64,000 nucleotides of DNA from Euphorbia lathyris. Lineage: Eukaryota > Streptophyta > Magnoliopsida > Malpighiales > Euphorbiaceae. The translations under genes and the position numbers were made by a program. The stretch lies in NCBI RefSeq assembly GCF_963576675.1, contig NC_088916.1, forward strand, positions 20,118,501 through 20,182,500, written 5' to 3'. Positions 1 through 64,000 of the stretch are shown piece after piece. The first letter of the stretch is position 1; each line of letters begins with the position of its first letter. The notes below the pieces were generated by a model, which saw only the letters and a program-made list of their open reading frames with translations, searched no databases and was not told the origin of the DNA.

Positions 1-103
1 GGGCGGCCGCCCAACAAGCCTTGGGCGGCCGCCCAACAAGCCTTGGGCGGCCGCCCAACGACTTTGGGCGACGCCCAATTTTACTTGGGCGTCGCCCAAA
101 GTT
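1..103. repeat. Tandem array of GC-rich palindromes
   Basis: Five consecutive 17-22 bp units begin at 1, 23, 45, 66 and 87. The first three carry the 12-bp perfect palindrome GGGCGGCCGCCC; the last two carry GGGCGACGCCC and GGGCGTCGCCC. The array continues off the left edge. It lies just upstream of the TATA box at 119, so it sits in the enhancer position of the LTR promoter. Confidence 0.85.
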
Positions 104-118
104 CCGGGATCCGTTTCC

Positions 119-128
119 CTATATAAGG
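119..128 (+). promoter_or_regulatory. TATA box of the LTR
   Basis: CTATATAAGG follows the GC palindrome array and precedes an A-rich leader. This spacing is typical of a plant LTR promoter, with transcription expected about 30 bp downstream. Confidence 0.6.
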
Positions 129-539
129 GCACGGATCCCAATGCAAAAAAGGAGGAAGGATTTTTGGAGAGAGCTTTCTCACTCTAAACATTTTTAGAGA
201 GAGAGTGAATTTTTTTTAGAAAAATATTTTTTTCTCTCAAAAATTCCAAATTTCCTAACGTTCAATTTTTACTAAATTTTCATTAAAAACGGAAGATCGT
301 GGTTCGTGGAATCAATCGGCTTCGACTGTCAGATACCGAATTTAAGGTATTATCCGAGGACTAGACTCTCTTTTATTTTATTTTATTTATCTTCTTCTCC
401 TATTTATTTTTATGTTATAGTTTTTATTTATTTAGTTATTTATTTATTTAGTTATTTATTTATGTTGTCACATTTTATTTAATTAGCGTATTTATTTAAT
501 TTCCATTTTGTGTTGAATAAAATTCGGTTTTGTTTTAAA

Positions 540-741
540 ATAAAAAACCTCGTTTTGATATCCCAATACGAACCGTGATCCGATAAAAAGGTAGTTCGGG
601 TATCGAAAACGTTGTAATTACAAGTTTTTAATTTAAAAGAAATTTCCAAATAATGATTTGAAATAAAAAACGTCGTTTAGGAACTTCCGTTTTCGACTAT
701 GATCCATTTTTGGTAGTTCGGAAATCCAAAACGATTGAATT
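540..741. repeat. Two diverged direct repeats inside the LTR
   Basis: About 78 bp at 540-617 recurs at 663-741. Each copy starts with AATAAAAAAC and a CGTTT motif, contains a GATCC(G/A) motif followed by GGTAGTTCGG, and ends with AAAACG and an AATTA. An ancient internal duplication of the LTR. Confidence 0.5.
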
Positions 742-821
742 AGATTTAATTTAAAGCTTTCGAATAAATCCGGAGAATATTGGAGTGCTGCTGTAATTTG
801 TCATTTCTGTCTCTAAATGCT

Positions 822-849
822 GTTTACCGACGGATTTTTCGTCGGTAAA
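822..849. other. Perfect hairpin in the LTR
   Basis: TTTACCGACG is followed seven bases later by its exact reverse complement CGTCGGTAAA. A 10-bp stem with a 7-nt loop stands out in the surrounding AT-rich DNA. It could be a structured element of the R/U5 transcript; no function can be read from it. Confidence 0.5.
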
Positions 850-1667
850 TCTGCCAAAACGTAAAAGATGCCATTTCAGTCCCTTTTTCTTAACTTTTAA
901 GCTTTCAATCCTTAATATATATATGTATAGTTATGTAATATATGTTTTTCAAATTATTTTAGACCTTTAGTATATGTAATTATTTTAGAATATTTGTATG
1001 CTTTTTTATTATTATTCTATTTTACAATATAAGTATAAGTATATATATGTCTTTCTTTTTATTCATTTGAGCTCTATTAGATTCTATTTTGAAGATTATT
1101 TACTTGGGTATTTTGGAAAATAATTAATATATATTAGTATATGTTACTTTTGATATTTAAAACTATAATAGATATGTATATATGTAATTTTGGGATATTT
1201 GAATTATTTTAGTGGTTATTGAAGGAAATTATTTTTGGATGAATATTATTTTCTTAGTTATAGGATTTACTTACTATTTTCACATTTTTAAAGTATAGAT
1301 ATATTGTACCTACTATTTTTATATACATATAGTTTCTTTTGTATAAACTTTTATTTTCTTATTCTATTTTTTGATTTAAATGTATATATATATGCTAGAA
1401 TTACTTTCTTTATTCCTTTGGACCATTCATGGGTCCATGTTTCAAATGGGCTTTATTTGAGTATGAGTCTTGGTTTAAATGAGTTTATTATTACAAGTAT
1501 AATAGGTAGAGAGTCCATTAAATAAGAGAGGAAAATAAATCACAAAAAGAGAGCTTTCAATATAATTATTTAAACTAATGAATTTTTAGAGTTTCCTAAT
1601 GTAAGTAAATAGAGTTGTTTTTGTTAACATTTCAAATCATTTCTCAAAACACCACGTCTTAAAACCT

Positions 1668-1929
1668 TAGTCCGTTCCAACGGCGGATTAAGCGAACATT
1701 ATAATTAAAATCGTTTTCTTTGTGAATAATAGAGTTTTAGAATCATTTTCTTAAAGGATTTGTACAACATGATATTGACTTGTATGTTTAACCACGTTTT
1801 CTCATTAAAAGGTTCTTATCCTAACGTTTTCAAACACTCGAGTCGTTCCAACGGCGATTCGGGTAAAAATTCATCAAACGGGGTTTTAAAACGCACCTAA
1901 ATCGTTCCAACGGTGATTAAGGTGCGAAC
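1668..1929. repeat. Three dispersed copies of a GTTCCAACGG motif
   Basis: The core CGTTCCAACGG(C/T)G(G)ATT occurs at about 1673, 1844 and 1903, each preceded by an AAAAC-rich stretch and followed by G/CGAAC or GGGTA. They are diverged sub-repeats of the same LTR. Confidence 0.5.
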
Positions 1930-2491
1930 CGTGTAAATAAACTCGTTTTGGGGAAAATAAGTTAGTGTAGAATAAACACACAGCGTGACATGTAAATGAA
2001 GTTGTAAATAAATCACTTCTTTCTCCCATTTCTCTGTGTATGTATAACATAAATGGGTGATTCTTTACTAGTATGGCTTTCCAATAATATATGCTCAAAA
2101 CGGTTTCTGAAAAAAGAAAGAAAAGGGTTTCAAATGAATTTTAAACTTAAAGAAGTATACGATTAGTCCGTTATCGCCTAACATGCTGAGTAGGAGGCCG
2201 GTGGTTCATAACCGGGCGATGTCGGGGTGCCTAGTAGCCTTTCTCCGGAAAGGAGCTAGCCTTCTCGGCTCGTACCTAAGTTTCCCAAACCCACACCGGT
2301 CTCCCGCAAGGGATCGGTGTTCATTTTCCCATTCGTGGGTGGCGACTCTTCCATATCTCCGAGCTCTGGTCCTGCCGAGCAGCTTGATTCCACGATTGGT
2401 TGCTTTCGGCGCCAATCACCGTTTACGTCGCCATGAGGTTGTCCACCCCCCGGTTCGCCCGGGAGATTAGGCCGCGGCACCTCGTCTAACA

Positions 2492-3581
2492 CCTGTATGG
2501 CCTGAAGCAAGATCCAAGAGCTTGGTATGAGAGGTTGACAAACTTCCTGCTGACCAGGAACTATGCCAGAGGAAAAGCTAACACAACCTTGTTCATTAAG
2601 AAAAAGGGTAAACATACCCTACTTGCACAAATCTATGTAGATGATATAATATTTGGTGCTACTGACGAATCTTTGTGTAAAGAATTTAGCAAACAGATGC
2701 AAACTGAGTTCGAGATGTCCATGATGGGTGAACTCAACTTCTTCCTTGGACTTCAAATTAAGCAAGGTAAGAATGGCATCTTCATAAGTCAGTCCAAGTA
2801 CACCAAAGAGATGTTAAAGAAATTCGATATGGAAGATTGCAAACCCATATCAACCCCTATAGGTACTGATACTGTCTTATGCAAAGATGAGAAGAGTAAG
2901 TCAATAGATAGTAAACTTTATTGAGGTATGATAGGCTCCTTACTTTATCTCACAGCTAGTAGACCTGATATACAGTACTCAGTATGTTATTGTGCAAGAT
3001 ATCAAGCTGACTCTAGGGAATCTCACTTAATTGCTGTAAAAAGAATTTTTAGATATTTGCAGAGCTCAGTTGATGCAGGTTTATGGTATCCAACCTCAAA
3101 TGACTTCACACTCATTGGATATACTAATGATGACTATGGACGAGATAAGCTAGAATGTAAAAGTACTTCAGGAGGATGTCATTTCCTTGGAAGCTGTCTA
3201 GTATCTTGGTTCAGCAAGAAGCAGTCATCAGTTGCCTTGTCTACAACTGAAGCTGAGTACGTAGCTGCTAGAAGCTGTGTTGCCCAAGTTCTATGGATTA
3301 AGCAACAACTTAAGGATTATGGAGTAAAAACAGAAACAATAGAGATCAAATGTGACAATAAGAGTGCCATTGATCTATCCAAGAATCCAATCCAACACAG
3401 CAGGATGAAGCATGTCAGCATAAGGCATCACTTCATCAGAGATCACGTACTAAAGGGAGAGATCAAACTGACCTATGTACCAACAGATGAATAGCTTGCA
3501 GATATCTTCACCAAGCCATTGGCTCGTGAACAATTCAACATACTAAGGGAAGCTATCGGTATGTCTAATCCTTTTCAATAA
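2492..3581 (+). pseudogene. Copia pol 3' fragment: reverse transcriptase end and RNase H, with two stops
   Basis: The frame opens at the insertion boundary with the copia RT signature YGLKQDPRAWY and continues through the catalytic YVDDIIFG box, KYTKEMLKKF, SRPDIQYSV, the RNase H stretch with STTEAEY, and the terminal ADIFTKPL motif, ending at TAA 3579-3581. All of it is in one frame, but TGA at 2922-2924 (before GMIGSLLYL) and TAG at 3492-3494 (in the place of the usual Gln before LADIFTKPL) interrupt it. The N-terminal RT, integrase, protease and gag are missing on this side of the LTR insertion. The aligned motifs make the identity certain; the stops make it non-functional unless read through. 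Confidence 0.93.
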
Positions 3582-3599
3582 TTCTATGTGAAAAATTGA

Positions 3600-3795
3600 A
3601 TGTTGAGTGATTGCCATGCTGAGTGAATTCAAAAATTAGTAACTACTACATACTGAGCTTAAAATGTAGAAAATCACTCTATGCTAAGTTAATGTACATG
3701 TTGAGTGATTATCCTGAGTAAATACACATGCTGAGTGATCACTCTATGCTGAGTAGATATACATGCTGAGTGATTATCCTATGCTAAGTTACTAA
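3600..3795 (+). repeat. TGCTGAGTGAT repeat cluster between pol and the env-like ORF
   Basis: The motif TGCTGAGTGATNAT or a close variant (TGTTGAGTGATT, TGCTGAGTGAATT, TGCTGAGTAGAT, TGCTAAGTT) recurs about eight times, roughly every 20-40 bp, separated by ATACACA- or TATCC-type spacers. The same CTGAGT word is frequent in the LTR at 16539-17965 and in the LTR at 61271-62608, so it is a feature of this Sirevirus family rather than a chance microsatellite. Confidence 0.65.
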
Positions 3796-4153
3796 GAGAT
3801 AAGAAATTCATCTACGTAGAACCAGGTACTCAGTATCACAAATGCTTCGAACTCTAGTAAAACTGAGTAAAACCTACTTGCACCATTAAATGCTAACACA
3901 TGTAATAAATAGCACCTAGGATAACGTAAGCAATAATGGCAAAACCCATGCGCCGAACGTGTCATAAATGACAGAATCTCTGTCGATTGAACATCCCAAG
4001 GAAAAATGGCTAGTCCAACGAATAGGATCGATTTAAATCTCTACAAATAGTGGAAGATTTCCCACTTAATCATCTTTACACTTGAATCCTTTGGCATTCC
4101 AATCTTTGTCTCTCTCTGAATTTCAAAATCCCTCGAAAATCTCTGAGAAGAAA

Positions 4154-7150
4154 ATGTCGAACCCTCAGAATGTCTCCGGTGGTGATTCCGAAAAACATCA
4201 CACCGATGAAAATCCAAACTCTCCTCCCCAGCTTAACCAAACTCCGAACAAAAACCCTCAAGCTGACCCAGCAAGCTCTTCAAAGAAGCCCAAGGAAAGG
4301 ACCATGGTCAAGGTCCACAAGAACGTCAATAATCTGGAAGTTCTGAAATGTAGATGGTTCTCTCCCAGCTTCATCACCGATGAAAAACCCTTCTGTGAGT
4401 GGATTGAGAAGAATGAATGGGTAGGACTCTTCTTTCTCTCTGGGAAAACATATCTTAGGTTAATTAGGGAATTTTACTCCAATCTTTATATCGATAAAGA
4501 AGATGCTGACTACTTGGAAACTTCCGTCAAGGGGCACAAGATAACAATCACCCCATCTTACTTAGCAACCTTACTCAACCTGCCAGAGGAAGGAAAAGAG
4601 TTTAGGACAACCAAAGAAACGCTTGACCATGTCAAAGGATTCTGCAAACCAAAGAATCGCAAAGGAGAGATACCCAGCACATGTATGGGGCAAAATCAGA
4701 AGATGGCTCATTACATATTGATCAACTTCATCTTTCCAAAGCTCAACTTAGTATCGTCGGCCTCCAACTTCGAGCAGTGCTTCATATGGCACATGCTGAC
4801 CTACAACCCACTCAATATACCGGTGTTTCTAGTCGGTGCACTTCAAGAAGGAGGTAAGAAACTCAGACCGGGCTCCCTAATCACTAAAATCCTCGAAGAT
4901 CGGAAAATAGAAACAATCAATAAAACTCAGAGTTTGGGAACTGAAATTACAGCGGCTCTGCTATTTGGGTTAGTATTCAACCAGCCTTTGAAGGGGACTG
5001 AAGATGTTGAGGAAGATGAAGAAGAAAATGATGCTGAACAGGAAGTGGAACCAAAGAAAGGAAAGAAAGTTATTGTTGAGTCTGCTGAGCCAGCAAAGAC
5101 AAAGAAGAAGAGAAAAGCACTTGAAACGTGCTCAAAGGATATTGATACTGTCCCAAGGAAGGTACGAGCTGTATCTAAGGGGAAGAAAGTTGATGCTGAC
5201 CAAACACCTAAGTCAGCAGAGAAACGAAAAGGGCAAGTTGAGCCCGAAGAGGAGAGTGAAGAAACTCCAGAACAACCTCTGCAGAAGAAAAGAAGAAGCT
5301 CTGCACAGAAAATTATTGAAGCTGACCCCCTCGACTGGGTTGTCACTCCTAAATCACACTTCGTCAAAAGTCTCGGGATTGACCTTGAACAAACCCCTAT
5401 TGAGCAAGAAGAGGAAGAACAGAGAAATGATGGCACTCAGCCTGATATTGCGGAAGAAGAGCATGCTGAGAAAACACAAACTGAGGATAATGCTGAGCAA
5501 GAGGAGAATCCAAATATGGAACATCAAATAGTTGATGTTGAGCTCACCGAAAATAACAGTGCAGAAGATGAAATCAATGCTGATCTTAGGGAAAACTCCT
5601 CTTCTGACTCTAGTGAAGATATTCAAGCTGATCCTTCACCTCCTAAAGCTAAGGCATTCAAAAGGCTAAAGAAGAAAGCCTATAAAGCATCTGTTATTGA
5701 TCTGTTAGGTGATTCTCCGCTTCGAGACCCAATCACCGATCTATCTGACATCCAGTTTCGATACTTCTCCAATGATACTGAGTCTCCTCCTAAGGAACCT
5801 GCGGAAAATCAAGCCTCTGTTACTCATACTGAGGAACAAGCCAAGACTCTGGAAAATCCAAATTCTGTCGAGTAAGAGCTCGAAGTCCAAGTTGCTCAAG
5901 ATGGGGAGCAAACGATGGAACAACCTGATCAACTTCCACATCATATTGAGCAGGTCAACATCTCTGTAAGTCCTTCACCGCAAACCCAGAATACACAGAA
6001 TGTTGAGCACTCAGCTCCTCATACTGAGCTACCACAAGGCCCAACCATTGACCAACCAAACCAAACTGGTAAGCAACCAACTCCACCACCATCAAGTTCA
6101 ACTTCAATTCCTGCCTCTGAGTCAAATCCTGCTAGTAACTTGGCCTATCTGAGTGCTACTGAGTCTGGGCGCAAAATCATTGCCACTGCTCAGTCTCTTC
6201 TTCAGGATTTGAATCCTATTCATACAGATGCTACTGGGTCCGCAAATCTTGAGTCCTCCCCAATCTCATCCATCACTCAGCTTCTGAACGAAATTCGGAG
6301 CCTTAAAGATCTCATCAGTGTTATGACCACGGTCCAGACACAGCAACCTAAGCAAGACCAAATTGCCAAGGTAACTGAACTATTGCTCATGATGGTCAAC
6401 CACATGAATGCACTTGAAGGCAAAGTCCAGAGTTTCTCTGACGTAAATCCGGGGTATGCTACTTCTATTGAGCTTAAAGACTACTTTGCTAAGCTGACCA
6501 CGGACCTGGCCAACATTGGATCTACGGTTCATTCTGAATATGCCACTTCTGCTGAGTTGAACCAATACTTCTCAAAGTTGACCTCTGATCTGAACTGCAC
6601 ACGTGAATTGATTTCCTCCACTTCTCAATGTACCATTGATCAACTGAGTGAAGCTGTGCGTTTACTAAATGTAAACAAGGAAAAGATGGATGTTGACCCC
6701 ATCAATACTGATGCACTTCTGAGCCTTTCGCGATCAGTACGTTTCACCAATGCTCAACGCCAATTCTATGACTCAGCTGTGCTCAAAATGTACCACCAAT
6801 CCTATGCCCAGCTAACTGAGTCCATCTTCTGGATCAGCAAATCTCATGAGTGTCTCATCAGCATGCTGAGTGGCTCCCTACGGGTTCCTAGATCTATTCA
6901 AGATGATTGTGTTCCAGTTATTGATGGCCTGAGTGAGAGTACAAGGAGGTTGAAGCGTTATTCCAACGCTTTGTCTGCTGCTGCTAGAAATGATACTTTT
7001 CTTCCTCCTCCTCCCGATGATGGCAAAACGGGGGAGAGAAAACAAGATGGAATTCAGCACGCAGGTGGTGCATCAGGCAGTAAAGAAAAAGGCAAAGACA
7101 AGTATCAAGCTGAGCATCAAGCTCAAGTTACCTTAAAGAAGAAAAAGTAG
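4154..7150 (+). pseudogene. Sirevirus env-like ORF (plant transposon protein domain), one internal stop
   Basis: One reading frame spans 998 residues and is broken only by TAA at 5873-5875. The frame continues directly (EVQVAQDGEQ) and ends at TAG 7148-7150. I chose ATG 4154 (MSNPQNVSGG); the frame is open upstream to 4082 but only from a TTG. Residues about 70-260 form a globular region with REFYSNLYI and LATLLNLPEEGKEF, resembling the plant transposon protein domain found in retroelement ORFs. Then come a long Lys/Glu-rich acidic and basic low-complexity region, a Ser/Pro/Thr-rich stretch, and a Leu-rich, coiled-coil-prone C-terminal part ending in a Lys-rich tail. I see no clear signal peptide or transmembrane helix. 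Its place after pol matches SIRE1 ORF4, whose function is unknown. A single C-to-T change could explain the stop. Confidence 0.75.
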
Positions 7151-7480
7151 CTTAGTCGTACTTTAGGACTTAGCATGTACTTTGTGGTTAATATTTTGTG
7201 TGCTTGATATTTTGTGTGCTTGATATTTTATGTGCTTCATAGGTTAATCTATGTTAAGAACTATTCTATCTGAATTATCTAAATACCATGCCTAATGTTA
7301 TGTGCTAAAAGCTGATCGATCAAAATTGAACAAACAAGTAAAAGTAAACATACTCAGTATACGTTAAACACTAAAACAATCTGTGTATCAAACTGAGTAT
7401 TTAACCATTTCTGAAAACTGACCTAGACTCATCTAAATTAGATCTTGGAAGGTCTAGAATTGAACTAAGTCAGTGCATGC

Positions 7481-9014
7481 TGTTAAGCCCAAAATATACC
7501 TAAAATATCATCAATAATTACATCAATATTGCTACGAATTTATGCTATTTATAATTGTTTAGAAAGCTTTTACTCTCGAATATGTTTATTTCTTGTAAGG
7601 TACGTAAATATTTGGTAAAATCCAAATAGGAACGAAAAGAGCTCAAAAATAGAAGAAAAACCCTACAAAAGGAGTCGAAGACGACAAAGATCAATTACAC
7701 CAAAACAAGGACAAAGACGAATTCAGAAACAGAGAAAAATGCAAATTCTCAACAGAGAATCCAAAATTCTCGGTAGAGAATTTGGGGCCGCGACAGGGAA
7801 TCTCAAATTCTCGGTCGCGACACGCCCTTTCGTCCGAAGGCTGAAAAATCAGTTCCTCATTCTCGGCAGAGAATTTCCATTCTCGGTAAGAGCAGAAATT
7901 CTGCCAAGTACAATGAACACATGTTAAAATCCAAGAAACGCGTTCGTTCGGGTGGATAAAGACGTCCTTTCACAACGGATATGACTCTCCACAATGGATA
8001 CGTCCTTTCACAACGGACACGACACTTCAATCACGACTCTTCAACATCTATAAATAAAGAGTTGATTGAGAGTTGAAAAATGAATAATAAGAGAGTTAGA
8101 TTTTTAGATTAGTGCAAGAGTTATGCAGAAACTCTGACTCAGAAATGAGTCAGAGATTAGAATTTCATTTCTGTTCAAAGCAATATGATGTACACACATT
8201 GTTTATTCAATAATAACAAGTTTAGTAGCGTTTAGACATTGTTCCAGTTTAGTTTTCATTTTGGTAGTAGACTGACCCAGTCTCTATTACGAAGATTCAG
8301 CGAGAAGATTGAGTAGAGGATCCGCCCCTGAGCCTGACAAACTCTAACGAAACCCAAGGAAAGGATTGATCAACCCGTTCACTTGCAAGTCGTCGAATGT
8401 TTCCATGCTCCATGTTCTCTGTAAACTTGTATCAATTTATATTTCATCTAATAAAGTCCGTTCTATTCGATAGATTTTTATGCAGCACTTATGGTAACCA
8501 ATCCACTAAAGTGACTGCTGGTGTTTTCATTAAAACGTATTTAATCCAAAATCTTTACAAGGAAACTTTGTTGAACACTTCGACAAATTATTATCTCGAA
8601 AGAGTTTTAATTTGATTAAGGGCAACTATCCCGAAAGGGTTTTGTCATGTTCAAAGCCAATTAATTAGAGGTTCCGTCATTTATTTCATCTTTATAATTC
8701 GTACAAAGTTTAAAGTTGTTTTCTTTGCTTAATGCAAATAAATACATTTGTTTACTTTTCTAAAAAGTACTAAACGTTCATATCTTGCAAATTCATTCTT
8801 AAATCAGAATATTTTCTAACGTTTTCATAATCTAACCTAATTCTCATTCTAGCAATTTCAAAACCAAAACCGATTAAACGATTTTCCCATATTATAAACC
8901 TTAAAGTAAATTTAACCGATTGTAAATAAGTTTTGTTAAAAAAACGTTCCCTGTGGGATCGATATCTTTTATTACTACAAGCGTATACCGTGCACTTGCG
9001 GAAATCGCTCAACA
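7481..9014 (+). repeat. 5' LTR of the nested element
   Basis: 1534 bp bounded by TGTTAAGCCC and GCTCAACA. A TATA box (CTATAAATAAA) is at 8048-8058. Upstream of it are two TTTCACAACGGA words and related CCACAATGGA boxes (about 7968-8025), plus palindromic modules such as TTCTCGGTAGAGAATT and TTCTCGGTCGCGACA near 7765-7830. By eye it differs from the 3' LTR at about 16 positions. Confidence 0.9.
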
Positions 9015-9020
9015 AGTTTT

Positions 9021-9038
9021 TGGCGCCGTTGCCGGGGA
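9021..9038 (+). other. Primer binding site, tRNA-Asp
   Basis: TGGCGCCGTTGCCGGGGA, six bases after the LTR, is the exact complement of the 3' end of plant tRNA-Asp(GTC) including the CCA tail, as used by Athila/Tat-type Ty3/gypsy elements. It fixes the polarity of the nested element as +. Confidence 0.9.
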
Positions 9039-10054
9039 ACGCCAAATTTTTAACAAAAATTTATATTTTTCGTGTTTTATTTCGAACCTTGGTTTATAGT
9101 ATATGTATTTATTTATTTATTAGTTTTTATTTTTTGAGGATAGTCACTAGGACTAAATCCTTGTTGTTATTTAACGTTTGCAATTAGATATTTGCAGATA
9201 AAAAAATTCAAGTTTTTTCAAAGATAACCTGGAGATTTGATTATCAATGAAATCATAGAAGGAGTCTACAGAAAAGAAATTTGGCTAGCAGATACATCAG
9301 AAGGGAAAGAAGATTTTTGAAACAGGATGTCAGACGTGACATATGATTTTTTTAGAAAATTTACCTTTTCCCCAAACACATTTCACTCTTTTCTATAAAC
9401 TAAACCCTTCACCAACATATCAAATTTCTTTGTTAAGAAATTTATTCATTTCCTTCAAACCCAAATAATTTCCCTTTTTATCACATCCTTAAACACCTAC
9501 ATCTATCTCTCTAAGAAATCACCATGGAAAATCTTCTCAGACCGATATATCAGAAGTAGGATGAAATTATCTTATCCGCCAGGAAGGAATTGTATACTTT
9601 TAATTTAGTTTTGAAAGTTTCAGTTTATGTGCGTAGTTTTTGTTCGAGGCCAGAACCAGAAGTTCGGGCATTTAACCGAAATCACTAGATCCTTAAATTG
9701 AGAAAACGCTAAAAAAAGAAAGCGCTTAAAAAATATAAAAAAAAAGAAGAGAAAAAAATATATACATTAATAATTTCAAGTTGGGGTACAGTTCTACTTT
9801 CTTTTATTACTTCTTGAAATTATTCTCAGGTAAGTTATATGGACAGAACCATTATTTAAAAACCGGTCTAAGTAATTGATTATGTCCATAATTTTGATTC
9901 TCCTTGAGAATTCTTAAGGTTTATCACATTTTTTAGTTTTTAGTTTTTCATATTTTAATTTTTACATTTCATTTCATTTTAGTTTATACATTAGTCTTTA
10001 GTTTAGAAATCTCTACAGTAATTTTTATTTGAAGTTTTATAAATTTCTGAACTT

Positions 10055-10248
10055 ACTGAGAATATGAATTCTCAGTAGAGAATTCAGGATTTTCAAAATT
10101 TCAAGGGAAAGGAAGAAATTTTTTTTTTCTGAACTTACCGAGAATCGAAATTCTCTGCCGAGAATTTAAAATTCTCGGTAACTTCAGCGAGATTTAAAGA
10201 AAAAAAAACTTTGCCGCGACCGCGAATCGCCATTCACGGTCGCGACAC
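10055..10248 (+). repeat. Internal CCGAGAATT/GCGACC palindromic modules, cluster 1
   Basis: Imperfect palindromes built from CTGAGAAT/ATTCTCAG and CCGAGAATTT/AAATTCTCGG are followed by a GC-rich module, GCCGCGACCGCGAATCGCC...GGTCGCGAC. The same two-part arrangement is in both LTRs (about 7765-7830) and again at 12120-12245, so three separate regions of one element share it. Confidence 0.7.
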
Positions 10249-10577
10249 GGGCGTCTATCAGACCTTTATCTTTTCTTTCTTCTTCAGTTCATGCACCATT
10301 TCGAAAAATTAAGCTTCTTCATGTTCAAATGGTGTGAATTTACACCTTTTTAATCCCAACAGACACCTTGAATTGTCCTGGATTGATTATAAAGTAATTG
10401 ACAAAGTTCAGACTTCTGTTCTTACATTTTTTATTCATCTCTATCAGACAGAATCTGATTTCTCTTTATTTCATCCTAACATCATTATAAATAATTAGAG
10501 AAGATCAGATTTCCATACTTTTTCATCTCTTTCAGACAAAATCTGATATTCTTCTCCAATTATTCAAACCTTTCAAA

Positions 10578-10724
10578 ATGTTCCAGAGACTTTTTCCTTT
10601 TCTCAAAAGCATGATTTCCAATCATAAATCTTCCAAGAAGATTACTGCTGCACGCAACAAGCGTCCTGATTTTTCAGAATGCTATGATGCACCATTTCCA
10701 TTTACATACATACTGAAGAACTAA
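10578..10724 (+). CDS. Small ORF, 48 residues, unknown
   Basis: ATG 10578 to TAA 10722 encodes a basic peptide beginning MFQRLFPFLKSMISNHK and containing SSKKITAARNKRPDF. It is the first ORF of less AT-biased composition after the primer site. I recognise no family. It may be a chance ORF or a remnant of gag; only conservation in other copies would support it. Confidence 0.2.
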   Translation: MFQRLFPFLKSMISNHKSSKKITAARNKRPDFSECYDAPFPFTYILKN

Positions 10725-10794
10725 GATATTATAAAACTATTTGTTGTATATAGTTTGTATATAGGTTTGATTTGTGTTTGTTCTTTCTGTAACT

Positions 10795-11695
10795 TGTATA
10801 TATGTCTTCTAATTTTATTAAACTATCAAGTTTGATTCTTTGATTCTTTTTGCTTAAACATACGTTAACCATACAAGTTATACGAATACATTTGAATCTA
10901 AGTTTAAATGAAATAGTTTAACTTTTAATCTGAATCCAAGTTTAAATGAAACAGTATAACTTTTACAATGACTCTGTAATTATTTTGAATCTGTATCCAT
11001 TTCAGAAATGTTTCTGAACATCTGACTTTTCATATATATTACATGCTCATAAATTATAAATCATTAATAACTATTTCATGAACGTTCATTTTATATGATA
11101 ATTCTAAGTTTTGTTCTGTATATATGTTTTTCAATTTTGATAACATATCAACTTTGATTCTTTGGTTCTTTTTGATTCATATGTGTTAACTATGCAAATT
11201 ATTTGAATGAATCTGTATATATGTCCATATGGAACAGTATCACCTTCACCATGAATTTGTCTATAATGTTAAAATGAATCTGTATGTCATTTCATTATTC
11301 TGCATAAGTTTCAATGTTTCAGATTTAATATGAATCAGTGATTAATAATTTGATTTGTTTAATTTTCATATGTTTTTGTATATAGGTTTGTTTCTAATCT
11401 TTCTTGTACATATGTTAATATTCATTTATGTAAATATGTGTTATGCAATACGAATTCCAATTCATTTCATACTTTAATCTTATGTTCTGGTTTATGATTG
11501 TTAAAATTTATACACTATTAGCACATGAATCTGTTCATATATATATCTTAAATGCTAATAAGTTATAATCATTATTAACTATTGAACATAATAGTGAATT
11601 TTCATTTTTAATTAAATCATCAAGTTTACTTTTTATTTGTTGATTCATTTATGTTAATCATGATAATTATTTAACATATATCCGTATGCACTTAT
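10795..11695 (+). repeat. Diverged tandem repeats in the nested element
   Basis: Three blocks starting near 10795, 11115 and 11600 share the order TATATGT, TCAA(A/G)TTT, a GATTCTTT(G) stretch, a T-rich run, (A/T)TGTTAA(C/T)(C/T)AT, and an (A)TTATTTGAAT-like end. The spacing is 320-480 bp and divergence is high. The rest of 9040-14800 is AT-rich with nothing else I can identify. Confidence 0.4.
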
Positions 11696-12119
11696 CAAAA
11701 TGAAACAGTATATATTTTCAATGAATCTGTTTATCATGTTTAACTACTTCTGTGTTAATTTGATTATTTCACATACATTGCCAATACCTAAACTTTACTA
11801 TGATTAAATGATTACTCGTATTTAAGAGTTGATATAAATTCACTATTTATTTATTTACCTTTTAAAATATTATTTTCCATTCAAATGCTTGTTCATTCAA
11901 CTTATGTGAATTAATGAACATTGGTTCTACAAGAACTCTAATTAGGAATTTAATGTCTCATTACTAAAAATTTAATAAGGATAAACCCTTGGTTTTCCTT
12001 GCATTTAATGTTATTTATTTTAGTTTTTGAGTGCAGGTACAGTTTATATTACGTTCAGGACACAATTAATCAACAAAATTGCACAAACCAAGTCCAAATG
12101 CACAAAATCAGGCACTTTT

Positions 12120-12245
12120 GACCAATTCTCTACCGAGAATTAAAAATTCTCGGTAAGTCCAACGAAAACAGGCCGAATTTAGAGCAATTTGTTCTCTGAA
12201 ATTCGCATGCCGCGACTGCGACTAAGCATTCTCGGTCGCGACCCG
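12120..12245 (+). repeat. CCGAGAATT/GCGACC palindromic modules, cluster 2
   Basis: ACCGAGAATTAAAAATTCTC continues into GGTAA as a near-perfect palindrome. About 55 bp later comes GCCGCGACTGCGACT followed by ATTCTCGGTCGCGACCCG. It is the same module pair as at 10055-10248 and in the LTRs. Confidence 0.7.
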
Positions 12246-13577
12246 TGCCCTGTAGGACGAGTATAGGCACAAATTTATCCCATTTTGCAACCTTTTCCTA
12301 TTTTTACATTAACTCCTAAACACCTAAATTCATACCTATATATACCTATCCCTTACACAAACTTTACATCACCTCCTATTTTTTCAAATAACACAATCCA
12401 AACTCTTTCCAGTACAATTAATTCCACACCATATCACCTTTACCTTTTACCAAATTTTTACCTACCCAAAATTCATCTTTCCCAAACCCCACCTCCATAT
12501 CCTAACCCTTTTTCCACACCATGCCTACACATAAAAAGGTTCCTCATCAGGTTTCCTCTACCTCCATTCAGCCTTATTTCAGATAGGGTTAGGCACGTGG
12601 TACAAGCACTATTATGGACATCGTGCATAGTGAAACAGACATTATTGTATTGGTTACTCTTTCCTATTCTAAAAAGAAATGAGAGGATTACATTTATGGT
12701 TTCGGTTAATTTTATGAAGATTGGGGATGACGAGATGAGTATTTGGTTTGGATATCTTACAACACAATTTATTGTTAAGCCCATCAATTTTCACAACAAT
12801 CTGGTAAAGGATTTCAAGTCAGGATTTATTTGTTCATTTTGGATTACATCTTCAAGGATTTCATGTAGATTAAATTGGACTACTTTTTTTAATAATTTCT
12901 AACCATGTTTCCATTCTCCACAAATAAGCAAATTACTATAAGTACTTTGATAACGGGTTTTGTTTTGGAATCTACGAGTATTATGGAATTCGATGTTGGT
13001 ACATCAAGTTCACATGGTAATAGTATTTAAGAGGATAGTAATGCAAAGACACATTTTTATGAGGATGACGATATGCATTATGATGATGAAGAAGAAGGTG
13101 AGAAAGATGAGCATGTTGATGCCTAAACACAAGTACAAGGGGTTGTTGATGATGAGCACAATGTTAATGATCAAGTTAATTTTCAACAAAGTTTGAACCA
13201 AATGAATTTGCGGTTAAATGCTATTATGGAGAATAATCAAGAGAAGAGTTCATGATTAAACGCGGTGGATGCCAATTATCCATACTTTGAGAAGTGATCA
13301 CACGTCAACATGACGCCAGTTATTATCATTTTTCCATCGTCACGACGTTATGACCACACCATCTCCACCGGGTTCATCTTCACAAGAATAGGTTTTATCT
13401 TATCTTTTCTCAACTCATTTATCTCTTATGCTATTTTTGATTGAGTTTGGTCCAATTTCAATTTCTATTTATATTGGCTACAATCAATTTCATATTTATA
13501 TATTTTCTTCATTCGTATGCTTTATTTCGTACAATTTTTCGTGTTTTATCATTTTTGCACCAATGAGGACATGGTCC

Positions 13578-13599
13578 AAATTAAGTGTGGGAGGAGATA
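13578..13599 (+). other. Internal purine tract resembling a polypurine primer site
   Basis: AAATTAAGTGTGGGAGGAGA closely matches the tract directly before the 3' LTR (ATTAAGTGTGGAGA at 14812) and is the better purine run of the two. Athila-like elements carry such a tract upstream of a long 3' untranslated region. Confidence 0.5.
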
Positions 13600-14192
13600 T
13601 TGCATATATCATTTTATTTTTAGTACGACTAAATGCAACGAATAAATTTTTAAGCAACATTTATAAATGCAACACTTGTTTTATGCAAGTGCAACATATA
13701 TTGCAACACAATGTATTTAACACTATTTTTATTAACTTAACATTTTCATATGTTTATAAATTAATCATAAGTTAATATGATTATTTTTAGGTTATCATTA
13801 TCGTTAGAAATAATATTTCTATACGGGCAACATTTTTGAAATTTGAAATTTTTCACAAATCTCCGATACGATTTTAAGTAAAATTGTCTCGAGTGAATGT
13901 ATTTAAGTAACATAAATTCTTTATTTCAATCTCTATTTTATATCATGCAATTCATGATACAATAAATCTTATTTTAAGTTTTCAATTTGGTTTATAGGCA
14001 TTAAATTGAACTAACAATTTTTAGCTCGGTTTGATTTCGTCTTACATTAACACCAATTGAAGTTTTTAAGGAAACTTTAGCCATAATACATATTGAATTT
14101 TAAGTCAATATAGGATGAATGTGCTATCTTTCTTTTTCCCAATTTTAATTTAATTCATATTAATTAATCAATTAGTTGAATTCTTAACTTTT

Positions 14193-14460
14193 GGCCACGA
14201 TTGAGACCAACCTTATCACAATCGAGGTATGAAAGGGAAGAAAATTAAGTACCGTTTGCTTTTGGCCACGGTTGCGACCACCCTTATCACAATCGAGGTA
14301 TGGAAGGAACGTTAAAAGAAAAAAAAATAATAAGCGTGTATAAGTTTAAAGTAACGATTGCGTCCACCCATGGCATGGTCGGTACCTCTTAAGAAAACAC
14401 CAAGCAATAAAATACGTATAAAGTTACGATCAAGACCACCCTTATCTCGGGCGTAACTAA
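14193..14460 (+). repeat. Four diverged copies of a GGCCACGRTTG...TATCACAATCGAGGTATG unit
   Basis: Copies begin near 14195, 14264, 14350 and 14421. The first two are almost identical over 43 bp (TTTTGGCCACG followed by TTGAGACC or TTGCGACC, then CTTATCACAATCGAGGTATG); the last two are degenerate. They lie in the 3' untranslated region between the two purine tracts. Confidence 0.7.
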
Positions 14461-14811
14461 GCAAATAAATTAATCCTAAGTACTTATTTTAAATATATAA
14501 TATATCTCATATATTAGTTTAGGTTTGGGAAAGGAAATTTTGTGCTTTGAAATGCCTTGAGACGAAAGACTCAATAACATGCGTGCTTATATCGTCCCGA
14601 ATGCTTCAATTCAAAATTGGAAATACAAGATGAATGATATATCATATATTATACTAAGTTAGTTTGATATTTTGCGTATAAATTTGCCATGCGAAGCTAG
14701 TCTTTTCGGCTTAACTAATTCAAAAGGTAATACAGAGATATATGTTTTATTTTCATAAAGAGATTAGTTAGAGAATAAATTCAGTGAAATTTTGCTCGGG
14801 ACTAGCAAAAG

Positions 14812-14827
14812 ATTAAGTGTGGAGATT
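14812..14827 (+). other. Polypurine tract of the nested element
   Basis: ATTAAGTGTGGAGATT abuts the TG that opens the 3' LTR at 14828, where plus-strand priming would occur. Confidence 0.65.
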
Positions 14828-16360
14828 TGTTAAGCCCAAAATATACCTAAAATATCATCAATAATTACATCAATATTGCTACGAATTTATGCTATTTATA
14901 ACTGTTTAGAAAGCTTTTACTCTCGAATATGTTTCTTTCTTGTAAGGTACGTAAATATTTGGTAAAATCCAAATAGGAACGAAAAGAGCTCAAAAATAGA
15001 AGAAAAACCCTCCAAAAGGAGTCGAAGACGACAAAGATCAATTACACCAAAACAAGGACAAAGACGAAGTCAGAAACAGAGAAAAATGCAAATTCTCAAC
15101 AAAGAATCCAAAATTCTCGGTAGAGAATTTGGGGCCGCGACAGGGAATCTCAAATTCTCGGTCGCGACACGCCCTTTCGTCCGAAGGCTGAAAAATCAGT
15201 TCCTCATTCTCGGCAGAGAATTTCCATTCTCGGTAAGAGCAGAAATTCTGCCAAGTACAATGAACACATGTTAAAATCCAAGAAACGCGTTCGTTCGGGT
15301 GGATAAAGATGTCCTTTCACAACGGATACGACTCTCCACAATGGATACGTCCTTTCACAACGGACACGACACTTCAATCACGACTCTTCAACATCTATAA
15401 ATAAAGAGTTGATTGAGAGTTGAAAAATGAATAATAAGAGAGTTAGATTTTTAGATTAGTGCAAGAGTTATGCAGAAACTCTGACTCAGAAATGAGTCAG
15501 AGATTAGAATTTCATTTCTGTTCAAAGCAATATGATGTACACACATTGTTTATTCAATAATAACAAGTTTAGTAGCGTTTAGACATTGTTCCAGTTTAGT
15601 TTTCATTTTGGTAGTAGACCGACCCAGTCTCTATTACGAAGATCCAGCGAGAAGATTGAGTAGAGGATCCGCCCCTGAGCCTGACAAACTCTAACGAAAC
15701 TCAAGGAAAGGATTGATCAACCCGTTCACTTGCAAGTCGTCGAATGTTTCCATGCTCCATGTTCTCTGTAAACTTGTATCAATTTATATTTCATCTAATA
15801 AAGTCCGTTCTATTCGATAGATTTTTATGCAGCACTTATGGTAACCAATCCACTAAAGTGACTGCTGTGTTTTCATTAAAACGTATTTAATCCAAAATCT
15901 TTACAAGGAAACTTTGTTGAGCACTTAGGCAAATTATTATCTCGAAAGAGTTTTAATTTGATTAAGGGCAACTATCCCGAAAGGGTTTTGTCATGTTCAA
16001 AGCCAATTAATTAGAGGTTCCGTCATTTATTTCATCTTTATAATTCGTACAAAGTTTAAAGTTGTTTTCTTTGCTTAATGCAAATAAATACATTTGTTTA
16101 CTTTTCTAAAAAGTACTAAACGTTCCTATCTTGCAAATTCATTCTTAAATCAGAATATTTTCTAACGTTTTCATAATCTAACCTAATTCTCATTCTAGCA
16201 ATTTCAAAACCAAAACCGATTAAACGATTTTCCCATATTATAAACCTTACAGTAAATTTAACCGATTGTAAATAAGTTTTGTTAAAAAAACGTTCCCTGT
16301 GGGATCGATATCTTTTATTACTACAAGCGTATACCGTGCACTTGCGGAAATCGCTCAACA
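14828..16360 (+). repeat. 3' LTR of the nested element
   Basis: 1533 bp, with the same ends and TATA box (15395-15405) as the 5' LTR. One base of length difference and about 15 substitutions indicate a recent insertion. Confidence 0.9.
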
Positions 16361-16538
16361 TATGCAATGTCTTAAGTTTATTCGATTAAATCTTGGAAGG
16401 TTTAGAATTAAGTTAGGACAATAGATGCAACCCTTACGGGGGAGTAATTTCAGAAATATAAAAAATAAATCAATCATGGGGAATTTCAAAACTGAGTTCC
16501 ATAATTATGTATTTTGCCAACATCAAAATGGGGGAGTT
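16361..16538 (+). other. Sirevirus 3' untranslated end with multiple polypurine tracts
   Basis: After the nested element the Sirevirus resumes. ATCTTGGAAGGTTTAGAATT here repeats, with one change, the sequence at 7442-7461 before the insertion. Three G-rich tracts follow: ACGGGGGAG (16437-16444 region), CATGGGG (about 16476) and AAAATGGGGGAG (16525-16536); the last directly precedes the LTR. Multiple polypurine tracts upstream of the 3' LTR are a known Sirevirus trait. Confidence 0.7.
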
Positions 16539-17965
16539 TGTTAAAACACCTTTTCCACAAGATTTTGATTTGACAAAATCATCCATGATTAAGAGACAAT
16601 TAAATTTAAGTGCTTTGATTTAATTGTACTAATCTGTTTGTTCAATGTTGAGTATAAACTTAAATACAAAAAGGTATAAAAAGTAAGACAGGACGAAGTC
16701 AGCATGAGATCAAAGAACAAGCTGAGTAGAATAGAAGCCTGAAGTTCAACAAAGCTAAGTGGAATGGAACTCAGCATCAGAAGCCCTCTCACTAGTTGTC
16801 GTGCAAAACAAAACTGACTAAAAGAGAACTCAGCATTGGAGTTGACAACAAACGAAGACAACAAATAAAGTAGAAGCTGAGTAAATCTTCAGGACAGCAT
16901 GAGAGATCCGTTCACTAGAAGACAAGTTCTGCAAACCTTCTGCACCGATAATTGAATCCTCGAAATTACGCAAAAGACACATTCCGAGATGCATGGGTCA
17001 ACAGATTATTGCTAAAAGACAACTGCCACAAAAAGACAACGTCTGTAGGAAGAAGACAAGTCTGACATCTGAAGAAATCAGAGGAAAGGATTGGCCTGCA
17101 AAACATGAAGCTGACCAGAAGCTATCTCCTAAAAGAGCCGTTTTAGACTTAACGGCTAAATCATTTCAAATGATCCACCTCCAGATTTTCGTCTATATAA
17201 GGACAATCAAAATCATTGGATCATTTGCCGATGTACAAAAAGAAAAATACAAGAGAGAAAAATACAAGTTCAAAGCACTAAAAAAAACAAGAAAGAGATC
17301 TTACACCCATTTTCTATTCCTGTGTAAATGCTAGATTGATTGTTTGTAATCATCTAAAGTGTTCTTCATTTGAAAAAAGAACAACTTGTATCAATCGTGA
17401 TATTGAGAGTGTTGTGCTGAGTGTTTGGTTGTAAACATTCAGTGGTAGAGAAATCTAAGTACTGGGTTGTGGTGCTTAGTAGGAGTTGAGTAGAAGAATA
17501 GAGGACGATACTCTTGCATATTCAACTGCCTTGTAAACGGTTTGTGCTCTACCTTTAAAGAGCTCAGTATTGGATTCTAAAAGCCCGGAGGATTCTGGGG
17601 ACTGGATGTAGGCGGAGAGGCCGAACCAGGATAAGTCGTACTGAGTAATTTCTAACTCTCTCAATATATATATATGTGCATGTGTTGTCTGTTGAATTTA
17701 CTCAGCATATAAATCATTTAAGCTGATACTGAGTAAATTAGAGTGCTGAGTTAGAAGCTGACCACAGAAAGTGTCAATTCCCAACTCACAAGTAAAACAG
17801 CCTTAGTCAACATCTGACTAAAGTTATCTTACATCAAGATCGGCCGTGCTGACCAAAAGCTGAGTTAACAAACTCATCAAAATTATCAAGTTAGTATAAT
17901 TAAATTAGCGAAAAAAGTTACATTAGTTCCTAACCCCCCTTGGAACTAATCACACGGGACCAACA
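16539..17965 (+). repeat. 3' LTR of the first Sirevirus
   Basis: 1427 bp from TGTTAAAACACC to GGGACCAACA. It aligns along its length with the LTR at 61271-62608: same opening, CTTTGATT and TGTTCAATGTTGAGT words, the GCTCTA(C/G)C..TTAAAGAGCTCAGTA block, and the CCTAACCCCC..TTGGAACTA end. A TATA box is at 17193-17202. The ORF at 16993-17334 lies in U3/R and is probably chance. The 5-bp target duplication cannot be checked because the left end is absent. Confidence 0.9.
17193..17202 (+). promoter_or_regulatory. TATA box in the Sirevirus 3' LTR
   Basis: CTATATAAGG is at the position that matches CTATAAATAG of the related LTR at 61867. It would drive transcription outward into 17966 onward. Confidence 0.6.
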
Positions 17966-18275
17966 CGGAGAAGAGCGAAGAAGAAGAAGTATTGAAACGA
18001 TCGAAGACTTATTTGAAGGAATATTGAACAAAGAATGTTCTGTATATTCGTTATATTAGGCTAGGGGCAATTTTGCCTTTTTCAGGTTCAATTAGACTTT
18101 TTAGTTGTTTATTAACAGAGCAATGGACGGAAATAGATTTTAGGGACTAAACAATTTAACAGAGTAAAACCTGAAGGACTTTATAATTTTATCAAAAAAA
18201 CTAAGAGATTAACTAATGTGTTAGGTAAAACTATAGGGACCTTATAATGATTTACCCTTATTATTATGTTTTGTT

Positions 18276-18453
18276 TATTATTATTATTATATAATTTTAA
18301 TAAAAAAATTTCTTACAATAGTTATTTTTTATAATCTTAATTTTTTTCTTAAACCTTATTCTTATTACTACTATTATTATTATATAATTTTAATAAATTT
18401 TTTTGTTACAATAATTATTTTTTTTATAATCTTAATTTTTTCCTTAAACCAAA
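18276..18453. repeat. Two tandem copies of an about 90-bp AT-rich unit
   Basis: TATTATATAATTTTAATAAA, a T-rich run, TTACAATA(G/A)TTATTTTTT, and TATAATCTTAATTTTTTCCTT appear first at 18283-18354 and again at 18377-18447, each preceded by an ATTATT microsatellite. Confidence 0.7.
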
Positions 18454-18876
18454 ATATTAGTAATATATATTCAATCTAAAATGACTAATATATATTAATT
18501 TATTTGTTATAATATATTTTAGAATACAATTAATTTTCACTAATTATTGAATTAATTACATAACAACTTGTATCGATCAAATTTTTTATGGTGAGCATTT
18601 TTACAAAATCAAAATGAAAATTATAATCTAATAGAACAACAATTTATAAGAAGGTCTGAATATTTATGGATCACCGCAAAAAGTTATGGACAACCGCAAA
18701 TCATTTTTTATCTTTAAAAATAATATATGTATTATTTGTTAGCTTATATGGCTTGGACTTGGTATCTGAAAACCCCGTTTAAAAACTGATATTATTGCCT
18801 TTATGAATTACAAATGCCAATGAGAGTCTTTGTACTAGCTTTCTTCTTCTCTTTCCACTCCACATAAATTCATGCC

Positions 18877-18877
<1 letters not shown>

Positions 18878-18909
<32 letters not shown>

Positions 18910-18918
18910 TTTTAAACT
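18878..18918. repeat. (ATT)n microsatellite
   Basis: About twelve uninterrupted ATT units. Confidence 0.9.
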
Positions 18919-19659
18919 TGCCATTATTATTACATTATTATTACTTATAAGTAATTAACAAGTAACTAAATTCCAAAAAGATAGAATTTTAATTTACAGA
19001 TTTTAGCTGATGAGAATTTGAACGTTGAAAAATTCAACTGAAAATTTTATTTAGTAAATGATAACACTATGTATATAAGTCGGGGGCATATAGTGTTTTA
19101 AGCCACTAAAATTATGTAATGTTAGTTTGGATTTTTTTTATTTGATAAATGATAACACCATGTACATGAAAGAAATTTTCGACTAGGGTCTCCAAAATGC
19201 TGGAGACGCCCTTGCTGAAGATAACCCCACTATCATCATAAAGGCAGACAATGTGGTTCTACTCGAGTTTCATGATAAGCTTTAATCTGATTAGAAACAT
19301 TGCCCATGTTGTTCCATAGAAAAGGCACAGACTGAGAGCTTCAAAACCATAATAGCTCTATAGCCATTTTTAACAAGGTCCTCGAAACCTTCCTCCTACA
19401 ACCAAACCATCTCAAATATGAAACTATCAGAACTCTGAACTGTAATGGGATTGAAACATATAAGAGGACATGAGAATGGTCAAATTAAAAAAGACAAGAT
19501 TAGACAAACTTCAAAATCTAGGCAGTACTTTCAAAAGCTATGCCTAGCTTTTTCTATACCCAAAAGGTGAACCTTTGCTTATTTCCCAAGCATATGAAGA
19601 TCTTGTAAAGAATGTGAAGAAATTGTATCGTACAGGGATTGAATAAGGTGATTAGGATA

Positions 19660-19921
19660 CAACGATCATACTTGGGAAACTCTCCAATGAAGTTTTCTAT
19701 TTGGTTACCAACATTTTCCAACATTGATCCCACAGATAACTCGTATATATTTGCACCCAAAATGCAATATGGTTCAAAGGGACATCTTGAGGAGCTACTT
19801 CTTCCTTCCAATCATTCATTATAAATTTATAAATGGTTATCAGAAGACCATGGGCCACCAATAATGACTCTACTCCGATGGACTTTATGAAAGAATTTGA
19901 AAATAAATAGGTTTGTATTCT
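19660..19921 (-). pseudogene. DUF4283-type (LINE ORF1-like) fragment
   Basis: On the minus strand two frames together give the order seen in DUF4283 domains of plant LINE-associated proteins: NLFIFKFFHKVHRSRV, IIGGPWSSDNHL, then a frame change and two stops, then AFWVQIYELSVGSMLENVGN and IENFIGEF. The GGPW and FWVQI..L blocks are the recognisable core. Sequence further along the minus strand (19190-19400) includes EEGFEDLVKNGYRAIM and may be more of the same element, but I could not assign it. Stops and a frameshift make it a relic. Confidence 0.6.
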
Positions 19922-20370
19922 CTTCCGTGATTGCTACCTATGCCCGACTGTCATAAGTTAGCAATCTGATTTTTCATAGCAAGAATCATGTTTTATCAGT
20001 TCGAAATCTTCTAATCATAGATAACTCACAGACATTTTCATCATTTGAAGTCACATTTATGCGGTAGCGGAGTAGGGAATTTAAATTTGGGGGCCAATTT
20101 TACTCGTGTCTCTCGGCAGTGTCAAATTTATATTTATGGAGCTTGGAGAAATAATAATAACATAGTTATTTAGAATAAAATTCAAAAAGACAAATAAAAG
20201 TCTTTTATTTTATAAAAATGAGGTTTGTGGGGGTTTGAACTCACGATATTTTATTAGAAAACAAACATTTTAACCAAATCAACCATCTTCGAATATTCGA
20301 ATTACACTGCACACACGTCAATATAAACTAACTTTAGAGAGGGCTATCAGAGGCCGAACATATACTACTC

Positions 20371-20457
20371 AAGGGCGGAGCCTGCAGGGGGTGGGGATGG
20401 GAGCCTGCGGGGGGAGGGGGTGGAGCCCTCCGAGCCCTGGGCTGGCTCTGCCCCTGC
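20371..20457. repeat. GC-rich inverted repeat, probable transposon remnant
   Basis: AAGGGCGGAGCC at the left and GGCTGGCTCTGCCCCTG at the right are imperfect inverted repeats enclosing purine-rich G runs. GGGCGGAGCC-type ends are common on plant hAT-like MITEs. A second short motif of this kind, GCGGTAGCGGAG, is at about 20060. Confidence 0.4.
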
Positions 20458-20849
20458 ATTTATGGAAAGTGCTAACTCGTCATTTTCATCCATAATTACT
20501 AAATTCGGCATCCTCTCTTCCGTCTGTATCAAACCTTACAAAAAAGAGAGACAATTAAACTAATAAAGGGTCATTAATGTAAATTGCTTATTCTAGACAA
20601 TATGAGATTGTTAGCTAAAGAGTAGGTCAAGATAGCTGCTTTATTTTAAATTCAAATTGTTGTAACTTAATCCCTGTACTTCCTATTTAACAAACATAAA
20701 ATACACAAAACAATTCGGCTGAGACTGAGAGTTTTCATGATATCATAGCTCTTCGAGGTTTAACAAGCCTGAGTCACTTCATCATCATTATTCATCGTTC
20801 TTTTTTTTTTATTTCTTTATCTTCCAATTTCTTCATGCCATGACTGAAA

Positions 20850-21137
20850 ATGGCACAAACAGTATCCACCACTCTCTCTAAAACACCACCCAATGTCAAT
20901 CTTTCATCTGCCCTCACACACAAACTTACACCAAATAATTATTAATTGTGGCAAACACAATTGATACCGATTTTGAAAGGCCACAAACTGGCCGGTTATA
21001 TTGATCTGATGGTTGCTACACCTGCCAAGTCCTTGCCCACCGATGCTGTGAATCTAGATTATGATGATTGGGAACAATTGGACCAACATGCCATGAGTTT
21101 GATTGTATCATCATGTTTCTTGGCTGTCTTGCCCTAG
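20850..21137 (+). pseudogene. Copia gag N-terminal fragment
   Basis: From ATG 20850 the frame reads through LTPNNY, a TAA stop, LWQTQLIPILKGHKLAGYID and DDWEQLDQHAMSLIVSS. This is the characteristic start of plant copia gag (LTxxNYxLWxxQxxPxLxG, then a W-D-Q motif). The stop after NNY and the abrupt end at 21137, where TGTTGGGAAC begins a non-coding stretch, show it is broken. It is a different copia lineage from the Sireviruses in this window. Confidence 0.75.
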
Positions 21138-22934
21138 ATTGTTGGGAACAACAATAAAGTGAAAATTTGGACTAAAACAGCCTCTAGAATACCGAATTAA
21201 GGCTACAAAGAAATCTAGGTAGAATGTATAAAAAGAAGAACAAAGCGAAGATTATGAACTTCGAACAATGAAAAGCTTAAAACCGAACTTGGAACAGACG
21301 AATTAAAAAAAAGAAAGTTAAGATCACTCGCTTAGAGCTGGAAAAACTAAAAGAACAAGACTAAGAACTAAAGGAAAAGACTAAAAGAGTTGAAAAGAGA
21401 GAAGTGTATTTGTGTTGTGTTGTTGTGTGTTGAAATGGGGAGGGGGATGACTCTATTTATAGTTGAAAAGGGCAGGTTTTATTGTAAATAAATCCCTAAT
21501 TTCTACCCACCAACCCTTAATTTCATATTATTTAGTTGCTAGTGGGTGGTTAAGTTAGTTAGAATAAGTGGGTAGTTAAGTTGGTTAGAGTAAAAGTAGG
21601 GATATCAACCACCTTAACTAACTCTTTAGGCATGGGCCTTACTTCCAAGCCCCAATTCTCCTTGCATATGGGCCCAAATTAGGCCTACGAACACATCACA
21701 GATTCCTTGGGATGTCTAGTTTCTGGAACACTTGACCTCGTATGAAAATTCATCCATTTGATACCCTGAACAACCAATTGAAGTGACATTGGTATGAAAG
21801 TAGAAACTCTAACTTTCGTGGCTTATTTCTCTCTCCATATGGACCCGAATTAGGCCCAAGAGCATATCACGGATTCCTCGGGATATTTAGTTTTTGGAAC
21901 ACTCAACATCGTGAAAAAATTCGTACATTTGATGCCTCAAATGGCCTGTGGAATTGATGCTGGTACTACTGAAAAGAGGATCATTTTTTATCTTTATCTT
22001 TTTTTCTCTTCTTTTCTTTGTTCTAGAGGCCAACTCGCCGAGCTGGACCTCAGTAGTTCCTTTGGGGCTACTCATGCTCCAGCTCGCCGAGCTGGAAGCT
22101 AGTAGCACCGAATGGACAATTTTTTCACTTTTTTATATTTTTTGTTTATTTATTATTTTCTTTTATATTTATTAATAAGAATTACAATATGCTAAATATA
22201 TAAAATTTATTTTATGGGCCTACAAAAATAATAAAGCTTTGTGATGTTTGTCCTCTTGTAAAACAACTACAGTAGTGTTCACATACACTTTAATGATCAA
22301 ATAAATTTAGTCATTCACCGTTAAATCTAGGCTGATTAAATCTAAGTCTTAGGATGTTTTGAATCTTCACTCTATGATTTTAATAAGCCTAAATTTAAAG
22401 GTGAATGACCAAATACTACATGGTTATTAAGGTCCATGTGATCGAAATTGAAAACCACTAAGTTTAAAACCTTAGTACAAATAAAATTCATAAGATTTTT
22501 GAACTTGTTCTTTTGGATTTATGAAAGCCTTACAAGACTCATTCTTCATGTGGGCTTGAGGTAACTTGTAATCTCGAAGGAATTTTTCTTTGTCAAGGAA
22601 AATACACACTTAATATAATTTCTGAAATGAGCTTATTAGGAGCGAATCATGCGGGGTTCCATATGAAACAAAATCACAATTTGACTCTTACTATAGGACA
22701 ATTCCTTGTGGATCCAACGTCTTATAAACAACTTATAAGGTAGTTGATTTACTTGTTTGTAACCGGACATGATCTTGCATATTCGTTCATATTCTATCTC
22801 AATTTATGCAATGACCTCGCCAGGATGCATTATTTGAAAAAGTTCGAGGCAAGGGATTTTGCTTCGGGCTGCGAGTGAACTTCGTCTATAAGGATGGTGT
22901 GATTTTGATTGAGCTAGTTGTTCGCTAACACGTC
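21138..22934. other. Non-coding stretch, possibly an inverted solo LTR
   Basis: TGTTGGGAACAACAATAAAG at 21138 could be the reverse complement of an LTR end (..CCCAACA), and a TATA-like CTATAAATAG reads on the minus strand at about 21452-21461, followed on that strand by an A/C-rich leader. If so, a minus-oriented LTR interrupts the copia gag fragment. I could not find its other end. 22170-22930 shows nothing I can name. Confidence 0.3.
21643..21985. repeat. Tandem duplication of an about 180-bp unit
   Basis: The block CATATGG(G/A)CCC(A/G)AATTAGGCC, (A/C)GA(A/G)CA(C/T)ATCAC, GATTCCT(T/C)GGGAT, TAGTTT(C/T)TGGAACACT(T/C), CATTTGAT(A/G)CC occurs at about 21663-21770 and again at 21837-21945 with moderate divergence. 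Just downstream AGCTCGCCGAGCTGG occurs twice (about 22031 and 22083). Confidence 0.65.
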
Positions 22935-23205
22935 TTCCTTAACCGGGTGGTTTGTCTTACTTCGGTTGTTCTCCGGTGTCGTGGAAGACTAAAAAGCAAC
23001 AAATTGTGTCTCGGTTGTCTGCTGTGGCGGAGTATAGATTAATGGCGACAACAATGCGTGAATTAAAGTGGCTATCATTAACTTGTTGATGACTTAGATG
23101 CACGATATCAAAAAGTATGAAGTTGTATTGTAATAGTCAATCAGCATTACACATTGCTTAAAATCCCATTATTTAGAAAAGAATGAAATATATGGAGGTT
23201 GACTA
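22935..23205 (+). pseudogene. Copia RNase H fragment
   Basis: Translation gives SWKTKKQQIVSRLSAVAEYR, LMATTMRELKWLSL, then two stops, KLYCNSQSALHIA, a stop, and NPIISERMKYMEVDY. These are the copia RNase H signatures (SxKQxxVSxSSAEAEY, YCDNQSA, HxRTKHIxxD). Stops and a one-base frame shift mark it as a relic; it could belong to the same old element as the gag fragment at 20850. Confidence 0.75.
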
Positions 23206-23290
23206 TTATTTTGTTGGAGATAACAATAACTAACATAATAATTTGTTCATCGTATGTTTCCACTAGTTTTCAATTAACATACATATATAT

Positions 23291-23447
23291 AGGTAGACAT
23301 TATGGTTACTTTGTTTTTAATAAAGTAACTATTACTTTGTTTTTTTCCACCATCACCATTAGATTAATTTTCTATCTTATCATCCAATGATAAAAAAAAA
23401 AAATAATAGTTAATTTGTCAAAAACAAAGTAACTATAATCTAACCCT
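23291..23447. repeat. Palindromic mini-element family C, copy 1
   Basis: The arms TATGGTTACTTTGTTTTTAA...AACAAAGTAACTATA form a long hairpin; the inner part contains CACCAT(T)AGATTAA and ATCCAATGAT. Shared words with the copies at 23653, 34976, 35203 and 56238 define the family: GTTACTTTGTTTTTGACAAAG and CACCATTGGAT. Confidence 0.7.
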
Positions 23448-23652
23448 ATATAAATATATAAAGGTGTCTTAGAATAAGAATTCCCAACTATACGAGTTTT
23501 ATATTTATATATAGGTTTAATTAGTGTGAATAAACGTAATAAAAATTTATAAAAAACTTGTAACTTTGAAATATACATTATTCAGATATTTATATTTTCG
23601 CCACTTTTTAAGATGATTTTAACTATGACTTTTTCTATTGAAAAAAATGTGT

Positions 23653-23769
23653 CTTCTATGCTTACTTTGTTTTTGACAAAATAAATTTTACTTTGTTTTT
23701 TTTACCATTGGATGAGCTTACTTTATCAAAGTTCATCATGGAAAAAACAAAGTAAGCATAGCCTAACCG
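23653..23769. repeat. Palindromic mini-element family C, copy 2
   Basis: TCTATGCTTACTTTG and CAAAGTAAGCATAG are the arms. The loop region holds TTTGACAAAATAAATTTTAC and ACCATTGGATGAGC. At 117 bp it is among the shortest members. Confidence 0.7.
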
Positions 23770-24342
23770 TTGAAAAAAAATTATGTTTTCCTCTTTGTTG
23801 TTATTCATGATATTTTTATTTATAAAAAGAAAGATATTTATATTTAGCTATTATTCATAAGCAAAAGGGACTAATTCTCTCATAAAATAAAAAAAAAAAG
23901 AAAAAAGACAGACTAATGTGGACTTATTTTTCTTGTAGATAATCACAATAATTTGGACTAATCTAGACCATGGTCTTACTCTATCTTCTCTTCCACACCC
24001 TAAAATATATTATTAATTAAAATATTAGTACTACTTAATAATTTCGCTGTGAACAGCTACTTGATTATTTTGTTGCTTCAAAATCACTACTTTCCTTTCT
24101 TGGCATTCTGCTTTCCCCTCTCTTTCCCTACCCTTTTTGCAGAATCATAAATCCTTTCCAAATAACTAAACCCTATCTCATATTCAAAAAATTCAATCTT
24201 TCTCCTTTTTCGTCTTCTCTAAATGGAAGCTGATGTATCCATCCACTTTCCAATCGAAACCCTAACTTAGAATTTCCAGATTTCGACTCTATTACTTCCC
24301 TGCAGTCTTCTGGGTTAAATTATGTTCATTCAGGAATCAACA
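23770..24342 (+). promoter_or_regulatory. Upstream region of the RMR gene
   Basis: No coding sequence. From about 24050 it becomes CT-rich (CCTTTCTTGGCATTCTGC, CTTTCTCCTTTTTCG), as is usual for plant 5' leaders, which suggests a 5' untranslated region of up to about 300 bases. I found no confident TATA box. Confidence 0.35.
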
Positions 24343-27300
24343 ATGAAACGTCTTCTCCTCGTTTTTTGCTTTTATTTATCAGCTTGCTGTTTGATTGCCT
24401 CCGCGAGTGTGGTTTTGATTGGAGGCAACGTTACCTTGTCTTTTGATGATGTTGAAGCTAATTTCGGTGAGTGTTTTTTTTTTTCAATTCTTTTCTCTTT
24501 AGTTCTTATTGCTATAGGTGGAATAAATTAGCTGTTAACCCACTTAAATTATTGAATTGGGAAACTTGAAAGTTTCGATTTTGATACTCATGATTTTATT
24601 GGGGAAACATAGTGTAGTGGTTTCTTGTTGAAAATTAAGAATCACGGACTTGAGATTCTATGAATTTAAGTTTTATAAGCGCCGGAATGCTTGTTGCTTG
24701 TTCTGCTACCTAACGTGCCAATTCCTTGTTTTGCTGATGATTTTCAGCTCCACCAATTAAGAGCTCTGGTGAATGTGGGTCGTTGTATTTGGGAGAGCCT
24801 CTTGATGCCTGTTCAAATTTGAAAAATAAAGCTGGGAATGTTTCTAATAGTACTTCTCCATATGTGTTAATCATAAGAGGAGGATGTAGCTTTGAGGATA
24901 AAGTTAGAAGAGCACAACAAGCTGGGTTCAAGGCTGCAATTGTCTATGATGACGAAGATGATGGCATCTTGGTTTCAAGTAATGACTTTTTTCCCCATTT
25001 GAAAGTTAGTTATTGATAGTTTATAGCTGAGCATATAGAATGGGGATTGATTATTATTCATGTTCTACTTTTTTACGTTCAATCTGAGAAATTTAGTAAC
25101 ATGATGTTTCAACTGATCATGGAGAATGTGTAAATTTTATTTCCTTATTCTTTGAATTGGGATATGAACTATATTATTTCATGGATCTGCATAGGTGGTG
25201 GGCTTAAGACTTTTATGAGGACATTCAAGTTCGGTTCTGAGAAAAGATTGCTTATAGATTCTCAAATCGAATTACATATAAAACTTATGAATTGGATATT
25301 TTGTCAGCAATAGTTGGAGATGTGAAGTTGTGAACTATGAAGTACAACCTGACCATCCAATTTCTTAATAATATGGGATGTAAATCATTATTTTCGATTA
25401 ATAATAGTTGGACATGCACAGGATGGCTGCTGCCATGGCTTCAGAACCTAGTTGCATTGAGACCCTAATAGAATGGCAGCTGTGTACTATGGTTGAACCT
25501 TTTGGTTTTGCTATACCGTGAGGTGATTTAGGGTTTGGCATAGTTATTAAAGGCGCATGGCGCACTAAGGCGCTAGGGGTCCTGGAGCCTTGCCGCATGG
25601 CGCACGGTGATGGCGCGCGCCATAGCGAGACAAGGCGCACTTAAGAAAAGAAAAATTATAAAACTATAAAACTAACATAAAAATGCAATGAATACTAAAT
25701 CATGACAATATTAAGCATAAATAAGTTTTAAAATGAAAAATAAACCCCATGTTAGAAAGCTAAAGTTGAATACTAAATCCTAAGTTCTACGCCTCATCAA
25801 AACTCTCCAAATTCATCACTCATGTTGAATTTGAATTCCCTTGGCTGCTTTGTTTCTGTTTGAATTCGTTTTCTGTGTTTTGTTCTACTAAACTTCTTCC
25901 TCTTATGATAAGATTTTGTTGTTGCGTCTTCTAATTAATTCAAATATATAATCTCTCTCTTCCTTTTTAATATTTGTATTTTTTTTTTCTCATTTTGGAC
26001 CCTTAAGAACACTTATTCCATATACGTAACTGTCAAAAAAACCATAAAACAGTCCCTAACTCACCAAGGCGCGCCTTTGGCAACTGCCCCTTGGTGCAAA
26101 ATGGCGCACCAGGCGCGCGCCATGGTGGTTGCGCCACACCATGCGCCATAGGCGCGCCTTTAATAACTATGGGGTTTGGTTTCTTAGCTGAACTCTAATA
26201 ACTAAAAAGAATAATCCTTGGTTGAACTTGATTCTTATTCAACAATTGCTTTATGGTAGTGATCTTACATCCGTTCTAGGGGGCAGGGGGGACTCTGGAA
26301 ATTCAAAATGTTGTTATTTTGTCTTCTCACTTCATCAGTTGTTTGTTGCATTCTTTTTTGGTGGAATATAAATAGCAGTGGTACTTTACTCTCTTCTAAC
26401 AGTCAACTGAGTGGCTTTGTAATATCTAGGAGTATGGGAGTCAATTGTCAGAGGCAAGTGGATGTTTACATCTCTTTAATTGCTAAATTTACAAACACAG
26501 CTTTTGCTAAACTAGGAACTTCTCTCTTTTGGGCTAATAAGCAGTTGATGAGGTGGAAAATAATTTCTGAAGTTCGATATGATTGAAATGTTATTGAATA
26601 ACAGTTCAATTTTGTTTAACTCGTAACATGTTTCATGAAAGGAAACAAGCTTGAATTTGCACATGACCAATTCAGACCTAGAAGTTCTCTTCCTGCACTC
26701 TGCATCTCAGTGTTCGCTTTTATATGCTTCAAATTAGTAAAACCAGTGCTGCCCGAATTGGAGTTGCAAATCACTCTAAAATTATGAGAACTGCTTATGT
26801 CTACAATTCAACTAGGGAGAGGAGCAGATATGAGTGGAGGTGGTATATGGAGTTTTGATCCTTGATCCCATGTTTTTCTGAGTGGAGCATTTGACCACCA
26901 AACTTCGCCGGATTTGATCATTTATTCTCACTTTTCATAAGTAATGCATATTGTGTTGTCATTGCTGTGATTAAAATTTTGCTTGAGTTCCCAAAAGTTC
27001 TATTGAGGTAAAAGAACATAAAAATGATTTTTTAAGTGAGATATATATTAGGTTCTAAGCTACTATTTTATATAGTATATTTTCCAATTACTGAGTTTTG
27101 TATTTTTATTTTTTAGTGGCAGGGAGCTCGGATGGTATAAAAATCCATGCTGTATTTGTTTCTAAAGCGTCAGGTGAAACACTCAAGAAGTATGCTGGGT
27201 TGAGTGGTGTGGAGCTGTGGATAATCCCAAGCTTTGAAAATTCAGCATGGTCTATTATGGCAATCTCCTTTATTTCTCTTCTGGCCATGTCTGCAGTGCT

Positions 27301-30300
27301 GGCAACTTGTTTCTTTGTTCGTAGGCATCGTATAAGAAGAGAGCGTCCTCGCTCTTCTCGTGTCCGAGAGTTCCATGGGATGAGCAGCCGCCTTGTTAAA
27401 GCAATGCCAAGCCTAATATTCACTGCTGTTCTAGAGGATAATTGTACTTCAGTAACATGTGCCATATGCCTTGAAGACTATAGTGTTGGAGAAAAGCTTA
27501 GGATTCTTCCATGTCGACACAGTAAGTCTTCTTCCCCGTCCTTACTTTTTTTTTTTCTGCCTTTCCTCTTCTCTTATGCTTGTCCTTATGCCCATATGTC
27601 TGCTTTACTTTATATGATTCAGCATGCTCTTTTTCATGGATATGTTGTTTGATAGGTATAGAAATAAACTTGTATTGAGATAACACAAATTAGTCTTGAA
27701 GTCTTATGTATCAGAAGTGGTTGTTGCATGAAATGAAAAGTATTATAAAGTTAAGTTGAGTTGGAATTTCTGATATAGGCGAAAGGTTCCAGCAAGGTCT
27801 ACCTTCTCCTCCTTTTACTTGTGATTTTCCCTATTATTCTAGCTGTGACAGTTCACTGGAAAGGTGTAGGTAAACAAGCTTAGTTGCCACCGTCTTGTGA
27901 ACACTGAGTTAAGTTTTTCTAAAATTATGCGTTCCAGTTTACAGTCCCAAAGAACATCCATTTATCATAATATTTGATTAACTGAAACTTTGAAGCTAAT
28001 AGGCAGAGTATTTCTTTAGGCCATAACAAAATTCAGTATGCAGCCAACAACTATAAGAAAACTGAGAATCCATATGAATGTATGGCATATCCCTGTAATT
28101 GAATATCTAAGGGATCGTAACCATAGTTGTCAAATCGAGATTCGACTCGTGAATCGAAATCCTATTTTGTGAATCGTACTCGTGAATCAAACTGAATCGT
28201 AGGATTGAGTTCAAATTCATAATATTATAAAAATAGAACATTTACCATGTTGAAGTCAAAATATTATCAAATATTAGTCTAGAAATGCAATTTTTATGTC
28301 AAAAAAAAAAAAAAAGAATCATATCAACCAAGTACTTAAAATTCAAATCCAATGCAAATGCAATCCCAATTCTGTTTAATAACTTAGTAGAGACGAAGAG
28401 TTTGGATTTCTGACTCTGTTTTTTTTGCCCTGTTGTCAACTTGATAACGATGGAATGAAGCTAGTTTTAGTTGATAACTTAATAAATAACAATCGGACTA
28501 GAGAAGAGTGAGTTTAGTAGTTAGTGTTGTTTAAGTTTTTGATGAATGGAGATGAAGATCCTACTCGAAATAGAGCTGAATCGAATCGAATCGTATGATT
28601 CGAATGGGAATCGTAAGATTCTGTATAATTTAGATTCGGCTCGAAATAAAGCTGAATTGAATCGAATCGTAAGATTCGTAAGATTCTAACAACTATGGTC
28701 GTAACTGTATGCATCTTGAGTGGACTATTTTCCAGTGAAGGAAAAAGATGGAGGATGCAACTAAAATTAGTGGGATGGTGAAAAAGAAATAAGCAGCTGT
28801 GCAGTTTGATGCATATGCAGTAGGTTCTATGTGAAATTTACATAGTATATATGATGGGAACTGTGTGTAATGTTCGAAAAGTTTGGGTGGCAAAATGCAA
28901 ATACTGAACTTGTCCATAAAATCAGTGTCATTGAAGCAAGATTGCTGGACGTTTATAGAAAATGGAAATATACAGAGTATTTTCGGATCCCATATTCATT
29001 AGGAAATTGGATCCAAGTACTGTGCAAGGACAACTACATAAAAAAATTTGTTTGAGCTAGATTAGACTTTTGTTGTTCATGGAAGAAGCCTAAAAGTAAA
29101 GAGTAGACCAGAATTTGGTATATAGGAAGAAAATTCAACTTGTTTGATGAGAATAGGGACTCAATAATCTGTTATCCATCCTCGATGTTCGGCATTCCAA
29201 CAATTCGTGCAACATTTAAGATGAAGTGTGGTGAAAATCAAGCTATATACATGTACTTTGGACAATAAAGCAATGTGAAGAAGTTAATAAGGATCAAAAG
29301 GGAATGTTTTTCAACATGAAATCCTTTCATGAATCAAAGTAAGATTTTTCCGGCATGCATGTCTATTTAAAGGATGAGACAACAACAACAACAACAACAA
29401 AGCCTTAGTCCCGAAATGATTCGGGGTCGGCTAACATGAACCATCATATAAAACCGTGAAATCAAGTCGTGTCAGCAACACAAATTCGCTCCCTCCACTC
29501 CGTCCTATCCACTACCATATTTTCCTCAATGCCCAGTAAACTCATATCACTCTCGATCACCCTCCTCCAAGTTTGCTTAGGTCTTCCCCTACCCCTCACC
29601 ACTACATCCCTTTGCCACTCTTCGCTTCTCCTAACCGGCGCATCAAGCGCTCTACGTCTCACATGGCCAAACCACCTTAGTCGGTTTTCTCTCATTTTAT
29701 TCTCAATAGATGTGACCCCTACTTTTGTCCTAATTATTTCGTTACTCGCCCGATCCTTTCTCGTATGACCACACATCCATCTCAACATACGCATCTCCGC
29801 CACCGACATCTTATGGATGTGGCAGTGTTTCATTGCCCAACACTCCATACCATATAACAATGCTGGTCTAATTGCCGTCCGGTAGAATTTCCCCTTCAAT
29901 CTATTAGGCATGCCGGGGTCACAAAGGAAACCCGTAGCACTCTTCCACCTCGACCAACCAGCTTTAATCCTATGAGCAACATCTCCATCTACTTCTCCAT
30001 CAGTTTGGATAATAGATCCTAAATACCGGAAGCAATCCGAGGCCTGAACAACTCTCCCATCTAGGGTGATTGTCCTTGCCTCCCTACTCCTATGGCCGCT
30101 AAACTTACACTCCAAATATTCCGTCTTACTTCGACTCAACTTAAAGCCTCTAGATTCTAGAGTTTGTCTCCATAGTTCCAACTTCCTCTCCACTCCTTCT
30201 TTCGTCTCATCAACCAACACAATATCATCTGCAAACAGCATGCACCATGGTATACCATCTTGAAGTGAACTTGTTAGTTCATCCATAACGATGGCAAAAA

Positions 30301-33300
30301 GAAATGGGCTTAGTGCGGAACCTTGATGCACTCCAATCGTAATAGGAAACTCTTCAGTCTCACTAGTACGTACACTCGTGCATGCTCCCTCATACATGTC
30401 CTTTATGATGTCAATATATTTCCGCGAAATGCCTTTCCTTATCAAGGCCCACCAAAGTACTTCCCTTGGTACCCTATCATATGCTTTCTCCAAGTCAATG
30501 AAAACCATATGCAAGTCTTTCTTCTTATTTCGATAGTGCTCCATTAATTGTCTCATTAGATAGATGGCTTCCATAGTTGATCTTCCTGGCATAAAGCCAA
30601 ACTGGTTTTCCGAGATCTTCACCGTCCTCCTTAGCCTTTGTTCGATCACTCGCTCCCAAAGTTTCATAGTGTGACTCATTAATTTGATTCCCCGATAGTT
30701 GGCACAATCTTGGACATCGCTTTTGTTCTTATACAAAGGGATTAAGATACTTTTCCTCCATTCTGATGGCATCTTATTGTTTCTCCAAATTTTGTTGAAG
30801 AACGTCGTCAACCATTCGATTCCTCTTTCTCCCAAACATCTCCAAATCTCAATAGGGATGCCATCAGGTCCTACTGCTTTCTTCAACTTCATCTTACTTA
30901 ATGCCACATTGACTTCACCTTTTTGAATTCTCCGCAGGCATTCATGATTTATCATATCGTGATGGATACTTATATCTCCCACATCTTGTCTGTGATCTCC
31001 ATTAAATAAGTCATCAAAATAGGACCTCCATCGTTCCTTGATATCCTTATCTCCAACTAGGACTTGCTGGTCCACATCCTTCACACATTTAACTTTTCCG
31101 AGATCGCGCGTCTTCCTATCTCTCATCCGAGCAATTCTATATATGTCTCTTTCCCCTTCTTTCGTATCCAATCTGGTATACAGATCCCGATTCACCGTTG
31201 TTCTAGCATCTCGTATGACCTTTACTTCCCTTTTAGCCTCTTTGTATTTTTCGTAGTTCTCGTCACTCCTACATTTACCCAACATTTTATAGGATTCTCG
31301 CTTACTCTTTACTGCTTGTCGTACTTCTTCTGTCCACCAAGATGTGTCCTTACCCGGTGGCATTCTACCTTTAGATTCCCCTAGAACTTCCTTCGCTACT
31401 TCCCTTATACTATGCTCCATCTTAGTCCATATCGAATCTATATCTAAATCCATATTACAAGTCCAAACATCTTTTTTGGTCATCTCATCCACAAATTTTT
31501 GTTGATTCTCTCCTTGCAATTTCCACCACTTAATCTTAGTCTCTACTTGTGGTGTTTGTTTTCTTATACATTTCCTACTTCGAAAATCAAGCACCACTAC
31601 TCTATGTTGGGTTGTCGTACTCTCACCAGGGATCACCTTACAATCAATATAACTCTTTCTCCAAGCACTCCTTACTAAGAAGAAGTCAATTTGGCTCGCA
31701 TTACCGCCACTCCGATACGTCACTAAGTGGGATGTTCTCTTCATAAACCATGTGTTCATGATACTCAAGTCATAGGCTGATGCGAATTCCAAAATATCAT
31801 TTCCTGCTTCATTCTTATCTCCAAAACCATACCCTCCATGAACACTCTCAAACCCATCTCGCCTAGAACCCACGTGTCCATTGAGATCACCCCCCAGTAC
31901 CATTTTTTCATCCCTAGGACCCTGTTGCACCACTTCCTCTAAGTCCTCCCAAAAAGCTTGTCTTATAGAGACATCTAATCCTATTTGTGGCGCATATGCA
32001 CTAATGACATTCACAACCTCATCCCCTATCACTTGCTTGACACTCATAATTCTATCGCTCTTCCTAGACACCGCTACTACATCATCAATATACTCCCTAT
32101 CAATAAGAATACCTACTCCATTTCTACCCTTATCCTTTCCTAAACCAAAGCTTATAACCCCAAGGAGCTATCTCTCTAGCCTTGGCTCCAACCCACTTGG
32201 TTTCTTGTAGGCACATTATATTTATTCTCCTCCTCTTCATAACATCTACAATTTCAACTAATCTTCCTGTCAAAGAACCTATGTTCCATATCCCAAAGCG
32301 TAACCTACTACCCTTACCCCTACCCCTACCCCTACCATTACCGTGGACTAGCTTATTTACCCGCAACCCTTGCATATTTGACACCACCCCCGGGTCCTGG
32401 GGTGGCGCGCCGCTTCGGGGCGACGACCTAACAACCCTTGCACATTTATCACTACACCCGGGTCTAGGAAGTGCAGCGCGTCGCTGAGTAGGGAACACCC
32501 CAACGGTATTTATAGTATGGTTCATGTCATAAGATGTGGCTAAGTTTTACGCTGGCCGCCACAAACCTACCGCAACCCTCCTCCTTTGTCCGGGCTTGGG
32601 ACCGGCTGTAAAAGCCACCAAGTGACCCTCACAGGCGGAGTTTAAAGGATGAGAAATGAAATTAAATTAAAATGTTAACAGCAACAAATATATGTGCATG
32701 AAAATGGAAACGGAGCTTCAATTAACGAAGTTGATAAAAAATCAATTGATTTCTTGAGAGTTCCTTTGTGAGAGTTTCTCTGTGTTAGAGAACCGCAATT
32801 TGAATAGTCAGGTTTGTTCTTGATTGTTAGAGGCTGGATTAGGGTCTTTACAACTTAGTTTTGCAAGGGTTTTGGTCTGTTCAACCTCGGTTCGTCAGCT
32901 TTCTTGGGGAGTCATATCTGGTTATCAAGGCTTTATTCCTTGTGGGTTCACATTGTTTAATAAACATCAATCTAAAAAATCGCAACAATTTGAGTTGCTT
33001 TTGGCAGTATACCTTATCTGCGTCAAATTTGAGTTGCTTTTGCCAGTATGCTTCTTGGGCTTGTTTGCATGGTCCAGTTCAATCCAAAACCAACTTTATG
33101 CGCAAATTAGCCTGCTACATTGAAATGTGGTCAATTTAGTTCAGGTTTCAGTTAATCAGTAAAACTGGGTGCATTGTTAATGACTAATTTGGCCCAAAAT
33201 AAGTCCTATGAAGTTATTGATATGATTCGTTTAATCTCAATGTTCATATCTACTAATTTAGCATCTTAACATTTTTCATTTACAATGACTATTTTTTATA

Positions 33301-34017
33301 GCTTCATTTTAGAGAAAAACTGTGAATTTGATTATAACCGATGATAGGGTGTTGCATTGTAATGTATTCTGTAAAATCTGAGGTAGTGTTTATCTTCAAT
33401 AAGTTATATTGATAATTCTTAATTTTGGTATCTGTCCAGAATTTCATGCCATGTGTGTGGACTCTTGGCTTACTTCATGGAGAACATTTTGCCCTGTATG
33501 CAAGAGAGACGCAAGAACTAGCACTGGCGATCCACCAGCATCAGAATCGACCCCATTGCTTTTGTCCAGCGCAGCTTCCTTGGCTTCTTCGTCTATGTTG
33601 TCATCCTTTAGATCTTCATCATCATTGGCCATACGAATTGATCCAGGCACATCTCGGTCCCCTTCAGTTTCTCATATTCCCTCTCTTCCTTCTTATTCTG
33701 CTACTCCTTATCTCCAGCACTCTCTTAGATCATACAACCAATCCCCTTCGTTAAGCATTAGCCACAGCTCAGCAGGTCTTCGGCATGTATCTTCCCAGAG
33801 GTCTATTGCTTCACATTTAGTATCATCGCACTCGTTGGGTTACCCGTCAATGTCACCTCTTAATGCAAGATATATGTCACCATATATTCCAAGTCCAAGC
33901 AATGCCTCACCGAGTTTCATAAGTTCTTCAAGTCATCAACCGCGGCCGCTTCATTGTAGCGAATCTGCTGCAACATTCTCTCCGTTTGCATCAGCTCATT
34001 CGCTTCCAGATTGTTAA
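24343..34017 (+). CDS. RMR: RMR-type receptor: PA domain, transmembrane helix, RING-H2 (vacuolar sorting receptor)
   Basis: Four exons: 24343-24466, 24748-24978, 27117-27521 and 33440-34017, all with GT-AG introns and consistent phase. They give 445 residues, close to the length of the longer Arabidopsis RMRs. The order is: a signal peptide (about 1-22, Leu/Cys-rich); a protease-associated lumenal domain to about 155 with [14 protein letters not shown] and [20 protein letters not shown]; a transmembrane helix (about 164-186); a basic stop-transfer [11 protein letters not shown]; a RING-H2 with C233, C236, C251, H253, H256, C259, C271 and C274; and a long Ser-rich cytosolic tail. RMRs bind C-terminal sorting signals of storage proteins in the Golgi and carry them to the protein storage vacuole. 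I start at ATG 24343 rather than the in-frame 24322 because it gives a clean signal peptide. Intron 2 (2.1 kb) holds a MITE and intron 3 (5.9 kb) holds a MITE and a full LINE. Confidence 0.93.
25539..26171. mobile_element. MITE in RMR intron 2, GGCGC-rich terminal repeats
   Basis: Perfect terminal inverted repeats CATAGTTATTAAAGGCGC... and its complement end the 633-bp element. An exact 8-bp target duplication GGGTTTGG flanks it (25531-25538 and 26172-26179). Both arms are rich in GGCGC/GCGCC words (GGCGCGCGCCAT), while the middle is AT-rich. The duplication length fits hAT or MULE; the long GC-rich arms favour a MULE. Confidence 0.88.
28121..28698. mobile_element. MITE in RMR intron 3
   Basis: Ends CCATAGTTGT...ACAACTATGG, flanked by TCGTAA(C) on both sides (7 exact bases, 8 of 9 over nine). 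The arms are built of GAATCG(A/T) words: GATTCGACTCGTGAATCG at left, GAATCGAATCGTA and AAGATTCGTAAGATTC at right. The outer TIR resembles those of the elements at 25539 and 43088, but the sub-terminal repeats are different. Confidence 0.8.
29380..32640 (-). mobile_element. Full-length RTE-type LINE in RMR intron 3, antisense
   Basis: A perfect 14-bp target duplication TTTAAAGGATGAGA (29366-29379 and 32641-32654) defines both ends. On the minus strand the element starts GTGAGGGTC at 32632-32640 and has a GC-rich 5' region. It carries one long ORF and ends with the conserved 3' sequence that includes AATCATTTCGGGACTAAGG and a (TTG)n tail at 29380-29400, as in plant RTE elements. An intact duplication and a nearly open ORF mean a recent insertion. 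Confidence 0.95.
29462..32525 (-). pseudogene. RTE LINE ORF: endonuclease and reverse transcriptase, one frameshift
   Basis: On the minus strand, ATG 32525 opens a frame with a GR-rich linker followed by the start of an APE-type endonuclease ([19 protein letters not shown]). At about 32135-32145 the frame is lost, and the next frame takes over ([12 protein letters not shown]) and runs 869+ residues without a stop to 29462. Endonuclease motifs continue as [26 protein letters not shown] and [11 protein letters not shown]. Reverse transcriptase blocks follow: [57 protein letters not shown] and the catalytic FADDIVL. A net two-base loss explains the frameshift. Except for that single lesion the coding region appears complete. 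Plant proteins derived from this endonuclease are often mis-annotated as craniofacial development protein 2-like. Confidence 0.92.
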
Positions 34018-34589
34018 TAAGAAGAATATGATTGGGAACTTGTAAGTATGCGCCTGGAAACAGAAAAGAAACATATTTCGAAACAGTTGAATTTGACCTT
34101 AATGATTGGATTTCATCTGATGGTGTCTAAGTGACCTGATTTGTACAGCATGATACAATTTGATCTCTTTGTTTGTAAGTGATTAATTGTTGTTCTTACC
34201 TTTGACGAAATTTTCAGTTGTTGCGAGTGTATTATGTTTGTTGTATGAGGCGAGGCCCCTGTTAAACTGAGTTTGGAATATTGAATGTAATTTACAAGGA
34301 ACTAACCACTTGGGTTGTGATCATTGCAGCTTGGCCATACGTATATGGTTGATGAATTTATTGGCTTTTCTATTTTCTTCGGAGAAAGGCTTGCTGCTAT
34401 TTTCAATTTTCTCTTTTACTTCGCAGTGAAAGCATCAGGTCACGTAAACTGCGAACCCATTGGGTTGTGTAAAATCTCTAAATATCATTCGATAAAGGTG
34501 CAAATAAGTTAAATAAAGAAATTTATGGATCTTGGATTGATGTATGAAATTGAAGTTGGATTGCAAATGATAAGAAGTGGAGTCTATTT
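34018..34589 (+). other. 3' flank of the RMR gene
   Basis: Contains the presumable 3' untranslated region. A T-rich stretch (about 34140-34220) and AATAAAG at 34513 are candidate polyadenylation signals. No further gene is seen. Confidence 0.4.
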
Positions 34590-34893
34590 TGAAAAACATA
34601 TTATAAGATCTCTATTTTTTGTCAATATTAACAATTTGGTCTTATTGTCTTATTTTTCTAGATTTTTAACCAAAAATATCTTAGCTTAGATACAAAATGG
34701 TCATGTTACTCTGTTATTTTTTGACTGTCTGTTTGTGCCAAATATAATGGTTAAAAAGCTAAAAAAAATTAGACAGCTGGACCAAGAGGTTAATATTGAC
34801 AAAAAATAAGGATATTATAATGTGTTTTTCAAAATAGGAGGACTAAACAGTGTGTTAGATAAAAAGGAGATGACTAATAAACTATTTACCATA
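34590..34893. repeat. Foldback repeat family K, copy 1 (truncated)
   Basis: Shares TTTTTAACCAAAAATATCTTAG, AAAATGGTCATGTTACTCTG, AAATATAATGGTTAAAAA and GTGTGTTAGATAAAAAGGA with the copy at 55016-55828. The two halves are inverted (TTAACCA / TGGTTAA). The left end is missing. Confidence 0.6.
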
Positions 34894-34975
34894 ATATATA
34901 TACTAATGGTATTTTGGAAAAGTCTAATTTAAAACTGTCTAGTTTGATAAGAGGTTGTGTAATGAGTTTAAGTTA

Positions 34976-35140
34976 GAGACTATACTTATTTTGTTTTTGA
35001 TAAAGTAAGCTTACTTTGTTTTTTCTACCATTATCCAATTTCATGATAATCTAATAGTGGAAAAAATAACTTTGTTTACCAAAAAAAAAAAAATAGTGGA
35101 AAAAATAAAGTAAGTCTTATTTTGTCAAAAACAAAGTATA
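34976..35140. repeat. Palindromic mini-element family C, copy 3
   Basis: GAGACTATACTTATTTTGTT...AACAAAGTATAG arms, with TTTTGATAAAGTAAGCTTAC inside. Confidence 0.65.
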
Positions 35141-35202
35141 GAACATACATCAGTTTAAATATGTAAACATGTCTATTAATTGAGTTTTGTCATTTACCTA
35201 AT

Positions 35203-35320
35203 AGGTGCCTTATATGGTTACTTTGGTTTGACAAAGTACCATTATTTGGTGTGTTTTCACCATTGGATAATGGAGTATAAAGTTAATCCAATGGTAAAAA
35301 CACACAAAGTAAGCATAACC
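35203..35320. repeat. Palindromic mini-element family C, copy 4
   Basis: AGGTGCCTTATATGGTTACT...GTAAGCATAACC, with CACCATTGGATAATGG and CCAATGGTAAAAACAC forming the inner stem. Confidence 0.65.
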
Positions 35321-35439
35321 TTTACTCTACTTAATAATTTAAACCTTTTTAAGATTTATAATGAATAAATTAGGATCCTTACAAGTTGAGTTTCAAATAA
35401 AAAGGTAAAATTATAATCTCAATCATTATGTCTTTAATT

Positions 35440-36372
35440 ATTTATTCGTCCAATGCTCATCCAGCTTCATTAACTTGTTCAAATTGGTCACTTTACTCCT
35501 CCAACTCATCGAATGTCCTATTTACCCCCTTAACTTCATAGAAATGATATTTCCCACCCCTTAACTTATCCAAATTAGTCATTTTACCCCTCATCAACTC
35601 ATCGAATGTCCTATTTACCACCTTAACTCCATAAAAGTGGTATTTCTCACCTCATTAACTCCATAAAAATGGTATTTCTTACCCCTTTATAGTGCAAAAT
35701 TAATATCACTTATTCAAATGAGTTTGAAAATATATATTTTTAATATCAACTTTTTATTTTGTTTTAATTTGATAATTATATCGATCCTTCATGTGTTAAT
35801 ATTGTATTACAATAATTAGATAATAAAAAATTTAGCTAGCAGAAAAAGTTGAAAAGAGAAAGAATGAATAAAAGATACAAATAACAAGAACATTTTTTTT
35901 TTTTGATAAAAAAACCAAGAACATTAATATAAACAAGTTAAAGACATTATATGTAGGGAAAATGTATCAAAATAGGCCTATGATTTTGGAGAAGTATCAA
36001 TTTAGGTTCCACGTACAAAATAACACTAATATAGGTTTAACGTTTAAAAAATGTATCAATTTAGGCCTCGATGACGGATTGTAAGGGGTGAGAAATACCA
36101 CTTTTATAGAGTTAAGAGGGTAAATACGATATTCTATGAGTTGGGGGGGGGGGGGTAAATGGACAAGTTGAGGGGGTGAGAAATACCACTTTTATGAAGT
36201 TAAGGGGGGTAAATAGGATATTCTATGAGTTGGGGGGATAAATGGACAAGTTGAGAGTGTGAGAAATACCACTTTTATAGAGGTAAGGGGGTAAATAGGT
36301 CATTCGATAAGTTGAGGGGGTAAAATGATCAATTTGAACAAGTTAAAGGGGCTGGAGGAGTATTAGACCTTA
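35440..36372. mobile_element. Foldback element F with tandem arms
   Basis: The left arm (35450-35690) and right arm (36090-36365) are inverted. Both carry repeated phrases of about 60 bp: AACTCATCGAATGTCCTATT, ACCCCCTTAACTTCAT and TGGTATTTCTCACC on the left, with complements on the right. Four such units are on the right, one with a 13-G run (36143-36155). The centre is AT-rich and contains a partial copy of element A at 35955-36070. Ends are approximate. Confidence 0.6.
35955..36070. repeat. Partial copy of foldback element A
   Basis: TGTATCAAAATAGGCCTA, GAGAAGTATCAATTTAGG, AACACTAATATAGGTTTAAC and ATCAATTTAGGCCTC match the left arm of the elements at 46137 and 55963. Only one arm is present. 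Confidence 0.55.
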
Positions 36373-36421
36373 TTTATTTGTTAGTGAGGAATGTATTGTG
36401 AAATACATAGTATATCTTTAT

Positions 36422-37328
36422 GGGATAATTACAAATAACTACCCTGTGGTTTAACTGATTTGCAATATGGTACATGTGGTATTTTTTTTAAGCTTAATAC
36501 ACAAATAACCCCCTGAACTCGTTCAAATGTTGCAACTGCCCCCTCCAACTTTCAATTGTAACAACTTACCCCTCGAACTTGTCTAATTGTAACAATTTAC
36601 CCCCTTAAACTTGTCCAATTGTAAAATATAACCTCAAATTGCTGACATGGACTGCAATTGAAGAAACACGTGAAATGCAAAATCTGCAACGATCATGAAG
36701 TGTGATAATCAGATCTTTGGCGTGATATGAATATGGCGAACCGTTTTTACGATTGCTTCAAGTAAGGGGTAAAAAAATTCTCAATTTGGGGTTATGTTTT
36801 ACAATTGACAAGTTTAAAGGGTAAGTTGTTACAATTGAAAGTTGAGGGGGGCAGTTGTAATATTTGGACAAGTTCAGGAGGTTATCTGTGTATTAGGCCC
36901 TTTTTTTACAAACACATGGTTGCAAAATTTTACATGTTTTTTTACTTTGCCAAATTTGGCCGATAACGACCTCAAAATGAAAATTTTCAAGAATTAAACT
37001 TGTTTGGTATCATATTTACTATAGAACCATATTCTTAATTTTTCAAAATCATCATTTTTGGAGTTTTCTCTCTCTAAACATTATTTTTCTCTCTCATAAA
37101 AAACAACATTTAAATGACCTCAAACCTAAAACGTTGAAGAATTAAAGTTGTTTAAAATATCATTTAACTCTTGAAAAGTTTCATTTTGAAGTTGTTATCG
37201 ATCAAATTCTGACAAAGTGAACTCAACTGCAAAAGTTTGCAAACCACAGGGTTGCGTTTGAAAAAAAATACCACAGGTACCACATCGTAAATCGACCAAA
37301 CCACAGGTAGTTATTTGTAATTAAACCT
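36422..37328. mobile_element. Foldback element E, interrupted by element D
   Basis: GGGATAATTACAAATAACTA and its complement near 37305-37325 are the outer repeats; sub-terminal CCTGTGGTTT / AAACCACAGG motifs also pair. The flanks (ATCTTTATG / AACTTTATG) look like a degenerate 9-bp duplication. Element D (36492-36899) sits inside the left arm. Confidence 0.65.
36492..36899. mobile_element. Foldback MITE D, copy 1
   Basis: GCTTAATACACAAATAACCC at the left pairs with GGTTATCTGTGTATTAGGCC at the right. Inside are AACTTTCAATTGTAACAACT, GATCTTTGGCGTGATA and TACAATTGAAAGTTGAGG. Same family as 54502-54908 and 55029-55435. Confidence 0.8.
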
Positions 37329-38218
37329 AACTTTATGATAATTTTAAATAGATTATTACTTTTCTTTTATAGTGGTATGGATAAAATTATAATATTCTAA
37401 ATGATTTTTTTTTTTAGATAATGCTTGTAATTTCATTAGATAAGAAAAGAAGTACAACAAGCAAAATGTAAGGAATAAAACCTTACATAATTACAGGAAA
37501 CAAATACAATATCCATAAAGTGATGAAAATGACTACAAAGAGCAAGAAGACACCATAAAAGACATAAAAAACACAAAACAAACAAGATAAATAATTTCCG
37601 CTCTTGCTAAATCCGAAAAAAGCATAAACGAAAGAATAACAGACAGCAGATATAATCAGACGGAGAAAGAGTTCCGATGAAATATATGAATATAGACTAA
37701 AACAGCAATAAAAGAATATAGAAATCTAACCCGTGTGAGTAGGAAGAAGGAAGACCCTTCGTCCTTCTCAAAGAAGATCAACAAAATAGAAAAAGCAAAA
37801 TAGAAAGATTGATAGAAAAATGAAGAGAAAGGGAGAAGAAGAGAATTTGCAAATTTTTTCTTAGTTTCCTGCAAAACTGCCAGTGAGGTTTTTTTAACCG
37901 TATTTCCTTTCAACAAAAAGAAGTTCCTAAATGATTACTTATTATATCATAAGAAACATTAATGTTTCAGAATAATCTTATTTTCATTATTATTACTAAT
38001 TCATAACATTATTTTCCATTTGAAAGTATAAGAGAAAAAAAAAAATTATGAGGTTATAAAAGAAAAAAAAAAGTCTTAACATTTTATTCCAAGGATATTC
38101 TTTGCCCCTAATGAAATAGCATCTGAAAATTGTGCTAAAGACATAGCATATTATGCATATTAAATTAGTTCTTAAAATTGGCAACTAGGTTAAATGGAAC
38201 AAAAATAAATAAAAGCTT
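37329..38218. other. AT-rich intergenic DNA
   Basis: No coding potential that I trust; the minus-strand ORFs at 37656-37916 and 37996-38184 are low-complexity. 37420-37660 is A-rich on the + strand. Confidence 0.4.
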
Positions 38219-38725
38219 AATATATCGTTAAGCCCTCAATTTGTCCAAAAAGTTGACTGACTTTCTAAACTTTTAAAGTGTCTCGATTGCCTTCTGAACT
38301 TACATAAAATGTTCAGTTAGTTCCATAAACTTTCGTAAAATGTAATCAATTGATCATTCAGTTGCAAAAAATTAAGTTAATTGCGGAAGATATATTCCAC
38401 GCATCTTAAAATGTTACTACATAATTCAAAAATAGATTAAAAATGAAGTTATTACTTGCTCAACTATAAAACTTTTTTGCTTTGATTTTAGAACCGTATA
38501 CCCCGATCTTGTTCGTTTTACTTTTTTTAAGATGCGTGGAATACATCTTCCGCATTTAACTTATTTTTTTGCAATCGATTGATCAATTGATTATATTTTA
38601 CGTAAGTTCAGAAGGCTAATTGAATATTTTATACAAGTCTAGGGAGCTACCAGATACTTTAAAAGTTCAGTGGACCATCAAGCTTTTTGGACAAGTTCAG
38701 TAAATAAATGATTTATTAAGCCATA
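38219..38725. mobile_element. Foldback MITE G, copy 1
   Basis: Inverted arms of about 200 bp: GCTTAATATATCG at the left with ATGATTTATTAAGCC at the right, TTGTCCAAAAAGTTGA with AAGCTTTTTGGACAAG, and GATATATTCCACGCATCTTA with AAGATGCGTGGAATACATCT. A second, split copy is at 55829-57450. Confidence 0.7.
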
Positions 38726-38984
38726 AATAAATGTACATATATCGATAAGATACATGTAAATTTACAATTAGGGTTCTTTTTATTTGTAAAAAAATTTAAT
38801 GTGTCAGAATTTTTTTTACTTTTTCAGTGTTTGTTTGGTTAAGAAAATTAGTTAATAAAATTTTTATGTTCAATGGAATAAAAAAAGAGAATTAGGAAAC
38901 TAAATTTTCTTCACTTTCCTCCTCCGCTTCTTTATTTTATGTTCAATCCATGTAACTTATATAATAAACGAGCTAGATAACAGA

Positions 38985-39345
38985 TTAGTCGGATTGATTT
39001 ATGAAAAAAATATGACAAAATGTGAAAACTGAAGAAGAAAAGGGAAACCGCAAAAAACGGAGAAACAGAAAAAGAAGAAATGAGAAAAAGGGGAAAAGAT
39101 GGAAAACGTGAAAAATGAAAAGAAAAACTGTAAAAACGAAAAAAAAACATGAAAACCAGGAAAAGTAAAGAAAAAAATGCATTATTTGTTCGTTTTTCTC
39201 TGTTTTTCATGTTTTTTTCGTTGTTTTCTTTTTCATACCTTTTCATTTTCACACTTTTTTTGGATTTTTCCGTGTTTTATGTTTTTTTTTACCGTTTTCA
39301 CATTTTTCTTGATTTTCCCTTTTTTTCATGTTTTTCTTGTGTAGT
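38985..39345. repeat. Purine-rich then pyrimidine-rich foldback
   Basis: 38995-39175 is almost only A and G on the + strand (GAAAAACTGTAAAAACG-like units); 39186-39345 is almost only T and C (GTTTTTCTCTGTTTTTCATG-like units). The two halves are roughly inverted copies made of short repeated GTGAAAAACGGAAAA words. Confidence 0.6.
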
Positions 39346-39407
39346 GAAATTATGGAATTTTAGGTAGATTCTAATGAAGTGAAGTCTAATAAGGACCTTA
39401 TTTCTAA

Positions 39408-40253
39408 GGGCTAATTACAAATCTAGTCCAACTAAAATGGCTCATTTACATATCTAATCTACTTTGCTTCCATCTTACCAAATTAGACCATTTCATGAAC
39501 TTTGGGCAAAATTACCCTTAGTTCTATTGATCGATGGATCTGCTCCTGCTTCTTCTTCTTCTTCTTCTTCTTCTGGTTCTGCTTCTTCTTCTTCGATTTC
39601 TGATATCAATCGTTAGCGATTTTTGAGATTTTTGAAGTATTATGTTCAATTTTCCGTAGAAATGGTATGTTTTTAGCTTATACGCCTGCTTTCTCGCTGG
39701 TCTTGCCTCTTTCTTCATCTGTAATGGTATCGTTTCAATTTTCTATATTTTCCATCATTTTTCTTCATTGTTGTCGTATTTGTGACGAAATTTGTCGCAT
39801 TTCGTCACAAATGTGACAATAGTAGTTGCATTTCGTCGCAAATGCAACAACACTTATCGCATATGCGACAACTCTTGTCGCATTTGCGACGAAATGCGAC
39901 AATTGTTGCTGCATTTTTGACGAAATGCGACAAAGTTTGTCACAAATGGGACAACAATGGATGAAAATGGTGTAAAATAGAGAAAATTGAAACGATACCA
40001 TTATAGATGAAGAAAGAGGCAAGACCAGCGAGAAAAGCAGGCGTATAAGCTAAAAACATACCATTTCTACGGGAAATTGAACATAATACTTCAAAAATCG
40101 CTAACGATTGATATCAGAAATCAATCCATCGATCAATAGAATTAAGGGTAATTTTGTCCAAAGTGGATGAAATGGTCTAATTTGGTAAAATGGAAACAAA
40201 GTAGGTTAGATATGTAAATGACCCCTCTTAATTGGACTAGATTTGTAATTAGC
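39408..40253. mobile_element. Long foldback element H
   Basis: Arms of about 350 bp are nearly perfect inverted copies: GGGCTAATTACAAATCTAGT with ACTAGATTTGTAATTAGCC, TATCAATCGTTAGCGATTTT with AAAATCGCTAACGATTGATA, and GAAAGAGGCAAGACCAGCGA with its complement. The centre (39780-39950) is a cluster of smaller inverted TTTGTCGCATTTCG / GCGACGAAATGCGAC units. The left arm carries a (CTT)n run at 39548-39595 absent from the right arm. No target duplication was found. Confidence 0.8.
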
Positions 40254-40471
40254 CATAAATTATTTCTCAAATTCACTCCATTTATCAAACATTAAAGGTA
40301 AAATTGATTGACTTCCAACTTTAGGGATAAAATTGAATCATTTTAGACGTTAGGTAAAATTGTTGTTGATCCAAAACGTTTAACCGTTTTTGGAAAGATT
40401 AAGGTTAAAATGTTGAGGTTAAATTTAGTTTTTATCTCATTAACTGTGATTCAGAAGTTAGATTTCCATAA

Positions 40472-40612
40472 TTTCTAGTAAAGTACGATGGGGTTAGCAA
40501 AGGATTTAAGAATGGGGAAAGCATTGCTGCAACTGCGCCCCTTTCTTCTAAAACCAGAACCTTTCTTCTTCCTCCTCCTTCTTCAAAACGATTCCGACTC
40601 TTCGCCACCAAG
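40472..40612 (+). other. First, leader exon of FHIT with open non-AUG frame
   Basis: A donor at 40612/40613 (ACCAAG|GTATTC) pairs with the acceptor at 40734 (TTTTACAG|ATG). In the frame of the FHIT ATG the leader is open from 40472 and reads AATAPLSSKTRTFLLPPPS, then SKRFRLFATK. This is rich in Ser, Arg, Pro and Leu like a transit peptide, but it has no ATG. The two ATGs present (40488, 40512) are in another frame and would clash. Plant FHIT proteins can carry N-terminal extensions, so either a non-AUG start is used or this is simply a 5' untranslated exon. Confidence 0.45.
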
Positions 40613-40734
40613 GTATTCTCAAATCACCTCACTCCTTCCTCTTCGTCTTCTTCAATTTAATTTCTCTGTGGTTCTGCAATTGGTCACTTTGTTAATCTCA
40701 TACTATGATCTTTCCCCCAATTCATGTTTTACAG

Positions 40735-43700
40735 ATGTCAACGGAATCCTACAAGTTCCGCCCTTATGGAATAGACGCCAAGGAAGTATTTTACTCCACC
40801 CAGCTTTCCTTTGCGTTGGTCAACCTCCGCCCTGTTGTTTCTGGTATTGTTCCTTTTCTCTTCCCCTTCTATTTTCTCCTCTTTCATGTTCTTCTCTTCG
40901 CTTTTGCAGTGCTTTAATTTATGTTATTACGCTGCATTTTGATGTATTTCACATATAAATAAAAGTATAAACTCTCCCTTGAGCAGCATGGGCGTATACA
41001 GGGGGGCCTGGGGTGCCCGGCCCCTCCGGCCGCCGAAATCACCATGGTCATGAATAGTTTCGCCCCCCTCAAATATTAGTGTATATACACTCTGTGTAGT
41101 AATATTTCATTGTTTAAAGGTAGATGAGATAGTTAAAACACTTGTTTCTTTTTAAAAGGTCCTAGGTTCAATTCCCCCTAACCTTAATTTATTTTAGAAA
41201 GTGTTTATTTATTTAAATTTTATTTTTCAATAATTATAAAACTATGTTACCATTATTAATTAATTAATTTATTTTTATAACACTTTTGAACTCATTTTTA
41301 TTATGTCTTTTCCATTAAAAAAATTAATTTCTTATTTTTGAGACTCAAACAACTTAATTTCTAAATTAAATTTTAAAATTTTAAAACTAAAAATGTTAAA
41401 ATGTTAAATTTTTTTAAAAACTAGTATTGAACTAATAAAAAAAATTAAATATATCCCATTACGTGTTTGGCTTGTCCAAATTTCAAAATTTCAATATTTT
41501 AGACCTATTAGGTACTACATAAATCCAAATTTCTAATTATTTTAGGCCTGTTAGGCATTTCTAAATCCAAATTTCTAATTTTTTTTGGCTTGTTAGGCCT
41601 CTCTAAATCCCAATTTCTAATATATTTGTTTGACTTGTTAGGCCTTTTTAAATCCAAATTTTTTATTTTTTTGGCTTGTTAGGCCTCCATAAATCCAAAT
41701 TTCCAATTTTTTTTTCCTCTTAGGTATCCTTAAAATTGGTTCTTGACCATTCAAATTATAACACGCATATATAAAAAAAAATTAAGCAAGTTCGAATTAG
41801 TAAAAAAAAAATCTCGAATGCAGTGTAAAATCGCCCCCCCCCCCCCCACCGACTAATCCTGTATTCGCCACTGGCAGCATTGTAGAGTTCACTTTGTGTT
41901 TACCTGGAAAATTTTAATCTTTAGAACTACCATCTTGAAAATTAAGGGGGCGTTTGGTTCACAATGGGTAAGGAAAAAAGAATCAAGAAAGGGAAACTAA
42001 AGGAAAGGAAAGGAATAAGCATTCATACCCCTGTGTGTTTGGATATGTTTAGGAAAGGGAATGCAATTCCACCATATTCCCTTTGTGGATGTTTGGTTCA
42101 AATAGGGAATCAAAACTATTTTTTTTTATTTCATATATAATCAAAAAAATTCAACTCTTTTACTATAGTTTCTATAAAACGTGAAATAACTTCATATATA
42201 ATCCCAAACAATCCAAAACGTCCTTCACTTGCTACCCTTATTGATAATAATATGAAGTTCATAAAAGTTAAAATTAATCAAAGAAAATGCATAAATATTA
42301 TATTTACAAAGAAAATAATTATTTTAAAATAATTAAAAATAAATATTAAAACTCAATAATATGATAAAAGAAAAAAATTTGGTCAAAATTATTTTTCAGG
42401 GTAAAAAGGTAAAAATAAATAATTATAAGGATCAAAAGTGAAATTAATCTAGTGATAAAAAAATATAAGGATTAAACAAAAATAAAAAAAGTAAAATTTA
42501 GTCAAAAAATATTTTTTGAGTAAAAAAATTAAAAATATATAACAAAAATGAAATTAATCCAAAGATAAAGAAATGTAAAAAAAATATAGAGACCAAAATA
42601 AAATAGGGAGTAAAGTAAAATTTTATAAGGAGTGTAGGTTAGAGAGAGAGGGGAAAGGGAATAGAAAACCTTAGGGGGAAATGAGGAATGGGTTAGAGGA
42701 GTTAGGGGTAAACCCAAAACTAAAAGGGGTAAAGGGAATCATTTAATTAGCAAAACAAAATGAAGTCTCCCCTTTCCCTTACCCTTTCCTAAAACCCCCT
42801 AATAGTAAATTTCCGTGCTTGTTTCTTCCTTTTTGTGCTGACCCTATGGTTCATTTTTCTTTTTCTTTGCAGGTCATATCCTTTTCCAGTTAAAAGTTTC
42901 TTTGAGATTATGCAAACATTCATCTATCATGTGTCCATAAGTAAACTTATATTGCTTTAACCTTGGTTAGTGCTTCCATTTTGTTTTAGATGTCAGTCAT
43001 ACCTCCGATTGATTAATGCGTAGTGCTATCGTTGTCAAAGGTGTAAGCTATGCAGTATTAGTAAAGATGCATGCTAAAGCAATGTGCCCAGTTGTTAAAG
43101 GCGCAAAGGGGCCTGGAGCCTAGTCTCAAGGTGCAACGCAAGGCGGGCGTCTGAGGAACACAAACAAAACAAAACCAAGTAAAAACATAATACTAAATCA
43201 TAAATGTCAAAAACACCAAGTTAACTTCATACTTCATAGAGACATTAACATATGCTTACCTAACTATTGTTATTAAACTAATAACCATTCATTGTCACTT
43301 GATATTCTTATGTGTGTCAGTCGCGGTTTCTGTTTGAGTGGAGTGGAGGAGACTCTTCTTTACGTGATTTCTCTTAATCCCTCTGTAGTCTTTTTATATT
43401 TAGTTATATGTCTTGATATTAGATGAAGGGTTAAGATTAATCTTATTTAAATTAGCTTAGTGGTTGAGTTTAGTCAAACATTTGTTTTACACAAAACAGT
43501 AAAAAAAAAAAAAACTATTGAAAACACAGAGGCGCACCTTGATTCAGGTTCTGAGGCCCAGTCGAGGCGCACAAGGCGAGAGCCTTTTGAACAGGGCCTC
43601 ACTTTCTGCAATCAAGGCTCACTGCCTTGAGCTTTGAGTGAGGCGCGCCTTTAACAACTGTGGTAATGTGTAATCAATCCCGTTATTTATAAAGTACTGG

Positions 43701-45237
43701 TAAAGAAAATACAACAGCATTACATCAGAGGATGCTTGGGATTTCGAAACTCTATTTAATAACTGCAATTCAATTTGGTTGGCTTGACTTGATTTACATG
43801 TGCTAGTCTGCCCAAGGCGCCAAGTAAAGCGTTTTGTTGATCTCAGTTCTGATGAGGTTAGTGATCTATGGTCCGTGGCACAGAAAATTGGCGGTCGGCT
43901 TGAGAGCTACCACCAAGCAACCTCGCTCACATTTACAATCCAAGTAAGATTCCGTTTTTTATACTCCATTTTCTTTAATCTGATGATCATTTTGCCATTG
44001 TTGTTTCTGGTATTTCTATATATACATGAGTAGTTGTTTCAATAAGACAGATGTTCAATGTTGGGGTAATTTTGTTCACTCCATATGCAATAAATAGCAC
44101 AAAGTAAGAACTTTACCCGCTATAAAAGTTTGACCCCAGAAAGAGATTGGAACGGAAATCCCGGTTTAAGGCTGTTAGTGCGGTTGGCTTACATGGAAGT
44201 GGTGGAAAATGCCGGTCCGAGGGTTACCCGCGATTGGTAATGGTATAACGAGAAGAGGGTTAGGGAGACAAAGTTACGCTCTGGGTGGGTAGCGCAGCGC
44301 ATCTGTTTCTGGTACAGAGGCGACGAGGGTGCTATGTGTAAGGGGTTGAGTTTGGCCATAAGCAAACTCAACCCCAAGCATTGGCAAAGCTACGAGGAAG
44401 CTTCGACAAGGAGTGGTGAATGGTACATATCAACATACGCTGACAGTGGAGGCCAAGTTGGTATAAGAAACACTATAGGGGACATGGACTACTTTCGCGT
44501 TGGATCTCTACCCCACTGGGTCAATAGTCGGTACTGGTTTAAGTGATCCACCCTAGTCCATTAGGGAATAGAAGAGTTGGGTATTCGGCCTTCGTGAAAG
44601 GATGCGAATGTCTCCATAGGGTAGACAAACGCATTGACCTAGCCCCGTGACACTATGCAATTAAAAGCATCATGATTACATTGTCGTCTCCGTTTCTTTT
44701 TGCGCTTTTGACTACGAATAGAGATGCATCATTTTCTTAATCTTCATTGCTTGGCTAGAAAGGACATATTACTCCAGCAACTATGCAACTCAATCTATGA
44801 CCCTTAATCAGTTCTTTCGTGCCCTCATTTTTACGTGACGATACACTAACAGCTAACGACTTGAGGCATATTTTATAGTTTTAGATACAGTATATATCAT
44901 GTAACTAACAAAATGAGATATGTTTGTTCATGTATTAGGATGGTCCCGAGGCAGGACAGACTGTGGCTCATGTTCATATCCACATTCTTCCGAGGAAAGG
45001 CGGTGATTTTCAGAACAATGACGAGATCTATGACGCAGTAAGTTGAAACATTTCATTGAAATTAAACTTTTTATGCAGTTGGAACTCTGAATTGATGGTA
45101 TTTGGTGTGGTTGAGATTGATGGGATGGGAAGGAGAAGGAATTGAAAGAGAAGTTGGATTTAGATAAGGAAAGGAAGGATAGAAGCATGGAGGAGATGGC
45201 TCAAGAGGCAGCTCAATATAGATCACTTTTCCTCTAA
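40735..45237 (+). CDS. FHIT: Bis(5'-adenosyl)-triphosphatase, FHIT-type HIT hydrolase
   Basis: Coding exons: 40735-40843, 42873-42875, 43798-43943, 44939-45037 and about 45133-45237, giving 153 residues (human FHIT has 147). It shows [40 protein letters not shown] and the histidine triad [14 protein letters not shown] (H97, H99 and H101; the middle one is the nucleophile in this family), with a charged C-terminal helix ending in QYRSLFL. It cleaves Ap3A and related dinucleotides in the cytosol or organelles. The Gly-His junction (residues 37-38) requires the 3-nt exon and the AT-AC intron listed next. The last acceptor is uncertain (45132 or three bases later); the better-looking AG at 45113 would give an early stop. 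Introns total about 4 kb and carry three transposons and an unidentified insert. Confidence 0.9.
40990..41873. mobile_element. hAT-like non-autonomous element in FHIT intron
   Basis: A 7-bp direct repeat GCAGCAT flanks it (40983-40989 and 41874-41880). The ends GGGCGTATACAGG and CCTGTATTCGCCACTG are inverted with few mismatches, and sub-terminal G and C runs (14 C at 41834-41847) pair with GGGGGGCCTGGGG. The interior has four tandem-like phrases of the type GGCTTGTTAGGCCT...AAATCC(A)AATTTC (41470-41730). Confidence 0.75.
41946..42799. mobile_element. PIF/Harbinger-like MITE in FHIT intron
   Basis: GGGGGCGTTTGGTTCA at the left and a C-rich end (AAAACCCCC) at the right, flanked by TAA on both sides (41943-41945, 42800-42802), the usual target of PIF/Harbinger elements. 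A second GTTTGGTTCAAATAGGGAA phrase lies at 42090. The purine-rich arm (AAAGGAAAGGAATAAG) pairs with the CCCTTTCCCTTACCCTTTCC arm. Confidence 0.75.
42873..42875 (+). other. Candidate 3-nt micro-exon (GTC) of FHIT
   Basis: TTTTCTTTGCAG|GTC|ATATCCTTTT: a strong U2-type acceptor is followed after three bases by a perfect U12-type donor. The three bases complete Gly37 (G+GT) and start His38 (C+AT), giving PVVSGHVLVCP, which matches the PVVPGHVLVCP of animal FHIT. Leaving them out keeps the frame but would change Gly-His to Asp and pair a GT donor with an AC acceptor. Confidence 0.7.
42876..43797 (+). other. U12-type AT-AC intron of FHIT
   Basis: The 5' site ATATCCTTTT matches the minor-spliceosome consensus fully. 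The 3' end GGCTTGACTTGATTTAC has a CTTGAC branch-point match with the branch A at 43787, ten bases from the AC end, the usual U12 distance. There is no polypyrimidine tract and no AG at the boundary, which rules out an ordinary acceptor there. The intron is 922 bp and holds a 576-bp MITE. Confidence 0.82.
43088..43663. mobile_element. MITE in the U12 intron, GGCGC-type terminal repeats
   Basis: CCCAGTTGTTAAAGGCGC at the left and GGCGCGCCTTTAACAACTG at the right are inverted. The flanks CAATGTGC and TAATGTGT share six of eight bases. It belongs to the same family as 25539-26171 by TIR and by AAGGCGCACC / GGTGCAACGC sub-terminal words. Confidence 0.75.
44094..44690 (+). pseudogene. Unidentified coding-like, GC-richer insert in FHIT intron
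   Basis: One frame is open from 44094 to TAA 44544-44546 except for TAA at 44238-44240, about 150 codons. The codon composition is rich in Trp, Arg, Gly and Glu (for example [19 protein letters not shown] and [15 protein letters not shown]), quite unlike the AT-driven random ORFs nearby. The 140 bases after the stop form several short stems (CCCTAG..TTAGGG, CCATAGGGT). It is not an FHIT exon: including it would disrupt a protein that is complete without it. I recognise no family. Its isolated, protein-like, structured-3'-end character would fit an old captured cDNA, for example from an RNA virus, or a host gene fragment; this is speculative. Confidence 0.45.
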
Positions 45238-46136
45238 TTTTACTATCAGACTCCCCCGTCGAGAAAGAGAACTAATCCGAAGGCAAAAGGTCGAGAAACT
45301 CAACGCCATTATCCTTGAAGATGAACTTGGAGTTGGGAGTCGGGCCTTCTTTTCGCATTATGGTGAAAAATTGGATTCAATTGTCAACTGGAGACATTAT
45401 TTAAAGACAATATGTTTTGGAGAAAATTGAATGTATAAAGGTATCCTTGTGAAGTAGTTTTATTTATCTAAGTATCTAAATCCCTATTTTTCCGTTATTT
45501 TTTACTTTGAAAACGTCATATTTACCTCCTAATCTTGCTTAAATTGACTTATTAAATCTCGCAACTTTCTTACTTGGTATATTTATAATTTGTTGGGTAT
45601 TAATTTATCCAAAATCTCCCCTTGTCTTGTCATATTGATTTTATAGAATAAATTGATCATTTTAAGTTAGTTTAGGGAGTAAATATAATATTTTAAAAAT
45701 ATATATCGGACAATTGACAATTCTAGACCATTACATGGAGATAGAAATGTATAAGGCTTTCTAAGTATGTATATTTATTTCTTTTTGTAACGAATTAGAT
45801 CTAATGAGAATGAGTTAATATACCTACTTGGCATATTTATTTATTTTTTGTTTAGGTTCTTAATGTAATTTTTTTCAATTTTATCCTGAGTTTAGTATTA
45901 ATTACTTTTTTTCATTTTAAGCTTTCGAGGTAAAAAAAATGATATAATTTAATGAATCTTATGAAAAATAAGAATTATTAATAAAGAGAAATAGATGACA
46001 TTTTTGTTTGTTTTTTTATAAATTTAATACAAATTAATTATTTTCTTAATATATGTAATTTGATCAAATGTGACAAATAATATGAATAAGATAAATTTAA
46101 ATTAGATTAATTGGTTATAAATTAGTTTGATTAATG
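45238..46136. other. 3' flank of FHIT and AT-rich DNA
   Basis: About 45238-45430 is less AT-rich and is probably the 3' untranslated region. From 45450 to 46136 I see only AT-rich DNA with no coding potential. Confidence 0.4.
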
Positions 46137-47170
46137 GGATAAGGTATCAAAATAGTTCTAAGGTTTTTTGGGAAGTACCAATTTAGGCTCAACGTTCAAA
46201 ATAGCACCAATATAGGCTTAACGTTTACAAAATAATATCAATTTAGGCTTAACGTTTACAATATAGCATCAATTTAGGCCTCACGTATAAAATAGCACCA
46301 ATATAAGCTTAACGTTTACAAAAGAATATGAATTTAAGCTTAAAGTTTACAAAATATATACAATTTAAGCTAAACGTCATAATTAAATTAAGGGACAATT
46401 ACAAAACTAGCACCTTTTAAGGTGTTAGTTTTCTTTTCTAACTCATTTTGAAAAACTCACCAAAACTAACACATTTTATTAACAAAATTCTAACATTGCC
46501 CTCATCTCTAACCTTATTATAACGTTGTCTTTCCCCCCATTCTCTCTCTCTCTCTCTATCTCTCTAAAGAACAAATCAATTTACAGACTACAAATAACAA
46601 TCAATCTAACCCACAGTTTGTGCTTCGAGATTTTATACAATCATGTAAGTTTTTCATTTGTTTTTGGTTTTATTTAAGTTTTGTCAATTCATGGATAAGA
46701 TGTAGCATTTTGTTTCTCTAAAACCCAGTATATATTGTTTCTGTTGCCTTTTCATGTTATTCATGGTCGTGCGAAACCTAAAAACAGTGACATTGTTGTA
46801 GGAAGATGCATTTGGGTTGGAACATCATTCTGCGATTTTTTCCAGAAAGGGTCGATATCCGTCGATATCTTATGAATATCGACATACATATCTGCGTCGA
46901 TAGCTGATGAATATCGACATATATCGTCCTACGTTAAACGGATTTTCTATGCTAAATCATAAGATTCAAACACAAAACACAGATAAGAACAATATTTTTA
47001 TATTTTTATATTCTAACAAAGAAAAAAAGTACATAAAACATCAAAAAATGAACAAAAACACAATAAAACATAACAGACAAACACAAAACACATAAACAAA
47101 AGAGACACAAACACAAAACACATAATAACAAAAGTACATAAACATTAAAAAAAAACAAAAATTACATAAA

Positions 47171-49065
47171 CTAAACATCAGCATATCCTCCTTCATATGT
47201 ACTCAATCCCTCGTGTCCCTCATTTTCCATGCCTTCATCCTCTTGCTCCTCTTGCCCCTTTTCCACCTCTTTCCCCTTTGCAACCTCTTGCCCCTTTTCC
47301 TCCTCTTGCCCCTTTTCCAAATCGGTAAACACTTGGTCATAATTACACGGCAGACCATCCACATGGTTTACTAGATGTTCATACCATGAGCTTTCTTTCT
47401 CCATGTCTTCAGCTGTAAGTTGCGTGGCATTTGGTTTTATACCCGACTAAAAAATACAAATGTACAAATAAACAAGTCAGTCAAATGTATAGCACAATAG
47501 TGACACATATAGGCACAATGACTGGTCAACTTACTTCAAATATGGCTAGAACTTTGGGCAATTTAGCGATACCGGTCTTTTTTCATCGTAGCCATCGTGG
47601 AATGTGAGTGCCTTTCTTCTCATACCATGCGTGGGTGACATCCCATACTTCGAGCAACCAAGCAGGTGACAAAGTTCCAATTCATTATTTATGCATACTA
47701 CCAACATTTCTAGTATACAGAATATACACACATCATACCTGAAATACGTGTGCAAAACCATATAGGTTGTATGAGACACGGTTAGTCCTAAAATGATCCC
47801 TATGAGCGACCAATTGATCGATTCGGTCTTTTCCACCAATTATCCCATTAACAAGAGACCTGTAGGTCACATCCCAGCCCAAAACCCCCAATGGGAACTC
47901 GTTAAACAATGTTGGAAATTCAGCAAGTTCCAACACCCAAGGAAGAGCTTGTTTCGCGGCAGTGTTATCCAACACACAGCCAATGACAAAATACAACATG
48001 GCAAATGAAACTGCATCCTGATCAGATTCATTCTTCCAAACAGTTTGCAGCATAATTGTGTTCACGTCTTTAAAGGTTGGTGTAGGGATGCCTGGAAAAA
48101 ACTTATTCCTAAATCTATATGGCTTATTTATCGCACTAAACCTTTCGGTAAATGCTTCCATGTCTCCAAACCATAACCCACTTAGGAGTCCAAACTCCCA
48201 ATCCCCAAATCTTAACTCAACACCTCTAACTTTGAAGCAAAGCTCCTTGGGTTTGAGGTCTTCACGTATGATCTCCCTTGTTAAAAGGGTATGACAGAGG
48301 ACTCCTGCAAATACTGTATTGGTCATATCCAAATACTGTCTGAAGCAACTCTTCCTAAATAGATTTACTTGGTTTGGTGTTAACACGTCCTTTATATGTT
48401 TTGATGCTTCTAGGTTACACCTAACTATGATGACGCTTTCCGTTCCAAATGCTTGTTTGTATTTATATTCAGATTTTTTCTTGGTTTTCTTCTTCGAAGG
48501 AGAGCCATGCTCATCTCTCTTCCTCTTGTCTGCACGATCATGCTGAAATTTATTGTAGACATATCATCAGGGAATATACAATTAAGCTAATTATAACGTT
48601 GAGCTAGAATGAGCTAGTATGCTAAAATAAGAGAGTTATCGACAATTAGGTCGTCGATATAAATGTTCTATCGACAATAGATCGTCGATATGAATGTTCT
48701 ATCGGCAATAGATTGTCCATATGAATATTCTATCAACAATTAGCTCGACGATATGAATGTTCTATCGGCAATAGATTGTCGATATGGATGTTCTATCAGC
48801 CATTAGGCTGTCTATATCTATATATTATCTACAATTAGGTTGCCGATAGAACATACGTATCGGCGCATTTCAACCAAACCGAATGACTTCCTAACACCAG
48901 ACGAACCCAGATAAAGCCTAACACCAGAAGAAGTAAACGAAACGAAACGAAAAATTCCTTCTCAAACCCAACAAATGTACATACAAATAAAGTCAAGTTA
49001 TTTACCCTCTTTTTCGTCCTTCCTTCTGAATTCGATTCGTTGTCTGAGCTTCGTGTTCTCGCCAT
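47171..49065 (-). pseudogene. DUF1985-domain gene of the MULE, damaged
   Basis: Minus-strand exon 1 (49006-49065) encodes MARTRSSDNESNSEGRTKKR. A good GTAAAT donor joins in frame to exon 2 (47739-48542), which has a Lys/Arg-rich nuclear-type stretch (KKKTKKKSEYKYKQAFG) and a DUF1985 domain: CFKVRGVELRFGDWEFGLLS, GLWFGD, AMLYFVIGCVL and YNLYGFAHVFQ. The next coding part (47546-47668, WLLEVWDVTHAWYEKKG) has a TGA in frame and no good acceptor. An acidic EKGQEE-rich end is at 47171-47404. DUF1985 genes accompany Ulp1-protease genes in plant MULEs; here no protease part is visible. The function in the element is unknown. Confidence 0.72.
48638..48835. repeat. 31-32 bp tandem repeat in intron 1 of the MULE gene
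   Basis: About six units of the form TATCG(A/G)CAATAGATCG(T)CGATATGAATGTTC. Each contains short palindromes (ATCGTCGAT, GACGATATG). Related CGTCGATATC...GAATATCGACAT words recur at 46847-46925 near the other end of the element. Confidence 0.8.
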
Positions 49066-49895
49066 GTCCACTCGAAGTAACAGAGATTCGCCGGATGAAA
49101 TGTACAGAATCGGGCAATGAATCGCCGGAAAGTTAGAGAGAGGAATAGCGGGGTGTTAGGTTAGAGAGATGGAAGTTCGAATGTTAAAGAGCGGGGAGCG
49201 GAGTGTTAGAGACAAGGGCAAGGTTGGAATTTAGTTAATGAAATGTGTTAGTTTTGGTGAGTTTTTCAAAAGGAGTTATAAAAGAAAACTAACCACTTAA
49301 AAGGTGCTAGTTTTGTAATTGTCCCTTAAATTAATCATATTATATTCTTTTCCTATTAACTTTATATGTTATCTTTTTATTTAGTTATATTCTTTTATTT
49401 ATTATAATACAATTAATTAGTGTTCTTACCCATTAAGATCTTATATTTGTTTTTCATCAATAATTCCACGACTATTAAATTTCATTGATCATGTAATATA
49501 TGCAAACTAAAAGTAATTGAATATCCACAATATTTCGAACACTGACATGTATCAATACTTTTAGTTTGCATATATTACACGAGCCATGGAATTTAGGAGT
49601 AATGGAATGGTTGATGAAAAACAAATATAAGGTTTTAATTGGCAAGAATACTAATTAATTGTATTATAATAAATAAGAAAATAGAACTAAATAAAAAGAT
49701 AACATATAAAGTTAATAGGAAAAGAATATAATATGGTTAATTTAATTGTGACGTTTAGTTTAAATTGGATATATTTTGTAAACGTTAAGTTTAAATTTAT
49801 TTTATAAACGTTAAGCCTATATTGGTGCTATTTTGAATATTAAGCCTAAATTGGTACTTCCCCAAAAACCTTAGGCCTATTTTGGTACCTTATTC

Positions 49896-50380
49896 AAGGC
49901 ATAACATTCATTTGGCTCTCCAAACTAAAGTATCAAGGTCAATTGAGACAGTAAACTATCAAATCATCAATAAGGTTTCTGAACTAAAAAAACAAAAAAA
50001 CATCAATTGAATCCACATCCTAAAACAATTATTACGCTGAACAGTTTCAGATCCTTCTCCTTAAACTCGTTTGAGCCAATACCATGTTAGATAATCACAA
50101 TTTCTGATTTTAAAATAGGACAAAGACTCAAATTTACGACTTTTGCTTAACTAGACACCTAGCATATAATTTTTTAAAATCCTAATTCACTTTCAAGTTT
50201 TAGTTTAGAGAATTAATTAAATACTACACCTTAATTCAATGCATTGTTTACACCTTTGTCAATGCATACTTCTTCTTGATAACTACAATTTTAGATGCTC
50301 AAGTTAATTTTAGTTGAATTACATTATTTTGTTTATTTAGTCAAAATAACAATTAACAATTTACATTGTAATGCTACTAC
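49896..50380. other. AT-rich intergenic DNA
   Basis: Nothing gene-like. AATTGAGACAGTAAACTATCAA and similar MITE-type phrases occur near 49930-50000. Confidence 0.35.
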
Positions 50381-51017
50381 TACGGGTGCAAACGAGCCGA
50401 ACAAGGGCAGGTTCAGCTCGGCTCGAGAAATTCAGAGATCAGGTTCGGCTCGAGTTCAACATAGGTTCTGCTCAAACTCGTCGCGTTTTGAATTTTTTCT
50501 TTTGAAAAAGTTTTGAATATACTTAATTATACCTGATTAACAATTTATTATCTAAAACCAGCCTTCTAATGAAGGTATACCAAATTTAACTCCAAAAAAC
50601 AAATATGACATACAATCTATAACAAATTTAAACATAGTAATAAGATTAAACAAATATAAAATCTAACAAATTCGAATTTAACATAGTTTACAACCATATA
50701 GTTTCAAATTGAGTTTTGGATCAAACATTTATGTGTGGTTCAAACTTACTAATTAAAAAAACTAATAAAAAAATTACAAAATTAAAATGTATTTAAATTA
50801 AAAAAATAAAAATCAATAATATATATATTTATATATATATAATATTATTATTAAAAAAACTCTTGAGCCTGTTCACGAGTTTTCAAGCTGAACCCAAGAA
50901 AACTCACACTCGGACTCATTAATGCTCGAGCCAATCTCGAACTCAAGCCGAGCCCAATCGATCCAAACTTTGACCGAGCCGAACTCGATCAGTTTGCGAA
51001 CTAGATAGGTTCCCCTA
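50381..51017. mobile_element. hAT-like MITE with GAGCCGA-rich ends
   Basis: An exact 8-bp duplication GCTACTAC (50373-50380 and 51018-51025) flanks the 637-bp element. The left end is TACGGGTGCAAACGAGCCGA and the right end has GACCGAGCCGAACTCGATCA up to TTCCCCTA. Sub-terminal CGGCTCGAG words on the left pair with CTCGAGCC / AAGCCGAGCCC on the right; the centre is AT-rich. Confidence 0.85.
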
Positions 51018-51466
51018 GCTACTACATTCTTCTATCAATTATATAATTTTACATTTTCAATATTAATTACACCATAAAATAATAATAAAAATACATTCAT
51101 CAAGCTATGAACAACACAGCATATAACAAAATTTCATTTCTACCATAAATGAAATTCCTCTACAATCATCAAATTAAACAAAACATAGAAACCACCAATA
51201 TTATCCAAACATGTCATTTTCTAAAATTAAATGTTATTTTACCATTTATTGAACATGTCATATGCTACTCAATCTACAAAAGATTTGACAACCAGGATGC
51301 ACTTTAATACCATTTTTTTCTATTTATAGCATCTCAAAGTAAATTGCACATCTAATGAAGAAACTCCAAGTAAATTAGTTGCAATTTCACCCTTACGATA
51401 TCACTAGCAAAGGACGGTAAAAGTTGGTCATCAAAGACGGATCTAGAATTCACCAATAGTGGACGC
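51018..51466. other. AT-rich intergenic DNA
   Basis: No gene seen. 51385-51425 (TTTCACCCTTACGATATCAC...) recurs at 51929-51970 on the far side of element J. Confidence 0.4.
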
Positions 51467-51924
51467 TTTTAAATGCACCACCATAGATCACTGAACTTGT
51501 ATTGTTGTCTCAAAATGATCGCCCAACTTCAATTTGTCTCAGTAAAATCATCCAACTTTGAGTTTTATCTCAATTAGATCACTCCGACGATTTCAGTAAT
51601 AAACTTAGATCTCTGACCGAAACGAAGCATGGCATCCTCGTATGCAGCACCTGATTGTCACGTATCAGCTATTATGAAAAAAACACAAAATTTAAATTTG
51701 TTTCATAAAAATAACTAACACGTGGCCGCCACATGTCGTTTTATTCAGAGATCTGAGTTGTCCTAGTCATGGCATCATTCTGATGTCTTTTAACCATTAA
51801 AATCACCGAAGTGTCCTAATTGAGACAAAATTCAAAGTTCGAGTGATTTTATTGAAACAAAATAAAGTTGAGTGAACATTTTGAGACAACCATATAAATT
51901 CAGTAATCAATGGTGCATTTAATC
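51467..51924. mobile_element. Foldback MITE J
   Basis: Inverted arms: TTAAATGCACCACCATAGAT with AATCAATGGTGCATTTAA, TTGTCTCAAAATGATCGCCC with AACATTTTGAGACAA, and TCAATTAGATCACTCCGAC with TCGGTG..AATTGAGA. The element is about 458 bp and is bracketed by a 41-bp direct repeat. Confidence 0.7.
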
Positions 51925-52543
51925 CCACTTTCACCCTTACGATGTCACTAGCAAAGGACAGTTAAAGTTACTCATCAGAAACGTAGGACTCACTGATAAG
52001 GGAGTGCTAGGGGGTTAACGGTGCTCAAGCCCCCTCTCGAGAAGCAATCCAAAAACATCCATGCCAAAAGGGTATTTCGTAATGATATGATCCTGAAATC
52101 AGCATATTGATATCAGAAAAGAACCTATCTAAAAAGAGCAATAATATATTCACCTAAATTTATTGCTCACAACAGAATCTCTAACCAAAATTTAATGGAT
52201 CTCAAACCCCTAATTCTATCTTAATCCATGGTCACATCCAATCACAACCCATACTGCAAACATTTTAGAATCAATACATGCTCTTATCCAACATAAGTTG
52301 AATCCTATCATCATAAATAAGCAAAGTGCTTCAATTTCAATGCAAGATATTTGAAGAAACCACATAATACCATATTCGCAAGACAAGACAATAAACTACA
52401 AGAGTTAATCATAAAGATTAAAAACAGTTACCAAATCCTAAACATACCAAAAGGAGATTAAAAAAAGTTACCAAATCCTAAACAAACGATAACCTAGCTT
52501 TTTTTTTACAGATACACAAAATATACCTTATTACAGACTAATC
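51925..52543. other. 3' flank of the GeBP-like gene
   Basis: Downstream of the minus-strand gene; a TTTTTTTTAC run at 52501 and A-rich DNA could include its polyadenylation region. No other gene. Confidence 0.35.
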
Positions 52544-53767
52544 CTACTCAGATTTGTATGCAGCCAACATAAGTTTTGCCTGCTCTAATATCAACTCATT
52601 CCGCTTTATGAACAGCTCTAGCTCAGCCACGTGCATTTTTCTCCACTTCTCTTCCATCTCTGATTTTTTCGCTCCCTCCACCATATCCAGCCCTCTCTTT
52701 ATCACATAATCCTCCATTGATGCTACATCTACACCTCTATCAAACTTAGCAGTCTCTTTTGAGCCGACATGGGTTTCCATTTCGGTTTCCATCCTCTCCG
52801 CCTTTTCACCTTCCTCCATAACTACACTTGATTCTATCTTCGATGGTGCCACGCTCATTGGTGTCGAGCTCTTGCTTCTTCCATAAATTCCTTCGCTGCC
52901 CCATATCTTCTTCGACAAATCAAAAGTTGTTTGATCATGCGGTTTAGAGAATGTTTTATCTTCACCATTTTTCCCTTTCTTTGCATGATTCTCAAATTTC
53001 TTCTTCAACCTCCAAACCTTATCCTTCAACTGGGTCAAAGCAACATCAAAATGCAGTGATTTTTTTATAAAATCATAAAATGCATTCATGTCCTTGGCAG
53101 GATCAAATCCTTTCTTTTCAATAAAATCAATGATACCCTTCAAAAGTACAATTTCATCATCCTCACTCCATAACCGTTGAAATAACAGTTTCTTTGTATC
53201 CTCAGACTTCTCAAAAGCTCCATTGGATTCCGAATCCTTCATCTTTGACCGCTTGGAGTCTTTTGCATCCTTCCCAACTTCACTAACCCACTTTTGAAAT
53301 AACGGTTTCTTTGTATCCTCAGACTTCTCAAAAGCTCCATTGGATTCTGAATCCTTCATCTTTGACCGCTTGGAGTCTTTTGCATCCTTCCCAACTTCAC
53401 TAACCCTCTTGGTAGTACATTTCCCAGGATCAACTGTGGATGCTGAGGTTTTGGATCTAGACTTTGCGCTTTTGGCTGAAGTCCCCTCCATTGGCTTAGA
53501 AGCTATAGGTTTGACTTTCGAGGTCGGAACATCCTCAGATTCAGAATCAGATTCCGTTTCAGAATCGGAATCTGACTCGGGCTTTGCGGAAGAATCTGGC
53601 TTTTTGACAGCTTTCGCAGTTTGGGTTAGTTGAGGTGGTGAAGGAGACCCTTTTTTTTGCATCTGTTCATCTTCAGATGAAGATTCTTCTTCACCACTTG
53701 AGGTAGTTTCCTCTTCTGAAGAAGAAGCCGGAGGGACATCTATAGGAGTTGGGCGTTTTGGAACCAT
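52544..53767 (-). CDS. GeBP/Storekeeper-type DNA-binding protein (DUF573)
   Basis: A single-exon 407-residue protein. Residues 1-100 are acidic and Ser-rich (SSSEEETTSSGEEESSSEDE, SDSDSETESDSESEDV). Residues 120-197 are two consecutive 39-residue repeats starting VSEVGKDAKDSKRSKMKD. The DUF573 DNA-binding domain follows at about 198-290: LWSEDDEIVLLKGIIDFIEK, ALTQLKDKVWRLKKKFENHA and FDLSKKIWG. A Leu-rich C-terminal helix (VAELELFIKRNELILEQAKL) ends it. This is the layout of GLABROUS1 enhancer-binding protein and potato Storekeeper, plant nuclear regulators active in trichome, cytokinin and storage-gene control. Which family member it is cannot be told. The start is the first ATG of the frame, followed by PKRPTPIDVPP, typical for the family. 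Confidence 0.92.
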   Translation of the reverse strand: MVPKRPTPIDVPPASSSEEETTSSGEEESSSEDEQMQKKGSPSPPQLTQTAKAVKKPDSSAKPESDSDSETESDSESEDVPTSKVKPIASKPMEGTSAKSAKSRSKTSASTVDPGKCTTKRVSEVGKDAKDSKRSKMKDSESNGAFEKSEDTKKPLFQKWVSEVGKDAKDSKRSKMKDSESNGAFEKSEDTKKLLFQRLWSEDDEIVLLKGIIDFIEKKGFDPAKDMNAFYDFIKKSLHFDVALTQLKDKVWRLKKKFENHAKKGKNGEDKTFSKPHDQTTFDLSKKIWGSEGIYGRSKSSTPMSVAPSKIESSVVMEEGEKAERMETEMETHVGSKETAKFDRGVDVASMEDYVIKRGLDMVEGAKKSEMEEKWRKMHVAELELFIKRNELILEQAKLMLAAYKSE

Positions 53768-53835
53768 TCACTTTAATGCTACAAAAGAGTATACCAAGAA
53801 AATAAGATTAGGATCAAAAAAGGAAAGAAGAGAAC

Positions 53836-53983
53836 TGAATTTCGGTGGGATTGTGCAAATCACATGGTAACAGGTTAAGACCCAGACCCAAAATCAACAG
53901 AATTTCAGTGGGATTGTGCAAATCACATGGATTTTTCATAAAATCGACTGAATTTCACGGCGGGATTGTGCAAATCACATGGA
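53836..53983. repeat. Three direct repeats upstream of the GeBP-like gene
   Basis: GTGGGATTGTGCAAATCACA followed by TGG (or GCGGGATTG... in the third) occurs at about 53851, 53909 and 53961, each preceded by GAATTTC. They lie 80-220 bp upstream of the minus-strand start codon, in the presumed 5' untranslated region or core promoter; on that strand each contains CCATGTGATTTGC, adding upstream ATGs. Confidence 0.75.
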
Positions 53984-54501
53984 TTTTCGTAAAAACTAGC
54001 ATGCATACCATTTTTTTATCTTTGAACTGGTTTTTAATATAGGTTTAGTTAAAAGTAGTGTCTCGAATCGAACATGCAACACAAGAGTTCATACAATGTC
54101 ATCACTAAATTTAACAGAAATTAAACAAATTATTCCTGCCACAACACAAATCAATCCAAACCCTAAATATCGCAGAAAGTAAACCCTAAATCCCAAATTA
54201 AACCTTAAGACCGAAATTGAATACCAAATCCAACAACAAACATACCTTTAACAAAGATAAAGAGACAAACGGTGAAAAGGGGGAGCTGAAAGCAGCTGTG
54301 GAGGCTACAAGACGCGTTCAAAAATGGATGCAGATCAATGAAGGTCAGGTATGGGTGAACCAGGTTCGATCTGATGGGCTTTGACTAGTTATGGGAAAGA
54401 AGAGGAAAGAAGAGGGATGAATTGAGCATCAGGAGAAAAGGAGGAAAGGAGGAAATGGAGGAACGAACCCAGAAAATCCGATCCTTGAAAGGGAATAAAA
54501 A
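53984..54501 (-). promoter_or_regulatory. Upstream region of the GeBP-like gene
   Basis: Non-coding; CCCTAAATC words at 54165-54200 and a purine-rich AGGAGAAAAGGAGGAAAGGA tract near 54430. I see no confident TATA box. Element D2 begins at 54502. Confidence 0.35.
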
Positions 54502-54908
54502 GGCCTAATACACAAATAACCCATGAACTTGTCCAAATATTGCAACTGCCCCTCTCAACTTTCAATTATAACAACTTACCCCTTAAACTTGTTCAATTGT
54601 AAAACATAACCCAAAATTGGGAATTTTTTTACCCCGTACTTGAAGCAACAGTAAAAGCGTTTCCCCAGATACGTATCACGCCAAAGATCTAATTATCACA
54701 CTCTACGAGCGTTGCAGATTTTGCATTTCACGCGTTTCTTCAATTGCAGTCCATGTCAGCAATTTGGGGTTATATTTTACAATTGGAAAAGTTTAAGGGA
54801 TAAATTGTTACAATTAGACAAGTTCGAGGGGTAGGTTGTTACAATTGAAAGTTGGAGGGGGCAGTTGCAATATTTGGACAAGTTCAGGGGTTATTTGTGT
54901 ATTAAGCC
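54502..54908. mobile_element. Foldback MITE D, copy 2
   Basis: GGCCTAATACACAAATAACC at the left and GGTTATTTGTGTATTAAGCC at the right. Exactly as long (407 bp) as copy 3. The flanks GAATAAAAA and GAAAAAAAA are a near 9-bp duplication. Internal TTGGCGTGATA / TATCACGCCAA motifs are shared with the other copies. Confidence 0.82.
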
Positions 54909-55015
54909 GAAAAAAAAAATGGCCTATTGGGCGTTTTTATAGAAACACCATTTCTGTTTCGTTTTTATGGAACACTGTTTCGTTTTATGGATCGGGTCCT
55001 CATCATTTTAACTAC

Positions 55016-55828
55016 GGTAAATAGTTTAGGCCTAATACACAAATAACCCCCTGAACTTGTTCAAATATTGCAATACCTCCCTCAACTTTCAATTGTAACA
55101 ACTTACCCTTAAATTTGTCCAATTGTAAAACATAACCCCCTGAATTTGTCCAATTGTAAAACATGACTCCAAATTGCTGACATGGACTATAATTGAAGAA
55201 ACACGTGAAATACAAAAGTTGCAACACTCGTGGAGTGTGATAATTAGATCTTTGGCGTGATACGAATACAGTGAAATGGTTTTACAGTTCCTTCAAGTAC
55301 GGGGTAAAAAAATTTCCAATTTGGGGTTATGTTTTACAATTGGATAAGTTTAAGGGGTAAGTTGTTACAATTGAAAGTTGAGGGAGGCATTTGCAACATT
55401 TGGATAAGTTGAAGGGGTTATTTGTGTATTAGGCCAATAGTTTATTAGTTCCCACTTTTTTACCTAACACACTATTTAATATATAGTATTTTTATTTTAA
55501 AAACATATTATAAGGTCCTTATATTTTATTAATATTAACTATTTAGTCCTTTTATCTAGTTTTTTTTTTAGATTTTTAACCAAAATATCTTAGATTTTAA
55601 GACAGTTATAGTAAAAACAAAATGGTCATGTTACTCTGTTATTTTCTGTCTGCATGTTTATGCTAAATATAATGGTTAAAAATCTAGAAAAAAATAGACA
55701 AAAGAACCAAATAGTTAATATTGATAAAAGATATGAATCTTATAATATGTTTTTTTTTTTAAATAGAAAGACTAAATAGTGTGTTAGATAAAAAGGAAGA
55801 ACTCATAAATTATATACCTTTTTAACTA
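55016..55828. mobile_element. Foldback element K, copy 2, containing MITE D copy 3
   Basis: AACTACGGTAAATAGTTTA is interrupted at 55028 and resumes at 55436 with AATAGTTTATTAG. The arms CCTAACACACTATTTA and TAAATAGTGTGTTAGAT are inverted, as are AGATTTTTAACCA and TGGTTAAAAATCT. The left arm is interrupted by D. Confidence 0.65.
55029..55435. mobile_element. Foldback MITE D, copy 3, with exact 9-bp duplication
   Basis: GGCCTAATACACAAATAACC to TTATTTGTGTATTAGGCC, flanked by AATAGTTTA on both sides (55020-55028 and 55436-55444). The exact nine bases place family D among Mutator-like MITEs. Confidence 0.88.
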
Positions 55829-55962
55829 TTCAAAATATTCAATTTTATTTGATTGCTCCTTAAATTTTCAAATTATTCCTTCAATTTAAATAAAAATGTT
55901 TATTTAATTCCAATAAATTATCATAAAATATAATCAATTGATTATTTGATTGTAAAAAAAAT

Positions 55963-57080
55963 GAATAAGGTATCAAAATAGGTCTAAAGTTTTTAGGGAA
56001 GTACCAATTTAGGTTCAACGTTCAAAATAGCACTAATATAGACTTCACGTTTACAACATAATATCAATTTAGGCCTAACGTTTACAATATAGCATCAAAT
56101 TAGGCTTCACGTACAAAATAGCACTAATATAGGCTTAACGTTTACGAAATAATATGAATTTAAGCTTAAGGTTTACAAAATTTATCAAATTTAAGCTAAA
56201 CGTCACAATTAAATTAACCATATTATATTGTTTTTCTAGGTAGAGGCTATGCTTACATTGTTTTTGACAAAGTAAGTTTTACGTTGTGTGCTTTCACCAT
56301 TAAATTAATTTTACATTTAATCATCCAATGGTGAAAAACATCAAGTAGAGGCTATGCTTACATTGTTTTTGACAAAGTAAGCTTTACGTTGTGTGTTTTC
56401 ACCATTGAATTAATTTTACACTCCATCATCCAATGGTGAAAAACATCAAGTAATGGTTACTTTGTCAAAAACAAAGTAACCATAGAAGGCACCTGCTTTC
56501 CTATTAACTTTATATGTTATCTTTTTTATTTAGTTCTATTTTCTTATTTATTATAATACAGTTAATTAGTATTCTTGTCCATTAAAACCTTATATTTGTT
56601 TTTCATCAATCATTCCATGATTCCTAAATTTCATGGCTCATGTAATATATATAAACTAAAAGTAATTGAATATCCATAATATTTAGTAGTCATGGAATCG
56701 TTGATGAAAAACAAATATAAGGTTTTAATTGGCAAGAATACTAATTAATTGTATTATAATAAATAAGAAAATAGAACTAAATAAAAAGATAACATCTAAA
56801 GTTAATAGGGAAAGAATATAATATGATTAATTTAATTATGATGTTTAGCTTAAATTGTATATATTTTGTAAACGTTAAGCTTAAATTCGTATTATTTTGT
56901 AAACGTTAAGCCTATAATGGTGCTATTTTGTACGTGAGGCCTAAATTGATGCTATATTGTAAACGTTAAGCCTAAATTGATATTATGTTGTAAACGTTGA
57001 GCCTATATTGGTGATATTTTGAACATTGAGCCTAAATTGGTACTTCCCTAAAAACCTTAGGCCTATTTTGATACCTTATC
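55963..57080. mobile_element. Foldback element A, copy 2, containing a family C insertion
   Basis: AATAAGGTATCAAAATAGG at the left and CCTATTTTGATACCTTAT at the right, with the same repeated TAGGC(T/C)TAACGTTTAC phrases as 46137. Its middle (56500-56830) is nearly identical to 49345-49735. At 56238-56494 a family C element interrupts it. Confidence 0.8.
56238..56494. repeat. Palindromic mini-element family C, tandem copies 5 and 6
   Basis: TAGAGGCTATGCTTACATTG to GTGAAAAACATCAAG is present twice in tandem (about 105 bp each, from 56241 and 56346), and the second copy ends in TTTGTCAAAAACAAAGTAAC plus CATAGAAGGCACCT. Compared with element A copy 1, the flanks show this is an insertion into A. 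Confidence 0.75.
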
Positions 57081-57450
57081 TCTTAAAAAAAACCTAAGTT
57101 AAACGTGGAAAATGTATTGTAAACGTAAAAAAAAAAAGTAAAACAATTAAGATCGAGGTAATTTGATTCTAATATTAGAGAAGACAATCTTTATAGTACA
57201 TCAAGTAATTATTTCATTTTTAATCTATTCTTTGAATTGTGTAATAACATTCTAAAACGCGCGTGCAATACATTTTCCGTATTTACTTTATTTTTACAAA
57301 TAATTGATCAATTGATTATATTTTGTGTAAGTTCAGGAGGCTAATTGAACATTTTATGCAAGTTGAGAGGGTTATCGGGATACTTTAAAAGTTCATGGGG
57401 CTAATCAATTTTTTTGGACAAGTTCAGAGAGCAAATGATATATTAAGACT

Positions 57451-58061
57451 TTTAACTATTTCATCATAAAGGTTCACATTGAATCTTTTAAATATCGATC
57501 CACATTGATTAAAAAAATGTTAAAAGACTAACAATTAAGTTGTCACGTATAAGTTACTAAAAAAAAATTAAAACAAATGTTCAAATTGATCCTCAAAGTT
57601 GACATAGAAGGTAAATTTAGTCCAAATCAATTTTGTTTGGGTATCAATCCAGTTCGTAAAGTTGGTCAAAAATATCAAATTAACTCAGGGTCAAATCAGC
57701 TTTGAAAATATAATATATTTTTTTATATCCGAATTTTACCATGTACACTTTGATACTTAAAAAGTATTATATTTTGCACATCCGCAGAACGTTTTGGTGT
57801 CAGCACATTACTTTATATGATAATGCAGAATATCAATGCACTAATACCAAGGTTATCAAAAACCGGTTCAACCGGACCGGCTAGACAAAACGGTCCTGAG
57901 GTACCTAAAATTTGATAATGTTGAAATCCGTTAAAAAACCGTTGAACCGGCCGGTTGAACCATTAAACCAAAAACCCGGTCACGGTTTCACGGATCACAA
58001 TGGTTCGAATTATAGCTGTAATATGGAAAATTAAAACTTAAGGCTTAAAGAGTAAAAAAGG
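57451..58061. other. Intergenic DNA with a truncated ACCGG-rich repeat end
   Basis: AAGGTTATCAAAAACCGGTT and GAACCGGCCGGTTGAACC at 57848-57970 look like one end of a MULE-type MITE; no matching far end was found. The rest is AT-rich MITE-like phrases. Confidence 0.4.
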
Positions 58062-58471
58062 CTTAAAGCACTATTTAGCCTTTGATCTATTCAAAATTTT
58101 ATCATTTGGTCCCTAACTTATTATTTGGTCGTATTTGGCCCCTAATCTATCCCAAATTTGTGAACTTTCACCCATTTAGATTCAAACTTAACTGAATCAT
58201 TATCTCATTGATAAGTAACGATATTTTGACACTTGAACTTAATAGATTTTAGTTTAGGATTTGTTTTTTGTTTTTTTAATCTAATTAATTATTTCCACAT
58301 AATGTGGGAAAAAAACTTTAAGAAATATCATGTTTCAAGTTTAAGTGTCAAAATATCGTTACTTATCAATGAAATGAAGATTCCGTTAAGTATTTATACA
58401 AATTGAGTGAAATTTCACCAAATGGGATAGATCAATGACCAAATGTGACCAAATAAAATAATGCTTTAAAC
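58062..58471. mobile_element. Foldback MITE I
   Basis: Inverted arms: TTAAAGCACTATTTAG with AATGCTTTAA, TTGATAAGTAACGATATTTT with AAAATATCGTTACTTATCAA (20 of 20 bases), and GACACTTGAACTT with AAGTTTAAGTGTC. Length about 410 bp. Confidence 0.7.
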
Positions 58472-61270
58472 AAAAAATAAATAAATAAATAAATAATTAT
58501 ACTAGAATATTGAAATTTGAATGGATAATTAATTAGCACAATTAATGCAGTGGGTTTTGGTATTTGTATTTTTGCCGTTTCTAATTCCATTTCAACTTTC
58601 TATGTTTGATTTTTTTGAAACTTTCTAGTTTAGTTATGTGTGAGTTTTATTTCTTATTTTTCTATTTGTAATTTTGATATTATCATGTTTTCGGCTATTG
58701 CTGTTTGCTAATATAGTTTTTATTTTTACTTTTTAATTACTTAATTTTAACTTTTTATTAGAAGATACTCTCGCTTCGTTTCGGAAAAAAATAAAAATTA
58801 AACATATTTAACTTATAAAAATCGTAATTTTAAAATAATATTATATATAAAGTAATGAATAATGACATAAAAACAAAAATAAATAATATAAATCAGTTCA
58901 TTCATGGAAATATAACAAATTAAATTGCATCAATTCTTTTTTTTTAAAAGCATACAAATTTAAAATAATTATCCTATAGAAATATCCGCTTGAATTTTAT
59001 GATGATCAATAGGAGAAAAGCAAGATATTTTACCTTAACTTTGAAAAATGAGCTATATAGTCATGAATTAGAAAAAACATGAGTATTTAAAACAATTTTT
59101 TATATTTTTATTAAAAAATTACTGTGAAAAAGATAAGGAAAAGAACATCATAAGACCCCTGATCCTTTTTTTTTTTTATTGAACCTTTGATCTTTTATTT
59201 AGATATATTAAGTCTTTGATTATTTTCTTTTATCACATTAAGCCCCTGTTGACAAAAAAAAAAAAAGATTAGTTTTGAATATAAAATTTGGTTAATATCA
59301 TGTTATTTGTTTCACATATATTCAAAATTTGTATCTTTCACAATTTGAAAACGGTTTTTGATACATGTAATGTGGTTACACAGAAACTGTAAAACTCTTA
59401 ATTTAAATTGTAAAAAATATAATTTCAACATAGATGAAATAAATAACGACTTTTTAATGAAATTAGATGTTCCATAATTAAGTAATTTGACAATCAGGGG
59501 TCTAATGAAACCAAAAATAAACGATCAGAGGCTAATGTGTACAAATAAAATATCAATGACTTAATGAACTAAAATATGACAGATACCTAAAGATGCTTTT
59601 TACCACAAAAAAAAAAGTTATATTCGAAAAGCTTATTTAGACAATTATTGTTTAATTTGAATGTGAAAATCTGCTATCTAAGTAGATTCATTTTTTTTTT
59701 TTGGTAGAACTTATCTTTTCAATTGAGTTGGAGCTTGTAAAACTATCACTAAATTATAGTGATTGTTTTAACATCAAGTGTTCATTAAAACGATAAAATA
59801 CAATGTGAAATCAAATATGATAAAAGAACGGTAGTAGGATTTGTAAGTGTGTTTTTTTTTTTTTAAGTTGAAAAATCATATTCAAAATTTTGTGGGAGTT
59901 TAAAATATATATAAATGGATGAACTAATATAAAATTGTTTTTTTTTTCTTCTCACCAACCTAATAATTTAAAAACTAATAAAGTGATGGGATAGTAACCC
60001 GCTAATATAATTAGCTAAAACACTAAATATGAGCAATAGAGCTAATCAGCTGAAACACTTACTTAGCAATTTATAAAATGAATTTTAATTTATTTTTTCT
60101 TTTAAAAAATAAGCTTATTATAAACACAACCTTTGTGTGAAACGGGTAATCAAAAGGCAGCATTTCTTATAGATTTTTGCAATTTTTATACCTACCACAT
60201 GCTCTATACCACCTTTTATCAAAATTCTTAATAATATAAGGACAGTTTTAAAAAGCGAAGTAATAAATTAAATGAAATTATATTATAATAAAAACCTTAT
60301 GTACACAATTGTAATATTTTGAATACATTAAATTTACTTCACACATGAACAGACAAATAAAATAATAAAGCAAATTAATACCATTAACAACTTCACTATC
60401 ATATACCAACTGTATAATTTGTTTTTTTTTTTTATAATAATTAGAAAACAAATACTTCAGTGCAACATTATGCATAAGTTCCTTGTAGGGATACTAAAAT
60501 ATAACATTACAATATAATCATCAAAAAGAATAAATGGAGATTTTAGATGCAAACAAAATAGAGCAGGGACAAACAGAAAATTTACAAAATAGGTCATCAA
60601 ACTTGAGACTGATTATTTGTAAAATCTCCAATAGTAGACTCATCCAATTTCAAATCTTGTACCTCCTTCACAAAAATAGTATTTTCCTTCTAAAACTGGT
60701 TTTCTAGCTATCAATTGTGAAGCATGAGTCTTCAATTGATTGTTCTCACTCACGCATTCATTACTAAGCTTTTAAGCTATTTGTGCCTGGAAATCAATGG
60801 TATATCATTTTCCTGGCCAACAAAGGTATATAGCAGTTAGTATCCATGGCTTTCAGACCTATAGTTCTTCGTAGTGGTAATTCAAAATGTCCAAAAACAA
60901 ATTAACATCGATTATATAAAAAAATCACATGTGAACTTTATATATTTAACATGTATAAGAGGCTAATGAAACTATTATCTAAAACCAAATGCTCAAGAAT
61001 GACCAAAAAAAGCTTAGGCAAAACCCAAAAACCCTTAAAAAATGCATGTTTCTGTTAGATGAAAAAATCTTTAATAATGCAAACAAAATGACTAAAAAAA
61101 TACATTACCAGGATTAATAAGCCTAGATCGATACATTACCAATCACAAACAAATGTTAGCAAGCACAAAAGCATAGCTAATTAATTTGCAACGCTTTTTT
61201 AAACAAAAGAAATGAGCCAATCTATTTATGTAAAGTCAAATTAAGAAGTAATAGGAGAAAATATATAAGT
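58472..61270. other. AT-rich intergenic DNA
   Basis: No confident gene. Around 59150-59580 there are inverted phrases (GACCCCTGATC / GATCAGAGGCTAATG) suggesting another decayed MITE. On the minus strand 60612-60790 reads NECVSENNQLKTHASQLIAR followed by KPVLEGKYYF with stops on either side, a possible exon relic of an unidentified coiled-coil protein. Confidence 0.35.
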
Positions 61271-62608
61271 TGTTGAAACACCTTTCCACATAATTTTGAT
61301 TTGACAAAATTGTTTAAGTGTAATTAAAAAATATTCTAAACACACTAAGTTTAAATGCTTTGATTTATTCTACTAATGTGTTTGTTCAATGTTGAGTTAA
61401 ATTGTTTATAAGACACAAAGATTAAAAGGCCCAAAGCCCAATACGGAAGTCAAAAGCCCAAGTCAAACAGTTTAAGGCAACTCGGCCCGCGTATGTCAAA
61501 ACGCTGTCGTTATGTACAAAACGCAGCTCAGCGGAAGAAGGATCTAGAAGACCTTCGTGGAACAACTTCGGGACGAAGCTGCTGAGTTGATTCGACAAAG
61601 ACTATAAGACAGCAGCTGAGCAAGAACAACTTCCAGACAAAGTGTTTCCACTTTGGGTAAAGTTCAGAAGACACAGAATGTTGTCTAGTTGACCTTACCA
61701 TAAATGGAGAGACATTCTGCCGAGCTGACCAAAAGCTGACCGAGGATAGAAGATACTCAAATCTGATTGGCCGAGAGGTCTGAGCAAGATAGGATGACAA
61801 CGACAGGAAGCCGTTTCCCTCCAACGGTTATTTCGAAATTCGAAATGACCGATGCCTCAGACGTCTCTATAAATAGAGCCCTTCAGTTGCTTCATTCCAT
61901 ACAGAACTTGATCAAGCCATTACGCTGACCAAAATTCTACGCAAAGTTCTGCAAGAAAAAGCAAAGCAATCTTACACTAAATTTCATATCTTTTGTGTAA
62001 AAGTCTAGAGTGATTATTCAATCATCTAAGGTGTCTTAGCAATCGTTGTTTAGGACAAACACTTATCATTTCTAGAGATTAGAAAGGAGAGGCTGAGTAC
62101 TCGGTTATAGTACTCAGCGAGAGATTAGGATTGAGTAGAGGTATAGAGGAAGGTACTCTTGTTATACTCAGTTTCTAAGATTGTAAAAGGTTTGATGCTC
62201 TAGCGTTAAAGAGCTCAGTAGAGAATTCGAAATCTCGGAACGTGTTCCGGGGACAGGACGTAGGCTTGGAGGCCGAACCTGGATAAATCTGCTGAGTAAC
62301 ATATTTCTAACCTTAAACTCCTTTATTTATATATTGCTTGCTTAAACAAAAACTGACCAAGTAAAGAGGTCAAGCTGAGTTGTGCGCATTGAATATCTGA
62401 GCTCAGGAATAGACTCTAAGTGCTATCTCCTGACTCAAGTAAAGAAACTGACCTAGTCACTAGTTGACTAAGCCAGTATCTTGCTATTCACTCAGCGCCG
62501 CTGTTAAAACCTTTTTCTCACGAAAAAGAAGTCTGCCCTAACAAAAATTTTTGAATAGTTCCTAACCCCCCCTTGGAACTATACTTGTAACGTTATAAGG
62601 GACCAACA
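61271..62608 (+). repeat. 5' LTR of the second Sirevirus
   Basis: 1338 bp, TGTTGAAACACC to GGGACCAACA. A TATA box CTATAAATAG is at 61867-61876. CTGAGT words are frequent (for example 62092-62110, 62290). It is clearly diverged from the LTR at 16539, so the two insertions are not copies of one recent source. Confidence 0.9.
61867..61876 (+). promoter_or_regulatory. TATA box of the second Sirevirus LTR
   Basis: CTATAAATAG about 600 bp into the LTR; the transcript would start near 61905. Confidence 0.65.
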
Positions 62609-62610
62609 AG

Positions 62611-62622
62611 TGGTATCAGAGC
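62611..62622 (+). other. Primer binding site, initiator tRNA-Met
   Basis: TGGTATCAGAGC two bases after the LTR, the standard plant copia primer site complementary to the 3' end of initiator tRNA-Met. Confidence 0.9.
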
Positions 62623-62658
62623 TTAAAAGCTCACTGTAAAAGGTTTAACCACCTTGAG

Positions 62659-64000
62659 TTGATCCCTACTGTGGGCGAAAACAGCACTCGGTTTCTCCCA
62701 GGAAACCAAACAACTCAGATCTTACCTGAGGGGCTGTCCATTACTCGGCCTCCCCTATTCTTCAGGTCTAACTATACCTTCTGGAAGAATAGGATGAAAA
62801 ATTTCATTCAGTCTACAAATATGAGTGCCTGGCTATCCATAGTCTAAGGTCCATTTGTACCTGTCGAAGTTGTGGCTAGCCAAACAGTTGTTAAAGTTGA
62901 GGCCAAATGGATAGAGGATGATCTCAAGAAGCTACAAAATCATGCTTCGGCTATAAACATGCTTCACTGTGCGCTTGATGCTACAGAATATAATAAAATC
63001 TCAGGTTGTGAGTCGGCGCAAGAGATCTGGAAGAAGCTGGAGGTCACCTACGAAGGAACCAATAAAGTAAAGGAGTCCAATGTGAACCAGCAGATGAGAC
63101 TGTACGAGCTGTTCGAAATGAACAATGATGAGGGAATATCTGACATGAATGCAAGGTTTACAAACATCATCAATGAGCTCAAGAGACTTGGGAAGATCTT
63201 CACTGAGGAAGAACAAGTCAAGAAGATACTCAGGAGTCTTCCTAAAGACTGGCAAGCAAAGAAGACCGCTGTTGAGGAAGCTCAGGACTTAACCACCTAT
63301 AAATATGACGAACTCATCGGCTCGCTGCTGACCCATGAGATATCAATGAAAAATTTCAAGGTGAAGGAAAAGTCTGAAGACAAGAAGCAAAAATCTCTTG
63401 TCATGAAAGCTGACTCCACTGATGGGAGCTCAACAGATGATGAAGAGATGGCTATGTTCACAAGGAAGATGAAAAGGCTGTTCAGAAAAAATGACAAATA
63501 TTCTAAGGAGCCTTACAGAAAGTTTGATAAGTATAAAGCTGAGTCCAGCGACAGCAAATACAAGAAGGACAACTCAAAGCCCATTACATGCTTTGAATGT
63601 CATCAAACTGGCCATATCAAGTCAAGCTGCCCCACGCTGAGGAAAGAAAAGAAGAACGGCAAAAAGGCAATGGTGGCAACATGGAGCGACAGTGATGAGT
63701 CTTCATCAACAGAAGCTGAGGCCACCGAGTCAGCAAAGACATGCTTCATGGCTGACGAACTTGCTGAGCCGTGCGTCTCTAAGCATGATGACCCCTCCAT
63801 TGCATCTGACGATGAGGAGCAATCAAATGAGGTAATATCACTTCCCCAGCTCAGAAATGAAATGGATAATGCCCTGAGTGACCTCTATACAGTTGTCAAA
63901 AAGTGTAATAAGAAAATTAGAGCACTCAGCAGGCGATGTGACGAGGTTGAAGAGGTCAAGCTAAGTGACCTCAGATTCCTTCTTCAGGACAACTCAACTT
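62659..64000 (+). pseudogene. Sirevirus gag with one early stop, runs off the window
   Basis: ATG 62659 opens a frame starting MIPTVGENSTRFLPGNQ that has RSNYTFWKNRMKNFIQS, TAA at 62845-62847, then stays open to 64000 in the same frame. After the stop come the copia gag core (SAQEIWKKLEVTYEGTNKVK, LRSLPKDWQAK), a zinc knuckle CFECHQTGHIKSSC (CX2CX4HX4C) and an acidic C-terminal region. The capsid and nucleocapsid parts are therefore present and only codon 63 is lost. Nothing downstream (protease, integrase, RT) is in the window. Confidence 0.9.

What the first reader, a model, noticed from the sequence alone, without database searches (positions are those of the whole stretch)
40840..43800. 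FHIT: 3-nt micro-exon joined to a U12 AT-AC intron
The conserved PVVxGHVLVCP peptide can be produced only if exon TCTG|GT, a three-base exon GTC (42873-42875) and the exon beginning ATGTGCTAG (43798) are joined. GTC lies between TTTGCAG and ATATCCTTTT, a full match to the U12 5' site. The 3' boundary is AC with a CTTGAC branch motif ten bases away. No AG is available near 43797. Three-base exons next to a minor-class intron are very rare. One explanation is that a U2 intron was inserted three bases before an existing U12 intron.
Basis: partly seen in the sequence, partly recalled or inferred. Interest (0 to 1): 0.88.

Follow-up and report, generated by a model that had tools for sequence, protein, structure and literature searches.

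The report
Three-letter exon between two splicing machineries
A plant gene for a nucleotide-cleaving enzyme (FHIT) appears to be assembled through an exon only three letters long, with an ordinary intron on one side and a rare minor-class intron on the other, and gene predictions from many flowering plants go wrong at exactly this spot.

Summary
In an FHIT-type gene, probably of a Euphorbia, the conserved peptide GHVLVCP is best built as TCTG | GTC (42873-42875) | ATGTGCTAG. GTC sits between a U2-type acceptor (tttgcag) and a perfect U12 donor (ATATCCTTTT); the downstream intron ends in AC, 10 nt after CTTGAC. Of 316,581 two-intron joins, 7 give the peptide and only this one uses a GT-AG intron; 0 of 3,000 shuffles reproduce AG|GNC|ATATCCTT.

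No plant DNA collection was on hand, but predicted proteins carry imprints. Of 200 FHIT homologues 59 deviate at this site, while 13 of 13 mRNA-sized entries read GHVL. Fourteen entries (10 genera, monocot to asterid) read GHIL, the translation of GTC|ATATCCTT; twelve read GNVL, as if the U2 donor GTA were exon. Glycine max shows both, as does Acer (two species). The architecture is probably angiosperm-wide.

The window copy looks degenerate (two inferred frameshifts; two residues seen in 0 of 141 homologues). A major plant microexon survey considered only GT-AG and GC-AG introns, so it would have missed this exon.

The parts
40488..40612 (+). Exon 1 from its first ATG: ATGs at 40488 and 40512. 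The leader frame is 13 nt shorter (net) than that implied by the Euphorbia lathyris protein P0001, so these ATGs are out of frame with FHIT (their ORF ends in exon 2)
   Evidence: the DNA of P0001 was not seen
40735..40843 (+). Exon 2 coding part, MSTESYKF...VVS + first base of the Gly codon; ends TCTG
40844..42872 (+). U2-type GT-AG intron, 2029 nt (GTATTG...TTTTTCTTTGCAG), largely filled by two transposon-like inserts
40990..41873 (.). Transposon-like insert: short terminal inverted repeats (GGGCGTATACAGG / CCTGTATTCGCC) flanked by GCAGCAT direct repeats; approximate edges, read by eye; hAT-like by recall
41946..42801 (.). Transposon-like insert with GGGGG...CCCCC ends flanked by TAA; approximate edges, read by eye
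42873..42875 (+). Three-nucleotide exon GTC (second and third base of the Gly codon, first base of the His codon)
42876..43797 (+). U12-type AT-AC intron, 922 nt, ATATCCTTTT...TTTAC
42876..42885 (+). U12 5' splice site ATATCCTTTT (consensus recalled)
43089..43660 (.). Transposon-like insert in the U12 intron, perfect 16-nt terminal inverted repeats CAGTTGTTAAAGGCGC
   Evidence: I20
43781..43788 (+). Branch-point-like GGCTTGAC, 6 of 8 to TCCTTRAY (consensus recalled); branch A at 43787, 10 nt before the intron end
43798..43943 (+). Exon 4, HVLVCPRR...TIQ
43805..43806 (+). In-frame AG inside exon 4; joined to 40843 it gives a protein without GHVL, the form of three Euphorbiaceae protein models
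44939..45037 (+). Exon 5, [20 protein letters not shown]...IYDA (histidine triad HVHIH)
45116..45237 (+). Exon 6; its start is offset by 5 nt against the frame implied by P0001, which gives [11 protein letters not shown] unless an AG ending at 45132 is used; the stop of the P0001-like frame is at 45235-45237

Best explanation
This is an FHIT (bis(5'-adenosyl)-triphosphatase) gene, probably of a Euphorbia, whose reading frame passes through a three-nucleotide exon, GTC, flanked upstream by a major-class (U2) GT-AG intron and downstream by a minor-class (U12) AT-AC intron. SHOWN from sequence: the three pieces, their splice signals, and that no other join tried gives the conserved Gly-His-Val-Leu with a GT-AG intron and a U12 consensus donor. 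SHOWN indirectly, from protein models: the same GTC|ATATCCTT...AC structure, with a U2 donor after the preceding exon, in other angiosperms. INFERRED: three nucleotides cannot hold U2AF at the CAG and the U11/U12 complex at ATATCCTT together, so the two introns must be removed one after the other. The more likely order is U2 first, which turns the site into an ordinary exon 2-GTC|U12 junction (about 0.6), because U12 introns are generally less efficiently spliced. When the U12 side fails, the U2 donor can escape to the AG 9 nt inside exon 4, giving an in-frame protein that lacks GHVL, which covers two of the five residues of a predicted beta strand. Origin (inferred): an old U12 intron at the His codon (C|AT) and an ancient U2 intron gained 3 nt upstream at G|GT. 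The window copy itself is probably a decaying duplicate that still carries all the signals.
For: Exact signals and frame; uniqueness, shuffles and enumerations. Site-specific failure of gene models: in the first search 27 of 120 listed homologues deviate at this site; the motif across exon 4|5 is intact in 119 of 120 and across exon 5|6 in 112 of 120, and all 1 and 8 misses, as printed, are substitutions, not splice errors. 13 of 13 mRNA-sized entries read GHVL against 128 of 187 others, one-sided Fisher p=0.009 (first search only: 12 of 12 against 81 of 108, p=0.04). GHIL read-through (= GGT CAT ATC CTT) in 14 entries of 10 genera; 7 of these appeared before I used GHIL as bait, 7 with it. 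GNVL in 12 entries of 11 genera (donor GTA); Glycine max has both, Acer has both in two species. Of the 59 deviant entries 35 have xHVL (26 genera): x can have a codon ending in A in 35 of 35, as a ...A-C|AT boundary demands (p=8e-4 by genus), and fits YAC in 24 of 26 genera (p=7e-7 against FHIT composition). Two Medicago truncatula models, P0061 and P0153, are identical except here. GHVL = residues 37-40, strand 39-43.
Against: No transcript of this gene and no plant DNA other than the window was seen; conservation is read from predicted proteins only, and genera are not independent. The branch motif is imperfect (6 of 8). GNVL and GHIL are interpretations of annotation errors; GNVL needs a non-canonical forced alignment. 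P0074 (LYVL) and P0167 (YANVL) do not fit the C|AT boundary, nor do the 12 GNVL entries unless explained as above; P0121 (K) and the Citrus pair (E) do not fit YAC. AHVL, VHVL and GHVL-lacking models alone would also arise from a continuous exon CCTGGTC|ATATCC, so they support the AC end but not the U2 intron. The two sides in Glycine and Acer were not shown to come from one locus. In plant microexons with ordinary flanks the downstream intron is often removed first, which speaks against my preferred order. The window copy has inferred frameshifts.
Confidence: 0.88

Rival explanations
1. The normal mRNA skips GTC: the U2 donor at 40844 is joined to the in-frame AG at 43806 by the major spliceosome alone, and FHIT of this family lacks GHVL.
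For: Protein models of Euphorbia peplus (P0002), Ricinus isoform X2 (P0037) and Jatropha (P0101) have exactly this form; the join is the only GT-AG/GC-AG single-intron in-frame join keeping VCPRR.
Against: 3 of 200 entries have this form; the closest relative P0001 and another Jatropha model P0008 have GHVL; 13 of 13 mRNA-sized entries have GHVL; human FHIT chains have GHVL. Best seen as a minor isoform or an annotation shortcut.
Confidence: 0.05
2. The exon before the U12 intron is continuous (...TCTGGTC|ATATCC) in other plants, and only this Euphorbia copy has the upstream intron, so the three-base exon is a private oddity.
For: AHVL, VHVL and GHIL models do not by themselves require an upstream intron.
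Against: GNVL in 11 genera needs GTA, not GTC, after CCTG; Cynara P0194 (PGNSIT) and Salvia splendens P0145 (PGMRFN) read GTAAY and GTATG after CCTG while other models of the same species (P0033, P0016) read GHVL; Glycine max, and Acer across two species, show both sides.
Confidence: 0.08
3. The window locus is a pseudogene and its apparent microexon is a chance or decayed arrangement that was never spliced this way.
For: Two frameshifts inferred against P0001 and residues R9 and S36 seen in 0 of 141 homologues.
Against: Splice signals, frame of exons 2-5 and the peptide are intact and match imprints in other species. Decay of this copy is likely, a chance arrangement is not.
Confidence: 0.04

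Closest known systems
Conserved plant microexons of 1-15 nt, e.g. the 1-nt exons of APC11 and VPS55 (PMC8831610: section 12 and passages read)
   Same: Tiny coding exon, hard for aligners, commonly misannotated, conserved across flowering plants; consecutive removal of flanking introns inferred there
   Different: That survey considered only introns with GT-AG or GC-AG ends; here the downstream intron is AT-AC/U12, outside its filter. FHIT, U12 and AT-AC occur 0 times in its main text.
U12-type AT-AC introns of plants, positions often shared with animals (PMC2426677: listing abstract and one passage seen)
   Same: ATATCCTTTT donor, CTTGAC-type branch motif, AC end about 10 nt later (consensus recalled)
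   Different: The upstream exon is only 3 nt long, so exon bridging with the major spliceosome, proposed in vertebrates (PMC8034651: listing abstract and passages seen), has no room
Recursive or nested splicing, stwintrons (stwintrons recalled; recursive-splicing passages of PMC13149111 seen)
   Same: Removal of one intron completes the context of the next
   Different: Two complete adjacent introns of different class with 3 retained coding bases, not a zero-length site and not one intron inside another

Membership tests
FHIT / histidine triad family | HIT domain with HxHxH triad | tested here: met
   PF01230 E 4e-26; HVHIH in exon 5; human FHIT E 9e-45
Functional FHIT gene (this copy) | Open, conserved reading frame from leader to C-terminus | tested here: not met
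   Leader and exon 6 frames broken relative to P0001; R9 and S36 in 0 of 141. A start at 40735 and an acceptor at 45132 could bypass both
U12-type intron | 5' splice site RTATCCTT | tested here: met
   ATATCCTTTT at 42876; consensus recalled
U12-type intron | Branch motif TCCTTRAY about 10-20 nt from the 3' end | tested here: inconclusive
   GGCTTGAC, 6 of 8, A 10 nt from the end; a weak match, and no chance rate was computed for it
U12-type intron | AC or AG terminus | tested here: met
   TTGATTTAC|ATGTG; no AG in 43731-43797
U12-type intron | Splicing depends on the minor spliceosome | not testable with these tools
   needs mutants or RNA
Coding microexon | Included in mRNA, flanked by two introns | tested here: inconclusive
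   Required by protein conservation and imprints; no RNA read seen
Conserved plant microexon | Same position in other plants | tested here: inconclusive
   Imprints of both sides in Glycine max and in Acer (two species); of one side in many genera, including Lolium and Rhynchospora; no DNA alignment

The most novel reading that the evidence does not exclude
Flowering plants carry an ancient, obligatory three-nucleotide exon in FHIT that must be handled by both spliceosomes in turn. It is a hybrid class of microexon (U2 on one side, U12 AT-AC on the other) that surveys limited to GT-AG/GC-AG ends cannot see, so other such exons may be hidden. The order of removal, and the escape to an in-frame GHVL-less protein, would make FHIT activity a readout of minor-spliceosome capacity.
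Probability: 0.5. Interest if true: 0.75.

Novelty: new variant of a known kind. Interest (0 to 1): 0.62.

Why it matters
If confirmed, it is a natural test of how two different spliceosomes share an exon far too small to be defined across, and a concrete, recurrent source of misannotation of a widely conserved enzyme: 27 of the 120 homologues listed in the first search deviate at this one site. It also shows a blind spot: a major plant microexon survey considered only GT-AG and GC-AG introns, so microexons beside AT-AC introns would be absent from it. Minor-spliceosome mutants of Arabidopsis exist (PMC4892727, passages seen), so the order of removal and the fate of the exon when U12 splicing fails can be tested directly.

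Tried and rejected
Single-intron joins: 17 in-frame, stop-free joins, none gives SGHVL. Two-intron joins: 316,581 tried, 7 give the peptide; the 6 others need two AT-AC introns around a 1-nt exon and have no U12 consensus donor. Another copy of FHIT in the window: none by tblastn. A tandem repeat behind the 5-nt offset in exon 6: none reported by TRF at 45000-45300. Human FHIT: I recall an intron after CDS position 103, at the same C|AT of the His codon, which would make the U12 position shared with animals; one search returned nothing in its listing to support this, so it is not used as evidence.

Prior description (listings seen; most were capped): FHIT+U12+AT-AC+Arabidopsis (0 papers); microexon+plants+U12+3-nt; microexon+U12-type+plant (8 papers); AT5G58240 (3 papers, one opened, a gene-list mention); microexon/plants/misannotation (15 of 631 listed); DROL1/AT-AC/Arabidopsis (15 of 158 listed); U12-type intron+AT-AC+plants+conserved (25 of 41 listed); AT-AC/microexon/micro-exon (15 of 128 listed); FHIT/minor intron/U12-type/minor spliceosome (15 of 268 listed, FHIT 0 times in those 15). 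'FHIT' occurs 0 times in the main text of PMC8831610, PMC12409088, PMC2426677, PMC10639083, PMC7367187 and PMC4892727. I saw no description of this exon; subscription papers, supplements and U12 databases were not searched. My first automatic classification of the site left 13 of 200 proteins unclassified; one search replaced it with a plain GHVL[VI] test.

Limits: the two later protein searches used a GHVL-less and a GHIL-bearing query, which enrich deviant entries; rates for the first search are therefore given too (its query carried GHVL). Only the best 120 hits per search are listed (of 1366, 1119 and 272). Genera were collapsed by hand from the source names. 'mRNA-sized' means 12 entries on contigs below 2 kb plus one TRINITY entry; that they are transcripts is my inference.
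Full report
WHAT IS THERE. The window holds an FHIT-type gene on the + strand. Exon 2 coding 40735-40843, GTC 42873-42875, exon 4 43798-43943 and exon 5 44939-45037 join to 119 codons without a stop, MSTESYKF...[12 protein letters not shown]...[10 protein letters not shown]...IYDA. The protein has a HIT domain (PF01230, E 4e-26), is 95% identical to a Euphorbia lathyris FHIT-like protein (P0001), from which I take the source to be a Euphorbia, and matches human FHIT chains that also read PVVPGHVLVCP.

THE SITE. The Gly-His pair is encoded G|GT C|AT. Upstream is a GT-AG intron of 2029 nt (tctg|GTATTG ... TTTTTCTTTGCAG). Downstream is an intron of 922 nt with ATATCCTTTT at its start and TTGACTTGATTTAC at its end. 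The branch-like GGCTTGAC matches 6 of 8 letters of TCCTTRAY, with its A 10 nt from the end (consensus recalled). In the 2,954 nt between exons 2 and 4 this is the only AG|GNC|AT; there is no AG|GNC|GT or GC. 0 of 3,000 dinucleotide shuffles have AG|GNC|ATATCCTT, 13 of 3,000 with at most one mismatch. ATATCCTT by itself occurs 5 times in the window, as expected by chance.

OTHER JOINS. Of 17 in-frame, stop-free single-intron joins in the range tried, none gives SGHVL. The one GT-AG/GC-AG join that keeps VCPRR is 40844 to 43806, using the AG inside ATGTGCTAG; it deletes GHVL. Euphorbia peplus P0002, Ricinus isoform X2 P0037 and Jatropha P0101 have exactly that form. Of 316,581 two-intron joins with a middle exon of 1-60 nt, 7 give the peptide: the GTC exon, and 6 that need an AT-AC intron from 40846 (ATTGTTCCT), a 1-nt exon C and a second AT-AC intron without a U12 consensus donor.

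RELATIVES AS WITNESSES. No plant DNA collection was on hand and the own-assembly search did not complete, but protein models made from plant genomes record how annotation programs handled this site. I collected 200 FHIT homologues in three searches (only the best 120 per search are listed). 141 read GHVL[VI], 59 do not. In the first search alone, whose query carried GHVL, 27 of 120 deviate; the motif across exon 4|5 is intact in 119 and across exon 5|6 in 112 of the same 120, and the 1 and 8 misses printed there are substitutions. Entries on contigs below 2 kb (12) or named TRINITY (1), which I take for transcripts, read GHVL in 13 of 13 against 128 of 187 for the rest (p=0.009; first search 12 of 12 against 81 of 108, p=0.04).

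THREE IMPRINTS. (1) GHIL: 14 entries in Glycine, Lupinus, Trifolium, Acacia, Crotalaria, Bauhinia, Acer, Papaver, Tanacetum and the sedge Rhynchospora read PGHIL and then diverge; GGT CAT ATC CTT is GTC followed by ATATCCTT. Seven came up before GHIL was used as bait, seven with the bait. (2) The AC end: 35 of the 59 deviant entries have xHVL (26 genera), and x can always be a codon ending in A, as ...nnA C|AT requires (p=8e-4); in 24 of 26 genera x fits YAC (p=7e-7 against the composition of FHIT proteins; genera are not independent, so read this as a guide). Against it: P0121 (K) and Citrus P0187/P0197 (E) do not fit YAC; P0074 (LYVL) and P0167 (YANVL) have no C|AT at all. (3) GNVL: 12 entries in 11 genera (Hevea, Malus, Gossypium, Helianthus, Deinandra, Acer, Lolium, Theobroma, Citrus, Glycine, Cucumis), explained if three bases of mRNA were laid on GTA of the U2 donor; Cynara P0194 (PGNSIT) and Salvia P0145 (PGMRFN) seem to read further, into GTAAY and GTATG. 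Imprints 1 and 2 show the U12 side, imprint 3 the U2 side. Glycine max shows both (P0128 GNVL; P0159, P0166 GHIL); Acer shows both in two species (P0087 A. negundo, P0182 A. saccharum). That both sides come from one locus was not shown. Two Medicago truncatula models, P0061 and P0153, are identical on both sides of the site and differ only there; two Jatropha models, P0008 and P0101, differ here and in the leader. So at least some variants are annotation, not biology.

MECHANISM. Three bases separate the U2 acceptor from the U12 donor, too little for both recognition complexes at once (inference). The introns must go in turn. PMC8831610 (passages) infers consecutive removal for plant microexons, more often with the downstream intron first, which speaks against U2 first; U12 introns are said to be spliced less efficiently (abstract of PMC2952598 in the listing), which speaks for it. 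I favour U2 first at about 0.6. [quoted passage not shown] the GHVL-less models are what that would look like here. GHVL is residues 37-40 and a predicted strand is 39-43 in an AlphaFold2 model of a Salvia homologue (mean pLDDT 78), so the GHVL-less isoform is probably impaired (inference).

THE WINDOW COPY. Against the frame implied by protein P0001 (its DNA was not seen) the leader is 13 nt short and the start of exon 6 is offset by 5 nt; ATGs at 40488 and 40512 open a frame that ends in exon 2. R9 and S36 occur in 0 of 141 normal homologues. Translation from 40735 and an AG ending at 45132 could bypass both, but a decaying duplicate (about 0.6) or assembly errors are more likely. This does not touch the architecture, which intact relatives appear to share.

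NOVELTY. Microexons down to 1 nt and AT-AC introns are known; the combination with a 3-nt exon was not seen in the searches listed under Tried and rejected. PMC8831610 states that only GT-AG or GC-AG introns were considered, so it could not report this exon. I rate it a new variant of a known kind.

Noticed in passing
39409-40254: Long inverted repeat directly upstream of the FHIT gene: arms 39409-39539/40124-40254 (92% complementary), 39622-39692/40034-40104 (96%) and 39690-39862/39863-40035 (87%); would form a long hairpin if transcribed.
   Followed up: partly
27095-27652 and 33403-34017: A RING-type zinc finger (PF17123, partial, in the first piece; the second piece has no Pfam match but carries a C-x-x-C stretch that looks like its continuation by eye). 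The gap between them holds a reverse transcriptase ORF on the minus strand (29462-32167, PF00078).
   Followed up: partly
52544-53767: GeBP-like DNA-binding protein ORF, minus strand (PF04504), with an internal near-duplicate stretch (VSEVGKDAKDSKRSKMKDSESNGAFEKSEDTKK).
   Followed up: no
2490-3494 and 4070-5875: ORF pieces that look Copia-like by recall (2925-3494 had no Pfam match, 2490-2924 was not scanned), followed by an ORF with a plant transposon protein domain (PF20167).
   Followed up: no
47733-48563: DUF1985 ORF on the minus strand (PF09331), a domain seen in plant transposons by recall.
   Followed up: no
40990-43660: Three transposon-like inserts fill much of the two introns beside the three-base exon (two upstream, one downstream); without them I estimate some 300-350 nt for each intron (edges approximate).
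   Followed up: partly
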